Source: Polytrichum commune
Taxonomy: Eukaryota > Streptophyta > Polytrichopsida > Polytrichales > Polytrichaceae
DNA length: 64,000 nucleotides
Reading direction: 5' to 3'
NCBI GenBank assembly: GCA_950295325.1
Contig: OX485803.1
Span: 67,719,554-67,783,553 of the forward strand
Part shown: piece by piece, positions 1 to 64,000 of the stretch
How positions within the stretch are numbered: the first letter of the stretch is position 1
Layout of the letters: each line of letters starts with the position of its first letter
Notes under the pieces: model-generated
Databases searched by the model: none
Seen by the model: only the letters and a program-made list of their open reading frames with translations
Told to the model about the DNA's origin: nothing
Made by a program: the position numbers and the translations under genes

Positions 1-1285
1 CATGCACATCGATGTGCCCATAATCCACACCAAAACATAAGGCCCCTGAACTCGCTTGAGGCATCACAAATTCATACTACCTTATGCAATGTAACGTGCC
101 CACCCACACATGCACACATATCCACGCAGATTCCACTGCAAAACATAAGACCACTGGACTCGCTGGATACATCACAAATAGATACTACCTTGTGCAATAA
201 AACTAACCCGCCTATGCATGCACATAAATCTGGCCACTATCCACACCAACATATAAACCAACCGAACTCACTGGAGGCATCAGAACAGGGTGATACTATC
301 TTACTCAACAAAACAAACCCGCCCGCACATGCACAACACTTAGCCCATATTCCACTGCCCGGAACAATATTGGAGTGTGTATCCACTGCAGGCATCGGGG
401 GATGATACTACCTCCTGCAATGGGATGGGCCGCCCACACATGCACATCAATCTGCCAAGATTCCACTGCAAAACATAAGGCAAGCGGACTCGCTGGTTGC
501 ATCGCGGGATGTTATGCAGTCATTGGAGGCATCACAAATTGATATTGCCTTATGCAATAAAGCCAACCCGCCCACACGTGCACATAATTCTGACCATAAT
601 CCACACCAAAACATACAGCAACCGATTTCAATGTAGGCATCACAGGCTGACACTATCTTCCTCAATAAAATAGACCCGCGCACGCATGCAAATAAATCAG
701 CCCCCAATCCACACCAAAACATGAGGTGCTTGCAATCCCTGGATGCCTCGCAGACTGTTACTATCCGAACTATCCAACACATAAAGCATCCGAACTCTGT
801 GGAGGCATCACAAGCCGGTACTATCTTGCTCAATAAAACTCACCCGCCCACACATGGCCAACACTTGGCCCAGTTTGCACTGCCAAAATATCGGGGCGAC
901 CGAATCCACTGGAGGCATCCGAAGATGATACTCCCTCCTGCAATGAGATTGCCGGCCCACACATGCATGCACATCAATGTGCCCACAGTCTGCTGCAAAA
1001 CATATGTGAACTGAACTCGCTGGAGGCATCGCAGAATGACATTAACTCGCTGGAGGCATCACAAATAGATACTACATTATGCAATAAAACCATCCCGCCC
1101 GCACATGCACATAACTCTGTCCAGAATCCACACCAACATAGAAAGCAACCAATATCTCTGGAGGGATCACACGTCGATACCATCTTGCTCAATAAAACTA
1201 ACCCGCCCACAAATGCACATAAATCTGCCCACAATCCACACCAAAACATGAAGCAACAACCAGACCTTCAGGGATTATAGTATGC
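1..1285. repeat. Tandem array A, ~108-bp units
   Basis: Degenerate tandem repeats. The block CAATAAAACTAACCCGCC recurs near 198, 305, 555, 663, 831, 1082 and 1190, usually about 108 bp apart, with some steps lengthened by partial units of about 30 bp. Each unit also carries ACACATGCACATAA, CCACACCAAAACAT and a CTCGCTGGAGGCATCAC block. The same order of blocks occurs in the four other arrays of this window, so all probably share one ancestral monomer. The array continues off the left edge. Short ORFs crossing it are repeat artefacts. Confidence 0.85.
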
Positions 1286-2785
1286 TCCCCCTGTGGTGTG
1301 TGGCCAACGCGGATACCATAACCTGCACACTTTGGAGAGTTGTGGACTCCCCTGGTTTGTGATCCTTCATGTATGTCACACCCACACCATTGAAATAGGC
1401 AACAACTGCCTCCTCATTTTACTAGCACAACCCCTCTCTTGCATATACCGACCAAGCACATTGTGTTATATCATCATACAATATAGATCATAGCTTCCAT
1501 CATTGGCAGAGATTTTATTCTACTAACATTTGCGATTCGACAAGATAGAACATTATGTGCTTGGTTGCACTCCATGTTCCCGTCTTGTCCCATATGCACT
1601 GCATAAATGGTGGGTGCCATTGTTTCATTGGGGGAACCTGCATGGTATTATGATGGGAAAGACAATATCTATTTTCATTATGAACACCATCATCCATGGG
1701 GATATGATAACAACAATCCCTTCCAACAGAGTACTGTTATCGATGGCCGGCTTGTTGCCACCTGCAAGTACAATGAACAAACCCATTAGTAAGAGTGGGA
1801 ACTTTTAGATCAATCATGGTCCATTGTTACTAGTTTGGCTCTTCTGCCAAAGGGTCGGGTGATTCAAGCACCACTGCTTCCTGTGTGTTTTTTGCAGTTG
1901 TGGGTACATCGAACTCCATTGGGCTCATGTTTCTTGGAGTGCTTCCCAATTCATCCTCCATTTAAATAAGAATTTTTGTGGCGTGGACAAGCACTCTAAA
2001 CCATGGCACGCATGCTGAAGACAAAGAGGCCCTGAACTCATTGCTTGCGACTTCCACAATCAGTCACAAATCGAGTGCATTTAAGTTGCATGGGTTCATG
2101 ATCACCTTGAGATTTTGTGTTCATTGGGTGTGATTTGTGAATCCATTATGACAGAAGATATGCTACTAGTTTGGTGCAGGTTTCTCGATAACACTAACTG
2201 TGGTTGCTGGTCTGCATGGACTTCGAAAATCATTAATCAAAAATTATAAATTTTATGGAGAAATATGTGTGGTTGCAACAAGGGCAATGAATATGTACCT
2301 GGACAAATTACGGGGTCTCGTCCTCATTGTTCTTCACTTCCTTTGCATTTGGTACAGTGACCCAGTGTGGCTGGTGCTTTCAACTTCAATAGGCAAAAGC
2401 TCGATAGGCACAACACATATGATATGCATTTCTTTGTGGATTTTTCTAGTGTGACCAACGCATTCTGATCAAGGACAACATACATTTATGTATGCCCTAC
2501 TGGTGTCACATGAAAGCGTGACACCTCAAACAGCTTCAAAGCAAGGGTCACTGTCATATGGGCTCAACTGTGCACAATAACAATTGCAATTGCACAACAG
2601 ACCTTACAGACATCCCCACGATTTATTCACGATTGGTCAGCATATGGTTACTGTGCCTATAAACAACAAAGTTGCCTTATCTGCATGTCATTTGATTGTT
2701 CCCACAAAGCATCAGAATTGAGGACATGTCCTTACATATTTGAAATCGAAATCCAAAAAACTTGTAGCGCCCCAGTATGCTGCCT
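1286..2785. other. Unassigned transposon-compartment DNA
   Basis: About 1.5 kb without a supportable gene. Open frames are short and share no recognisable motif. Its position between array A and a fragment of the accessory gene suggests it is older transposon sequence, but I recognise no domain or terminus. Confidence 0.4.
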
Positions 2786-2816
2786 GTAAGTGTTCACGTG
2801 ATAGCCCCTTACCCAC

Positions 2817-2913
2817 AATATATATCACATGTGCAACCCTCCCATAATGTGTAGAACCAATACAACAGTCTACAAATTGGGTTGGCCCTGACCTTCATGA
2901 ACATGCTTGGGAC
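2817..2913 (-). pseudogene. Third, fragmentary copy of the accessory gene (260-nt exon)
   Basis: About 97 bp closely match part of the 260-nt exon of both accessory-gene copies (within 4665-4924 and 11852-12111). The shared blocks include GTGCAACCCTCCCATAATGT and GGCCCTGACCTTCATGAAC on the plus strand. The remaining exons are not found nearby, so this is a relic of a further repeat of the block, broken at both sides. Confidence 0.6.
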
Positions 2914-2915
2914 CA

Positions 2916-3950
2916 ATAAGGATCGGGACGGGGGCCTTCTCGGACCTCCCTTCGTGCGCATCGTTCGGTCACAACTGTTCTCATGAATAAAAAGACCGGT
3001 CTACGTGTTCAGATTAAACCCATAAATCGGGTGACATGTGGGAGTTTCCACCATGGTGCCTAGCATAATCAGACATAAAATAGGGAGGAAACATATATAT
3101 TGGCTAGAAATTGCTGCAGTCTTATTGACAAGCATCGTATTGGCGATAGATCCATGGGGTTCTGAGAGTGTCGGCCTATCCAGATAGCAGTTGCCATATG
3201 CTGTAGGGTGTTCAGAATGTGTACCTTGATGTCTGGGATACGTACAGATGTCTCCTCAATTCCATGTGGATCGCCTACACGCCACAGACAGTCTTGTAAG
3301 TTGGGCCAACATACACTCCTCACCACACACGCTAGTGGAATCCAACAATTTTGTGCCAGGTTGCTTATATGCATCAAGACACTTTACAACAACAAACAAA
3401 AATATAGAAACAAAGTCTGCATGCATTGCTGTAGGCTGCATTGGGGATGTATCTGTGCATGGTGTTTGTTCGGAGCTTTTCCCATTTTGCGTGGGTATCT
3501 GATTTGGACTTTCTGTGTGGAGTTCGTGGCCACCATCAACACACCATGGCCTTCCTCCCCTGCCAGCATGCTCGTCCTTCGTCCAGAGGTCTCTCATGAT
3601 CTCCTCTTCTACACACTGGAACATTAGTGACGGATACGACATGGATTCATTCAACACCCGCACATAATCATAAATTTGGACACATAAGTGTTGGGGCCCC
3701 AACAAGGGTGTTTGTTGTGGAGGCTCCCACCAATCAACATGGAGGCGGGCCTGCTGTGAGAATTTCCATAGAGTTGCACATGAAGGCGTGCCAACACATG
3801 GGCTTTACTGTGCCCAATACCAATCGGATCTACACTTGTAGGCAGCCAACATGACTTTCAATTGTTGGACATTAACCAACATATGTTTGCTATATCCCCC
3901 AAAACCACAGTTTCTCCATTTGCATGCAATGCGATCGTGCACACGTTACA
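2916..3950. other. Unassigned region with a 149-codon minus-strand ORF
   Basis: The longest frame runs on the minus strand from 3705 to 3256. It has no domain I recognise, and an upstream ATG gives no clear exon structure. It could be an exon of a decayed element gene or chance. The right edge near 3950 is where homology to the second block (about 11150) begins. Confidence 0.3.
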
Positions 3951-4227
3951 ACACAATAAAGGATATATTCCTAATTTGTCGAGCTCAGCAGCCACAACAT
4001 GGTGCAGTGCCTAGGTGTGGTGCATGTACGGGTAAACAACAAAAACCCTTCCACACAAACCATGTACGCTTGCTATGAAATACCCCTATATACCCTGTGC
4101 AATAACAATTTGCACTGTCAAACTTGCCCTGCGTTGTTCCTACTCCCGAAAGCCTACAAGGAGCGCACCTTCGCATCTGTATATATCTATATATGCTGGT
4201 TGGTTTGAATTTTTTTGGTTGCAACGC

Positions 4228-4518
4228 TCACTTGGAGGTTTTTAGGTGTGCACGTAGATAGGAACCTGGCCAAACAGTCATGCCACGTTTGACGTGTTGA
4301 AGGGTGAGTTGTGGAGGCATGTCCTCCTCGACGGTGACAAGTAGCGGGCAGTTTTCATCGAGAACCCGCCCGACGTTTACTTTGATCATGCCATCGGCAA
4401 TAACCAACCCGTGGAATGGCTCCCCAGGATACCCGGAGACCGTGCAACATTCTGCTACTTTCGTGTCTGGGTCGTCGGGGTGGTACAAATCTACTAGCTG
4501 CCCTTTCGTCCAAGTTTC
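4228..4518 (-). CDS. Last exon, DUF8039-like domain, copy 1
   Basis: The exon has 291 nt, with acceptor gcag at its upstream side and a TGA stop at 4228-4230. The product includes GQLVDLYHPDDPDTKVAECC and ends near VKRGMTVWPGSYLRAH. It resembles the DUF8039 module often found in CACTA-associated plant proteins: a conserved 'PFHG…KVNVGRV' block followed by a 'VKRG..VWP' end. Copy 2 (11415-11705) has the same length, with roughly three quarters of residues alike by eye. It might be a separate ORF if the preceding exon really ends at its downstream TAG. Confidence 0.65.
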   Translation of the reverse strand, partial: ETWTKGQLVDLYHPDDPDTKVAECCTVSGYPGEPFHGLVIADGMIKVNVGRVLDENCPLLVTVEEDMPPQLTLQHVKRGMTVWPGSYLRAHLKTSK

Positions 4519-7500
4519 CTGCATGCATCATCAGCCCAACCACAATGAATGTTGGATTCATGTTCGTTTGCTATGTGGACGTCATCCAGTAGGTGGAGGA
4601 ATGTAGTTGTAATTCTTACATAAAGAGCTTTCTTTGGGGGGAGATTTGGCATGTTTGAGGCTACCTTTGCTGTTGGCCTAATTGTGCGACCAGAAGTGCG
4701 GACGGCGCCCTTCCCTCTCCCTCCTCCAATATTATGCGCACAACACTAAATGTGTCATCTCTAGGAGCTCCCAATGTTGAGTCCTCACCACCATGATATA
4801 CATCACACGTGCAACTCTCCCATAATGTGCTCCACCAATTCAACAGTCTGGAAATTGGATCGGCCCTGACCTTCATGAACCTGCTTGCCCCAACTCCAGC
4901 TACGGACATCCGCGGGACTCTCACCTGCAAGTGTTTTCAGTGCTCACCCGTATTACTAGTGCCCTATGTACCACTGAATGGTCTTATGGACTAGGCGAGT
5001 TGGTTGGTCACGGCGTGCATTTGTGGACTACCCATGTTGCCCATCCCAACATACCTTTCTTGTGTAAGGAATAGTGAAGCCCGTTGCGCCCTCCCTGCCA
5101 ACTCCATTGTTTGCGCTCATTGTTTTCTCCTTTGCTATAGCTTTCCCTTGGGCATTTGAGGTAGGTTTTTTCCTCGTTCTCTGTGTTGCCTTCGCCTTCG
5201 CATGTGCAGGTGCAAAAATATCGTCTGAGGCGGGCGAGGTGGAGCCCTGCCTCCTTGGGTGCACTGTGGTTGCATCCTCGTCGTCCTCGGTGGATGAAGA
5301 TGGCACATTGATGGGCACCACGGCTTGCACGTGGATGATGCCACGCGGGGGGCTTCGTGGCCTGACCACCTCTTTGCTTCGGGTTTCAGAGGGGTGTCGG
5401 GTATTCGAGGGTGTGCGCTCCGATACTTGTGGGCCACTCTCGCAGCTCCCATTCCCCTTCTGCGACCCATGCTTTTTCGTGCTAGGACTGAGTGACCCAG
5501 CCTGCAATTCCTTACCTTTCTTCCCATCTGGTGTACTGGATGCAAGAGTCTTCTCTCCATCTGGCTTTGATTGTTGTTGGGTTGCATCATGGGGTTGTTT
5601 CAGGTTAGATACCAGAGCTTCTGCCAAAGCTTTCACATTTGAGTTCAACACCGACAATTCGGCCAAAAGAGCCGCAAAATCCACCCCCACCGAATCCTTG
5701 TCGAGCTTCTTCTCTTCCAGTGCTTCTAGGCGTGATACTACACTTGCAGTCATGGTCTGCACATCAGGATTCCAGGGTTAGGCACATGTGCCTCCTCATG
5801 TACATGACATCACATGCTTGCTCATACATCCACCTGTTTGGCAAAAATACACATAAACATTACACCCTCACAAAGTGTTTTCATGTGTGAGTGTTTATTG
5901 TCAATAAAGGTATTGCTGGCTCCATTCTCTATCCTGGTTTCCCTTTGGTGGAACCGGGGCCCATATCAATGTAATCGCAACACGAAACGTTGTATTCTAC
6001 ACTAATTGCGCATGAAGACCTGCCATGGCGATTGGTTTCTCAGTCTTTCGTATTCCCTAGGATTCTGCCATACTCATAGGTTCGCATGATCCGTGTTCTC
6101 ATAGCATGCACTGAAAGTGCAATTTCGGCTGCAATACGAATGCCTGTGGGCATCCAACCTGCTCGTCTTGGCATTAGTTCTTCAATTTAAATGGTTATTG
6201 GGTGGGCAAGGTCTGACATTAAGGTAGAGGAAAATCATGAGTCCGAATTGTTAGATTCAAGCATGTGCAACAAACTAAAGAACATTTGAATGTGTGGGCA
6301 GCAAGGCACATACCGATTTCTCCTCAACCATCGACGCATTTTGCGTCCCAATCTCGGCCAATGTGGGCTCTGGCATCAAATTTTTCCTCTGCAATTGCAA
6401 TAAATGGACAAAACGTTAGGGGATTCTTGGCAACCCACCAACCACACACATTCACAAATAGAAGCAGGTATGTGGGATTTGCGGCATTGTGGAGGCATTG
6501 TAATACCAGGGAAGCTGTTGTACCAGCCTTCCCATATCTTCCGTGGTGGGAGAGTGTTTTAACGCAACCCCTTGCAATTGTCATCTCCTGGATTCACCCA
6601 CCTCCCCTCAGTGCATAGTGTGCCATTGGGTGTGGAACACCTCCGTGACCCTCATGGCATTAGTTGTTGTTCGTGCAATGGAATAATTCATACAGTTGAG
6701 ACTTCACTTCAGAATAAAAAAATGTGCCTACCTTTGAGACCTTCTCGAATTCAGGTGACTGCCAGTATATCTTCAGCCTCTCCCACACTTGGGGCTCTTC
6801 CCTAGGGGGGCACTCGCGGTCGGGTTTAGTGATGTACAATTTGTGTAAACGCGACCTCTCAGCTTTCATGCATTTCGATACGGCCTTCTTGAACCCATAA
6901 TCCGATATGGGATGCCCTGTGAACTCAAATTCTGTTTCCACTTCTTCGCGCAGACTGGCATAATCTTGGGGATCTTGTGCCGTAACCTTGATTATAGAGA
7001 CATCGAGATATATTGTGCATAGAGCCTTGAGCACCTCCAGAAACCTGGACCCGTTTCTACCACTATCGTCTGGTTCCCCAAGACTATCACACTCAATCAC
7101 GTGAGGCTTTAGCCCCCTAGCCTTTCTGTCTGCTTCCATAGCCTCGTACACGTGCTGGGCATCCCGGCGTTGTTTTCTGCCCGACAAATTGCTCTTGGCG
7201 GGCTCGCCTGTGTTCATGATATCCTCTGGCTGCGGGGAATCGCGAATTCTGGCTTTCTCTGGGTTGAAGGACTCGCTGCTGGGAGCATTTAGCGCAGAGG
7301 GGGCTGGAAAGGGGGTTCTGCCATCCCCAGCACTGGAAGCCACCAACATATGTCCTGTAGCAGCCATGGGGTAGGACACCACCAAATTGGGTGCCACAAC
7401 CTGCAGGGGAGCGACGACGCCACCAACTGCATGGGGATTGTTGTGCCCAGCAGGTACTCTGTCATAGCCAGAACATTCCCCTTCGTCATAGAAACCCCTC

Positions 7501-10307
7501 CGTTGCAATGGCTGCAATGGATATCCATCGCGATCCATGTACACAGGTTCTCTCATGCTGTCATAATCCATGGGATGTCGTCTTCGCGGAGGACCGTGCC
7601 TCCCGCTAGGTGGCCTTGTAGGGTGTGAAGGGAATCCGCCTGGTGGAATGCGTGCAGATGATTGCCCACCTCTCCAAGGCCCACCACGTTGAGTGGGATA
7701 CCCAAGACTATCCAACTCCCAATGTGGCGCATTCCAAGCCTCATCTGGCCAATTCTGTGTGCGACCACCCCCTGCATACCCACCGTCGCCATACTCTTCA
7801 GACTCCTCCTGGCTCCATGTCGCACGTTGCTGGCTCCCTGCATAGGATTGTCCCATGGGTTGTTGATGCACATTGGGGATATATACTTGATCCCCAATAT
7901 TTGCATAGGCGGGGTCTCCAATTGTTGCATCGGGTATGGACTCTCTGTAAGCATTTTGTTGTGATGATTGCCACGGTGCACGCGGAGGTGGTAACCGCGA
8001 CAGGTGGGGTTCCGATGCCCATGGCTCCATACGCTCCGTGTTGCCCCCATGGGGTTGGGAAACTCTTTCAGGCCTTGCATGCTCCCGCTGCACAATTTGT
8101 GTGCTTGCCCCTGACCCGCTCTCGTGCGGCTGAAATGCTTCCACCCGCACCTGCTTCTCGGCCGGTCCCTGCAGCCACATCGTCCAGAAAACAATGTGGA
8201 AGGTGCACTAAAAATGCACATTGTATATGTGCACCAATCAATAGCACGAACGCGTCTGTATTAGGCCAGCAATGTTGACCACGACATCTCTGCAAAAGAA
8301 ACACATTCCTTGTACACATGCAAAAAATCCTCCCGAACTCGACAACATACCAGAGCAAAACTATGCCCAGTCACTGTGCATGAGAAGAGGACCCTGCCCA
8401 ACAAAGAAATTCAACTCCTATACACATGTGGAGAGGCCCTCACGAATATTGCAGACAAACATAGTGCACATTTCCACAAAATCCCCCCAATATGCACACC
8501 AGCTCGGTTCTCCCCCATGCCCACTTGTCGTGCATGAGAAGAGTAAGCTGTCTAAGCATTGAAAAAAAAGCAGCTCCCACACACATGTGCATAAGTCCTC
8601 ACGAAATCAGCACCCAACCTTACTGCACAATACTTTCTGGGACAACCTTACCAGATCCTGCCGCATGTCCACAAAGTCAGCCCAAAATCCACACCAAATC
8701 TCAACTCATCTACGTCCAGTTTGTATGCATCACAACAGGTTAGCTCTTGGAGGACCCTAAACCAACTCCTTACACATGTGCACAGGTTCTTGCAAATTCT
8801 ACACGTAGACATGCTGCATGTAAGTGTGGTGTGTACCCACCACAACCAGCCACTGCCCCAGGAAATCAGCGGGAAACGTTGCATATGCTGCACCCAAATA
8901 GACTACATGCAGGTCCAGTTCCTATGCATGACAACATCATGCTTTACAGAAACCATATCCTCGCAATTGTGCAGCACCATACCCGAAAACCTTACCCAGT
9001 CAAAACCCCAGATAAGTTCAGTTATGAATGCAGCAGATTGCCATACTTCCAACATCGCAACATCACAACACCACAGAAGAAATCAACTCCCTATACATGT
9101 CCACAAAGTCCTCAGTATATGAACTCCCAACCAGAAAAAATCGATGTCCACTTAAGTGTGCACTACAACATGGTACTCTCAATCACAACATACCAGCACC
9201 TTTTACATGTCCAGAAATTCCTCGGCAAAGCCACACCCAAACCACAGTACATGCAGGGCCAGCTTCTATGCGACACAAAATCTCACTTCTATGCACAAGG
9301 GATCAGCCCCCTCTATATGTCCACAAAAACACTCCTAATTAAATCCACGCCCAACCAGAATACTACACCACTCCAGTTTCTAGTTTCAAAGCACCACAAG
9401 AACATACTACCATGCACAAAACATCAGCTCCCTGTACTTGCCCACAAAGTTCCGCCCAATTGAACCCACTCCCAACCATAAAACTAACAAGGCAAGATGT
9501 GTGTGCACCAGAACATGATACTTTCAAGTATTGTGTGCACCAGAACAGATTTGTGTGCAAAGTGGCTCAGGGTTTAGGGTTTAGGGTGAGGTCAGGTATA
9601 TCACGAGTGGAAGCTTGCGTCCTTGGCCAGGAATGATGTCACCAGCTTAAATATGAAGTTAAAGATTTCACCACGAGGGATGGCACCAGATTAAGTGAAG
9701 ACAGGGTGTAGGGTTTCGGGTGTAGGGTTTCGGGTCCCAGAAATCCCCCAAAGCTGTGCGCCCAAATTCAAAACCCCAACCGATACCAGCACCCCAATTG
9801 ACATACACATGATACAATAGGGTTGTGGGTCCCTATCTCACACACAAGGCCGCATACACATGCCCCCACAACCGCAATAGCAACAACACAGATGGCATTC
9901 ATTCTGCATGCCCCGACTCTTTGGGGTTTTGCACAGACTCACAAAACAGCCTAAACCCTAATAATCAGCAATAATGAATGGAGGATGCAACAGGTGAGAT
10001 GCACATGGGCGAAGGTACCTCTACTGCCGATGTTGCATTTGGGCGTTTGCGAATATCCGTGGGCATGTCCCCCGGAGGTTTAGCGATGGAGCACCCACCC
10101 CCGTCTTGCAATTGTTCTTCCACCACACGGTCCTGGGAGGATGCACATACACTTCTTTGCGTGTTCTCCACCACATCGTCCATGGCATCCGCCATGGTTG
10201 TTTTCCCTGCTTTGGCAAGTCTCCCACTCCGTCGCAGTGGCAACTGGGAGGTGCACGCGGTTTTGATTGTCACCTTCTTCCGAATCAAGGCTGCTGCCAC
10301 CAAAAAT
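4228..10307 (-). CDS. Transposase_24-like CACTA accessory protein, copy 1 (seven exons)
   Basis: Exons in transcription order are 10307-10019, 8168-6732, 6587-6507, 6388-6314, 5756-5055, 4924-4665 and 4518-4228. The first is preceded by an acceptor (gcag|ATTT), so an upstream exon with the start codon is missing from this model. The GT-AG introns between the first six exons are in phase. The junction of the last two is not: the 260-nt exon leaves phase 2 and the last exon reads in phase 0, and just past the 260-nt exon the unspliced frame meets TAG. Order of parts: basic RRSGRLAK exon; a Pro/Gly/Tyr-rich region; a conserved Transposase_24-like core; coiled-coil and Ser/Pro-rich linker; DUF8039-like end. 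The family is associated with En/Spm transposons and is thought to bind element DNA. Every exon has the same length in copy 2. Confidence 0.65.
4665..4924 (-). CDS. 260-nt exon of accessory gene, copy 1
   Basis: Begins after acceptor cttgcag with VRVPRMSVAGVGAS and ends at donor AAAG|GTAGCC, both conserved in copy 2. Phase 0 at entry fits the preceding 702-nt exon. Residues ADPISRLLNWW followed by a cysteine pair (SCTC) are similar in both copies. The phase left at the donor does not fit the next recognised exon, so a microexon may be missed here, or the frame ends at the TAG just beyond. Confidence 0.55.
5055..5756 (-). CDS. 702-nt exon: coiled coil and Ser/Pro-rich linker, copy 1
   Basis: Acceptor gcag|ACC and donor AAAG|GTATGT define 234 codons in phase 0. 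The start is coiled-coil-like (SRLEALEEKKLDKDS, then repeated Leu/Val in ALLAELSVLNSNVKAL). A long charged, Ser/Pro-rich region follows, with an acidic STEDDEDAT patch and a basic Lys/Arg-rich tail. This suits an oligomerising, flexible part of a DNA-binding transposon protein. The plus-strand ORF over the same bases is a shadow: only the minus frame keeps splice sites and matches copy 2. Confidence 0.65.
6314..6587 (-). CDS. Two short exons (81 and 75 nt) of accessory gene, copy 1
   Basis: Exon 6587-6507 (27 codons) lies between aatccag and CCTG|GTATTA. Its product runs EMTIARGCVKTLSHHGRYGK, close in spacing to the His/Gly-rich segment that follows the Trp motif in Transposase_24 proteins. 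Exon 6388-6314 (25 codons, RKNLMPEPTLAEIGTQ) lies between ttgcag and TCG|GTATGT. Both keep phase 0 and have exactly the same lengths in copy 2. Confidence 0.6.
6732..8168 (-). CDS. Main exon (479 codons) with Transposase_24-like core, copy 1
   Basis: Acceptor ctgcag|GGACC and donor AAAG|GTAGGC give 1437 nt in phase 0 at both ends. The first 300 residues are rich in Pro, Gly, Gln, Tyr and Arg (for example a GPPRRR stretch), likely disordered. The last 150 hold the conserved core: RRDAQHVYEA, GSRFLEVLKALC, EFEFTGHPISDYG, then KAERSRLHKLY and VWERLKIYWQSPEFEKVSK. The order 'GEP-x-GR-x-GS … RSRLHKxY … W-x2-L-x2-YW-x-SPEF' is that of plant Ptta/En/Spm Transposase_24. Conservation between the copies is highest in this core. 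Confidence 0.75.
8290..9480. repeat. Tandem array B inside an intron of copy 1
   Basis: Diverged repeats with a recurring ACACATGTGCATA core (variants near 8425, 8580, 8775, 9095, 9205 and 9320), preceded by AACTCC and followed by a CACAAAGTCCTC-like block. The array lies between the phase-0 donor at 10018 and the phase-0 acceptor at 8169. It is the shorter counterpart of array D in copy 2. Plus-strand ORFs reading through it are periodic Pro/His/Thr-rich artefacts. Confidence 0.75.
9481..10018. other. Intron with TTTAGGG-like motifs
   Basis: Between array B and the 289-nt exon. It has a short run of plant telomere-type units (GGGTTTAGGGTTTAGGGT near 9573) and two TAGGGTTTCGGGTG units near 9717-9738. 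These could be interstitial telomere-like repeats or decayed telo-box sequences. No gene is seen. Confidence 0.45.
10019..10307 (-). CDS. 289-nt basic exon of accessory gene, copy 1
   Basis: Acceptor tttgcag|ATTT and donor GTAGAG|GTACCT bracket 289 nt, giving one base plus 96 codons. The product has a basic start (RKKVTIK, then LRRSGRLAK), a DAMDDVVENTQ acidic stretch and a Ser/Gln-rich part. RRSGRLAK resembles short basic DNA-binding or nuclear-localisation patches; this is inference. Copy 2 at 22117-22405 has the same length and splice sites. An ATG is absent, so the true start lies upstream. Confidence 0.6.
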
Positions 10308-11100
10308 CTGCAAAGACACCAACTTCGTGGCTATCAGAACATCCAGAATGCACATCCAAGTGGATAAAACCAGCACTATGCAAAGTGGTGCGGCTCCTTC
10401 ACCGTATTGTCCAGATGTACACTTGCATGTGCTATGTTGAAACAAGCAAAGCAACCCTAAACCTCTCCCGACTCTCCCCACAAAGTAAAGCCTCTCGCTC
10501 TGGTGCACTCGGTTTGTGTGCAATGGCCTGGCTCAACCTGATGCAAACTCCTTGTATTTGGGAACAGCTAGTTTGGTGTTATGGACACCTAGCGTCTCTC
10601 ACTGCAAGCCCGAAGTTGGGTCAACGAATTTACAGGGTTGTGCAGGCTTTTAACCCACGCACACCCTTAGGTGAGGCACCTGCAGCCAGCCCCAGCACAC
10701 GGCCCACATTTGCCCAGTGCAACTAATTGTTGCAAAACCAATTGGCAATCTCAGACTTGGACTGGACATTTAGATGTCCTCCCGAAAAAATTGTGAGTTG
10801 GGTCAAAATTTTTGGTAACACCCTCCAGTACAGACGTTGGGTAACAGATGAATTCACATATATATTATGTATGTTAAGACACAAGGCAGGGTGCTAAATG
10901 CAATCATGTGGACAATAGGATGCAAGAAAAAACAACATTTCCCAAGGCTTGTATTGCAAAATGATGGACCAAAAACAGGCAGACGCTCCCAAATCCAAGC
11001 CATGTCCCCTTCACACTGCTTGGGGAGGGTACCGGCCTTACCCATTTACATTCTAGCCACATAAATCCCAATCGCAAGAAAGATATTTCCATAGGAAAAA
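10308..11100. other. 5' flank of accessory gene, copy 1
   Basis: Homologous to 22406-23490 in copy 2. The best-conserved part is 10860-11060 against 23270-23490, including CCAAGGCTTGTATTGCAA against CCAAGGTTTGTATTGCAA. The aligned open frames shift between copies, so it is more likely promoter, UTR or intron than coding. The first exon should lie here or just upstream, but I could not fix it. Confidence 0.45.
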
Positions 11101-11414
11101 TTCACAACCTTAAACATTAACTACCAAAAAATTGTGCACTAATGCCTGCAGCCATAAAGGGAGTCCTGGACATATCCGTATATTGTCGAATTCAGCATCC
11201 AAAAATGGTGCAGTGCCCAGGTGTGCTACATGTACGGATTGACAGCAAATACCCTTGCACAAAAACCATGTAATCTTGCTATATAATACCTTCCGCAACA
11301 ACAATTTGCACTGTCAAAATTGCCCCTCTGTTGTAACTACTCCTCAAAGCCTAGAGGGAGCGCACCTTCCCTTCCATATATGAGAGTTATTTGAAATTAT
11401 TCTTGTTTCAACGC

Positions 11415-11705
11415 TCACTTGGAGCTTTTTTCGAATGCACGTAGATAGGATGCTGGCCACACAGTCACCCCGCGTTTAACATTATGAAGGGTGAGCTGGG
11501 GAGGCATGTCGTCCTCGACCGTGACAAATAGCGGGCATGTATCGTCAAATACACGCCCGACGTTTACTTTGACCATGCCCTCAGCAATATTCAACCCGTG
11601 GAATGGCTCCCCGGGGAACCCAGATACCGTGCAGCATTCGGCAACTTTGGAATCAGGGTCATCGGGGTGGTACAGATCTACCAGCTGCCCTTTCGTCCAT
11701 GTCCC
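11415..11705 (-). CDS. Last exon, DUF8039-like domain, copy 2
   Basis: The exon has 291 nt, with acceptor gcag|GGGAC and a TGA stop at 11415-11417. The product includes GQLVDLYHPDDPDSKVAECC, PGEPFHGLNIAEGMVKVNVG and VKRGVTVWPASYLRAF. Substitutions relative to copy 1 are mostly conservative (Ile/Val, Asp/Glu, Lys/Arg), as expected if the protein was under selection after duplication. Confidence 0.65.
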   Translation of the reverse strand, partial: GTWTKGQLVDLYHPDDPDSKVAECCTVSGFPGEPFHGLNIAEGMVKVNVGRVFDDTCPLFVTVEDDMPPQLTLHNVKRGVTVWPASYLRAFEKSSK

Positions 11706-14700
11706 CTGCGTGCATAAGCAACCCAAACATAGTCAATGTTGGATTCAACTTGGATTGCTATGTGGACATCATCCAATAGGCGGAGGAATGTAGTTGTAAT
11801 TCTTACATAAAGAGCTTTCTTTGGGGGGAGATTTGCCATGTTTGAGGCTACCTTTGCTGTTGGCTTGCATGCGCGGCCAGAAGACCTGACGGCGCCCCTT
11901 CCTCTCCCTCCTGCAATATTCTGCGTTCAAAAATAAATGTGTCATCTCGAGTAGTTGCCAATGAAGAGTGCACACCAGTATCATGAACACCACATGTGCA
12001 ACCCTCCCAGAATGTGTTGCACCAATTCAACAGTCTGGAAATTGGGTCGGCCCTGACCTTCATGAACATGCTTGCCCCCACTCCAGCTACGGACATCCGC
12101 GGGACTCTCACCTGCAAGTGTTTTCAGTGCTCAGCCGTATTACTAGTGTTCTATGTACCGCTCAATGGTTTTATGGACTATGGGGATGGGTTGGTCACGG
12201 TGACAATTTGTGGACGACCCATGCTGCCCATCTCGACATACCTTTTTTGATGGAGCTGTGGTCATGCCCAATGCGGCTTCCCTGGCAGCTTGTTTTTCTG
12301 CGTTCAATGCTGCCTCCTTTGCTATAGCTTTCCCTTGGGCATTTGAGGTTGCTCTTTTTCTTGGTTTTTGTGTTGGCTTCAGCTTCGCGTGTGTTCGTGC
12401 AAAACCACCATCTGAACCGGGTGACGCAGAGCCGTGCCTCATTTCCTCCAGCGTAGTTGCATCCTCGTCGTCCTCAGTGGATGAAGATGGCACATTGATG
12501 GGCACCATCGCTTGCACATGAATGATGCCACGCGGGGGGCTCCGTGGCCTAACTATCTCTTTGCTTCGGGTTTGAGAGTGGTGCCGGGAGTTCGACCGAG
12601 TGCGCTCTGATACTTGTGGTCCAGCCTCGCAGCTCCCATTTCCCTTCTGCGATCCAGGTTTTTTTGTGCATGGGCTGAGTGAGGCACCTGGAACTTCCTT
12701 GCCTGTCTTCCCATTTGGTGTACTGGATGCGAGAGTCTTCTCTCCATCTTGCTTTGATTTCTGTTGGGTTGCATCTTGAGTTTGTTTCCAGTTGATTATC
12801 AATGCGTATGTCAGAGCTTTAACATTTGAGTTCAACACAGACATTTCTTGCAACAGAGCAGCAAAATCCACCCCCAACGACCCCTTGTCGAGCTTATTCT
12901 CTTCAAGTGCTTCTAGGCGTGTCGCCACGCTTCCAGACAAGTTCTGCACATAGTGGTTCCAGATTCAGAGACAAATACCTCCCTATGCACCTGTCCACAC
13001 ATGAATCTACCATGCATTCACATACATAAACATGCTGTTCCAGCAGTGCACAACAACAATTACAATCCAACGCATGTTTTGTCCCCGTTTCTCTAAGGGG
13101 AATTGAATGCCCCAAACAATCTGTCCACATGGGAAGGTATGGATTGATTCCACATAACAACATGTTGCATAGGCTACTGACCCAACTTCAATTGTTCTGA
13201 CATATTCCGCCATATGCATATCTATGGACTTCCATATAGCCATATCTACATATCTGTAGATGACTTCCATATGGCTTTGATAGTACTTCCATATCTGTTC
13301 TGGACATTCTATGATTCAGCCCACCCAGGTGCATGTGCATGCTTGCATCAGTGAATAATAAATACTCTTAACTGGTGTCCCTTGTTTTGATGTAGGACAG
13401 TGCAATTGTTCCCTTCAGTACATATCACCCAACCAACCAGAACTCGACTCAAAATCACAGCGCTTCACAAAGGAAATAAACCCACTATGAGCATCATAAG
13501 AGTATACTCACTTATGCAAGAAACCCCCCTGCCGACACACGTACATAACCCGACACAAAATCACACCACTTCACGTGGCAACTAAACTGCCTGTATGCAT
13601 TGGAATAAGATACTAACCTTTGCAATAAGCCAACCCGCTGACACAGGTGCATAACAAGGCCAATACTAACAAAACTCACACCACATCAGGTGCCAACTAG
13701 ACTGCCTACATGCATCATAAAAAATATCAACCTACGCAATAACCCAACCCGCCGATACATGTGCATAACCAGGCCACAACTCCCAATACTCACACCAAAT
13801 CAGGCGCCAACTAAACTCACTGCATAAATCAGTTTAGGATACTAACCTATCCAATCAACCAGACCATTCACACGGGCTGCACAACCTGGCCACAACTCAC
13901 ACCAAAACAGGTGGCAACTAAACTAACTGTACGCAACAGAATTGGACACTAACCTTTGCAATAAGTCAGTCCGCTCACACGAGTGCATACCCAGGGCAGA
14001 GCTCAGAAAACTCACACGAAACCAGGTGGGAACTAAACGACTTGTCTGCATGAGAAAAGGACCCTAACCTATGCAATAAACTAGCCCGCCAACAAATATG
14101 CAAATTAAAGTGACTAGCAAATTCTCTGAATTGGTGTCATTTAGTCTGATTGAGGACATTGCAATTGTTTCCTTGAGTATATATCACCCAACCAACAAAC
14201 CAATACACAGTGTTGCCAATACACATGTTTTCTATATTGTTCTTGTCGATCCTGGCCTTGGTTTGTCACTTTATGTGGCTGTTCATTCTGCAATGTTTGA
14301 CATGCAGGTAGAAGACATACATTTTTGTAATTTGTTGCGTGAAAGCATTTGGAGCAAACTAGGATGACATAACAAAGAGTGGGTGTAAAGAACATGCCGA
14401 TTTGTCCTCGACCATTGATGCATTGTGTGTGCCGATCTCTGCCAATGTGGGGTCTCGCATCAAGTTTTTCCTCTGCAATTGCAATAATTGAACAACATGT
14501 TATAATATTTCTGCCAAATCACAAACCAGACACATGCAAAAAAAAAGTATGTTCATGAGATATGCAACATTGTTGAGGCATTGCAATACCAAGGAAGCTG
14601 TTGTACCAGCCTTCCCATATCTTCCGTGGTGGGAGAGTGTTTTAACGCACCCCCTTGCAATTGTCATCTCCTGGATTCACCCACCTCCCCTCAGTGCAAT

Positions 14701-17700
14701 GTGTCACATTGGGTGTGGAACACCATCCTAACCCTCATGACATTTGTTGTTGTTCCTGCAAATAATGGAATTGCATAATCAAAACTGCAGCCCAAAATAA
14801 AATCAAATGTGCCTACCTTTGAGACCTTCTCAAATTCAGGTGACTGCCAATATGTCTTCAAACTCTCCCATACACGGGGCTCTTCTCTAGGGGGGCACTC
14901 GCGGTCTGGGTTCGTCATGTACAATTTGTGTAAGCGTGACCTTTCAGCTTTCATGCATTTGGAGACAGCCTTCTTAAACCCGTAATCTGATATGGGGTGG
15001 CCGGTGAACTCAAATTCAGATTTGACTTCTTCACGCAAACTGGCATAGTCAGAGGGATCTTGTGCCATAACCTTGATGATGGATACATCAAGATATATTG
15101 TGCAGAGGGCCTTCAGCACCTCTAAAAACCTGGATCCATGTCTACCAGTTTCATATGGTTCCCCTAGACTATTGCACTCAATCACATGAGGCTTGAGCCC
15201 CCTGGCCTTTCTGTCCACCTCCTCGGCCTCGTACACATGTTGTGCATCTCGTCGTTGCTTTCTAGCGGATGAATTGCTCTTTGCAGCCTCGAATGTGTGC
15301 GAGCTCTCTTCTGGACGTGCGGAATCATGTATTGTAGCCTTCTCCTGGTTGAGAGACTCGCTCCTGGGAGCATTTTGGGGAGAAGTGGCTGCAAAGGGGG
15401 TTGGGACCTGCATACTAGCGGCAGCCACCAACATTTGTCCTGGAGCAGCCATGGGGTATGACCCCACCATATTGGGCGCTGCAACCTGCAAGGGAGCAAT
15501 GCCACCGCCACTGGGTTGGGAATTGTTATACCCAGGAATCGGTCTTTCGTAACCACAATGTTCGCCTTCGTCGTAGAAACCCCTCCGTTGCAATGGCTGC
15601 ACTTGATATCCATCGCGATCCATGTACACATTTTCTCTCATATTGTCAAAATCCATAGGGTGCCATCTTCGTGGAGGTCCGGGCCTCCCAGCAGGTGGCC
15701 TTGTGGGGTGCGATGGGTAGCCACCTGATGGAATGCGCGCAGAAGACTGCCCACCTCTCCACCCCCCACCACGATGAGTTGGATACCCAATGCTATCTTG
15801 CTCCCAATGTGCCGTATTCCAAGCCCCTTCTTGCCAATTTTGCGAGCGGGCACCTACAACATACCCACCTTCGTCATAATCTTGACTCTCATCTTGGCTC
15901 CAAGGCACATGTGGTTGACTCGCTGGATATGGTTGTCCCCGGGTTTGTTGACGCACATTGGGGATATATGATTGATCCCCAATATTTGCATATGCTGGGT
16001 CCCCAATCGTCGCATCTGGTATGGACTCCCTGTAAGCAATTTGCCCCGTCGCTTGCCATTGTGGACGCGAAGGTGGTCCCTGCGAGAGGTGCGGGTCTGG
16101 AGTCCATGTTTCCATACCATCTCCTTGTGCCTCATGGGGCTGAGGCACTCTCTCAGCCCGTGCATGCTCTCGGTGCACAATTTGAGCACCTGCCCCTGTC
16201 CCGGTCTCGTGTGCATGATATACTTCCCCCCGTGAGCGTTTCTCCGGCGGTCCCTGCGAAAATGTTAAGGGCCACCAATATGCAAATCACATCGGAAGAG
16301 GACACAACTCAACCCATAATCACACCAATCCATCGGGCAAATAAACTAACTGTCTGCATCAAACGAAGACACTAACTTGTGCAACATGTTAACAATATAC
16401 GTACACAATTATGCTCATTCCCGTACACAATTATGCTCCAAGCCCACCCAATTCAGAATTCAAGTAAACTAATAAGCTGCCTAAGAAGACTACACTAACA
16501 CATGCCACCACCCAACCTGCCCATACACATACACAGTTATGCTCTTGCCTCACCAATTCAGAATTCAAGAAAACTAACTAGCTGCCTAAGAAGACTACAG
16601 TAACATATGCCACCACCCAACCTGCCCGTACACATAAACAGTTATGCTCTTACCTCATCAATTCAGACTTCAAGTAAACGAACTGGCTGCCTAAAAAGAC
16701 TGCACTAACACACCCAAGGACCCCACCTGACCATACACATACACAATGTTGCTCTAAGCCCACCCAATTCAGACTTCAAGTAAACTAACTGGCTGCCTAA
16801 GAAGACTACACTAACATACCCAAGGACCCCACCTGACCATACACATCCACAATGTTGCTCTAACCCCACCCAATTCAGACTTCAAGTAAACTAACTGGCT
16901 GCCTAAGAAGACTACACTAACATACCCAAGGACCCCACGTGACCATACACATACACAATGTTGCTCTAAGCCCACCCAATTCAGACTTCAAGTAAACTAA
17001 CTGGCTGCCTAAGAAGACTACACTAACATACCCAAGGACCCCACCTGTCGCGCACCTCTCCATGAGGAGTGCCCGAAACACCATGGGCACAAGGGGGACC
17101 CCGGAGTGACACCCGGGACTTGTGGCGCCGTTGGTGAGAGGGCCCAAGTGATCGTAGTGTGGGTGAGGGCCCCGGGCGTTGGGAACGCCTCCCACCCACG
17201 AAGACTAGGAGGCACAAGGGTAAGGCCATGAGTTATGCGTAGCTCATGGCGTGGTGATTGTAGAAAGCTCAAAAACACCTCAATCGGAGGTGTGAGCTAG
17301 GAGTTATGGCCATTTGAGTGGGGCGCTGTCCCGGGACAGCGCCCTGGTACAGCAGTGCCTGGGAGTGATTCCCGGGACTGCAAAGGTTCAAACAGGCATA
17401 ACTTCCTCAATACTTGCCCGAATGGGGCAAGTGAGGAGTCCATCGGCATCTACGTGAAGCGTAGATGAAGATGGAGTGGTTGGTTGTTATGATCAGACAT
17501 CATACAAGGAAGTTATGATGGTCTGAAGCTGCTGGGGGGTTCTAGGCCCAGCAGCTAAAGGAAAATGTCCACTTGGCCCCAACTCTTGGTAGAGAGACAA
17601 GAGGTTGGTTGACGGTGGGGTAGGGGCCCCGCGTGAAGTCCTAGAGGCTTATATGGGTGAGGTGGTGTGGCCTCACCCACCCGAGGCCGAACGGCAAGGC

Positions 17701-20700
17701 CTCCATGGGCTTTGGCCTATTGTGAGGCCATAGTTGCCTAGTATGGTTCGGGTTGTTGTAGTGTTGCTCCGGCAACGCGATGATCAACATAGGATTGGAC
17801 TTCCATGGATGGAAGTCCACATTGGGGAAATGGGTTACCGATTAAGGGGTGAGTCCCGAAAGCAAAGTAGGAGGGTTGGTTCCCTCCTATGAACTATTGG
17901 TCCGGGGTAAGAGGAGCTATCCATTAGCATGGCGGAATGCGAAGGGTTAGCGCTCGTAACCTTTGCTAGAAACGAAAATTGGCAAGATTATTGAGGGACC
18001 TAGCAAGGGTTGCGACACCACCTGACCATACACATACACAATGTTGCTCTAAGCCCACCCAATTCAGACTTCAAGTAAACTAACTGGCTGCCTAAGAAGA
18101 CTACACTAACATACCCAAGGACCCCACCTGACCATACACATCCACAATGTTGCTCTAAGCCCACCCAATTCAGACTTGAAGTGAACTACCTGTGTGCCCA
18201 AAAAGACCCCACCTGACCATACACAAACACAATGTTGCTCTTACCTCACCAATTCAGAATTCAAGTGAACTAACTGGCTGCCTAAGAAGACTACACTAAC
18301 ACACCCAAGGACCCCACCTGACCATACACATACACAATGTTGCTCTAAGCCCACCCAATTCAGAATTCAAGTAGATTAACTGGCTGCCTAAGAAGACTAC
18401 ACTAGCATATGCCACCACCCAACCTGCCCATACACATACACAGTTATGCTCTGTTCTCACCAATTCAGACTTCAAGTAAACTAATTGCCCGTCTAAAAAT
18501 ACTACACTAACATACCCAAGGACCCCACCTGACCATACACATCTACAATGTTGCTCTAAGCCCACCCAATTCAGACTTCAAGTAAACTAACTGCCCGCCT
18601 AAAAAGACCCCAACTGACCATACACATACAAAATGTTGCTCCAAGCCCACCCAATTCAGAATTAAAGTAAACTAACTGGCTGCCTACGAAGACTACACAA
18701 CCATATGCCACCACCCAACCTGCCCATACACATACACAGTTTTGCTCTGTCCTCACCAATTCAGACTTCAAGTAACCTAACTGGCTGCCTAAGAAGACTA
18801 CACTAACATACCCAAGGACCCCACCTGACTATACACATCCACAATGTTGCTCTAAGCCCACCCAATTCATAATTCAAGTAGACTAACTGGTTGCCTAAGA
18901 AGACTACACTAGCATATGCCACCACCCAACCTGCCCATACACATAGGTTATGATGCTCTAAACCTCATCAATTCAGAATTCAAGTAAACTAACTGGCTGC
19001 CTAAGAGGACTACACAAGCATATGCCACCACCCAACCTGCCCATACACATACACAGTTATGCTTTGTTCTCACCAATTCAAACTTCAAGTAAACTAACTA
19101 CCCGCCTAAAAAGACTACACTAACATACCCAAGGACCCCAACTGACCATACACATACACAATGTTGCTCTAAGCCCACCCAATTAAGAATTCAAGTTAAC
19201 TAACTGGCTGCCTAAGACAACTACACAAGCATATGCCACCACCCAACCTGGCCATACACATACACAGTTATGCTCTGTTCTCACCAATTCAAACTTCAAG
19301 TAAACTAACTGCCCGCCTAAAAAGACTACACTAACATACCCAAGGACCCCAACTGACCATACACATACACAATGTTGCTCTAAGCCCACCCAATTAAGAA
19401 TTCAAGTTAACTAACTGGCTGCCTAAGACGACTACACAAGCATATGCCACCACCCAACCTGCCCATACACATACACAATTATGCTCTTACCCCACCCAAT
19501 TCAGACTTCAAGTAAACTAACTGCCTGCCCAGAAAGACTACACTAACATACCCAAGGACCCCACCTGACCATACACATACACAGTTATGCTCTTACCTCA
19601 CCCAATTAAGACTTGAAGTCTACTAACTGCCCGCCTAAAAAGACCCCACCTGACCATACACAGACACAATGTTGCTCTAAGCCCACCCAATTGTGACGTC
19701 AAGTGAACTAACTGGCTGCCTAAGAAGACTGCACTAACATACCCAATGACCCCACCTGACCATACACATACACAATTATGCTTTTACCTCACCTATTCAT
19801 AGTTCAAGTGAACTAACTGGCTGCCTGAGCAGATTGCACTAACATACCCAAGGACCCCACCTGACCATACACATACACAATTATGCTCTTACATCACCCA
19901 ATTCAGACTTGAAGTCTACTAACTGCCCGCCTAAAAAGACCCCACCTGACCATACACAAACACAATGTTGCTCTAAGCCCACCCAATTCTGACTTCAAGT
20001 GAACTAACTAGCTGCCTAAGAAGACTGCACTAACATATGTCACCACCCAACCTGCCCATACACATACACAATTATGCTCTTACCTCACCCAATTCAGACT
20101 TGAAGTCTACTCACTGCCCGCCTAAAAAGACCCCACCTGACCATACACAAACACAATGTTGCTCTTACCTCACCAATTCAGAATTAAAGTGAAATGACTG
20201 GCTGCCTAAAAAGACTGCACTAACATATGTCACCACCCAACCTGCCCATACACATACACAGTTATGCTCTTACCTCACCAATTCAGACTTCAAATGAACT
20301 AACTGCCTGCCTAAAAAGACTGCACTAACACATGTCACCACCCAACCTGCCCATACACATACACAGTTATGCTCTTACCTCACCAATTTAGACTTCAAAT
20401 GAACTAACTGCCTGCCTGAGAAGATTGCACTAACATACCCAAGGACCCCACCTGACCATACACATACACAATTATGCTCTTACCACACCCAATTCAGACT
20501 TGAAGTCTACTAACTGCCCGCCTAAAAAGACCCCACCTGACCATACACAAACACAATGTTGCTCTTACCTCACCAATTCAGAATTAAAGTAAACTGACTG
20601 GCTGCCTAAAAAGACTGCACTAACATACCCAAGGACCCCACCTGACCATACACATATACAATTATGCTCTTACCTCACCCAATTCAGACTTGAAGTCTAC

Positions 20701-22405
20701 TAAGTGCCCGCCTAAAAAAACCCCACCTGGCCATACACAAACACAATGTTGCTCTTACCTCACCAATTCAGAATTCAAGTGAACTAACTGGCTGCCTAAA
20801 AAGACTGCACTAACATACCCAAGGACCCCAACTGACCATACACATACACAATGTTGCTCTAAGCCCACCCAATTCAGAGTTCAAGTGAACTAACTGCGTG
20901 CCTAAAAAGACCCCACCTGACCATACACATCCACAATGTTGCTCTAAGCCCACCCAATTCAGACTTCAAGTGAACTAATTGCCTGCCTAAGAAGACTACA
21001 CTAGCATATGCCACCACCCAACCTGCCCATACACATACACAGTTATGCTCTTACCTCACCAATATAGAATTCAAGTGAACTAACTGCCTGCCTAAAAAGA
21101 CCCCACCTGACCATACACAAACACAATGTTGCTCTAAGCCCACCCAATTCAGACTTCAAGTGAACTAATTGCCTGCCTAAGAAGACTACAATAGCATATG
21201 CCACCACCCAACCTGCCCATACACATACACAGTTATGTTCTTACCTCACCAATACAGAATTCAAGTGAACTAACTGCCTGCCTAAAAAGACCCCACCTGA
21301 CCATACACAAACACAATGTTGCTCTAAGCCCACCCAATTCTGACTTCAAGTGAACTAACTGGCTGCCTAAGAAGACTGCACAAGCATATGTCACCACCCA
21401 ACCTGCCCATACACATACACAGTTATGCTCTTACCTCACCAATTCAGACTTCAAATGAACTAACTGCCTGCCCAAAAATACCCCACCTGACCATACACAA
21501 ACACAATGTTGCTCTTACCTCACCAATTCTGACTTCAAGTGAACTAACTGGCTGCCCAAAAAGATTGCAGTAACATACCCAAGGACCCCACCTGACCATA
21601 CACATACACAATTATGCTCTTACCTCACCCAATTCAGACTTGAAGTCTACTAACTGCCTGCCTAAAAAAACCCCACGTGACCATACACAAACACAAAAAC
21701 CCTGCCCAAAATGCACTCCAAATCATAGCGCAATTATGCAACCCTAAAACCATACTATGGAAGAGCGCAACAAATTGCCACAATGCATACTCACTGGCCC
21801 ATCCACCAACACCCTAATCCTGAACGTAACCAACAATGTCCAGAGAAGCATAACCAGCAAACCCACCCACTTTATCCACATTGCTGCTTCCAGACAACGG
21901 CAAACATGTTCACATGATAAAACCCAATGCTCACACCAACCAGATGCTCAAGAACATTGAGGCAACCATGTGGAGCACCACCTCAAACAAAAGTATGCAT
22001 GCAAGGTTGACCACCTGAACACCATCATCACCAACATGCGTGAATGCCAATATCAACCACAATGACATGTGGCCCATTTCCAGGTATTTCAAAGAGATGC
22101 ACATGCAGGATGGTACCTTTGTTGGCGATGTTACATTTGGGCGTTTGCGAGTATCCGTGGTTGTGTCCCCGGCAGGAATTGTGGCGGAGTTTCCAACCCC
22201 ACCATGCAATTGGTCATCCCCTGCACCGTATTGCGAGGATGCACATGCGCTTTTTTGTGTGTTGTCCACCACATTGTCCGTGGCATCTGCCATGTTTGTA
22301 TTTCCTGGTCGAGCAAGTCTCAAACTTCGTCGCAGGGGTGAATGGGAAGTGCGCAGGGATTTAGTATTCGGCTTCTTCTTTGTCAGGCCAACCGGCACAC
22401 CAAAT
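11415..22405 (-). CDS. Transposase_24-like CACTA accessory protein, copy 2 (seven exons)
   Basis: Exons in transcription order are 22405-22117, 16253-14817, 14670-14590, 14472-14398, 12943-12242, 12111-11852 and 11705-11415. Their lengths equal those of copy 1 exactly (289, 1437, 81, 75, 702, 260, 291), and none has an internal stop in the used frame. One donor differs: the 75-nt exon ends TCG|GCATGT, a GC-AG type site, where copy 1 has GTATGT. The intron after the first exon is 5863 nt and holds array D and a solo LTR. Domain order and the unresolved last junction are as in copy 1. Transcription across so long a repeat would be needed for this copy to function. Confidence 0.6.
11852..12111 (-). 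CDS. 260-nt exon of accessory gene, copy 2
   Basis: Same acceptor (cttgcag), donor (AAAG|GTAGCC), start (VRVPRMSVAGVGAS) and length as copy 1. The ADPISRLLNW block and the SCTC/GCTC cysteines are kept. It has the same phase problem at the downstream junction. Confidence 0.55.
12242..12943 (-). CDS. 702-nt exon: coiled coil and Ser/Pro-rich linker, copy 2
   Basis: Acceptor gcag|AAC and donor AAAG|GTATGT, 234 codons. It starts with a coiled-coil-like segment (TRLEALEENKLDKGS). The strongly conserved RSPPRGIIHVQA and INVPSSSTEDDEDAT blocks sit in the middle. The tail has more Ala than in copy 1. Confidence 0.65.
12944..13385. other. Intron of copy 2 without recognised features
   Basis: Intron sequence between the 702-nt exon and array C. 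It contains small repeats of ATATGGACTTCCATATAGCC type near 13222-13292, forming short palindromic ATATGG/CCATAT motifs. No gene is seen. Confidence 0.4.
13386..14100. repeat. Tandem array C in a copy 2 intron
   Basis: About six units of roughly 110 bp with ordered blocks CAATAACCCAACCCGCCGA, CATGTGCATAACC, CTCACACCAAATCAGG, CAACTAAACTG and GGATACTAACCTATGC. The blocks match arrays A and E in the same order. The corresponding intron of copy 1 (5757-6313) has no such array, so this one was gained in copy 2 or lost from copy 1. Confidence 0.8.
14398..14670 (-). CDS. Two short exons (81 and 75 nt) of accessory gene, copy 2
   Basis: Exon 14670-14590 (EMTIARGCVKTLSHHGRYGK, nearly identical to copy 1) and exon 14472-14398 (RKNLMRDPTLAEIGTHNASM). 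Acceptors are canonical. The donor of the second is GCATGT rather than GTATGT; GC-AG introns are a known minor class and this one keeps the rest of the donor consensus. Confidence 0.6.
14817..16253 (-). CDS. Main exon (479 codons) with Transposase_24-like core, copy 2
   Basis: Acceptor tcgcag|GGACC and donor AAAG|GTAGGC give 1437 nt in phase 0, exactly as in copy 1. The Pro/Gly/Tyr-rich first part has diverged more (for example around 15350-15500). The core (RRDAQHVYEAEEVDRKARGL, GSRFLEVLKALCTIYLDVS, KAERSRLHKLYMTNPDREC, WESLKTYWQSPEFEKVSK) is almost unchanged. This contrast points to selection on the core. Overlapping plus-strand ORFs are shadows. Confidence 0.75.
16290..21700. repeat. Satellite-like array D in intron of copy 2
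   Basis: About 4.4 kb of tandem repeats, plus an inserted 972-bp solo LTR. The full unit is 105-106 bp: CCATACACATACACAATGTT, then GCTCTAAGCCCACCCAATTC, AGACTTCAAGTAAACTAACT, GGCTGCCTAAGAAGACTACA and CTAACATACCCAAGGACCCC. A second form replaces the last part with CATATGCCACCACCCAACCT. A short form of about 80 bp lacks the CTACACTAACATACC segment. In the right half long and short units alternate, giving a higher-order period near 188 bp. Periodic minus-strand ORFs here are repeat artefacts. Confidence 0.9.
17046..18017. mobile_element. Solo LTR of an LTR retrotransposon, in array D
   Basis: A 972-bp segment unlike the repeats around it. It starts TGTCGCGCACC and ends GGGTTGCGACA, giving matching TGTCGC/GCGACA ends. 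It is flanked by CCACC on both sides (17041-17045 and 18018-18022), a 5-bp target duplication. Removing it with one CCACC restores a normal repeat unit. No internal coding part, primer site or second LTR is present, so it is a solo LTR fossil left by LTR-LTR recombination. Superfamily cannot be told from the LTR alone. The perfect duplication suggests a fairly recent insertion, later than array growth at this point. Confidence 0.85.
21701..22116. other. Intron of copy 2 beside array D
   Basis: Single-copy intron between the donor at 22116 and the end of array D. No further repeat or gene is recognised. Confidence 0.4.
22117..22405 (-). CDS. 289-nt basic exon of accessory gene, copy 2
   Basis: Acceptor ttgcag|ATTT and donor ACAAAG|GTACCA, 289 nt. 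The product begins FGVPVGLTKKKP, continues with LRRSLRLARPG and then MADATDNVVDNTQKSACASS, matching the copy 1 exon. The donor is phase 0 and joins the phase-0 main exon 5.9 kb away. Confidence 0.6.
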
Positions 22406-23682
22406 CTGCAATTCCACCAGTCATGTGCATATCAGAACATTGAGGATGAACTACCAATTTGTGTAAACCCTAAATCCTCTACAAAGTGGCGTGTGTTGTC
22501 GACCATAATGTGCCCATGGACAATGTTTGAACAGGCATAGCCACCTCCAAACCTGTGCAAACTTTTCTGGCAAACTGAAACCCCAATCTGTCCCCCCACT
22601 CTGCCCATGTGCAATGGCCGGCCATACCGCGTTCCAGGCATACCACAAACCCTAAACTTGGCACAACGAGTGTTTGAACGCACTCCAACTCCAACCAATT
22701 GAAACACAGCCAACCCCACGACAGCCAGCCCCACGACACATACACAGTCGACCAATATGTAATGGTTGCAAATTGTTATTTCAGCCAGTGTAGAGACCAA
22801 GGAGGAAAGCACATGTGTAGTAGGAGTAAGGTGGTCTTAAGCAGAGAGCAATATTCAACAGGGACTAGGGTGGTAAATGTGTCTGGTATTGTGCAACATT
22901 TGGGATATCGAGAGCAAAACACTGTGATCCAATCACCAAGATCCAAGGATGGACACATAATAATTGGGTATAAACCTGCACCCAAAATTTAAATATGACC
23001 CATATTGTGCCGTGTGGAAATGTGGAAGCCAATTTTGATGTTTTCTACGAGTTCCCTTGGGATGCCACCTACATCAACCCAACCTTTTTGCAACCTTTCG
23101 CCTTGCGCGGACGGTCAATAGTTTGGCACAAAGGACGGTAAGGTATTGCATACTGTTGGTATTACCTGAAAGTTCAAAACCTTTGTTGTCATAAAGGGTT
23201 CTATGGAAGGCAATGCACGTCTGCAGCTACCTTTGCAAGTATGAAGTTTAGTACCAAATGAACACAACATATGCATTATGTATGGTGCCTTACAAGGCAG
23301 GGGCCAGGAGGCGGTTCTTGGATGAACAATGACATGCTCCATCCGCAGGACGTGGACAATAAGATGGAGGAAAAAAACCACTTTCCAAGGTTTGTATTGC
23401 AATACGAAGGAAAAAAAAACAGGCGGAGGCTCCAACGTCCAAGCCGCATCCCCCTTCAGAAGGGTTGGGGACAGGTGCGATGCTACACTTAACATTGGAA
23501 CCACCTAAAGCTCAAGCAATAGTATGAAACCATCATTTGTGATATCAAAATATCACAACCATTCGCTAGCCGCTGAATGTGCACTACTCCGTGTAGGCAA
23601 TCAAGGCAGTTCATGGCCGGAGTGCACTAAAATAACAATATGTGCGCCGAGCCACTGAAAGATGGAATCCTCATGGGATGCA
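22406..23682. other. 5' flank of accessory gene, copy 2
   Basis: Homologous to 10308-11100. It probably contains the promoter and first exon of copy 2, which I could not define because the open frames are not conserved between copies. Confidence 0.4.
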
Positions 23683-24504
23683 TTATTCTGGAAACTTGGG
23701 AACAGGTGGGGTCATGTGTGTGACTTCTGGGCGGCATTTGGTGACTGCACAAAGTTGGGCCTGCATTGATGTGTAGAAGGTATGCAACATTGGGTGTTTG
23801 GTCTTCAAACAACATTCTCTTCCTGTGCGCACAATAACTCGATGCAAGTTTTCCCACAAAACATAGGGCATGTCTACCTCCTTCCCTGCTAGTACAGCGA
23901 CTGGCACGTGATGGAACCCTATTTGTTTGTAAAGGAGGTTGGTATGAGTGTGGGCATGTCTGGGTTTTTTGCCAATTTCTGGGTAAATTTCGTGGTTTCT
24001 CCAAGAAAATTTGTCGTAGACCAACAAAGGGGCTATGGCAGACTGAAGGCTTGACAATACAGCGGGAACAACAACTACTGCCTCAGAGGAGGAAGGGCCA
24101 ATCCTTGGCTGAGTAGGGCGAAGAGTCTTCACTGGGTCCATCCTGGAAGACCCCAACGAAAATGGGTAGCCAATGCAATCCAACATCTCTTCAACCACCA
24201 TAGAAGCTTCATACTCATGCAACAGTGCCTTCATGGCTTTCAATTGGGTGTGGAGCTTTTTGTTAACATGCGCCAGCTCACGCCCAACCGCGACCAACTC
24301 ACGCTCAAGCTCATCACCCTCCAATGTTGACATTCCAATGTCAACAAGTAACTACAAAACAGACTTAGGAATTGTGCAATGAATCTCATCCATAAACCCA
24401 GAAGCCAGAATGTGTTGCTTCCAAATGAGTTCCGAAACCTCGACCTCACTCACAAACAATCCAACCTTGTAGGTGTTGAGCGCCAGGATGGGCGGCTCCA
24501 ACAT
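23683..24504 (-). CDS. Unrecognised 273-codon frame with one in-frame stop
   Basis: An ATG at 24504 (MLEPPILALNTYKVGLFVSE) opens a frame to 23683, interrupted once by TAG at 24354-24352. Downstream of the stop the frame can restart at 24333 for 216 codons. The stop sits in SVL-stop-LLVDIG, where CAG (Gln) to TAG is a simple explanation. Residues 58-95 are heptad-like (GDELERELVAVGRELAHVNK). No domain is recognised. It lies 1.7 kb from, and divergent to, the TNP2 transposase, so it may be another CACTA gene. Confidence 0.4.
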
Positions 24505-24689
24505 TGCTTCTCTCTTTAAACTTGGCCATAACTTAGGTTTTCAAAATGAATAGGTTAGAAGATTTAGGGTTTGGATGGGCACAATGGCAGGTGTGACTGT
24601 GTGGGCAACCACCACCTCCAGACCACTCCCACAGTTGAAGGCAACGGACCCAAATATGCCCCAACTACAAAATGGAATTATAACCCAAC

Positions 24690-25259
24690 TTACATTTCAG
24701 ATTTTTGCTGCAATAGGAGTTGAAATTGTTTGTGGACCTTCGCTACTTGACGATCACGCTGGGCCTCGTAGCTTTCCTCCCCTCCCACAATCCCCCCCTT
24801 TTCCCTACTACTAGCCCCTTCCTGCATGTCCCAGCTCCTTCCTCCCTCTCTGTAGTTCCCACTCTGTGTTGCTTCCTCCTCGTACTTGCTCCCCCCAGGT
24901 GATGAGGTCGACGTGCCTGCCGTGCCAACCAAGCTGTCTGCACATGGCGACCTTCGATCAGTGCTGATCTCCAGCAACACACCGTTCTGTCGGCCTGCTG
25001 CTCCCTGCTCCAAGCCGCCTGCGCTCTCCCTTACTCCGACCTTTTTCCTTTTTCCGCCGTGTTGGCTACCACTTCCCCCCGCCTTCTTCCTACCTCTCCC
25101 TTCAGCCTCCTCTCTCCCGACCCCCGTACTCTTGCATTGCACTGCCGACTCTAGAGTCCATCGAACTATGCTGAAGCAAGATCCCCCTTTCAAAATGGGT
25201 TGACAGTCCATTAGCAAACCAGCGAGCGTAGCCAAACTGGCCATACCCAACACACCCAC
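24690..25259 (-). CDS. Unrecognised 189-codon ORF, Gly/Arg/Gln-rich
   Basis: The minus-strand frame has strong purine bias (the plus strand is a run of C/T-rich sequence at 24770-25100), so length alone is weak evidence. The middle is rich in Gly, Glu, Arg and Lys; the end is QVAKVHKQFQLLLQQKSEM. Base composition differs from its neighbours. I recognise no family, and it could be a low-complexity open frame rather than a gene. Confidence 0.25.
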   Translation of the reverse strand: MGVLGMASLATLAGLLMDCQPILKGGSCFSIVRWTLESAVQCKSTGVGREEAEGRGRKKAGGSGSQHGGKRKKVGVRESAGGLEQGAAGRQNGVLLEISTDRRSPCADSLVGTAGTSTSSPGGSKYEEEATQSGNYREGGRSWDMQEGASSREKGGIVGGEESYEAQRDRQVAKVHKQFQLLLQQKSEM

Positions 25260-26234
25260 TCCTAACGCAGGAGACCTAAACCAACAACGCGGCCCAGCAC
25301 ATGGTTGAGGTGGGTAACACTCTCACTGTGCACTGGTGACTGTTACTGGCATGTGCAACCCTATGGGTAGACGTCCGCTACCCATGGGTTCCAGCACGAC
25401 AGGCCTCCTGCAATGCGATAAAAAAGTGGGGAGACGGCATGTCAAATAGCAATCATTGTTCAAATATAACTACACCCTAATGAATGTGAGAACATGAAAA
25501 TGAGCTCAGATTTGTGACAATCCAATGTCACGACCATACTTGGACTACCTGGCCTATTTGCATAAGATGTGGACTTCATCAGTGATTGCATTAGTGTGTC
25601 TGAAGTGGTTAGTGTTGACAACCATGAGCATATTTAGATGTTTTGGGTGTAGGCTCTCCCAACCAATTTGCCCATAAATTAACTTCCCACAATCCCCATA
25701 TGGGCTATAATTCAAGAACATTGGAGCCACCAACAGGCTTCATGCAATTGCTATACATGCAGAACGAGGTAGAATTCTGTTTTGGAAATCTTTTGTGAAG
25801 TATATGATGTTCAACGACAGGACTCATCATGTACATGGAGTTGCCACAATTGGTGTTAATGTGTCCACGTTCAAAGCTAAACAGTGAGGCCCAACAACCA
25901 AATACGAGCATATTTAAACCTATATAAAATGCATGATTTCATTTCAAAATGCCAACGTACGTAGATGTTGTGAACAAGGATATTCGCGCCACATGCTTCT
26001 GCCACTCCACACATGCCAAAGGATGAGGCTAGTGTAAACTGCCTTTGGTTATTCACATCTAGCAACATGCAGCCAGAAGGCATTATTTGCAGATACCGCG
26101 TGTATAGCAAAAACTCAATAGATGTCCAGAGGTGAATTGCAATTGGGCTATATTGTCTAATACAACATGCATCAGATTGCAGAGACATCCAGTAGACACG
26201 TACCACAACCCTCTGCACGGAGCTGGAGAACAAT
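25260..26234. other. Upstream region of the TNP2 transposase
   Basis: About 1 kb between the divergent minus-strand frames and the transposase ATG, where its promoter and leader should lie. Minus-strand ORFs reaching in from 26488 are antisense shadows of the transposase. No clear TATA box or repeat could be picked out. Confidence 0.35.
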
Positions 26235-29200
26235 ATGGGGGACCCAACGCCTCGACCACACCTGAGGGATCCCATACGGATAGCAGTGCGGGATGAAAAG
26301 TTGTGGCGACGAGAGTCGGCAATGTATGCAGCCCACCGCATAAAATTGGTGCCTTGCCCTTGCAAAGTTTGCAAAGGGAGCAAGAAACACATGGCAACAA
26401 ACAAAGTTGAAAGCCACCTCATGACAAATGGGAGACACCACTCATTTAGAAAATGGAGAGGCCCTGGTCCAAGGGACGACTCTGACAATGAATGGGATAG
26501 CCATATTCGCGGAGGCGGACATCTGCTTGCACGGCTCCCAATAGATGAAAATGTTGGATTGGAAAGGTTGTTTCATAATGTGAATGCTGTCCATGCGAAT
26601 GGTGTTCCCCCACCCGAAGAACCTAATGCTCCACCTCCGGTAGAAGAAGATAACCTCCCAGATATGATGGCAAACTGTGAAGACCCAGAGTTCGCTAATC
26701 ATGTAATGGATGTTGTGCAGCAAGCACAGACTATGGTAGAGGATGTGCAGGCACAACCAGACTCCATAGCAGAGCACGACAATGTGGTTGCAGATAATGA
26801 TGGAAATGAACCCCTCTCTGCACCTGGCACACCCGAAATGACGGACGAAGGGACGGGGCCAGGAGACATACCAATGGATGCAGTGGAGGATTTAAATCTA
26901 ACAGAGGTGTTGTTGTCGTGCCACCCTTTGTTTCCGAATGCATCTGTAACGAAGCTTGCGGCCACCATGCTCATCATGACAATATGCACAATTCATGGTG
27001 TAAACAACAAATTTGTGGATGAATTACTATATCTTTTGAGCAAGTACATTCTGCCCCATCCGAATTCATTGCCTTTGAACATGTACCATGCTAGAGTGCT
27101 TGTGGAGAAGGTCAGTCATAGCTATGAGAGCATACATGCATGCAAAAATGGATGTGTGTTGTTCCAAGGGAATGCATACAATGATTTAACAGAATGTCCA
27201 GTGTGTAATGCAAATCGATTCAAAGCATGTGGAAGGTCACAAGTGCCGGTGAGCGTTCTGAGACACTTCCCTCTGATACCCCGACTAGTCAGATGGTACA
27301 AGTCACCGAGAATAGCAAAAATGTTGAGGTGGGCTCACCTGAACAAATCCAGCGATGGCAAAATGCACGGTGTTCACGACTCCCCAGCGTGGCGTGCAAT
27401 CGACACAAAGTTTCCGTCCTTTGCTAGAGGTTTCCGAAACATCCGCATGGCATTGTCAGCAGATGGTTTCAACCCATTTTCATCCCTTCTATGCCAATGG
27501 TCCACTTGGCCTGTATTTGTATTCATATACAATTTGCCTCCTTGGATGACCACAAAACGTTTTTTTGTCATCCATGTCTTACTCATTCCAGGAAAACATT
27601 CACCCAATGGAGGCAACATTGATGTGTACATGAAGCCTGTTATAGATCAATTGAAACAACTTTGGTGGCCTGGTGTGTGGGCAGACGACCACAGCATATC
27701 CCCAGAACTCACGCGCAGGTTTAGACTCTGAGGTTGCTTGATGTGGACAATCAATGATTGGCCAGGCTATGGCCTCCTATCTGGTATGGCGCATGCCGGC
27801 TACGCTGGCTGCCCCCCCTGCGGGCCAGAGGTGACCTCAAGATACTCTAGGGAGTTGCATAAATGTTTGTACACTGGCTCACGACGCTGGTTGCGATCAA
27901 GGCAACACCCTTACAGAAGACCAAATTACAGTGCAACGTTTGGAAACGAAACAGAATCGCGGGCGCAGCCCAAAAGGCCAACAACGACAGAGATACTGGA
28001 AAGGGCAGAAGAGTATAAGAAATGGCTAGAGTCTGGCAATGTGGCGGGAGGAGAGCTTGATCCCTCAAGGTGGCACGGTGTCAAGAGAAGATCGTGTTTC
28101 TTTGACTTACCATATTTCAAGGTAGGTCCACAACACAGTACGTATGCATCAGATTCAAGGGTGAACTAACAGGGGCTGCACATTAAGAGAGGTTGTGAAA
28201 AAACAACATAGAGTTGATATTAACTTGCAACATGATGTATGTGCAGCACTTTCTTGTGCGGCATTGCACAGACGTTATGCACGTGGAGAAGAATGTTTGC
28301 GAAAATGTGGTGAAGACAATCCTCGGAGAGAAAGACACAATTGCATCCAGACGAGACATGGAAGCAACAGGAGTCCGCGAAGAACTATGGCTGGTTAAGA
28401 CGACCAATGCCCGAGGAAAGACGAAGGTTATAAAGCCTGTAGCACCGTACGTACTGAATGATGTGGACCTCCCCATATTCATGTCCAGACTAGCAGCCCT
28501 TCAGGTGCCTTCTGGATATTGCGGTGCCATTGCAAAGCATATAACACTCAGGAAACTGAGCGGGATGAAGGCGCATGACTGGCACATTGTCATGCAACAG
28601 TTACTGCCATTGTGCACAAGGGGTCTCTTGGACCGCGGGCCTCGCACAGCAATCATGAGACTGTCGCGCGTTTTTAGAAGAATTTGCGCTAAAGTCATAG
28701 ACCCCACCGACATGGTCAACCTCAAAGAGGACGTTGCAGTTACAATGTCAATGCTCGAGATTCACATGCCTCCGAGTTTTTTCGACGTTATGTCACACCT
28801 GGTGATACACCTCGTGGAGGAGCTGGAGCTGTGTGGGCCCGTACACACACGCTGGATGTACAGTGTTGAGTGAATGAACAAGGTTTTAAAAGGGTACGTC
28901 AACAATATGGCCAGGCCAGAGGCATGCATGGCAAAATCGCATGTGCTGGAAGAGGCAATTGGACTGGTGGCCGAGTTTATGACTGACTATGAGCCACTGC
29001 ATCGCAATGTGTGGACAGAGGAGGCTAGCGCAAGGATTACCGGGGAGGTTCTGGAAGGAGCTGGAACCACATCTGTTATCACACCCTATATGAGAGACAT
29101 TGCACATGAGTACCTGCTTCTAAATCGCACATCATTCCAGCCACTGTGTAGGTATGCGAGAAACATAATCCTAAACTCCATTATCGGTTCATCTAAAAGA

Positions 29201-30140
29201 ATGCACCAGAAGTGGTAATGTCAGACGGGAACGAAGGCAACATTGATGGCAGACTTTTTGTCCAGTGCCAGTATGATCGAAACATCTTTTTGTTATGATG
29301 TAAGCTTCAATTGCCATATTGTGGTCCTGGAACAGAGAATATGTTGTAGCCCGGGCAGAGTTCGAGGGTGCAGTTCCCCTGGACACACCCCTTGGTGCAT
29401 TTCCTAGTCTGGCCGTGTGGATAAGAGAAGCTGTGCGAAAGCTAGCAAGTCGGCAAGAAGGCCTGCCAGATGCAGACATGAGAAAACTATCAGTGCCCCC
29501 TAAGCTGGTGTCAAAATTGTACTCAAGGATGCAGGCGTACGGTAACCATTACCGCTGCGATGATGGATCATCGGCTGGAATGGTAAGCTATGACTGTGGT
29601 GTGGCGTCAATCTTGAAAACGCAAGGTTCTACAATAGGAGGTGTGATGGGCCAAATACACTACGTAGGTGTTTTGAAACACATTCGAGTTATGGACTATG
29701 GGAAAGTTATCACACCCATTACCTTAATGGAATGCGATTGGGTTCGCCATGGTGTGGACGAAATGGGAGAGCCCACATACAAAAGAGATGAATATGGTTT
29801 CCTCTTGGCCAACTTTTCTTGCGTGCTGGAGCATCCAGATGACCCATTTGTATTGCCATCCTAGGTCCAACAGGTTTTCTACGCTGATGCAGAGAGCAGT
29901 GGACCCTGGCGTGTTGTACTAAACAGCGAGGCAAGGTCCAGGAGGTCTCTGGCGTCCGACTACGAGGAGTTTATAAATACTCGAGTGTGTGTGCCAACAC
30001 TAGAGGCCGAAACCTTGCTGGCCCCCACATCCCACATTCCGAACATGGTGGGTGGTATAACATTGTGTGAAAGAGACGCAGAGCTCGCATTAGCACCTTT
30101 GCTGAGGGGAGAATTTGGCAACATATCCGATGAGGACTGA
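26235..30140 (+). pseudogene. CACTA (En/Spm) TNP2-type transposase
   Basis: ATG at 26235. Residues 1-100 resemble the transposase-associated domain (CPCKVCKG, then SHLMTNGRHHSFRKW). An acidic linker follows, then the TNP2 domain (PF02992): ECPVCNANRFK, GVHDSPAWRAID, ALSADGFNPFSS and IYNLPPWM, then WTINDWPGYGLLSG. A GT-AG intron at 28122-28246 joins LPYFK to HFLVRHCTDVMHVEKNVC in frame. The DUF4218-like part (HLVEELELCGPVHTRWMY) and DUF4216-like part (VLEHPDDPFVLPS, QVFYADAESSGPWRVVLNSE) follow. In-frame stops at 27729 (TGA), 28871 (TGA) and 29862 (TAG) fall where family members have Arg, Arg and Gln. The junction near 29215-29335 looks like a second intron that I could not resolve. The protein would be DNA-cutting, but this copy is dead unless the stops are bypassed. 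Confidence 0.85.
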
Positions 30141-30479
30141 AGGTTTCCATGCGTCGTGGAATGGAGGACTTGTGGCCATGTATGTTGTATATCCGACAGA
30201 GGGTGAGTGCCAAAAAACCCAAACACAGGCTCTGTGGATTGACTATTGACCTTGGAATCCCTCGAGGCAGGACCGCTGGCAACTGGAAGCAGAAAGCGAA
30301 GAGGAAGAAATCACGGGCAGGAGGCTCCTACACACAAACAACACTGCATGCACACAATGATCTGCACACTGACTTCAACCCTCCTGTGGGCAGTAGAAGT
30401 TGCAAAATGTAGGACAAATAGGGTTGTAAGGCCCAATTCTGGGAGTTTTGACAGAACACATATTAAGTATGGCCCCCTA
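30141..30479. other. 3' flank of transposase
   Basis: Contains a short plus-strand frame from 30149 with a very basic stretch (GNWKQKAKRKKSRAGG), possibly a terminal exon of the transposase gene, but no splice evidence ties it to the gene. Confidence 0.3.
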
Positions 30480-31125
30480 CATGAATACATATTCAAATTG
30501 CCAGCCACATGTACATAACCCGCCTCAAAATTGCACCAATTCAGAAGGCACCTAAACTCGTTGTATGCAAGAGAAGATTATACTAGCTTGTACAATAAAC
30601 CACCCTGCCCATACATGTACATAAGTCAGCTGACAAGCACACAAATTCACAAGGCAAACAAACCCGATGTGAGCATCAGAGATGGATACTTTCACATCCA
30701 ATAGGAGGGCGTGTGAATATGCGATAGAACTTGGTCCAAAATCACACCAATTCAGAAGGCATGCAAACCCGCCGTATGCATCAGAAGAACATACTTTCAT
30801 ATCCAATACAACAATGTGCCGATACACGTACATAACTCGGCTCCAAACCACAATATTTCATCAGGCACCCAACCCCATTGTGTGCATGAGAAGAGGATAC
30901 TCACCTATCCAGTAAAACAACTTGCAATCACATGTACATAAGCCGACCCAAAATCGTGCCAATTTAGAAGGCAATTAACTAAACCCACTATAGGCATCAG
31001 AGGAGGCAACTAAACCCACCATGTGCATCAGAAGATGACACCGACTTATGCAATAAAACAACCCCCTAACACATGTACATAAGTGGACTTGAAATCCGCA
31101 CCAATCCAGAAGGCGATCAGAAGTT
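30480..31125. repeat. Tandem array E, ~105-bp units
   Basis: About six diverged units with blocks CACATGTACATAA, CACCAATTCAGAAGGCA, AAACCCGCCGTATGCATCAG, AGATACTTTCATATCC and CAATAAACCACCCTGCCC. Block order matches arrays A, C and D. It lies just 3' of the TNP2 gene, where CACTA elements usually have their subterminal repeats. Confidence 0.8.
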
Positions 31126-31737
31126 CCAAAATTGCAGAATTCGACAAAAAAAAAAAACCAGCAACGACTGTCTGCTAACCAAGCTAAGCGAACTGGAGGC
31201 TAGAGGACTAAGCGAACGAACAAGTCAGCAGGTCCTAAGTATGAGCGGTTCCAGAGTCTGAGCATGAAGCAGCCAGTAGCATGCAGCAATGACCACTCCC
31301 AAGTGTATGCAACAATGTTGGCCATAGTCTTCGATCAAGTAGCAGTCCAAGAGTATTCGAGAGGAAAGGTGTAAGACTCTCACTATATACGTGCTTCTGA
31401 GGCCTGACCCAAACAATATGGGTTAAAGCCGCCAGTCAGTGCCTCATTTTTCACCTACGACTGCTCGCTCATTTCGCCCATCCCTTCCATTTCATACTGC
31501 GAAGGTCTCACCAAGTTACGCACTATAACAGATCACACAGGACTATTGTTTTGACATAGAGGAATTTTCTATTAAAGAAGTTCCAACCTCACCCAACTAA
31601 CTGGAGGGGGCGCAGTTATAACATGGAGTTTGAGGCACATGATCAGCTATTGCCCCCAACTTCTATGAAAGAGTCACTCTCCCTCACGCAGAGGAACACC
31701 CAAAAATTTGCCCACCACCCCCCCCCCAATTAGGCTG
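31126..31737. other. Unassigned spacer with A-run and C-run
   Basis: An A-run near 31145-31158 and a C-run near 31717-31728 frame about 0.6 kb of sequence without a recognisable gene or repeat. Confidence 0.35.
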
Positions 31738-32982
31738 CACTACTAGAATACAGGGCATGCGACAGCATGCGCCTGAACCATGTTTTTGTGCATGTTCCAC
31801 CTAGTGCACTACAATGGAACACGTGTAACGCGAGGTTGTTGGCGACCACTTGAGAAGAACCACAAACGTAATTGCAGCTGTCATGCACACGTGTTTGTAT
31901 GTATGTGCAGCGCACAATCAGAAACAAAGATATGTGGCTGCGTTTCAGAATGTTGTACATGCATGCAGGCCAGTAACAACAGAGCTTATGCGACTGCATT
32001 TGTGCAGTGTGGCCCAAAATGCACATATACCGTCAATGCGCATACACCGTTAATGCGCATTCGTTGGAACTGCGTGTGCATGATTTATGCGCACAGACAT
32101 CATTGCAACATCACTGGTGCGCCGACTCGGCCATATGCAACAATTCTGCACACAATTTAATACGTTCATTCCATCATACATAAGCGATCAAAAGACGTCT
32201 ATCAATTCACGGATCGTAGCTGCCAATGCTCTTAGCACTGTAGAAGGCCACCATGTGCACAAGTGCTTAGAGCGCGATCACATACACGGCCATTGCGCAA
32301 ACAACGTGAATGCCGATCACACATCAACGCAACCATAACCAACAACGCCCACATACACACATATAGGACATGTGTTCACATAATTCCCGCACAATTTCCT
32401 GGCACCATTCCTTACGAACATGGAGAGACATGCACAAAGCGCGGCTAAAAGCTCCTACTCAATGCCATCCATCCTCAACAATGGCAGAACACACAGGTTT
32501 TGTATGCCCTTCATAGTGCACAATGCCGCAATGTGCACAATGATGCAATGTGCAGAATTCGCTCCATACGCGATCGCATCCACGATCATTGTACACGAAA
32601 AGCTTATGCAACACACTGAACCGGAGATTAAGGACATGGAATGTCTTCCAAAAATGTTGCAAACTATCAGTGGAATGTGGACAAAATTCTGCAGTGACGC
32701 AAACCCTGTATTGTAGCAATGCTGACGACTCAACTGGGCAAGAAAACAAAGCATATAGATAGACGCCATCATGGAACCCCATATTGGACAACCAATCAGA
32801 AACTTCCCGTCGAATGTAAAAGAATATCCCACAAAAACAACCTTTTGGTCTACAGGTATCTAGGCGAATCTCCTCGAGGGCGAGAAGCAGAGGCATGGAA
32901 ATCCCGAAACACTGCAAGCATACATGTGGACAACAACATTAGTGCAAATTTTGACAATTACCATATAGAATACATGCACTTC

Positions 32983-34365
32983 CTAGAGGTAAATGCCATG
33001 CCACACAATATAAATGGGAGAGTGCACACACAAAAGCAAAATGCAGAGAAAACCAGGAGTGTGATACACACCGCACAATCCATGTCCATCGACGAGTGGT
33101 GGTGTGCCGTGGCTTGCAGAACCCAAATTAGGGAAGGTCATGTCATCACCCGCAAGGGCACCTTGCACAAAGGGTTGCAAAACAGTGCCAGAGCAATGCA
33201 GGTGTTCTTCCCCATCGCACACTAGTTCGCAATCGCTAACAAGAACGGTTTGGTTACCATACGAAACCCCAAACTCCACATCATAGAGGTCTCTCCCAGA
33301 TGACAAACAAGTGTAGTTTTCCAAAACATACCCAACTGCCCAAGTCTCTACAGATGTGCCCATAGCAAGTTGATTCACACACAGAAGTTTCATGGACGGT
33401 ATCCTGATAGCCTTCAAGCCACCTGGCCAAGGCTGGTGAAATTTTGCACACACGGGGTCTGCCAAACCATTGTCATCACCATGTGAGCATGTCTGTGGTG
33501 GATGAACTACCACAGGTGCACAACAACCATGTAATGCAACAAATCCAAGGGATGGGCAGAGACCGGCATGCCCTCCTGTAGATGCCAAATCAACAAGAAG
33601 TTGAGTTTTTGGGTGAGAAACAGGTATTTGCGACCCAAAGCATTGCAAGGACGCAAAGCAATCTTGTGCACCGCTATCATCGTTGCCCCCTCCTCCATGC
33701 AACAGAGGGTACTGACCAACAGTCCGCACCACTGGGCTTGTTGCAGATGAAACCTGTACTGAATGACCAGCAAGTGGTTGCACCAACGACCCTAAACCAT
33801 GTGCCAAGGAACCGTGGGTGGGCTGGTCTTCATCGTGGAGACACTTGCTCCCTTCGCCCACCAACAAAGGACGTCCTTGTCGAGGGAGCTCCATGAATTT
33901 AGACTTGGCATCCGCAAACACCACTGCTGGGATGCATCCAAGTTGTCCCTTCAATAATTGCCCATGGCATTGCATTGGCCGCGGACCAGAATCCAAAAAA
34001 TTCGCACCTTCTGGACAATTATTGGCGTTTGTGCTTTCATTCCCATTGAAACCTTCATGGAGAAAGTGGGTAACGTGCTTCGATATTGTTTTGCGAGCAC
34101 GATGACCTGGACTGGCCGCAAGAATTGCATATGCTGGCTTGGAGGACACACTACCCCAGTTGAAATGCCGTTTATTATGGGAAATTATTCGTGGTAGTGG
34201 CACATTGGGTGGCGACGCTGTGGGCCATCCATGGCGATGTGAGGAGGCTACAAGATGTGCATGGCACATGAGTGAAGCCAAGTCACAAACCCGACAAAAT
34301 TCCGCGAACTCATGTGCAGGGCTAAAATGATTCACAATTAAAAACCCTAAAGCCGAAATGGCCAC
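32983..34365 (-). CDS. Unrecognised 460-codon ORF
   Basis: The longest uninterrupted frame outside the known element genes. The product is rich in His, Cys, Gly and Ser, with no transmembrane pattern except a hydrophobic tail (CILLLCVHSPIYIVWHG). I recognise no catalytic or zinc-binding motif, and His/Cys spacing is irregular. Location between possible CACTA ends suggests an element-encoded accessory protein. No other frame here exceeds 105 codons, which favours this one, but a chance open frame in GC-richer DNA cannot be excluded. Confidence 0.4.
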   Translation of the reverse strand: MAISALGFLIVNHFSPAHEFAEFCRVCDLASLMCHAHLVASSHRHGWPTASPPNVPLPRIISHNKRHFNWGSVSSKPAYAILAASPGHRARKTISKHVTHFLHEGFNGNESTNANNCPEGANFLDSGPRPMQCHGQLLKGQLGCIPAVVFADAKSKFMELPRQGRPLLVGEGSKCLHDEDQPTHGSLAHGLGSLVQPLAGHSVQVSSATSPVVRTVGQYPLLHGGGGNDDSGAQDCFASLQCFGSQIPVSHPKTQLLVDLASTGGHAGLCPSLGFVALHGCCAPVVVHPPQTCSHGDDNGLADPVCAKFHQPWPGGLKAIRIPSMKLLCVNQLAMGTSVETWAVGYVLENYTCLSSGRDLYDVEFGVSYGNQTVLVSDCELVCDGEEHLHCSGTVLQPFVQGALAGDDMTFPNLGSASHGTPPLVDGHGLCGVYHTPGFLCILLLCVHSPIYIVWHGIYL

Positions 34366-34624
34366 AGTTCAAAATTAATTTGTTAATTCCAGACAATTGA
34401 ATGTAGCTATGGTACATGCGACAATTCCCAAACTCCTACACAATCACAGAAGATGAATGCAACTAAGCCACAATTGGAGTACAATATATGCAAGCTGCAC
34501 AACCAATCAGGAAGTTTTCGTGGGTCAAATATGGATGCCACATTGTAGTGTGCCCAAATGAATGATAAAGAACCACAGAAAACCCCACCTGCCATAGCCA
34601 AACCCGGAAGGGGCGCATTCCCAT

Positions 34625-35053
34625 ATGCCACGATTTCACAAGTCCCACTCAACAGAGGAACTGTTCGAAGGGCCATTTTGTGTACTGGGAACGCCTTGGT
34701 TCCACTTCCATGCGCAGACAGGCTGGTCCTCAAAGTCGCGGAGTACAACAGTGCATCCGAATCCCCCACATGTTTATGGCGGCAGCAGTTACAATCAGGC
34801 AGGTGGTCGCCATTTCCCATCGCGGCCTAAACCCACAATTCAGAAGGCAACGGAGGCCACAAACAAAGCTATTGCGGGTGAAGGCGATGTTCACTCTTGG
34901 CACACAAAGGGATTTGCAGAAACCAACACTTCCTGTGCACTCAGAATATCAGGGTTGCATGAAAAACAGTTCATATCTGGGCAACAACAGGTACTAGAAC
35001 CCCAAACAACCTCAAGGATGCAACTTTGCTCCTCGTATCCTCATGTGCACTAA
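34625..35053 (+). CDS. Unrecognised 142-codon ORF
   Basis: Plus-strand frame with a polar, Ser/Gln/His-rich product (for example PHVYGGSSYNQAGGRHFPS), compositionally like the Pro/Gly/Tyr-rich regions of CACTA accessory proteins. No family match is recognised and no splice sites were verified. Confidence 0.25.
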   Translation: MPRFHKSHSTEELFEGPFCVLGTPWFHFHAQTGWSSKSRSTTVHPNPPHVYGGSSYNQAGGRHFPSRPKPTIQKATEATNKAIAGEGDVHSWHTKGFAETNTSCALRISGLHEKQFISGQQQVLEPQTTSRMQLCSSYPHVH

Positions 35054-35578
35054 ACCCTACATCGTCTTCAGACGGAGTGCATTGTGTCGGAGAACAGGAA
35101 GCGCTAGAATCGCACCGCTGAGGTCTCGGTAAGGGTCCCCACCCCGTGCCACCCGTGGGGAGCTCAAACCCATACACGGAAAAGCCCCCAAGTGTGCCTA
35201 ACACGAAGTGGCAAGGGGTGCAAACGACACCGGCTTTGGTGACAGTGGACCCATGCATGGTAGCCACCAACGTGGGTACCTTATGCAACCCACTTTCAGC
35301 AACCCGGAAGCGACCCGCAAGCAACCCTTTGCACAAAATCTATACCCAAGACACCAAAAGTGCAACCCAAAGGCTATCAAAATGGTGGCAGTCAGCCAGA
35401 AGGGTTGGCATCGCAACCGTCACCCAACCAACCCAGGTCAACCCTGGCAGGTGCCGACATATACCAGAAATGCAGTCGCAGCGGCAGTGAAATTCAGGGT
35501 TTTAGTCAAAATGGCAGTGGACACAGAGGCTGCCATCACCGATGGCCGGGGTTCATTTGGACACGTTTTCCTCTAGTG

Positions 35579-35893
35579 ATGTGACACTCCATACCATCAA
35601 AGGTGTACTTCTTGCTTTGTGTAGACATATGCATACTATATCTACATATGGGAAGATGGGTATATACCCATTCTATTAGAAAGCAAGTTGCTAAGTTACT
35701 TTTAGTAAGTATGGGAGCTAAGAGACAGGTTGACAACACTACCATCTGCCTCTCTGGCGGCTACCTCTTGTCTTGAACTTTCACAATATTGTCTCCGGAT
35801 TGTTTCGAGAAAGTTGTGCGGATGTAGAGGTGAAGTGATCAGACGATGGGCAATGGCAAGCAACCAAACCCCAACTATTGAAGGAAAGTTAAC
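35579..35893. other. Edge of the AT-rich region
   Basis: About 315 bp between the CTAGTG terminus and the hAT element. GC content drops here. Nothing coding is recognised. Confidence 0.35.
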
Positions 35894-36490
35894 CAGGGGC
35901 GGAGCCAAGATTTTGACTTAGGGGGGGGGGGGGGGGCTAGCCTCAAAATATGGAAATATCCAATGTATATTTTATTTTTAGGCTTCAATAGGTGGTTGAA
36001 TTTGATTATTTGTTGAGAGATTTGGACTCATCGAGTTGACATCCCCATGAAAAATTTGACAATGTCATTAATATTCAATGCTTTGGCAATGGTCTTTTCA
36101 ATATAGATGATCATTAGATCAACCATCCAATCATCGCCAATAGACTTCGCCAATAGTAAGCAAATGTCCAAATTTCCTTCAATGCACTTGTAGCAAACTT
36201 TGCGAAAAAGAACCGCAATCGTTTTCCCACTGCGGTTCTTTTGACAAGCCTGCTCTGCAATCGCTAAATGACTGCAAATTGTTTTTGGTTCTACCAATTG
36301 AAATTTCTGGAATTTGGGGGCTTGTAATATACCGTTGGAAAGGTCTTGAAAACACCTTCCCAACGGTGTAATACACGCCCTAAAATTTCCAACATTGCAG
36401 TCGCAAAACGAAGAAGAAAAATCTGTAGTGATTTTTGGCATAGTTTTCTACTAATGATGCCCCTCCTAGCCCCACTTGGCTCCGCCCCTG
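35894..36490 (-). mobile_element. hAT deletion derivative
   Basis: A 597-bp element with perfect 16-bp terminal inverted repeats (CAGGGGCGGAGCCAAG and CTTGGCTCCGCCCCTG). A perfect 8-bp target duplication, AAGTTAAC, lies at 35886-35893 and 36491-36498. A G-run lies near the left end. The minus-strand frame 36441-36028 ends with DDWMVDLMIIYIEKTIAKAL and IVKFFMGMSTR. This resembles the conserved C-terminal tail of plant hAT transposases of the TTF-finger/DUF4371 type. The rest of the transposase is deleted, so it can move only if another element supplies it. Confidence 0.9.
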
Positions 36491-36498
36491 AAGTTAAC

Positions 36499-38680
36499 GT
36501 GGTTTCGTGGTATGACGTATGTGAATCCCATAAGACATTGAGCTTCTCAAGAAACTTGTTGTTGCTGGTGTACCAGAAAGCGGTATCCATGTCTTGGATT
36601 TATGCATTGTTATACTTGTGGACATCAATGACAAGTATGCTTAGTTTGTGAACACCTGTTGTGTGTTCTTGTAACTTTCACTTGTGATGTTGGGGGACAT
36701 GGGTACAGAAGAGGACGGCATTTACACGTATCACTCTACATAGTCCTACCAAGAAGAGGATGATCACTGGGGACTTTTTACTGCCGCAGATAGACTCCTT
36801 TCTTTGATTTGTTTCAATCTTCTTCAAGTTGGCTATCTTCCTAGCATCTGCTCCTAGATTTTTTGAAGACGGTTCTTGAAATTGTCTCGCTGTGGACAAG
36901 ATCGAGGTGTTTGATCCTCATGCATGCGACCTGTAATATTTGGCAATTCTGCTGCCATATCTGCTTTCAGACATTTGCTTCACGAAATAGTGGTTCTAAC
37001 CACAGTTTGGAACTAATCCAAGAAACTGAAGGGTGATTGCAACCTTCATATGAATTGGACAGATAACTATTCATGCTTCTGGGACATTGAGAACTTTTGC
37101 AGATTCAACTAACACTACACCATATATGGTATGTAGTGTCATGCACACTGTGTGCAAAGGACCTAAAACGAGATGCCTAGAGGTCTCAAGGTGTCACGCT
37201 GCTAATTGTCAATATGATTCCATTTATCAACAAAAGTTCACATCTTTAAGTGAAAAAGTATCTACATTATGACATTTACGAGTAGCACATTGGGATACTT
37301 GAGATGATAGTTTTGCGTTTTAGTATGCACGCAGAAGATATTATTGAGCCTACTAATGGCAAGTGTCATTTGTGTACACTTTAGTCAACTTGTAAACCTA
37401 TGTGTAACATAGGCATGCACCTCATAACACTACTAAACATACTCATGCCAAGTGCCGCGAGGTGATACTAATGGCAAAGTTGTTAATCATCAATGTAACC
37501 TACATAAGCCTGAAAATAGGGTAAGTGACACTATTACGTTGGCTTTGAGGTATGTAGAGGGTATGTAGATGGCAATAAATTACGCTTCAAAAATAGTCAT
37601 CAAAGATATGAAGAAAATTGAGCTTGAAAAATTACTTGCTAATACAAATTTTGCTCATGGTGAATTTTTTTTGAAAGATGTATTGTTACTCGCAATATCC
37701 TTATATGATTGAGCATCTACTAAATGTTATTATATAGACAACGCTAATGTTTGTATTACAACATTTGTATGTCATATAAATTAATAGATTTTTTGGATTC
37801 TCTGCAAAGCCGAATATGACGGTGGAAAATTACAATTGATTGCCACAAATCTATTTGAAGGCAAATTCAAAACCCATTGGTTGCATTGGTGGAATTATAC
37901 TCACATTTACAATAGTCTCTTCATTTTCTAGTTGGTGATGTGAAAGGGAGTGTGCTAAACAATTGGTTTCCAAAGGCATGCTTTTGGGCTCAAGTATTGT
38001 CAATTCTTCATAATGACTGAAAGTATGTAAGTTGTTTTTGCTAATTATATTTCATATATTTATGAATGTTTGCTCTTAGACTCACATTTGGAACATGTCA
38101 TAGCATGGTCAAATCCGATTTGGGTACAATTTTATTGAATGAGAATCTACTCTCTGCTTCATGTTATGTTGAGAAATGACAAATTCTTCTATGGACCAAA
38201 GGCTTCCAAACCATGTTCATGGTTAAAATCTCATTCACTAAGTATTATAAACATGTCATATACATGTAATTATCCTTATCCTCAATTTGCTATCATTTCA
38301 TTTTAATCTTTGTTGTTAATATCATGCAATTAGATGCAATTTAATATGTTTGTGTGTATTGCTTAAGGTTTATCAAGAGGCAACTCCTCCCTGATAGTGT
38401 GATAACAATGAACGATCTCCCTTCATACTTTTTGACGTGGACTGCATAAGGTGAATTGTGCATCTTCACTCGAGCACAATTGAGGACATGGGAGGTTGCC
38501 ACTTTGCAAAATTAAGCATGGTTTCTGAGTGCCCACTAACATTTCATCCTCAAGAGGAGAAGGAGAATGAAGCAAAAGTTTGTCAAGGTCGCCTTTTAGT
38601 TGTTAGGCTTCTCTAACCTTAGATGGTGGAACCCGCTACTAATTGGTGAACACAACTGTAGGGCTAATGGGAGATTGACA
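36499..38680. other. AT-rich intergenic DNA
   Basis: About 2.2 kb without recognisable genes. Short minus-strand frames near 36700-36900 show no domain. It is probably decayed mobile sequence, but no family is assignable by eye. Confidence 0.4.
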
Positions 38681-38855
38681 TGACATTATTCAGATCCATA
38701 ACAATGTTCCGTGCGACTGACAATATTCCACTTAATATTCATGTATATTCCCCACATTGTGGAGAATGGATGTGAATGTGGGGAATATCCAAGAATATTC
38801 GGTGAAATATTGTCAGGTCCACAAAACATTGTTATGGATCTGAAAATAATGTAAT
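38681..38855. repeat. Long foldback (inverted repeat), MITE-like
   Basis: Two arms of about 80 bp face each other around a short loop near 38765. The left arm has TGACATTATTCAGATCCATA and CATGTATATTCCCCACATT. The right arm read in reverse has TACATTATTTTCAGATCCAT and TGGATATTCCCCACATT. Arms agree at roughly 85 per cent by eye. It could be a foldback MITE or a young inverted duplication able to form a hairpin RNA. Confidence 0.8.
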
Positions 38856-41800
38856 GAAGCTTTCCTTGACAACTCAACATTATTTTACTTCCAACCTAAG
38901 ATTTCCTATCGTATAATGACCTCCATCTTTTCAATTAACCCCTTGTGACCTTCCTAGCGGCTACCTCAACACCGCTTGCTCGTCAAAAATCTCAACAGTT
39001 GCTTTGGTGTGATTATGTAGATGATGAGACATGAAAGAGTAATGAAGAGGATATTGAGAATGAATAGCAATATAGATAGTCTTAATATCATGATTGGATT
39101 TGTGTGGTTTGGTTTTCATGTTATGCACTTCTTTGAATAAACCACATTCTGTGGACTTTGGTTTTGTGTGCCAATATCATCTTCCCCTAAAACATTCTAG
39201 CAAATACATTACAAAATTCCAATGCACAATTTCATACATGATTTCATTCGCTACCTTCAAATGTGTTGGCAATAATTATTTAGTCATGTTGTGTGACTCT
39301 CTATTATTGATCACAACAATATAGTTGCAAATCGCATATGGATTTGTATGGTGAATGACATAATCATATAAATCATCCATACCCATGTATATGGTCCATC
39401 TTTTCACGGGGAAAAAAAAAATCAAAGATTATAGGAAATATGCCACTATGACACCACTTGAATTTTATCCATCATTGCTCATATGTTATTGCTCATCGCT
39501 CATATATGTGTAAGCATTCCCCCCTTGAAGGCCATACAATATACACCAAACCCCAAATAACAAGGTAGGATACCACATCATACACATGCCCAATTGACCT
39601 CCTTCTAGCCACCATTCAAAACATGGGCAAAACAAAATATGTTGTTCGATAGAATAAATAATCTAATGTTTTCATGGGTGGTTAGCAATAACATGCTATT
39701 TTATTGTATTTTTTAACTAGTATTTTCTAACTTCTTAGACAAATTGTGAATTGATTAGTAACATGTGACCATTGCCAACACTGAACTTGCTAGCTTGGAA
39801 ATAGCTCTTATCAAGACATTTACCTTTAGAAATTGCAACAAAATAAAATAAAATAAAACCTTACAAAAATGCATTGAAAAATTAAATGAAAGTTTGCAAT
39901 GGTAGAGGTTCACATATACATGCTAACACCCAATGTCTCTATTTACAATCTCAAATGTAAAGGAGGAGACAACAACTCTATATTGTTGACCATTTTGCAA
40001 AGTACCATTTGTCTAAATGTTCCTCATGCATTCAAGTTCAACTTGGAACTTTGCATCTGCATATGGTCAAGAACTTGATGATTATTCAACACTTGAGTAC
40101 TTTGTTCAAACACCTAAATACTTCAAGAACTTTCGTTGAAAAGTGCATGCAAGTTCCAAGGCGACTCAAAAAAATTTGAAAATGCTTGAAATGTAGGACT
40201 TGTTCTACATATATTTTTAATCCAATACGTCTAGAAGCGATGACAATCACATGCACATCAAAAATTCGGGCACAATACCCCCCCAAAAAATGTGCTTTCA
40301 ATTTTAGTGTATTGAACACACCAAAATGGTTTACAAATGTATGTGAGCCCCATTTCAGAGAGGAAAGGGAAATGCGACAAGTATATTGGGGGTGGGAAAA
40401 TAGTGTCAAGGGTTTCTAGTGAGGGAGGCTCAAACGGCAGTGCCATTACCAATAATCCCATTTGAAGCTCAACACACCACCTATGGTGCGCACAGAAGCC
40501 GCACAATGCTAGAATTATTTGTACAAATAATTTTGAGATTTCACTTATGTTGATGGCAATCCAATGAAACAAAATAAACCATTTAATCTACGTGTTTTAT
40601 TTTTTTAATAATTTTATCATTTATTGTCACCACCTTTGCTCACATTTGTGTGAAAGCCCAACATGGAACGCTAAAGGATAAGGCAAACATTGCAGTAAGA
40701 TGACCTCATATGCAAGTGACAAAGCCTCCAGTGAGAGATTTTTGTTCCCAACAATCCCATTTTGGGGCTCGAAATGACACTCCAAGGCCATTGGAAACAC
40801 AAGAAGATACTAGAAGTTTACTTTTATTTGGATTTTTTAAGGTGATTGTAATGATGAGCACTCCAAAGTATGCACATCAACCAAAAAAATGATTTTTAAA
40901 ACTTTTGGAAATCATTTACACAATCATGCTCATGTGAAGTAGTAAACTTAATTTGTGAGGAGAGAAGGGAGGACCAAAGGGGTGCAAATGTGGGATGAGG
41001 AGCTTGAAAGGGAGGTCAAAATGGGATTGTCGTTACCTACACTCCCATTTTGGGCCTTGTTACAACTTTGGTGCAGCGCATGACTTAAGGACACATGCAC
41101 TTGGGAGTGGTGGTTACATTAGGAGTTATCAAGGTTTATTTCTTTGCTTTCCTTGAAGCTAGTGTGAGGAGGTTTGTTCCTCACGCTTTCTCTTGTTAAT
41201 TTGAAGGAACTCTAGGTTGAACAATCATCTTTGCATTCTACTATGTATTCAATGTTTTATGCTATAGAAATTGGAATGTGAGTGATGGCATCAAGATAAT
41301 GAACGGAATGTCGACATAATTACATTTCATGGCTAGAATGCCCACAAGTCAAGTCCAATATTTTGGGTAATTTATCAACAATCTACGAGAGGATGAGATC
41401 CCTATTTACCGTGATCACAAAATTTGCCAATGGTGTAAAATTCTGTGATGCATGGAGTCAAGATGTCATCTATTGACTTCACTCATATTGACTGATAGTT
41501 GGTAAACTTAAGGGACAAACACTTGACCTAAACACAAACACCTATGTATAAATCTTGTATGGAGTGTACAAATTGATTTTGAAGATGTACACGATTTGAA
41601 CATTCATTAGGTGTTGGTTTTAGACCACATAGAACTTAAACTCTAAACCTTATAACTTTTGTATACAATGTTGAAACAACATATTTTTTTATTGCGTTGG
41701 AATCCTCTTGATCTTGCAAAAAAATATAAAAATATATGGATTTAACAATTATAATATTAAAAACCATGCTCATTACAATTAAGTTGTTTTTTTGGTATAT

Positions 41801-42410
41801 TTATGTTAATGTTATGATATTAATGTGGCATGTTGTAACAAATTCCTTTCCAAAGGTTCAAATCAATGTTTGGTACCTAATTCCATTAACGAGGGGTTGT
41901 TTACACCATGGACATGAAGTCGTCCCAAGGCCCTATAAAATTTGTGATTGGCTGTTGAACTCGTCCCAGGACCACTTTGGTTTACACCAAGGAAAAAATG
42001 TTGGAGTGATCATAGGAGTTCGAGGTCCCAAAAAGACATTTTTTGAGGCCTATATCCACTGACATGGTCCAACAAGTTTTGCGGTGGGAGAAGCAAAAGA
42101 GGTGTTGTGGTAGAAAAAGGGAGGGGTTCATGGTAAAGAATGTTGTTATAACAAGAAAACGGTAGAACCGTGAGGCTCTGTCCTTTGCTATGAAAGACTA
42201 CAATTGTAGTTGATTACTTTGCTCATGCCAATCCATGGCTATTCACTATACCAAACCTTTCTTGGATTTTGTGCACCTTCTTCTCAAATACAAGTCAAGG
42301 ATTGAAGCTACTCATTTATCACCCAATTTTTTAAAAATAAATAATCAATAACTGCCAAAATAACTATAATTAACTAGATTTCTTTCAATGCATTTTAGGG
42401 AGCACTTATG
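38856..42410. other. AT-rich intergenic DNA with weak repeats
   Basis: No gene is supportable. Three diverged segments about 300 bp apart (near 40445, 40745 and 41045) share a block like AATCCCATTTTGGGGCTC with flanking similarity, suggesting an old tandem triplication. Homopolymer and ATAAAATAAAATAAAAC-type runs occur near 39840. Confidence 0.4.
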
Positions 42411-42567
42411 TATGTATATATATATATATATAAACTATAGTTAACATCCACATTACATAAAGTGGACCAAAAATAACAAGAACAACTAACGTCCAAGTGT
42501 GAACACAAAGTGGTTAGGAAATTTGCTCTTGAAACGAAGAAGTTGATGCATAGTCTCTGTCCTACAG
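42411..42567 (-). repeat. Dispersed repeat, inverted copy of 61428-61580
   Basis: Reading on the minus strand, GACTATGCATCAACTTCTTC, AAGAGCAAATTTCCTAACCA and ATGTGGATGTTAACTATAGT match the plus strand at 61428-61580 in the same order. A TA-run follows the end. It is a dispersed element of unknown family present twice in opposite orientations. Confidence 0.75.
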
Positions 42568-42975
42568 ACAGAGCCAATAAAATTTTAATGAATTATTTTT
42601 GGGGAAGAGAAGATGAAGACAAGAGAAGACAAGAAAATGGTCAAACTTGAATTATTTATTTATTTTTCAAAACTACCCTTTTTGGACATATATTGAAAAA
42701 AAATAACACATTCATTTGTTGGTGCATGGTCATTCCTCTTGGTCCACATTCAGTTTACACCTAGTGAGGGGCCTAAATGCTTTGTAAATTGATTTTTGAA
42801 GAAATTGAACCATGGAAGTTGGACCGCCAAGTCAAACCATGGAAAAAGGCCATCTTCCTATTCCGACTTCATGATCCATGGTGTAACCTGGCCCTGAATC
42901 TAAGGGGAGAGACCTACCTAGAGACCACTTTGACACCCCTAAATTTTCGAATAGAAGATTCGTAGGAACTTTATA

Positions 42976-43258
42976 CTCCTTCCGTCCCAAAATGATTGTT
43001 CATGATTCTAACTTTGGCGAGATTAAGGCCCGCTGACCATTGACCAAGTAGTTGCAAGTACGACTCTTAAAAATATAAAACAACAACTACTCCTAAGTGG
43101 CCCCGGAAATTGTGGAGTCGGAAGACTTCTTGATATAGAAAGTTTGGCGGAAATATTTGACTTTGAGCCTCGAATATTTAACCAGACATATAAACCGGAC
43201 AAACATTTTGGGACAACAAAATCCGAGAAGTAGGACAATCATCTTGGAATGGAGGGGG
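42976..43258. mobile_element. Stowaway-like (Tc1/mariner) MITE
   Basis: A 283-bp segment starting CTCCTTCCGTCCCAAAATGA and ending in the inverse, imperfect GACAATCATCTTGG…GGAGGGGG, flanked by TA on both sides (42974-42975 and 43259-43260). The CTCC-TCCGTCCC end is typical of plant Stowaway MITEs. It is non-coding and ends about 200 bp before the RPS11 start codon, so it may contribute to that promoter region. Confidence 0.7.
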
Positions 43259-43349
43259 TACAATCCAAGAACATATTGTATTGTATATAATCCCGAACCG
43301 CATCCCAGCGAATCCGAGCCTCCCTTAGGTTAGGTAAAAGGTTCGGCAG

Positions 43350-43357
43350 AACCCTAA
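43350..43357 (+). promoter_or_regulatory. Telo-box-like motif upstream of RPS11
   Basis: AACCCTAA lies 103 bp before the ATG. Motifs of the AAACCCTAA type are known in 5' regions of many plant ribosomal protein genes. Function here is inference. Confidence 0.35.
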
Positions 43358-43459
43358 CTGATTGCGAGCCTTTTCTTGTCCATCGTCCGCGACCTGTTTT
43401 TCCTCTTTCCTCGCAGGCTTCATTGCTGCCGAGTCGATTTTGCGTCTCTGATTGCAACC

Positions 43460-45298
43460 ATGGCCGATCAGGTGTATATATTGTGTCTCATATTGCACAT
43501 ACTTAATAATTGTAACATCTATCTCTATAATTCCTTGAATGACTAACACATTGTGACCGCTCACTACTTTTCTTGCTTCTCTGCAGACAGAAAGATCCTT
43601 CTTGAAGCAACCCAAGGTGTTTCTCAGGTTCGCTGAAATTTACTCCTGTAGAGTTTGATGCACCTCGTTTTGGAAAAGTACTCATTTTTGCAAAGAAAGT
43701 GGCGAAACAAGCATTGATACTCACTTTATTGTTTGTGCTGGAAAGATTTCAGGGTTTTAACTGTTGTAATATGTGAATTGGACTGTGCATGCAGCACCAA
43801 GAAGTCATCTAAGGGAAAGGCACCAGGGAAGGCTGGATCACGGTTCTGGAAAAGTGTTGGCCTCGGCTTCAAGACCCCCCGTGAAGCTATTGAAGGTAGG
43901 CTTGACTTCGAGGTATTGCTTGAAATTCACAGCAGTTACTACAGACGCAACAGCTAGCAAAGTCGCAGCTCAGAGGCATCTGATCTGAGTGACACTTGTT
44001 TCAAATTGTCGTTGTTTCTCGTGGTGAGAGAGAGCCTTCATATGGAACAATTCAAGGTTTTGCCACGTGATATGTCTTGGCGGGTGGGTGGCACATTCAA
44101 ACAGATTATCAATTTCCCAATTGACATATTTTTTTTCCGTCATCAGAAAGCAGCTGCTTAGTGGAATCGGCGTCATTTGCACGGAGATGCACTTATTTAC
44201 TACGTCACTGGAATTCATGCAGGCACCTACATTGATAAGAAGTGTCCATTCACTGGCAATGTATCTATCCGGGGACGTATTCTCACCGGAACCGTGAACT
44301 GCACGAAGATGACTCGCACCATCACTGTGCGCCGAGACTATCTTCACTTTGTCAGGAAGTACCAGCGGTGAGTGTTTTTTTGTAAACGTCTGGTCGCTCA
44401 GATTATATTGCAATTGAGATATGACTATCTGAGAGATCATGAAACCTAAATTCACGGATCGATCCTGGGAGTTTTTGAACGGAAGAAGACATGTTGTACT
44501 TATTCCACCAGATCGAGAAGGAAGTTGAGGCATTCTGTAGAGAACTGTTAAGTTATCAAAGAGGACATGAGTCATAGAGTTCATGTGCAGAAGCGTTCTA
44601 AGTTTTACCATCACCTCATGTTGATGTTCAGGCAAAGGTCTTGGGTGAACATCTAGTTTTAGGGTTTTCTGTTGTTCCCAGGTTGGGAACGACTGGCTGT
44701 GCAAATAATGGTACACAAAAGGTATAGGTATGCAGGGTTGCCTGCATGAGACAACGCTATTGGCAGTACTTTTCCCTCTCTTACTGTAGGGTGAGATAGA
44801 TATGATACGTCAAGGCACAGTGTCCCTCGCAGACAAGAAAACCATCATCGAGGATTGGGTGCCTGTAATGTGATACCTTCTACTGTGTAGGTATGAAAAG
44901 AGGCACTCCAACTTGTCAGCTCATGTATCACCTGCATTCCGAGTAAAGGAAGGTGACAAGGTCATCATTGGTCAATGCAGGTACTTTAATTAGTTTTAGT
45001 TGAGATTACCATCTGGCATCCTACTTCTTGCTATGCAACTCTGTCTTCCTCCTCCTCCACTGTTGAGGTTGTGTGAGATGGAGTTCAAGCTGCATGCTTT
45101 GGAACTCGATCTTCTTGCAGTGCATGATGCACCAGAATCACAAGTCCTTACTCAGTTGGTGTAAGGTTGAGAAATTGTGACAAAAATTTACTGGGTTGTT
45201 TCAGGCCGCTGTCCAAGACTGTGAGGTTCAACTGTTTGAAGGTGATCCCCATGGGAGTCTCTGATGGTGGAATCAAGAAGGTGTTTACTCAAGTATAG
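43460..45298 (+). CDS. RPS11: 40S ribosomal protein S11 (uS17)
   Basis: Six exons: 43460-43471, 43587-43627, 43795-43895, 44223-44367, 44891-44980 and 45205-45298. All introns are GT-AG, the phases fit, and the sum is 483 nt or 160 residues, the usual length for the family. The first exon encodes only MADQ. Family-defining blocks are [66 protein letters not shown] and [15 protein letters not shown]. The protein is part of the small ribosomal subunit and binds 18S rRNA in the cytosol. The C-terminal end ([12 protein letters not shown]) varies from seed-plant versions. A MITE sits just upstream. The gene appears intact, and ORFs on the other strand are shadows. Confidence 0.97.
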
Positions 45299-46150
45299 TT
45301 GCTGTTGTCGGAAGACTGATGCATGGAACATAGTGAGAACCGTTTCCCTGAGCCAAGAAAGGGAAATTATAGAATTGAGAATAGTTATGCTGGCCTAATT
45401 GGTACTGATGTAATAGACATTCATGCCATCTTATTGTCCCAGCTGGTTGATCCTTTGCACCATATTGCTCTCTACATAATATTGAACACTCATTTATCAG
45501 TTTGCTGGGAGAACGTTCATACTAGGCTTGTTTCTGATGTCTTGCATGATTAGTATTAGATAAATGTGAACAAAGTTGGAACATTCTTAATGAGGAGCAC
45601 AACCTCAAGTCATCAAATGAAATTTTGTTGCGAGTGATCTCCAGAATTGCCTCAGTTTAAGGTGTCTGGAGAATGTAACCTTTTTACTTATAGTTTTTTT
45701 TTTCTAATCTGCTTTCACATATTATGGAATATAACTCCCATTCTGTGCTTATCAAGTGTTTCTGGGATTTGGACAGGGAACTTGAGTGAGCCAATGATTA
45801 AATTGAAAGGAATGTTCATCTTGCTGGATCTTATTGATTATTATATTTTCTGCATTTTGCACTTGTCCAAATTATTCTCTGTGCAGTTTGTTGTAGCCTT
45901 TTGCAATGCACTCAATTGCTGGAGTTATATTAGGACTACACAATAGAAAAGTGGACATCTTGTCTGTAAGTTCCTATTTTTGTACCTAGGTTTATAACAA
46001 CCAGGACCTGTGACCTGACCAGGAAAACCCAAATGAAACAATGTATGTATGTATGACAAATGCCAGAAATAGTAAGTGCTTGGGGATGGGCCAAATTCAA
46101 AGTAGGTAAATTATGAAAGGCAGATCCATCTTTTCACTTTATGCGTGCAC
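45299..46150. other. 3' region of RPS11 and spacer
   Basis: Probably contains the RPS11 3' UTR. No other gene is recognised. Short plus-strand frames (45323-45553, 45647-45946) have no motif. Confidence 0.4.
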
Positions 46151-46268
46151 CATCCTAAGGAAGACCAAACAATGATGAGGATCAAGAGATCAATCAAAAG
46201 AGGATGCCACATCCTAAGGAAGACCAAATAATGATGAGGATCAAGAGATCAATCAAAAGAGGATGCCA
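46151..46268. repeat. 59-bp direct tandem duplication
   Basis: Two nearly identical 59-bp units, each beginning CATCCTAAGGAAGACCAAA and ending with CAATCAAAAGAGGATG, differing by about one base. It is a very recent slippage or unequal-exchange event. Confidence 0.9.
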
Positions 46269-46408
46269 CAACCAACAGTACTCGCAATTCTTATGTTTCC
46301 AAACAGTTAGATATGGGATGGGCCTGTGTTTGATTGCAGCTATATAGTATGTTTATTACATTATAATCGATTCTGACCAGGTCAGTCAGTCACTACAGTA
46401 ACAAAGTA

Positions 46409-46454
<46 letters not shown>

Positions 46455-47016
46455 GCAACTTATATATGGTTCATGACTCTGATTGTGGATTCATATTGGC
46501 TCAAATGGAAAAGTTCAACAAAACCAAATACCTAAAATGATTGGACATACCAAATACACACAAAAGCCTTTCTGAAGCAGCGCTGAGCGCATCAGTGTAA
46601 GACTGGTCGATACTGAGCACTTTGATCCTTTCCCGAACTTATGCGTTTTAGGATTGGTTTCCGAATTGTAGAGGACTTAAACATCGCAGGTCATTCTGAG
46701 AGGAATGAGAAGCACAGAGGAGAGCCCGGGATTCTGGTGACATAATGCAAAAGGCTTGCGCTTAGAATAATACCATTCCTTCTGGTTGTTGCGGCAGAGT
46801 GCAGAGTATGCAGAGGGCAAAATGCTGAGAGCAAGCTTAGTGGTCCATTGTGAAGAAATACAGCGAGAGAGAGAGAGAGAGCTTACTGCAACTCTGCTCT
46901 CGATTGTGCAGCTCAGCATGTTGGGTTAGCATTAGAATGTAGGTGATGCACATGTGAGAACACCTGGCTTCGCGGATCCTTAGCTCAAAGGTTTAAGAAG
47001 CTGGTTGTTGGAAGCG
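46269..47016. other. Upstream region of the TMEM45-like gene, with microsatellites
   Basis: Contains a (TA)n run at about 46420-46448 and a (GA)n run at 46864-46881. The GA run lies about 140 bp before the TMEM45-like ATG, where GA tracts are common in plant core promoters and leaders. No gene is recognised. Confidence 0.6.
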
Positions 47017-48162
47017 ATGGGGTGGGAAGCGCAGGCAGGTGCAGGGGTAGGGTTCCTGGTGGTGGGATTGCTGCAAGGGTTTAAGCAAATTAGGTCATTC
47101 CGGAAACGCAGCAACACACGCAACCGTCTGGTATTTCATCAAGGCAGGGCACGAAAGAGCTGGTACCATGATCTGGAGCTTTACATTATTCTTTTCCTAT
47201 CTCTGTCACACATCGTATGTGACATGGTGGTGAGTGGCACCGAAGGGAACTTGGATCACGCTGTGGCTGCCTCCGTGAACCTGCAAAGAATGGGAGTTGC
47301 ATGTGTCTTCCTCTTCTACGCTGTGGTAGCCCTAATCGTGGACAACACGCGGGTTTTGCCCATCCCTCCAGAGATCATCAAATTGCTCATTCTGTTTGCC
47401 TTTGGTCAAGAGTTTCTGCTCTTCTATCTGCAGAGAGATCATGTGGGCCTGGAGAGCCAGTATCATTATCTGTCGCTTGTACCTGTGGGGGTTTGTCTGG
47501 GCTCCACTGCTGCAGAAATAGCATACCCTAAAGCTGTTCTTCCCCCCTTGGTTCGAAGCATGGGCCTTATTCTGCAAGGAACTTGGTTCCTCCAGATTGC
47601 AGTCTCATTGTTTAGTCCCAAGTGGGTGTCGCAAGGGTGTGCATTGCAGGAGATTGGGGAGGGTGATTACACTGTCACTTGCCAAGGTGAGATGAGAGGG
47701 ATGATTTCACGAAGGGTAAAGAGATTTTATATTTCATGTTTGATGACAAACTTGATAATCAAGTATGTTTTATTTTGTTTGCAGGAGATTGTGAAGATGC
47801 CCTTGCTGAGCTTATTTGTTTGTTTGTGATGTACAGGAATGAACCTGATGAGGGGGCAAGCAATTGCAACTCTTCAATTCAACTGTCACTTGGCTTTGCT
47901 CCTTGTCTTACTTCTACCAATGTACGCGTTGATGAGTAAGTTGTATACAGGCTCACCTCAACATTATGATCCACTAGGTGATTCTGAAGGTCATTTTGAA
48001 GCAACGGAGCTACTCCAGATGCAAGAGTCTTCCTTGACATCCCCACAACATCATATGCACGCTGATCATTTCCACGTCATTCAAGAAGATGAAGAGCTGG
48101 AAGAACCAACACCCCGGCGCGGATCTACTGACTCGAATGGATTCCGTAGCATGCTAATCTAA
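47017..48162 (+). CDS. TMEM45/DUF716 family membrane protein
   Basis: Two exons, 47017-47686 and 47837-48162, joined through a GT-AG intron (CAAG|GTGAGA … TACAG|GAATG), give 331 residues. I chose ATG 47017 because upstream in-frame codons are TTG. About seven hydrophobic segments are visible: GVGFLVVGLL near residue 10, then YIILFLSLSHIVCDMVV, GVACVFLFYAVVALIV, IIKLLILFAFGQEFLLFYL, YLSLVPVGVCLGSTA, MGLILQGTWFLQIAVSLF and, after the intron, FNCHLALLLVLLLPMYAL. The FGQEFLLFYL and GTWFLQ motifs and the RGQAIATLQFNCHLAL block identify the family. An acidic cytosolic-type tail follows (QEDEELEEPTPRRGS). Function is not established for most plant members. It looks intact. Confidence 0.88.
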
Positions 48163-49926
48163 GTCTGGACATGATGTAGAAGACGAAGTATGGTGGAGCT
48201 GCTGATTTGCAAATGCCACCACAAGCAAGAATGAGTAGAGCTCCGCATTTTTCTCTCAAGGAATTATTTTTCCTAATTCTTAATGTCAGAGTGTGACCAG
48301 GTTCACACCAAGCGGACAGTCAGCTTACAGGTATGTCCAAGTGCAAATGAGATGTTGTCACATTCATCCTCCTGTTTTACCTTGACCTAACTTAGCAAAA
48401 GGTGTGGGCTAATACTTAGATGCAGGGTTAACAATGTGCTACCTGTTTTAATGTGGGAATCTCTTTTAATGTGACAATCTATATCTTGGAAGAATAGATG
48501 AAATTGTAACCATTGTTGATGATATCTCTTGTGCTTTGTTTTGGGTGCTGGTGCTTGAATTTGCAATGACCCTCCTGAAGAAGCATTCCACATTCATACT
48601 CTTGGTTCTGCTTGGTGTTGGGAATGCAGGAGAGTGTTGGGATATTGTCTCAAATATTGGCATGCATCAGCTGTCTTCACACTCCCATACTTTGGAGAAC
48701 TTTTGATGCAGAAAGCAAGTATTGAAGGAGAAAGTGATCCTGCAAGTATAGCTGCAACTGTTGTTTAGTACATAGAAATGTAGCCCAGGTGCTCCTTGTT
48801 TTTCAGTGTGGATCTTGGACCAGTCTTGTGTTTTGAACATCAACTTATCCATTCTAGAAGAGATGACATTTTCACCAGAATCAATACTGCCTCATTTGCT
48901 TTGTTTAGGGGTTCTAGACTTTCAGTAAACTGTAAACTAAACCTCCTGAAGCACATTTTATCCATTGTAAGCAATTGTTCTCTTTAGCTCTTTGTATTTA
49001 TCAGGAATTCAGTAGGCCGCTGCCTATGAAATGTTAGTCACTTTGCATTCTTTGGAGAACTCTTCATCAGAGACCAAGTATTGAAGGAGAGTATATATCA
49101 GTGTACCCAGTTGGAGGTATTTGTAGCTGTAGTTGCACATGAACTAAGCATTTCCTCAGTGCCACTTCACTCATGTTGACACTACAAAGCTTTAGCTTAT
49201 GTAATCATAAGCGAGAATGTTGCTTGTGGCATGGTAGTGTGTTCTATTCCTCGTTTTCTACTTCGTAGCCTTATCTGTGTCAATGGAACAGGACCGCTGC
49301 AAATTATTCTGTAATCTGCAAGAAAGTCTGAAGTTTGCAGTAGTCATTCACAAACATCAGGGGAGCAGTATTACTTCAGCCATCTTTCTGTAGTCCAGGA
49401 ACAAGAGATTGCCTGATGAAACATAATATAAAGGTTCAGAATGAGCAAGTGATGAAGGTCAGGTTTCCATTTCCTTCAGACATTGCAGCAATTTCGGATC
49501 TTGTCCTTTGTTGTGGTGCAAAGTATTCTTATGTGCAGATGTAGGAGACACTTTGCCAAACAAGTATAGAGTTTGTTTGTTTACAATGCATGCTGTGTTG
49601 CCAGGGTTTTAATTTTCTGTTTTGAGCATAGTGTAGTGCACCAAGCAACATATACCACACACAAGACAACATACACTTCAATACTAGCAAGTTTCAAAAG
49701 AATTAACAATGTGGTGAGGTCCATAACTTTCATATAACCCTAGTAGTTTCTTGAATACCCTTTGTAATCCATATCTGAATGATATCAACCTCATAAAATT
49801 CATTTCAAAATCTGTGGCTCTTGCCATGCTTCTTGTGAAAGTGCGCCTTTGACTTTTGTTACTCTAGAATCTTCTTAGCATTTTCAATGTCGGTTTGAGC
49901 ACCAACATTATCACCCATCTGTGACT
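48163..49926. other. Intergenic region with a diverged direct repeat
   Basis: Holds the TMEM45-like 3' UTR. Segments at about 48689-48770 and 49051-49140 share CTTTGGAGAACT, AAGTATTGAAGGAGA and a TAGCTG-rich end, so they are an old direct duplication about 360 bp apart. No gene is seen. Confidence 0.5.
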
Positions 49927-52647
49927 TCACCTCAGCTCATCCACTGAGGATTCAACAGATCTGGGAGCCATAGCAAATGCCCTGTTCAGGTCTTTCAATG
50001 CATCTGCATAAGCTCCTAACTTCGCATGAACTATTCCCCTTTCGTAGAGATAGTTGGATTGGGCTGGATATGCATCCATCACCATCGTGTAATCCACCAG
50101 TGGTTCCTTAATAGATTCCCACCAAGTTGTTGTTTAACAATTGCTCGCATGCCAAGTATATAGACAAGCTTTGGCTGAAGCTCATGCACCCTACCTAAAT
50201 CTTTCAAAGCTCCTTCTAGGTCTTGCTCCAATCTTTTTGCTTCTCCTTGGAATGTAAGAACATGAGCATCACCGCCCTTCAACATGTCGGCCTTGGTGAG
50301 GCTCCTCATGAGTTTGGCTTACTGTTCCATAGCCGTGCTAGCCCATGCCCTTGGACAACGTAAAAGTTATCCCCAAAATCCATGGCTTTATTGAAGTGGA
50401 AAAATGCATAATATGCATCATTGAACACTTCACATACCATTCCTTGGTGTATTAGCGGGAAGATGTCAGTCAACATGAATCAACCTGACTTTTTCCGACC
50501 AAGTGGGTTGAATACTGGCTCTGACTCTTCAATCTCAGTGTTGATTACTGCACTTCTCCTAAGATTCAGAGATTCTGTAGCTGCACCTTCAACTACAAAC
50601 GAAGTCTTTGTTACATATGGCCGATACTAAAAGTATGTAGATCAAGGGACACAGACTGCATATTTAACAGGGTCACAAAATTCTCGAGATCTACGAACTA
50701 CACGGATATGATAGGAACTAATATATGCAAAATGCAAATATATGCTTATATTCAGAAGTTGATACTTGACAAACCACCAAGCTGGTACTTCAACTACATT
50801 GCTAGGTTGTTTGTGCCACTTTCCCAAGACAATTCTGCACCTAATTAGAAGGGTTCATACCTCGAATTGAAAATGCCCTCCCAATCCAACCGCTGATCAA
50901 CTGGTGGACACCAAAAAAAGTAGACAAGCCCAGAGGAAGTATTCGAGTGGAATTAGACCTAATGGAAACAGAATTTCAACATGGATTAAAGATAGTTGTA
51001 AAGAACTAGGGTAAGTTAATCCACAATAACATAGGTCCAAGGAAAATTTATAGATGTGAGCTATGCTTTTCCAGAATCTGTAGATCAGAAGTATAGCAGG
51101 ATCCTAAGGTGTAGTGGCACTGGTGCGTCTATGACAAAAACATACAGACATTTGAAAGTTCATGACTAATTTTGTGAGATTACCTGCAGAGAAAGACTTG
51201 AAAACTTTGAAGCTCCTCGCAGATTCTAAGGAAAGTTGGTCGATTATTAGGACTGTTTTCCCAGCACGCAACAAGGAGGGATCCCAACAACTTTGGGCAA
51301 GTAGGAGGCAGTTGCGGACGGGTACCACTCTTAATGTCAGATATACTCACAAACCCGTGATTTGAATATGGTGGTTTGTCAGTAAGTATCTCCATGCATA
51401 CCATTGCAAAGCTGTAAACATCAGCTTTGAAGGGATACCTCTTTGTTGGGCTTTTTTCCACCAAGTGCACCTCTATAATCTGGAAGAGCTGTGGTGCTTT
51501 ATAACGAAGGGTGCCAATATTTGTGCTCTGAGCACCATATGTGGAAAAATTCACTTCACCCTTAGCACTCCCAAAATCTGCAAGCTTCACCACTATGTCA
51601 CCACCATCGTTGATATTGAGAAGAATATTCGCACCTTTCAGATCGCGGTGCGCAACTCCCTGGCTATGCAAATAGCGTCCGCCCTTCGCCACCTAAAGCA
51701 TTATTTCCACTTGAAGCTTCAGTGCAAGAGGTCCTTCTGCAAGGAAACCAACAAGATCCTTGGCCATTCGATTCCATCACAATGTACTAGGTGGTCTTAT
51801 CTGGAGCCTGCCAACTATAAAACATTCGCACTATGTGAGGATGGCAGAGTCCAGTCAAAATGGTAGCCTCCTTTCGAAGTTCAGCACTAATCACTTTCTC
51901 AGCACAAGGTAGTCCAAACCATGTATCCTTTACCACAGTTCCATAATTTCCTTTACCTAAAAAGTTGCCCTCTCTAAGACGGTTTTCAGACAACTGCGGG
52001 CTCTCTCTATTTTCTCTATTAAGCTTGTACAAGAAGTAGCCAGAAATCTCTCCATCCACATGGTCAATTGGCAGTTCTTGCAGTGTCACAGTACGATCAC
52101 ATATGTCAATGTGGACATAATGCAACTTCCCGAGAAGCTCCAAAAACCCTTCATATCTTGTCAGTAAAGTATCGGATGATGGTGCACTGTACTCCTTCAC
52201 CTCCATATTGCATGATGCACCACCTCACACCACCAATCTAAACCTGGAAGAATTTCGATATACAACGAGCAAAAGTCGCCCAGTGCCACAGCTTTCTTAA
52301 CCCAATCACTGCCACAACATCCTTGCATGAAAATCTTGCTTCTTTTCAATCCGCAACATTAACTCCTCAAAGTAAGGACCACAATGGTGTTTACTAGAAG
52401 CAGGGAGGTCCGCATGGAGTTGTATGTGCTCTCTCATCTCCACAACCTTGGACCCTAACAGTTCACATTGCAACGCATTGAACTGAAACTCTATGGCCCG
52501 TTTGGTTGTCATCTCTTCGATTGCCTCCAATGTCGTTAACAAATGCTCAACTTTCCCACCCGTCTCTATTGGTTTGTACAATCTTTCTGCAAGGAAGAGA
52601 CCCACCTGGGGTTTAATTAGGCTTGCCAAACTTGTCAAAAACACCAA
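49927..52647 (-). pseudogene. Kinase-TPR fusion gene, decayed
   Basis: Order on the minus strand: a helical N-terminal domain (exon from 52605 after CCCCAG; VGLFLAERLYKPIETGGKVE), a Ser/Thr kinase domain (52160-51180), and TPR repeats (50450-49927). Kinase motifs visible are GKGNYGTV, the CAEKV lysine, HRDLKGANILL, ADFGSAKG and a KAPQLF where APE would be usual. TPR text includes HFNKAMDFGDNFYVVQGHG, LEGALKDLGRVHELQP and YADALKDLNRAFAMAP, ending at TGA 49927-49929. Breaks: a frameshift near 52310, TAG near 51788, a one-base shift near 51765, TAG near 51696 (Gln expected), and shifts near 50315 and 50110. A possible first exon lies at 53096-52840. Kinase-TPR fusions are, as far as I recall, frequent in mosses. 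An intact relative probably exists elsewhere. Confidence 0.75.
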
Positions 52648-53602
52648 GTTGTACTACCAGGAGCACATAATTAAGTAAACACACAAACCATCAAAATGGG
52701 AGAGGACAGACCTGGTGAAATACTGGCGTTGCCTAGAGTTGAGAAAGCTTCAGCGCTAGGTTTGAGAGTCCATAAGTTGGCATCTTACAGAAATCTAAGA
52801 TAACCCCAACACAGAGCCACACTAGCATGTAAATCTATTGTGCATACCTTACCACATCTTTGAGGGCAAATAGTGCTGGAAGCGCCTGGGACTATTCCAG
52901 CTATACATATAGCTGGAGAGCGTTGGACGGATTCCTGGGTGACCATAAGAAAAATTCCTGTCTCAGATAATCTTACTTTATTGTGTGCGTGTAAAGAAGT
53001 GTAGCACATAAGTTTGCAGTCATCACACTCAATGTCCATGACCCCGAAACTGTACAGCTCCAGCACATTCTGATTTAGATGATAGAGGTTGCTCAACAGC
53101 TCCTAACAATTCTCCAAGGCTGGAATGAAGTGAAGATGCTGACTTTACAGAAGTTCTCAAAATATCTCCATTCTTACATTTACAGGCACCCGAATTGTAG
53201 TGCATCAGTCTAGGGTAGACAACAACAACTTCTTAATTCAGAACGACAGAATCTGCTTATGGACTCTCCCGAATGACATACTCACACATCATCTTTGGTG
53301 AGGTGCCTCCGCGCATTGGAAAAACCTCCAGTGATAAATTTCTAAGGAACTATTTGAGGAACTACCATTGAACGATGATTTTTAAAATCTTTTGTGGGAC
53401 AAATCCAAGTGGGCATTTATTTTTTATTGTTATGAGATTCATATTCTTTCACAATGAGCGTTGGGAGCCCTCCTGATGCATTACGTTGGACTTAGATGTT
53501 AGTCACCGTAAGCTATGTTACAAATCATGTGTTTGATTGGTAGATTTCTTGATACAAACTACACCATCCTAATTTTCAATGTGTTTACATTATGGCCTTT
53601 AG
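52648..53602. other. 5' region of the kinase-TPR gene and spacer
   Basis: The minus-strand frame 53096-52785 has Cys-rich text (DIECDDCKLMCYTS … ICPQRCGK) followed by GTATGC. It could be the first exon of the kinase gene, but is unproven. The rest is unassigned. Confidence 0.35.
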
Positions 53603-54240
53603 ATGCCGTTCTTCAATTCCACCACTTACTCGTCCAAACACCTCAAAACAACAAACATGTTTATTCTTGCTGACCTCATGAAAATTTTCATGAAATCACA
53701 ATTCTTTTCATTTATTCCACATTTGTTCCAAGAGGTTGTTGCTTTCAAATCTTTCATCAAAGGTTATGTTGAGGAGCTTGTGAAGTTGAAGGAGATGCAA
53801 ATTTTCAAGTTCTTTGTGCACAACGATGAATGACATGTATTTTAGAACAAGAAGTATCCACTTGATCTAAAATGGTTGCCGCAAAACAATTCGGTGTGCA
53901 TGTGGAAGGATGATGGTCGCGGTCGCCCATTCATTCTCAAGGGCGAACCACCTGCTCTCCAAATTAGGCCTTCTTGGGTTACTAGACATTACAAAGACAA
54001 GGAATTGATTGTTAAGGATGCTCATGATGCAAACAAACATATATATAAGATTAATGGCGGTATAAGGAAGTACCTTGAAATTTGGGAGAATGGTTGTTTG
54101 GAAAATGAAAAATGAAGGATTACATCACCTATTGGAAAGATGTTGTTGAAGAATAGATGATTAATTTCCCCAAATGCCTCGCAAACTACAACTTTGTCTT
54201 TGGCCATCAACACATATACCACGACAAACACAAGCATGCT
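53603..54240 (+). pseudogene. Decayed coding segment, unknown family
   Basis: Two successive frames (53603-53833 and 53876-54115) read like one interrupted coding sequence: EVVAFKSFIKGYVEELVKLK, then LPQNNSVCMWKDDGRGRPF and IKDAHDANKHIY-like text. Stops and shifts separate them. I cannot name the family. It may be a decayed transposon gene, since similar anonymous multicopy fragments are usual in such regions. Confidence 0.35.
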
Positions 54241-56544
54241 TGATGTAGTTTAAGAGGATATGATACCATAGGGATGATTCCAAAAATCCCTTATGTAGAA
54301 TTGCATGTGACAAATTCAAAGAATCTTAGAATCCTTACAAAGATCTTATTTTAGGTGATTTTGTTTTGGTCTAGCCTCCGGACATTAATATCTATCATGT
54401 GTAGATGGGCCGAACACTCACAATTGTGCAATTAGATAGTATGATCAATTTCAAATTCAGTATTGAAAACCTAACAAAGGAAAAAAGAAAACGTCAAATC
54501 TCAAACATTACAAAGGAGCTTGGGATTGTAAGCGGGAGTACCATCCAGCTTCCACATCAATAATGTGGATATAATGTAGCTTCGCGCTCTATTCCAACAA
54601 AGTTAGGAACAATACAAACGACATTTTTGTTGTGCAAATAGAGTTTTTTTTTAGAAGAAACATGCTCATGGAAATTTAGAATTGGTTGAATCCTCTAGCT
54701 AGCTAGCATAGGGAAAATATCAAGAGTGCTCCCGATGGTTTTCCATATAAAGTCCTCTTGAACTTCATGAAATCATTTGGGATTACATTTTCTTGAAAGT
54801 TGCATAAGTCTTATAGCATGCTAATACATGGTAATTATTTGACAATTATGAACTTATATTTTAAGGTTTAAAAAATTTTGTTTTTGTTTTAACGAGCAAT
54901 GTTTTGGTCGGTTTAAATTGCAACAATGTTTTTTTCCTGATCAAACATTGGGTATGCTCCTGATATTTTATTGTCCACGTGTAGATTTATTTTCCCATGT
55001 CATGTTATTGTTCACATTGAATATCATGTATTATGTCTTAACCCTTAGAGTCTTATGTTTACATACTTTTGTCTTGAACTCTCCTAAAATATATGGTACA
55101 ATATGTTGTCTTAATTTATTGACGTCATGTGTTTACCCCTTTTCATATATGTCTAAAATTATTATCTAAACACTTATAGCTTGTGTCGTAAAGGCCACAT
55201 TAAGGGAAGTGGTTTTTCTTCTTATAAATGATATATATATTTTTTATTTAAACTTTCATTGTGTACGATATTGGGAGATCACCTGGTCTGGCCCTGAAGG
55301 TGATATTAGTGGATTCTCCAATATTGACGTTTGGAATCACACCAAGAGATCTCCCCATGATGCCGTGAAATCTACTTACCCTAAATATTTTTAAATATTT
55401 TTTAAGTGTGAAATGGGAGGTCTCTCCATTCTATAATTTAGTACATTCAAAATATTATATACTAACATGGGGAGATCTCCCAATCCACAAGGCACTGGGA
55501 AATCTTTACATTTTATACAAACTTTGTCTCCGTATTATATAATATAATATAATTATTTATAGTTCAATTAAATGGTGAAATAAGGATATATATTTATTAT
55601 TTTAAATCCTACATTTTGGTACTTATTGCTAGCTTTAAGCCATTTTTAAAATTTACATATATTTAAGCTAAATATTTGTTCAAAATAAGCTTAAAATAAC
55701 ACCGCAATCAAATTCAATACTTTAATATGTTCTATTCTAAGTACATATTGATGTTGAGAATGTCTACCACCTTAACACCATGCTCATGTGTTGATTTTGG
55801 GTCATCTACAAATATAACTTTGAACTCCTATAACCTTTACATATAAAATGTAATGAAGGTGTATTTTGGTGCTTTGTAATCCCCTCACAATTGCTAACTA
55901 GAAAGATTTAGAACCTTGTCAATATAGTTGAATACCTAGTGAATACACCTAGCACATAAAATGACGGTTTTAGCACCATCTACTTAGGGTAGGTTTACAA
56001 TAGGGTCCAAGTTCAAGAAACTATTGGTTCAAAACACCCCTTAATGGACCTTACATTTGACTCAAGATGTATCTACATATGACGCAAGAATGTAGGACCT
56101 TTAAAAGAGTTGCCTCCAACCCTTGTGCGGTTGGGACGAACCAACCCATACACTGGTTCCTTGGAGGCAAGGGTTTAGGCGCCCAAATCACCCTTGTGCT
56201 TGGTTGCCTTTAGTTTTAGCTATAAGGATGCAAGGAGCTTCATTAACAAAAACCAACGCCAAGATGGATGATTGGTAAGGCATTTGGGCCTTGCTTCAAA
56301 AACTATCCAACATGTCATTGCTTGGTAGATAAAACAATGAACATGTGTGAAAGGTACTTAACTAAAACCTACTCAAAAATGTCGGCAGCAAGTTCTTGTA
56401 AGGTGGATGAGGCAAAATTGGTTAGCTTCCTTATTCGGACACCTATTTGTGGCTCCTAATTAGCGGCATAGTCGTTCTTATTTGGTGGGTGAGTAAAACA
56501 TGATGATTTAGCCGCCACCTTGATGATATTTGGGTTACTTGCCT
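54241..56544. other. AT-rich intergenic DNA
   Basis: No gene recognised. Small inverted repeats occur: TTGGGAGATC (near 55268) against GATCTCCCAA (near 55470), and TTGCCTCCAA (56110) against TTGGAGGCAA (56159), which may be remnants of small elements. Confidence 0.4.
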
Positions 56545-56612
56545 TTGCAAAAATTAAACTAGACCCACCAACTTCCATAATTAGGAGTGCTATCCATTGA
56601 GCTATGACACAT
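56545..56612 (-). repeat. Possible tRNA-derived SINE head
   Basis: On the minus strand, CATAGCTCAATGGATAGCAC resembles tRNA D-arm/box A (TAGCTCAATGG). About 30 bp downstream, GGTGGGTCTAGTTTAA is a weak box B. It is too degraded for a functional tRNA. A SINE or tRNA pseudogene is plausible; no tail was defined. Confidence 0.35.
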
Positions 56613-57074
56613 TTGATTTTTGTGGGTGAGGTGGGCAAATTAGAATGCGGCATGTGGATGCAAAGTGCCGACCAACTTGTATCGTGGGGGTACTTTATAA
56701 TGAAAAGCCAATTTGGCGACATTTCATCTTATATGTTACTACTTTAGAGACATAACAAATCCAATATTGGCACTTTGTTTTCATTGGCAAATGACTCATG
56801 TACAATCTGATAATGATGTTATCCGCTTACACAACATTGAACAATAAACGGCTTCCCCCTATAACACCAAAATGGAAAGTAGAGAATCTTTGATTTCGAA
56901 GTCTAGATCAACACCTTCCTCAACTTCGATCAACAAATTCAAATTATTTGATTTGGATTTGCAATTGCTAACGTGCTCAAGCTTCTAATGCTCAAATCCA
57001 TCGGTTGGATGATTCCATAGTGTTGGAGGTGTCCACATTAGCCTCGTCTACCTTAAATGCACCGGGTGCCTCTG
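56613..57074. other. Spacer before the retroelement
   Basis: AT-rich sequence with no recognisable feature. Confidence 0.35.
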
Positions 57075-57365
57075 TGTAACATGGGTCATTATTGGTACAT
57101 GCTAACTAGAACTAAGATAACGGTAGTCTAGAATGAGTTGAAAGTTAAAGCATAAAGTTCATTATTTTTGCTAATAATTAACATGCTTTTACCTTGGTTA
57201 AACTTAAGACAACCAAGCATGGTGGGGACCTATATAAAGGACTCTTGCACAAGAGTAAGAAGGTTTTTTTAATTTTTTAATTTTTAAAAATATATTATCT
57301 TGTGGTTGGGTGGTTCATGCTAAAGAAATTTCAAAAGAATCAACAAAGAATTAAGGTTTGTTACA
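57075..57365 (+). repeat. 5' LTR of the gypsy fossil
   Basis: Starts TGTAACATGGG, ends GGTTTGTTACA, and is followed by the tRNA primer site. The matching six-base ends set both borders. Contains the TATA-like box and an AT-rich leader. Confidence 0.75.
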
Positions 57366-57645
57366 TTGGTATCAGAGCCGATACTATCTTCAAAAGGAAG
57401 ATGGTAGATCTTGAGACAAACGATTCCATATCCCTAGAGATGGAGAATGCAATAGAAAAAGGTAATATTCAAGAATATTATTAAAAATTGAATAATTAAA
57501 AATTCCATATAAAAATAAAAATATTTAAAAATAAATTTTAATGTTAAATTTTTATTCAAAAGGGTTTAAGGTTTAAAAATATATACATTTTTCCATATTA
57601 TTCAAATGTTATTTAAAAAGGTAATTCAAAAATCTTATATAGGAG

Positions 57646-58146
57646 ATGGAAGAGTTAAAAAATGCCAAGGAGCGCAATGAGGTGAAGTTGGAGATTTTGA
57701 AAGCCAATATAATAAAGGAGCCAATGAAGTGTAAGCCTACAAATCTGGAGAAATTCAAAGAAGGAGGGCATGTACGAATCCAGGCTTGGTTGGGTGTGAT
57801 GAAAAACTATCTACATGTTGGTAACACCTCTCCCAAAATTTGGGTGGATATTGCACAAACTTACCTTGAGATTAGAGTGGCTCAAAATTGGCAGAATATT
57901 ATCAAGATTTTGGAGAAAGAGGGCAACGATCTTAAAGAGTGGATGCATTTCAAAGAGGCGCTTACAAAGGCCTATGGAAATGTTAATTTTGAGCAAGTTG
58001 CATGTGCCAAGCTTGGTAAGTTATCTCAACACTCATCAATTGAAAGTCATGCCAATGAGTTTCAAAACTTATGTGTAAAAATTATTACTTTACCCATGAG
58101 TGTTGGTGATAAGATTCGTTGTTTTATTGATGGATTAAAGCCATAA
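57646..58146 (+). mobile_element. gag-like part of the gypsy fossil
   Basis: A 166-codon frame with the retrotransposon gag pattern: KFKEGGHVRIQAWLGVMKNY, WVDIAQTYLE and KEWMHFKEALTKAYGN, then KLGKLSQHSSIESHANEFQN. It corresponds to the capsid-like core of Ty3/gypsy gag. It is a remnant within the broken element. Confidence 0.7.
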
Positions 58147-59690
58147 ATAAGATTGAAGGTAGTAGTAGACCCATTGAATGATGCCCAACCTTGGGAGGAT
58201 TTGTAGAGGCTAGTTACCTATGTTGTTTTGTAGATTCTAATCTCCAACAAGTTAAGTCTCAGTTAAGGAATGCATCTACGAAGAACGATGAGAAAAAGAC
58301 TCTTTCTATAGGAGTAGGTGGTCCAATCAAGAATCAAAAAATTCTATCATGAAGTTTACTAATGGTAAGGAGATTGATTACAATGGAGTTGCATCCTTAA
58401 AGAAAGAAGACAAATGCTATTTTTGTGAAGAAAAGGACTATAAACTAATACTTGCCCTAAGAAATCTAATTCTATTATTGACAAATCGGAAAAAGATTTT
58501 TAGATCCTCAACAGAAAGATTATGGGCAATCTATTGAGGTAAAAAGAAGATTGAAATTAGATCTTTTGGATTATCTTATTCAAATCTTAGTATCTAAGAT
58601 ATGCAAATCATTTAATTTTGTACTTGGTTCTTTGAACTTTGGTGTAAATAAAGTTAATCAATTTTCTTATCTCTGAAGCCCACTGGAAACAACTTTTAAT
58701 GAAGATTCATATGTTTTTGGTCATTGTTTACTTATTGCTTCATATTTCAAAAATCTAGCCAAGTATGTAAGTGCTTATGTAAAAGGTAAAAGCAAAAAAC
58801 CTTTGAGACTAGTGTTTGCATTTTAGTGAAATAGAAAAAAGGTCAAGGCCACAAAAGATTATTGTCAATATTTTAATTATTTTATGAGTGTAAACACATT
58901 TATATAGATGCTTTTGGATTGACAAAGAAAATCATATGGCAAGTGTATTATGATCCACCTCAACCGAGACTCTTGATTTCTGTTTCGACCAATGGTCTAA
59001 CTATGTAATTTTCAAGGAAATTCTCTGGAATTGGTGGGCATATTTTGGTAGGAATTATTGCTAGTCATTGTTATTTGAGTTCATCATATGTTAGACGCAT
59101 TAGTTTGCATGTGAAAGAAAATAACGATAAAGTGGTATTGAAAAATGGATTGGAAGTTGACATGGAAGGAATTGTCAATGCGCCTGCGAAAATTCAACAA
59201 TACCAATATTAAGTCTTATGTTTGGTTGTCAAATTAAGTAATGACTTTGACTTGGTTTTGGGAGGTAATTGGTTGAATTAGCATAAAGCCCACATTGATT
59301 ATGATTCTAAATCTTGTATATTGCATAAAGATAATAAAAAAATCACACTTCAAAATGTGGTAACAAGCAAGAAAAAATCCATGCCTCAAGACAACATGTT
59401 ATCAGTTTTGCAATTCAAGAGAGTAATAAAAATAAGTTGTACACTTTTATTCATTCATTTGAAAAATGTATACAATAAAAGATTATCTTCAAGGTTGGAA
59501 GATAATCTTGTAGGGTCTTTGAAGAATGAATATGAAGATATATTTCAACCCATACGTGCAAGGCTTCCACCAAAGAGAGATATTGTCCATATTGTATCAT
59601 TAGACTTATTTATAAACTTAGTCCTTGGGATATGGAAGAAGATAAGAGACAAATTACATATCATTTCCACAAAGGGTGGATAGAACCAAA

Positions 59691-61390
59691 CTCTTTACCT
59701 TATACCGTAGCACCATAGCTGGTTCGTGCACCTCAAAACGAATATTTATTTATTTATTGAAAAATAAGGTTCGTCAACGAAAAATATAATTTATGCAATT
59801 TCGTCAATCCTATGATTTTGAAAAGATTAATTCATTTTTTCGTTAAGGTCCAGTAGTTGTGCAAGTAGGTTGTTGTTTTTTTCATTCATTCGTGGCGGCT
59901 TCTTGGCCTTAGACCTAAGTATCCACCTTAACTTTACTTAGTGCGGCTCTTGTTCGTCTTTGCACAATGTATGTGTTAGGTCTTTGTATGTATTTGCACT
60001 TTGATATGTGTGAGAAGAGTGTTAGAAATGACACCAAAACAATGACGGGTTGATTTTTCTTTTATCCCTATTAGCAAGGAAGAGAGGGAGATGGGTATAG
60101 AGAGAGAGTTTGCTCCTCTTTGTGAAATAACAAAGCATCACAACATCAGAAGCATTAGAATTGATTCAGACACAAGTGTTCTAGAGGAGAGATTTGCCAC
60201 CCGGGGCTCCCTCAACGACACCTTGAGCAAAAACAGTAAGAATAACAAGGCTCCAGATAAATTGAATAAGTCTGTTCGTACATGTGTGCTAACAATCTCT
60301 AGCCTTACAAAAAATTCTTTGATGAAAGACATCAAAAGGCTAAACAAGATTGCACACATAAGAGGCTGGGACCCTAACCTCACCGTTGGCAACAAACATT
60401 GTGCAAAACCTTTTTTAATTTAAACGCACATGCAAGCACGTTGCTAGTCCTCTTTGTGAAATAATAAATCTCAGTTCATTAATCAGAAGCATCATCAAAA
60501 GTGATCTCGAAACAAGCGTTCTAAAGGGAGTGTTGACATTCCAGGCTGATCCCTACTAAGAATAATGCACTCCATATCAACGCACATATCCAAGCCGAGA
60601 CGTTAAGCATATCTATCAAACAATTTAGAGGTTGACAAGTTGGAGATCGAACAAGTGCTCAAACATATCTTGTGCTCGTATGGAAAATCCTTCGATGAAA
60701 AGTAAAGATCCTTGATTACATTGCAGGAAACAAACTTACAAAAGAACACACACAAAAAACAAGGATGCCAGCATCCAAAGCTCCACATATCTAATCACAA
60801 CCATTTTCCAGATGAAAGAGTCCCTATGCATTCCTACAAGTGGGCACATATGCTGCTAATGAAAACAAAAAGTGGCAACAACATGTGTTAATGACCATGT
60901 AGATGAACAATAAATATCTCTACTTAAATATCAACTAGCAATTACATCAAAAGATCATTCAAGCATATGAGAAGGTGGCGAGTGAAAACCTCGGGAATTA
61001 GCTCATGCCCTTATCCCCTAACGAATGAGAACAACATGATTTGCAAATATAAAAGCATAAGAACGATGGTTAGGTATAGGTTGGTAGAGTTGTTCCCCAT
61101 GTAGAAGCCTTTGGGTCTCTTCGTCCTCATGAGCCCATCCTCTAGATAGATAGATAGATAGAAACTCTGATCCCTGGGGTAGGGGCCGGCGTGAATAAAG
61201 TGTCCGTTCGTAATGCCAATAACCCGATGCCCACAGGACAAAGGGAAATTGGGGCTATACTACTCTCCCCTTTCGAGGATGGACACTATAGTAGCCAGAA
61301 ACCGAATAAAGAAAGCTAGCTGCAGCTGGCAGCCGTTTACTGTTGTTTTGTTGGTGTTATAAGGTGTGATTTTGTGGCGTTGGTGTTTGC
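59691..61390. repeat. Intergenic DNA with a duplicated segment
   Basis: Segments at 60107-60190 and 60445-60530 are related (CCTCTTTGTGAAATAA, ATCAGAAGCAT, ACAAG(T/C)GTTCTA), an old direct duplication about 340 bp apart. The first lies in a 110-codon frame of unknown identity (60091-60423). A short (GATA)n run is at 61143-61161. No gene is supportable. Confidence 0.45.
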
Positions 61391-61427
61391 CAAGTCATGT
61401 TTCCTCGGTTGGTTGAGGGTGGATGTT

Positions 61428-61760
61428 ATCAGAGACTATGCATCAAGTTCGTTGTTTCAAGAGCAAATTTCCTAACCACTTTGCGTTCACACTTGAACGT
61501 TACTAGTTCTTGGGTGTATTTGGTTCTATCTTTGGTCCATTCTATATTAATGTGGATGTTAACTATAGTTATGCGTTACTAGTTATTGGTCTATTTGGTC
61601 TTTTCTATTTTTGCTCTATTCTATTTTAATATGGATGTTAACTATAGTTATACGTTACTAGGTCTTGGTCTATTTGGTCCTTTCAATTTTTGGTCCATTC
61701 CATTTTAATGTGGATGTTATCCATTCGAAGTTAATGTGGATGTTAACTATAGTTACACAT
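61428..61760 (+). repeat. Dispersed repeat with ~80-bp triplication
   Basis: 61428-61580 matches 42411-42567 in opposite orientation. The end part is repeated three times (starting near 61498, 61574 and 61652), each with GTTACTAG, TATTTGGT and ATGTGGATGTTAACTATAGT. The third copy contains an extra partial repeat. Confidence 0.75.
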
Positions 61761-62058
61761 ATATAGTTACATATATTATATGTATCTAGTCAAGTATGTT
61801 TGTTTCTTAAAGATATTTGAAACTACCACTTGAAAGGAGTCTTGACTCATAGTTGTATATAATATATAAGCCCTAGGTTTGGGTGAAACATGCCTCTTCA
61901 ACCTCATTATTGTGATATTCGCCTTCGAATCTTTTGTTCTTGTGTCTACTCCATTACTGTTTTTTGCTTTTGTAATCTGTTGTAAGTGTTTTTTCCATAT
62001 TTATTTGTTTTATTCATTTATAGAAAAATCAAATTGATACCTTAATAGTTGACTTACT

Positions 62059-63137
62059 ATGGAGTATAAGTGTGATGTATGTAATAGAATAATGAAATCT
62101 CAAGCACAGCTTGAGTTTCATTGTAAATCTAAAAAACATACTAAAATGATTGTTGAATCCACATTATATGATACTAAAAATGTTACAATCTCAGATGAGG
62201 TTGTAATACAAAAATTTCGATCACAAGGAGTTTCAATTCCAATTGGAATTCGCCATGTGATCTATGTATCTAAAAATGTGGATTTTTTAGATGCCTTCAC
62301 TGAAATCACTACTTCTGTAATTTTGGTTGAAAATGAAAAAGTAGTGGCAATTATTGATTTCAATTTTTTTTCAAATGAATTGATAAACATATTGACCAAT
62401 GAATGTAGTATATTATATACTGCAGGAGAAATAGTAGAGATATGGTGGAGATATGGTTGTTTTTTATGGAGAAATTGCTATGCTGAAGGATTTGGCATGT
62501 ATAAGCAAACTAATAGAAAAGGTAGGGAAAAAAATATGAAAATTTCAGCTGCAGATTTGAACACACTAAGTGCGCGAACAACGATTAGAGTATTCGACGT
62601 GTTGAAAATTCAAATGTCATCTTGGATTAAAGATTTGGAAAATTTAGTTTCGAAAAAGTTGGGGACATTGTGGGGTCGTATTGGATATACTTCATTCACA
62701 ACGATGAATGTGATAGAGAACTATTGGTCTCCTGACCATATAGATGACAAAGATGGAAGTTCCGGATTTATATTTTGGGTCCATGAAGGTAATTTCCAAT
62801 CACAGAATTTATTTTAAAACTGATATAAAAGTATGTCATCGTATGTTATACTAGAAGTTAAAAATGTTGGATTCACTAGTTTCTGTTGTTGTAATTGAAT
62901 TCAACATATTTTGCAGAGATTCCAGACCATTTTCGAATTGAACGGGCACAATTCCGTATGAAAGACTATGGATTATTTTTTCGTCCAACGCGTGGGACTT
63001 TAATATGTTTTTATGCTTAAAAAATAAACCATGGTACAACTGAAAATACGGGGTATAAGCAATATGGAGTTGTCGTCTTAGTAAAGCCTATTGTTTTAAA
63101 AGCAGATTTAAAAGCATTAAAAAAATTGGAATTTTAG
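62059..63137 (+). pseudogene. C2H2 zinc finger + TET/JBP-like 2OG-Fe(II) dioxygenase
   Basis: Exon 62059-62788 joins exon 62917-63137 by a GT-AG intron in phase. Residues 5-27 form a U1/matrin-type C2H2 finger (C-x2-C-x12-H-x5-H: Cys5, Cys8, His21, His27). Around residue 225, FTTMNVIENYWSPDHIDDKD carries an H-x-D motif as in 2OG-Fe(II) oxygenases. After the intron come FRMKDYGLFFRPTRGTLICF and, past an in-frame TAA at 63018, INHGT and YKQYGVVVLVKP, the expected distal His segment. The pattern recalls the TET/JBP-like 2OGFeDO family, whose members oxidise 5-methylpyrimidines in nucleic acid. The family call is from memory. Reading to the TAA gives 277 residues without the distal His, so the product would lack a metal ligand. 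Alternative: a different H-x-D…H oxygenase. Confidence 0.5.
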
Positions 63138-63412
63138 GTACTAGTAGAAAAGTACTAGCACATGTACATGTTAATAGCCATGTTGGGACTGTATTTTCTT
63201 GTGAATTGTTGTTAAATGTCCCTGCATTCATGAGGGTATAGCATCTTGAGTTTTGTGATGATAGGATTAGTTTTCTTAATTCCCATACTGCTTTGTTATG
63301 TCTTTTAGTTCTGAGGACGTGTATGTGGTTATATTTTTACACATATATTATTTATACACCCTACTTGAAGATTAATACATTTTTAATTACTAAAAACCGC
63401 TATTCTTGTTTT
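63138..63412. other. Spacer downstream of the dioxygenase-like gene
   Basis: AT-rich sequence. No gene is seen. Confidence 0.35.
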
Positions 63413-63762
63413 GAGTATGTTTTATCGCTGAGTATGTTTTTTGCAAAAACCGCTATTTATGTAAAAACATTTTACCTCTAAGTATGTTTTTTTGCCAAAA
63501 CCGCTATTTATGTAAAACATTTTGCCTCTAAGTATGTTTTTTGCAAAACCGCTATTTATGTAAAAACGTTTTGCCTCTAAGTATGTTTTTTGCAAAAACC
63601 GCTATTTATGTAAAAACGTTTTGCCTCTAAGTATGTTTTTTGCAAAAACTGCTATTTATGTAAATCATTTTACCTTTGAATATGTTTTTTGCAAAAACCG
63701 CTATTTATGTAAAACATTTTACCTTTGAATATGTTTTTTGCAAAAACTGCTATTTATGTCTT
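63413..63762. repeat. ~50-bp tandem repeat, seven units
   Basis: Units start near 63431, 63481, 63531, 63580, 63630, 63680 and 63729. Each has AGTATGTTTTTTGCAAAAAC, CGCTATTTATGTAAAAAC and TTTTGCCTCTA. The last two units carry TTTGAATATG variants. It is a simple minisatellite. Confidence 0.9.
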
Positions 63763-64000
63763 TATTTGTTTTCTTTGTCTTGGCTCATTTATTCTGTGGG
63801 GATTGCTTGATTGTTTTCTATATGTCTCTTGTGTAGGAGGATTGAGCTAGCAAATTGTATGGCAATAGTGTTTATTGCTTTGAATGTATTTTTAACATTG
63901 TTTTCTGGGATTTTAAATGTTTGTTCAAGTTGTTTCATTGATGGGATGTGCGTGGTTCCTCTAGCTCCTGCTGTTATGACTATAAGTGGGTCTACTTTCC
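63763..64000. other. Right edge of window, nothing recognised
   Basis: Pyrimidine-rich AT sequence without an open frame or repeat that I can assign. Confidence 0.35.

Follow-up and report, generated by a model that had tools for sequence, protein, structure and literature searches.

Oxygenase genes of the TET/JBP type travel in the DNA transposons of fungi, where several lineages, including EnSpm/CACTA, bear them and transfers between lineages have taken place (Kojima 2025, PMC12730594); the same survey, by its own statement, encountered no retrotransposon bearing a TET/JBP gene. The other systems to which the present locus may be compared are the following: CMD1 of Chlamydomonas (PMC7854593; PDB code: 7cy4), which modifies 5-methylcytosine; the retrotransposons of dinoflagellates and charophytes that have acquired cytosine methyltransferases (de Mendoza 2018, PMC5890265); the Ty3/Gypsy elements of orchids, which are LTR elements with an added m6A RNA demethylase domain (PMC9289625); and the Dualen/RandI non-LTR retrotransposons (PMC4640811).

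The window analysed here, that is, the whole 64,000-nucleotide stretch of DNA (C1:67719554-67783553 of the 407.8-Mb genome of Polytrichum commune), contains what is quite probably the relic of a transposon-carried gene for a TET/JBP-like dioxygenase with an N-terminal C2H2 finger, which would have travelled first in a CACTA-type element before its capture by a LINE, and which has decayed neutrally. Like the fungal genes, it would encode an oxygenase of TET/JBP type carried by several transposon lineages; unlike them, it resides in a land plant, has a LINE among its carriers, lies antisense with an intron and includes a C2H2 finger, and all of the close copies found are dead. With CMD1 it shares an aligned H-x-D...H core and an Asp at the position of D350, but the sequence similarity is weak, and here the gene is carried by transposons in multiple copies and includes a finger. 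The acquisition of a DNA-methylation gene by a retrotransposon recalls the elements of de Mendoza, except that there a methyltransferase lies in the coding region, whereas here an oxygenase lies antisense in the 3′ region; the orchid elements, for their part, are plant retroelements that have gained a demethylase domain. In the open-access literature, we found no description of land plant transposons, or of retrotransposons from any host, that bear a TET-type gene, and an antisense, intron-bearing TET-like gene inside a retrotransposon may be a new arrangement. Iyer and colleagues are said to have mentioned, in a 2014 abstract, the transfer of TET/JBP genes to Viridiplantae.

The gene in the window

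The gene starts with an ATG at 62059 and is open throughout exon 1; it then crosses a splice donor, GAAG/GTAATT (boundary 62788/62789), and an acceptor, TTTTGCAG/AGA (boundary 62916/62917), and continues in frame up to a TAG at 63135-63137. The spliced gene is in phase, with 316 codons before the final TAG, and the sole stop ahead of it, at codon 278 of 317, precedes the distal histidine by four codons. Its features are as follows.

62059..62788, plus strand: exon 1, from the reading frame
62065..62139, plus strand: C2H2 finger, residues 3-27; PF12171 and PF12874, both over cut-off
62737..62745, plus strand: H-x-D (H227, D229), from the CMD1 alignment
62789..62916, plus strand: intron, 128 bp; donor GT kept in 13/14 and acceptor AG in 13/14 copies, and a sister family aligns across the junction
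62917..63137, plus strand: exon 2, from the reading frame; found at other genomic copies
63018..63020, plus strand: TAA, codon 278; TAA in 4/13 copies, Ser (TCA) in 9/13
63030..63032, plus strand: distal histidine codon H282, from the CMD1 alignment

The first-pass annotation, made from the letters of the window, had described a gene for a C2H2 finger followed by an oxygenase core of TET/JBP-like kind, spliced in phase and cut by one TAA at 63018 ahead of the distal histidine, with coding continuing to 63137, and all of this is borne out. Its description of the frame as perfectly open holds in that there is no other stop, but not in full: the window copy lacks 14 bp near codon 128, relative to the 11 other copies covering the site, and a further 1 bp near codon 134 that is present in 10 of 11 others (L034 shares the gap). 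The net loss of 15 bp keeps the frame, such that about nine residues replace fourteen. The gene is also more than a chance frame, as it is present at 13 other places in the genome, with protein identities of 63-87% over the matched pieces.

Elsewhere in the window, arrays of 85/106-bp tandem repeats with a strong strand skew extend over 16424-21696, and an adjoining block (17046-18017) recurs in L058 at 96%. Long minus-strand ORFs without a Pfam match form two pairs that resemble each other, at 5031-8207 and 12146-16286, and look as if one element were present twice. An Rfam search over the window gave no match.

Mobile carriers of the gene

Searches with exons 1 and 2 delimited 14 close copies (the window, L028-L031 and L033-L041; L032 continues L031), and their neighbours fall into a LINE context, a CACTA-type context and a third one comprising two copies, L030 and L033, the latter with an ORF for a NIF-type phosphatase. 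The linkage with transposons that the first-pass annotation mentioned for fungi is also found here, in the LINE and CACTA-type copies; the antisense placement within a LINE and the CACTA-type relatives go beyond what that annotation had noticed.

Four copies (the window, L029, L034 and L036) are found within the 3′ region of a LINE, in antisense orientation to it. They share this region and its (TAGA)n end, have unrelated flanks to the left in all four cases, and form a single clade (support 100/98); identities among them are 94-97% in the LINE parts and 93-95% in the gene. The corresponding features of the window are the following.

61139..61985, minus strand: host LINE 3′ region, with the (TAGA)n end at 61139; common to L029, L034, L036 and gene-less LINE copies
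61986..63391, no strand: insert missing from three gene-less LINE copies (empty site in L059, L060 and L061); its right edge is imprecise, falling within the 49-bp repeats or immediately ahead of them
63160..63327, no strand: 168-bp direct repeat of the LINE's own ORF2 C-terminal region; counterpart at 64218-64377, just past the window
63420..63759, no strand: 49-bp tandem repeats, also in gene-less LINEs and CACTA-type copies
63792..64000, minus strand: C-terminal part of LINE ORF2, continuing past the window; ORF and sequence comparison

To the right of the gene, and on the opposite strand, the ORFs of the LINE (L036/L058 and L027) match Exo_endo_phos (7.8e-7), RVT_1 (1.8e-21) and RNase_H (2.9e-13), such that an apurinic-type endonuclease, a reverse transcriptase and an RNase H are all present by Pfam in the ORFs of L058 and L027, as they are in the single LINE of Dualen/RandI. 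In the PDB comparison, the nearest relative of the reverse transcriptase is R2, with L1 more distant. A putative restriction-like endonuclease was discerned at L036 6221-6769 as a motif by eye only, with no Pfam or PDB match, and it is in this respect that the comparison with Dualen/RandI is looser. Taken with the apurinic-type endonuclease and the RNase H, this possible C-terminal endonuclease of restriction-like type suggests that the host element is a Dualen-like LINE, which we followed from its 3′ end inward, the 5′ end lying beyond the stretches read. L029, a short copy of the LINE, gave no evidence of a target-site duplication of at least 8 bp. Two further observations concern the LINE ORFs: L036 8050-9579 (minus strand) gives an unexpected match to PCIF1_WW (7.9e-10), a family tied to mRNA cap methylation, and L058 1724-3391 (minus strand) contains DIETNPGP ahead of the endonuclease domain, which we take to resemble a 2A ribosome-skipping motif.

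LINEs of the same subfamily also exist without the gene. The LINE 3′ region had 3159 candidate matches, and among the 40 that were scored, at least 10 places away from any gene match resemble most of it at 96-98%. The distance from the end of ORF2 to the 3′ region is 275-976 bases at five gene-less places, as against ~1.7-1.8 kb in the window and L036, and in each of the three that were read (L059, L060 and L061), the sequence '...TTGTAA' passes straight into the 49-bp tandem repeats, constituting an empty site. In the gene-bearing LINEs, the insert comprises the gene, the 168-bp copy of ORF2 and ~60 bp also found in the CACTA-type copies, and we infer that such a patchwork fits template jumping by the reverse transcriptase. 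The intron is kept in all four LINE copies: as the gene is antisense, transcripts of the LINE contain the intron as its reverse complement, a form on which splicing does not act.

Eight further copies (L028, L031, L035 and L037-L041) share flanks with one another. In L028, the strand opposite to the gene encodes Transposase_21 (PF02992, tnp2; 9.9e-73), DUF4218 (3.3e-38) and a SET domain (1.8e-7), the SET domain gene lying at 6411-6848, beside the TET-like gene; the designation CACTA-type is assigned from the tnp2 transposase rather than from element ends. The flank on the transposase/SET side is common to L028, L035, L037 and L040, with only its gene-proximal part in L031, which is a mosaic with the context of L033; L038, L039 and L041 share only the flank on the other side. 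Elsewhere in the genome, the SET-side flank has at least 42 matches (40 of 93 candidates scored), and at one place with this flank, L062 (C2), most of the gene is deleted. The window itself holds another CACTA-type element at 26196-29861 (Transposase_21, 1.7e-37; DUF4218, 1.5e-19).

The two contexts can be related to each other through L027, where similarity between the CACTA-type copies and the LINE starts at 4523-4543, a range that takes in the LINE junction (4539); copying of a CACTA-type segment into the LINE would be expected to leave such a pattern. The gene would then have travelled first in a CACTA-type element, beside the transposase and SET genes, and would have entered a Dualen-like LINE through a single copying event, with template jumping of the reverse transcriptase as a possible mechanism; the LINE would subsequently have spread the gene and its intron together, since its RNA carries the antisense strand. 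The alternative that survives best reverses this order: capture by the LINE would have come first, and the CACTA-type element would later have received a copied segment that included the 49-bp repeats. Indeed, these repeats occur in gene-less copies of the same LINE subfamily, where they may be native, and the transfer may therefore have run the opposite way; however, the start of CACTA-type similarity around the capture junction would then be a coincidence, the CACTA-type copies are the more numerous (eight against four), and ~345 bp that follow the gene in them are absent from the LINE copies. We regard this reversed order as possible, if rather unlikely, and retain that from CACTA-type element to LINE.

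The predicted enzyme and its relatives

The gene is predicted to encode a C2H2 finger followed by a TET/JBP-like Fe(II) oxygenase core. The finger is matched by PF12171 (E 2.3e-6) and PF12874 (E 4.1e-6). The C-terminal part of the window copy matches Pfam Tet_JBP with an E-value of 7.1e-6, and its score of 25.8 bits lies below the gathering score of 34.9; in a genome search with the same family, only the present gene family was matched, the best score, 31 bits, again falling below the cut-off. For this reason, we name the protein TET/JBP-like and do not file it as a member. When six of the 14 copies were aligned, Tet_JBP matched all six (best E 7.3e-8) and PF20515 (Tet-like 2OG-Fe(II) oxygenase) four of them, and the profile of this alignment had CMD1 as its top match in the PDB (E 2.8e-4), the next being triosephosphate isomerase (0.08). 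Both the H-x-D and the distal histidine line up with those of CMD1, and an Asp five residues past the first histidine takes the position of D350, mutation of which to Asn leaves CMD1 making very little product (PMC7854593). The assignment suggested by the first-pass annotation is, thus, upheld as regards the nearest Pfam and PDB relatives, which are TET-type proteins and CMD1, and falls short at the gathering cut-off; the structure prediction, for which exon 1 alone was folded (mean pLDDT 35.8), is uninformative as to the double-stranded beta-helix. Beyond the genome, 417 stretches of viral contigs matched a pattern and none encodes a relative, a search of phage records for relatives found nothing, and the PHROGs search yielded weak matches only.

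From these relationships, we infer an activity on DNA: the intact enzyme would have oxidised 5-methylcytosine on the DNA of the element, weakening its silencing, and relief of methylation silencing may, by analogy with the fungal transposons, have been its function. A 2-oxoglutarate oxygenase acting instead on RNA or protein, and carried for another reason, would be in keeping with a score below the Tet_JBP cut-off and with the annotation of the finger family PF12171 as double-stranded-RNA binding; given that TET-type proteins and CMD1 come out as the closest relatives in Pfam and the PDB, and that the equivalent of D350 is present, we consider a non-DNA substrate unlikely, and less likely than a reversed direction of transfer.

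The predicted DNA oxygenase also appears to have less damaged relations. A search with the exon 1 protein of L029 at E-values up to 1 gave additional weak matches in uninterrupted frames, among them L064 (C4:8189890-8190310), which encodes HDDDTDYG...GHCTT, an H-x-D...H pattern. Compared with the family profile, L064 scores a probability of 96.2% (E 2.7e-9, for a single comparison) over 95 columns that span both the exon junction and codon 278. The sister family occupies nine places in the genome, including C4:18824953, C3:27969550 and C6:31528358; at four of these, whose frames measure 407, 407, 386 and 162 aa, the 140 residues are read without interruption, and at the other five the matched piece is split or contains stops. 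On its own, the sister family gave no oxygenase match in Pfam or the PDB, and the link consequently rests on the alignment, which speaks for the splice model and suggests a branch of the gene family in which decay is less advanced. The open frames of this distant family are what could be said for a host gene family with pseudogenes that merely adjoin mobile elements; such a reading is very improbable, in view of the capture junction, the empty site, the LINE 3′ end common to four copies and the kilobases of flank common to the CACTA-type copies.

Searches of the genome exon by exon, which can miss genes, revealed no other TET-type gene over cut-off besides a relic at C2:1128016-1128408, where PF20515 is matched at an E-value of 4.2e-17 with several stops inside. 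C5 cytosine methylases (PF00145) have at least 123 matches, all 123 of those scored out of 353 candidates; many of them sit in long frames, and a frame of 1386 aa recurs; at L063 (C5:48363700-48364130), the family was confirmed with an E-value of 1.7e-13. This set looks like a high-copy mobile methyltransferase.

Decay of the copies and its meaning

None of the 14 close copies found is intact, and their breaks differ: there are stops at several codons, frameshifts, 5′ losses and large inserts (L031, L037 and L040), and the gene copy of L029 ends just inside exon 2. Exon 2 was found at 13 places including the window, and is free of internal stops at six. At codon 278, TAA is shared by the window, L034, L035 and L040, and 5 of 12 copies have a stop at codon 189. 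A single shared origin of the codon 278 stop is not supported, as the best tree has four changes, at least two of which are forced by supported branches; the change is from C to A beside an A-run, making its repeated origin easy. The ratio of N to S is 3.33 (160:48) for private and 3.04 (70:23) for shared substitutions, against a neutral expectation of 2.4-3.6, and 29% of columns are variable in the intron versus 35% in the exons, which argues for decay without visible constraint. Moreover, no purifying selection was detected among the copies (median pairwise dN/dS 0.78 over 90 pairs). Use of the enzyme by the elements is accordingly unproven, and the lack of constraint weighs against their still using it while spreading.

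The TAA of the window is, on these comparisons, most likely part of the neutral decay, and the loss of function envisaged by the first-pass annotation fits, whereas the bypassed stop, or allele of a working gene, that it also entertained is scarcely credible: the frame is open on either side and the same codon is TAA in other copies, but those three have further breaks, the C-to-A change lies beside an A-run, and every copy is broken differently with substitutions that look neutral.

A more ambitious reading is that the TET/JBP-like enzyme helped one lineage of LINEs in a land plant to counteract silencing, with the antisense orientation allowing the intron to survive and making an own promoter possible, and that, together with the high-copy C5-methylase genes in long frames and the SET gene of the CACTA-type element, the mobile elements of this genome would hold both writers and an eraser of silencing marks; we think this doubtful, and less likely than a non-DNA substrate. 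Returning to the decayed, transposon-carried gene that we favour, TET-bearing transposons would, if this is true, extend from fungi to a land plant, with a retrotransposon added as a carrier, and antisense carriage is an uncomplicated means by which a retroelement can disseminate a gene together with its intron. Plant DNA demethylation is described as excision of 5-methylcytosine of the ROS1 type (PMC11065753); a mobile oxidative route of demethylation, with a sister family in open frames, would be directly testable.
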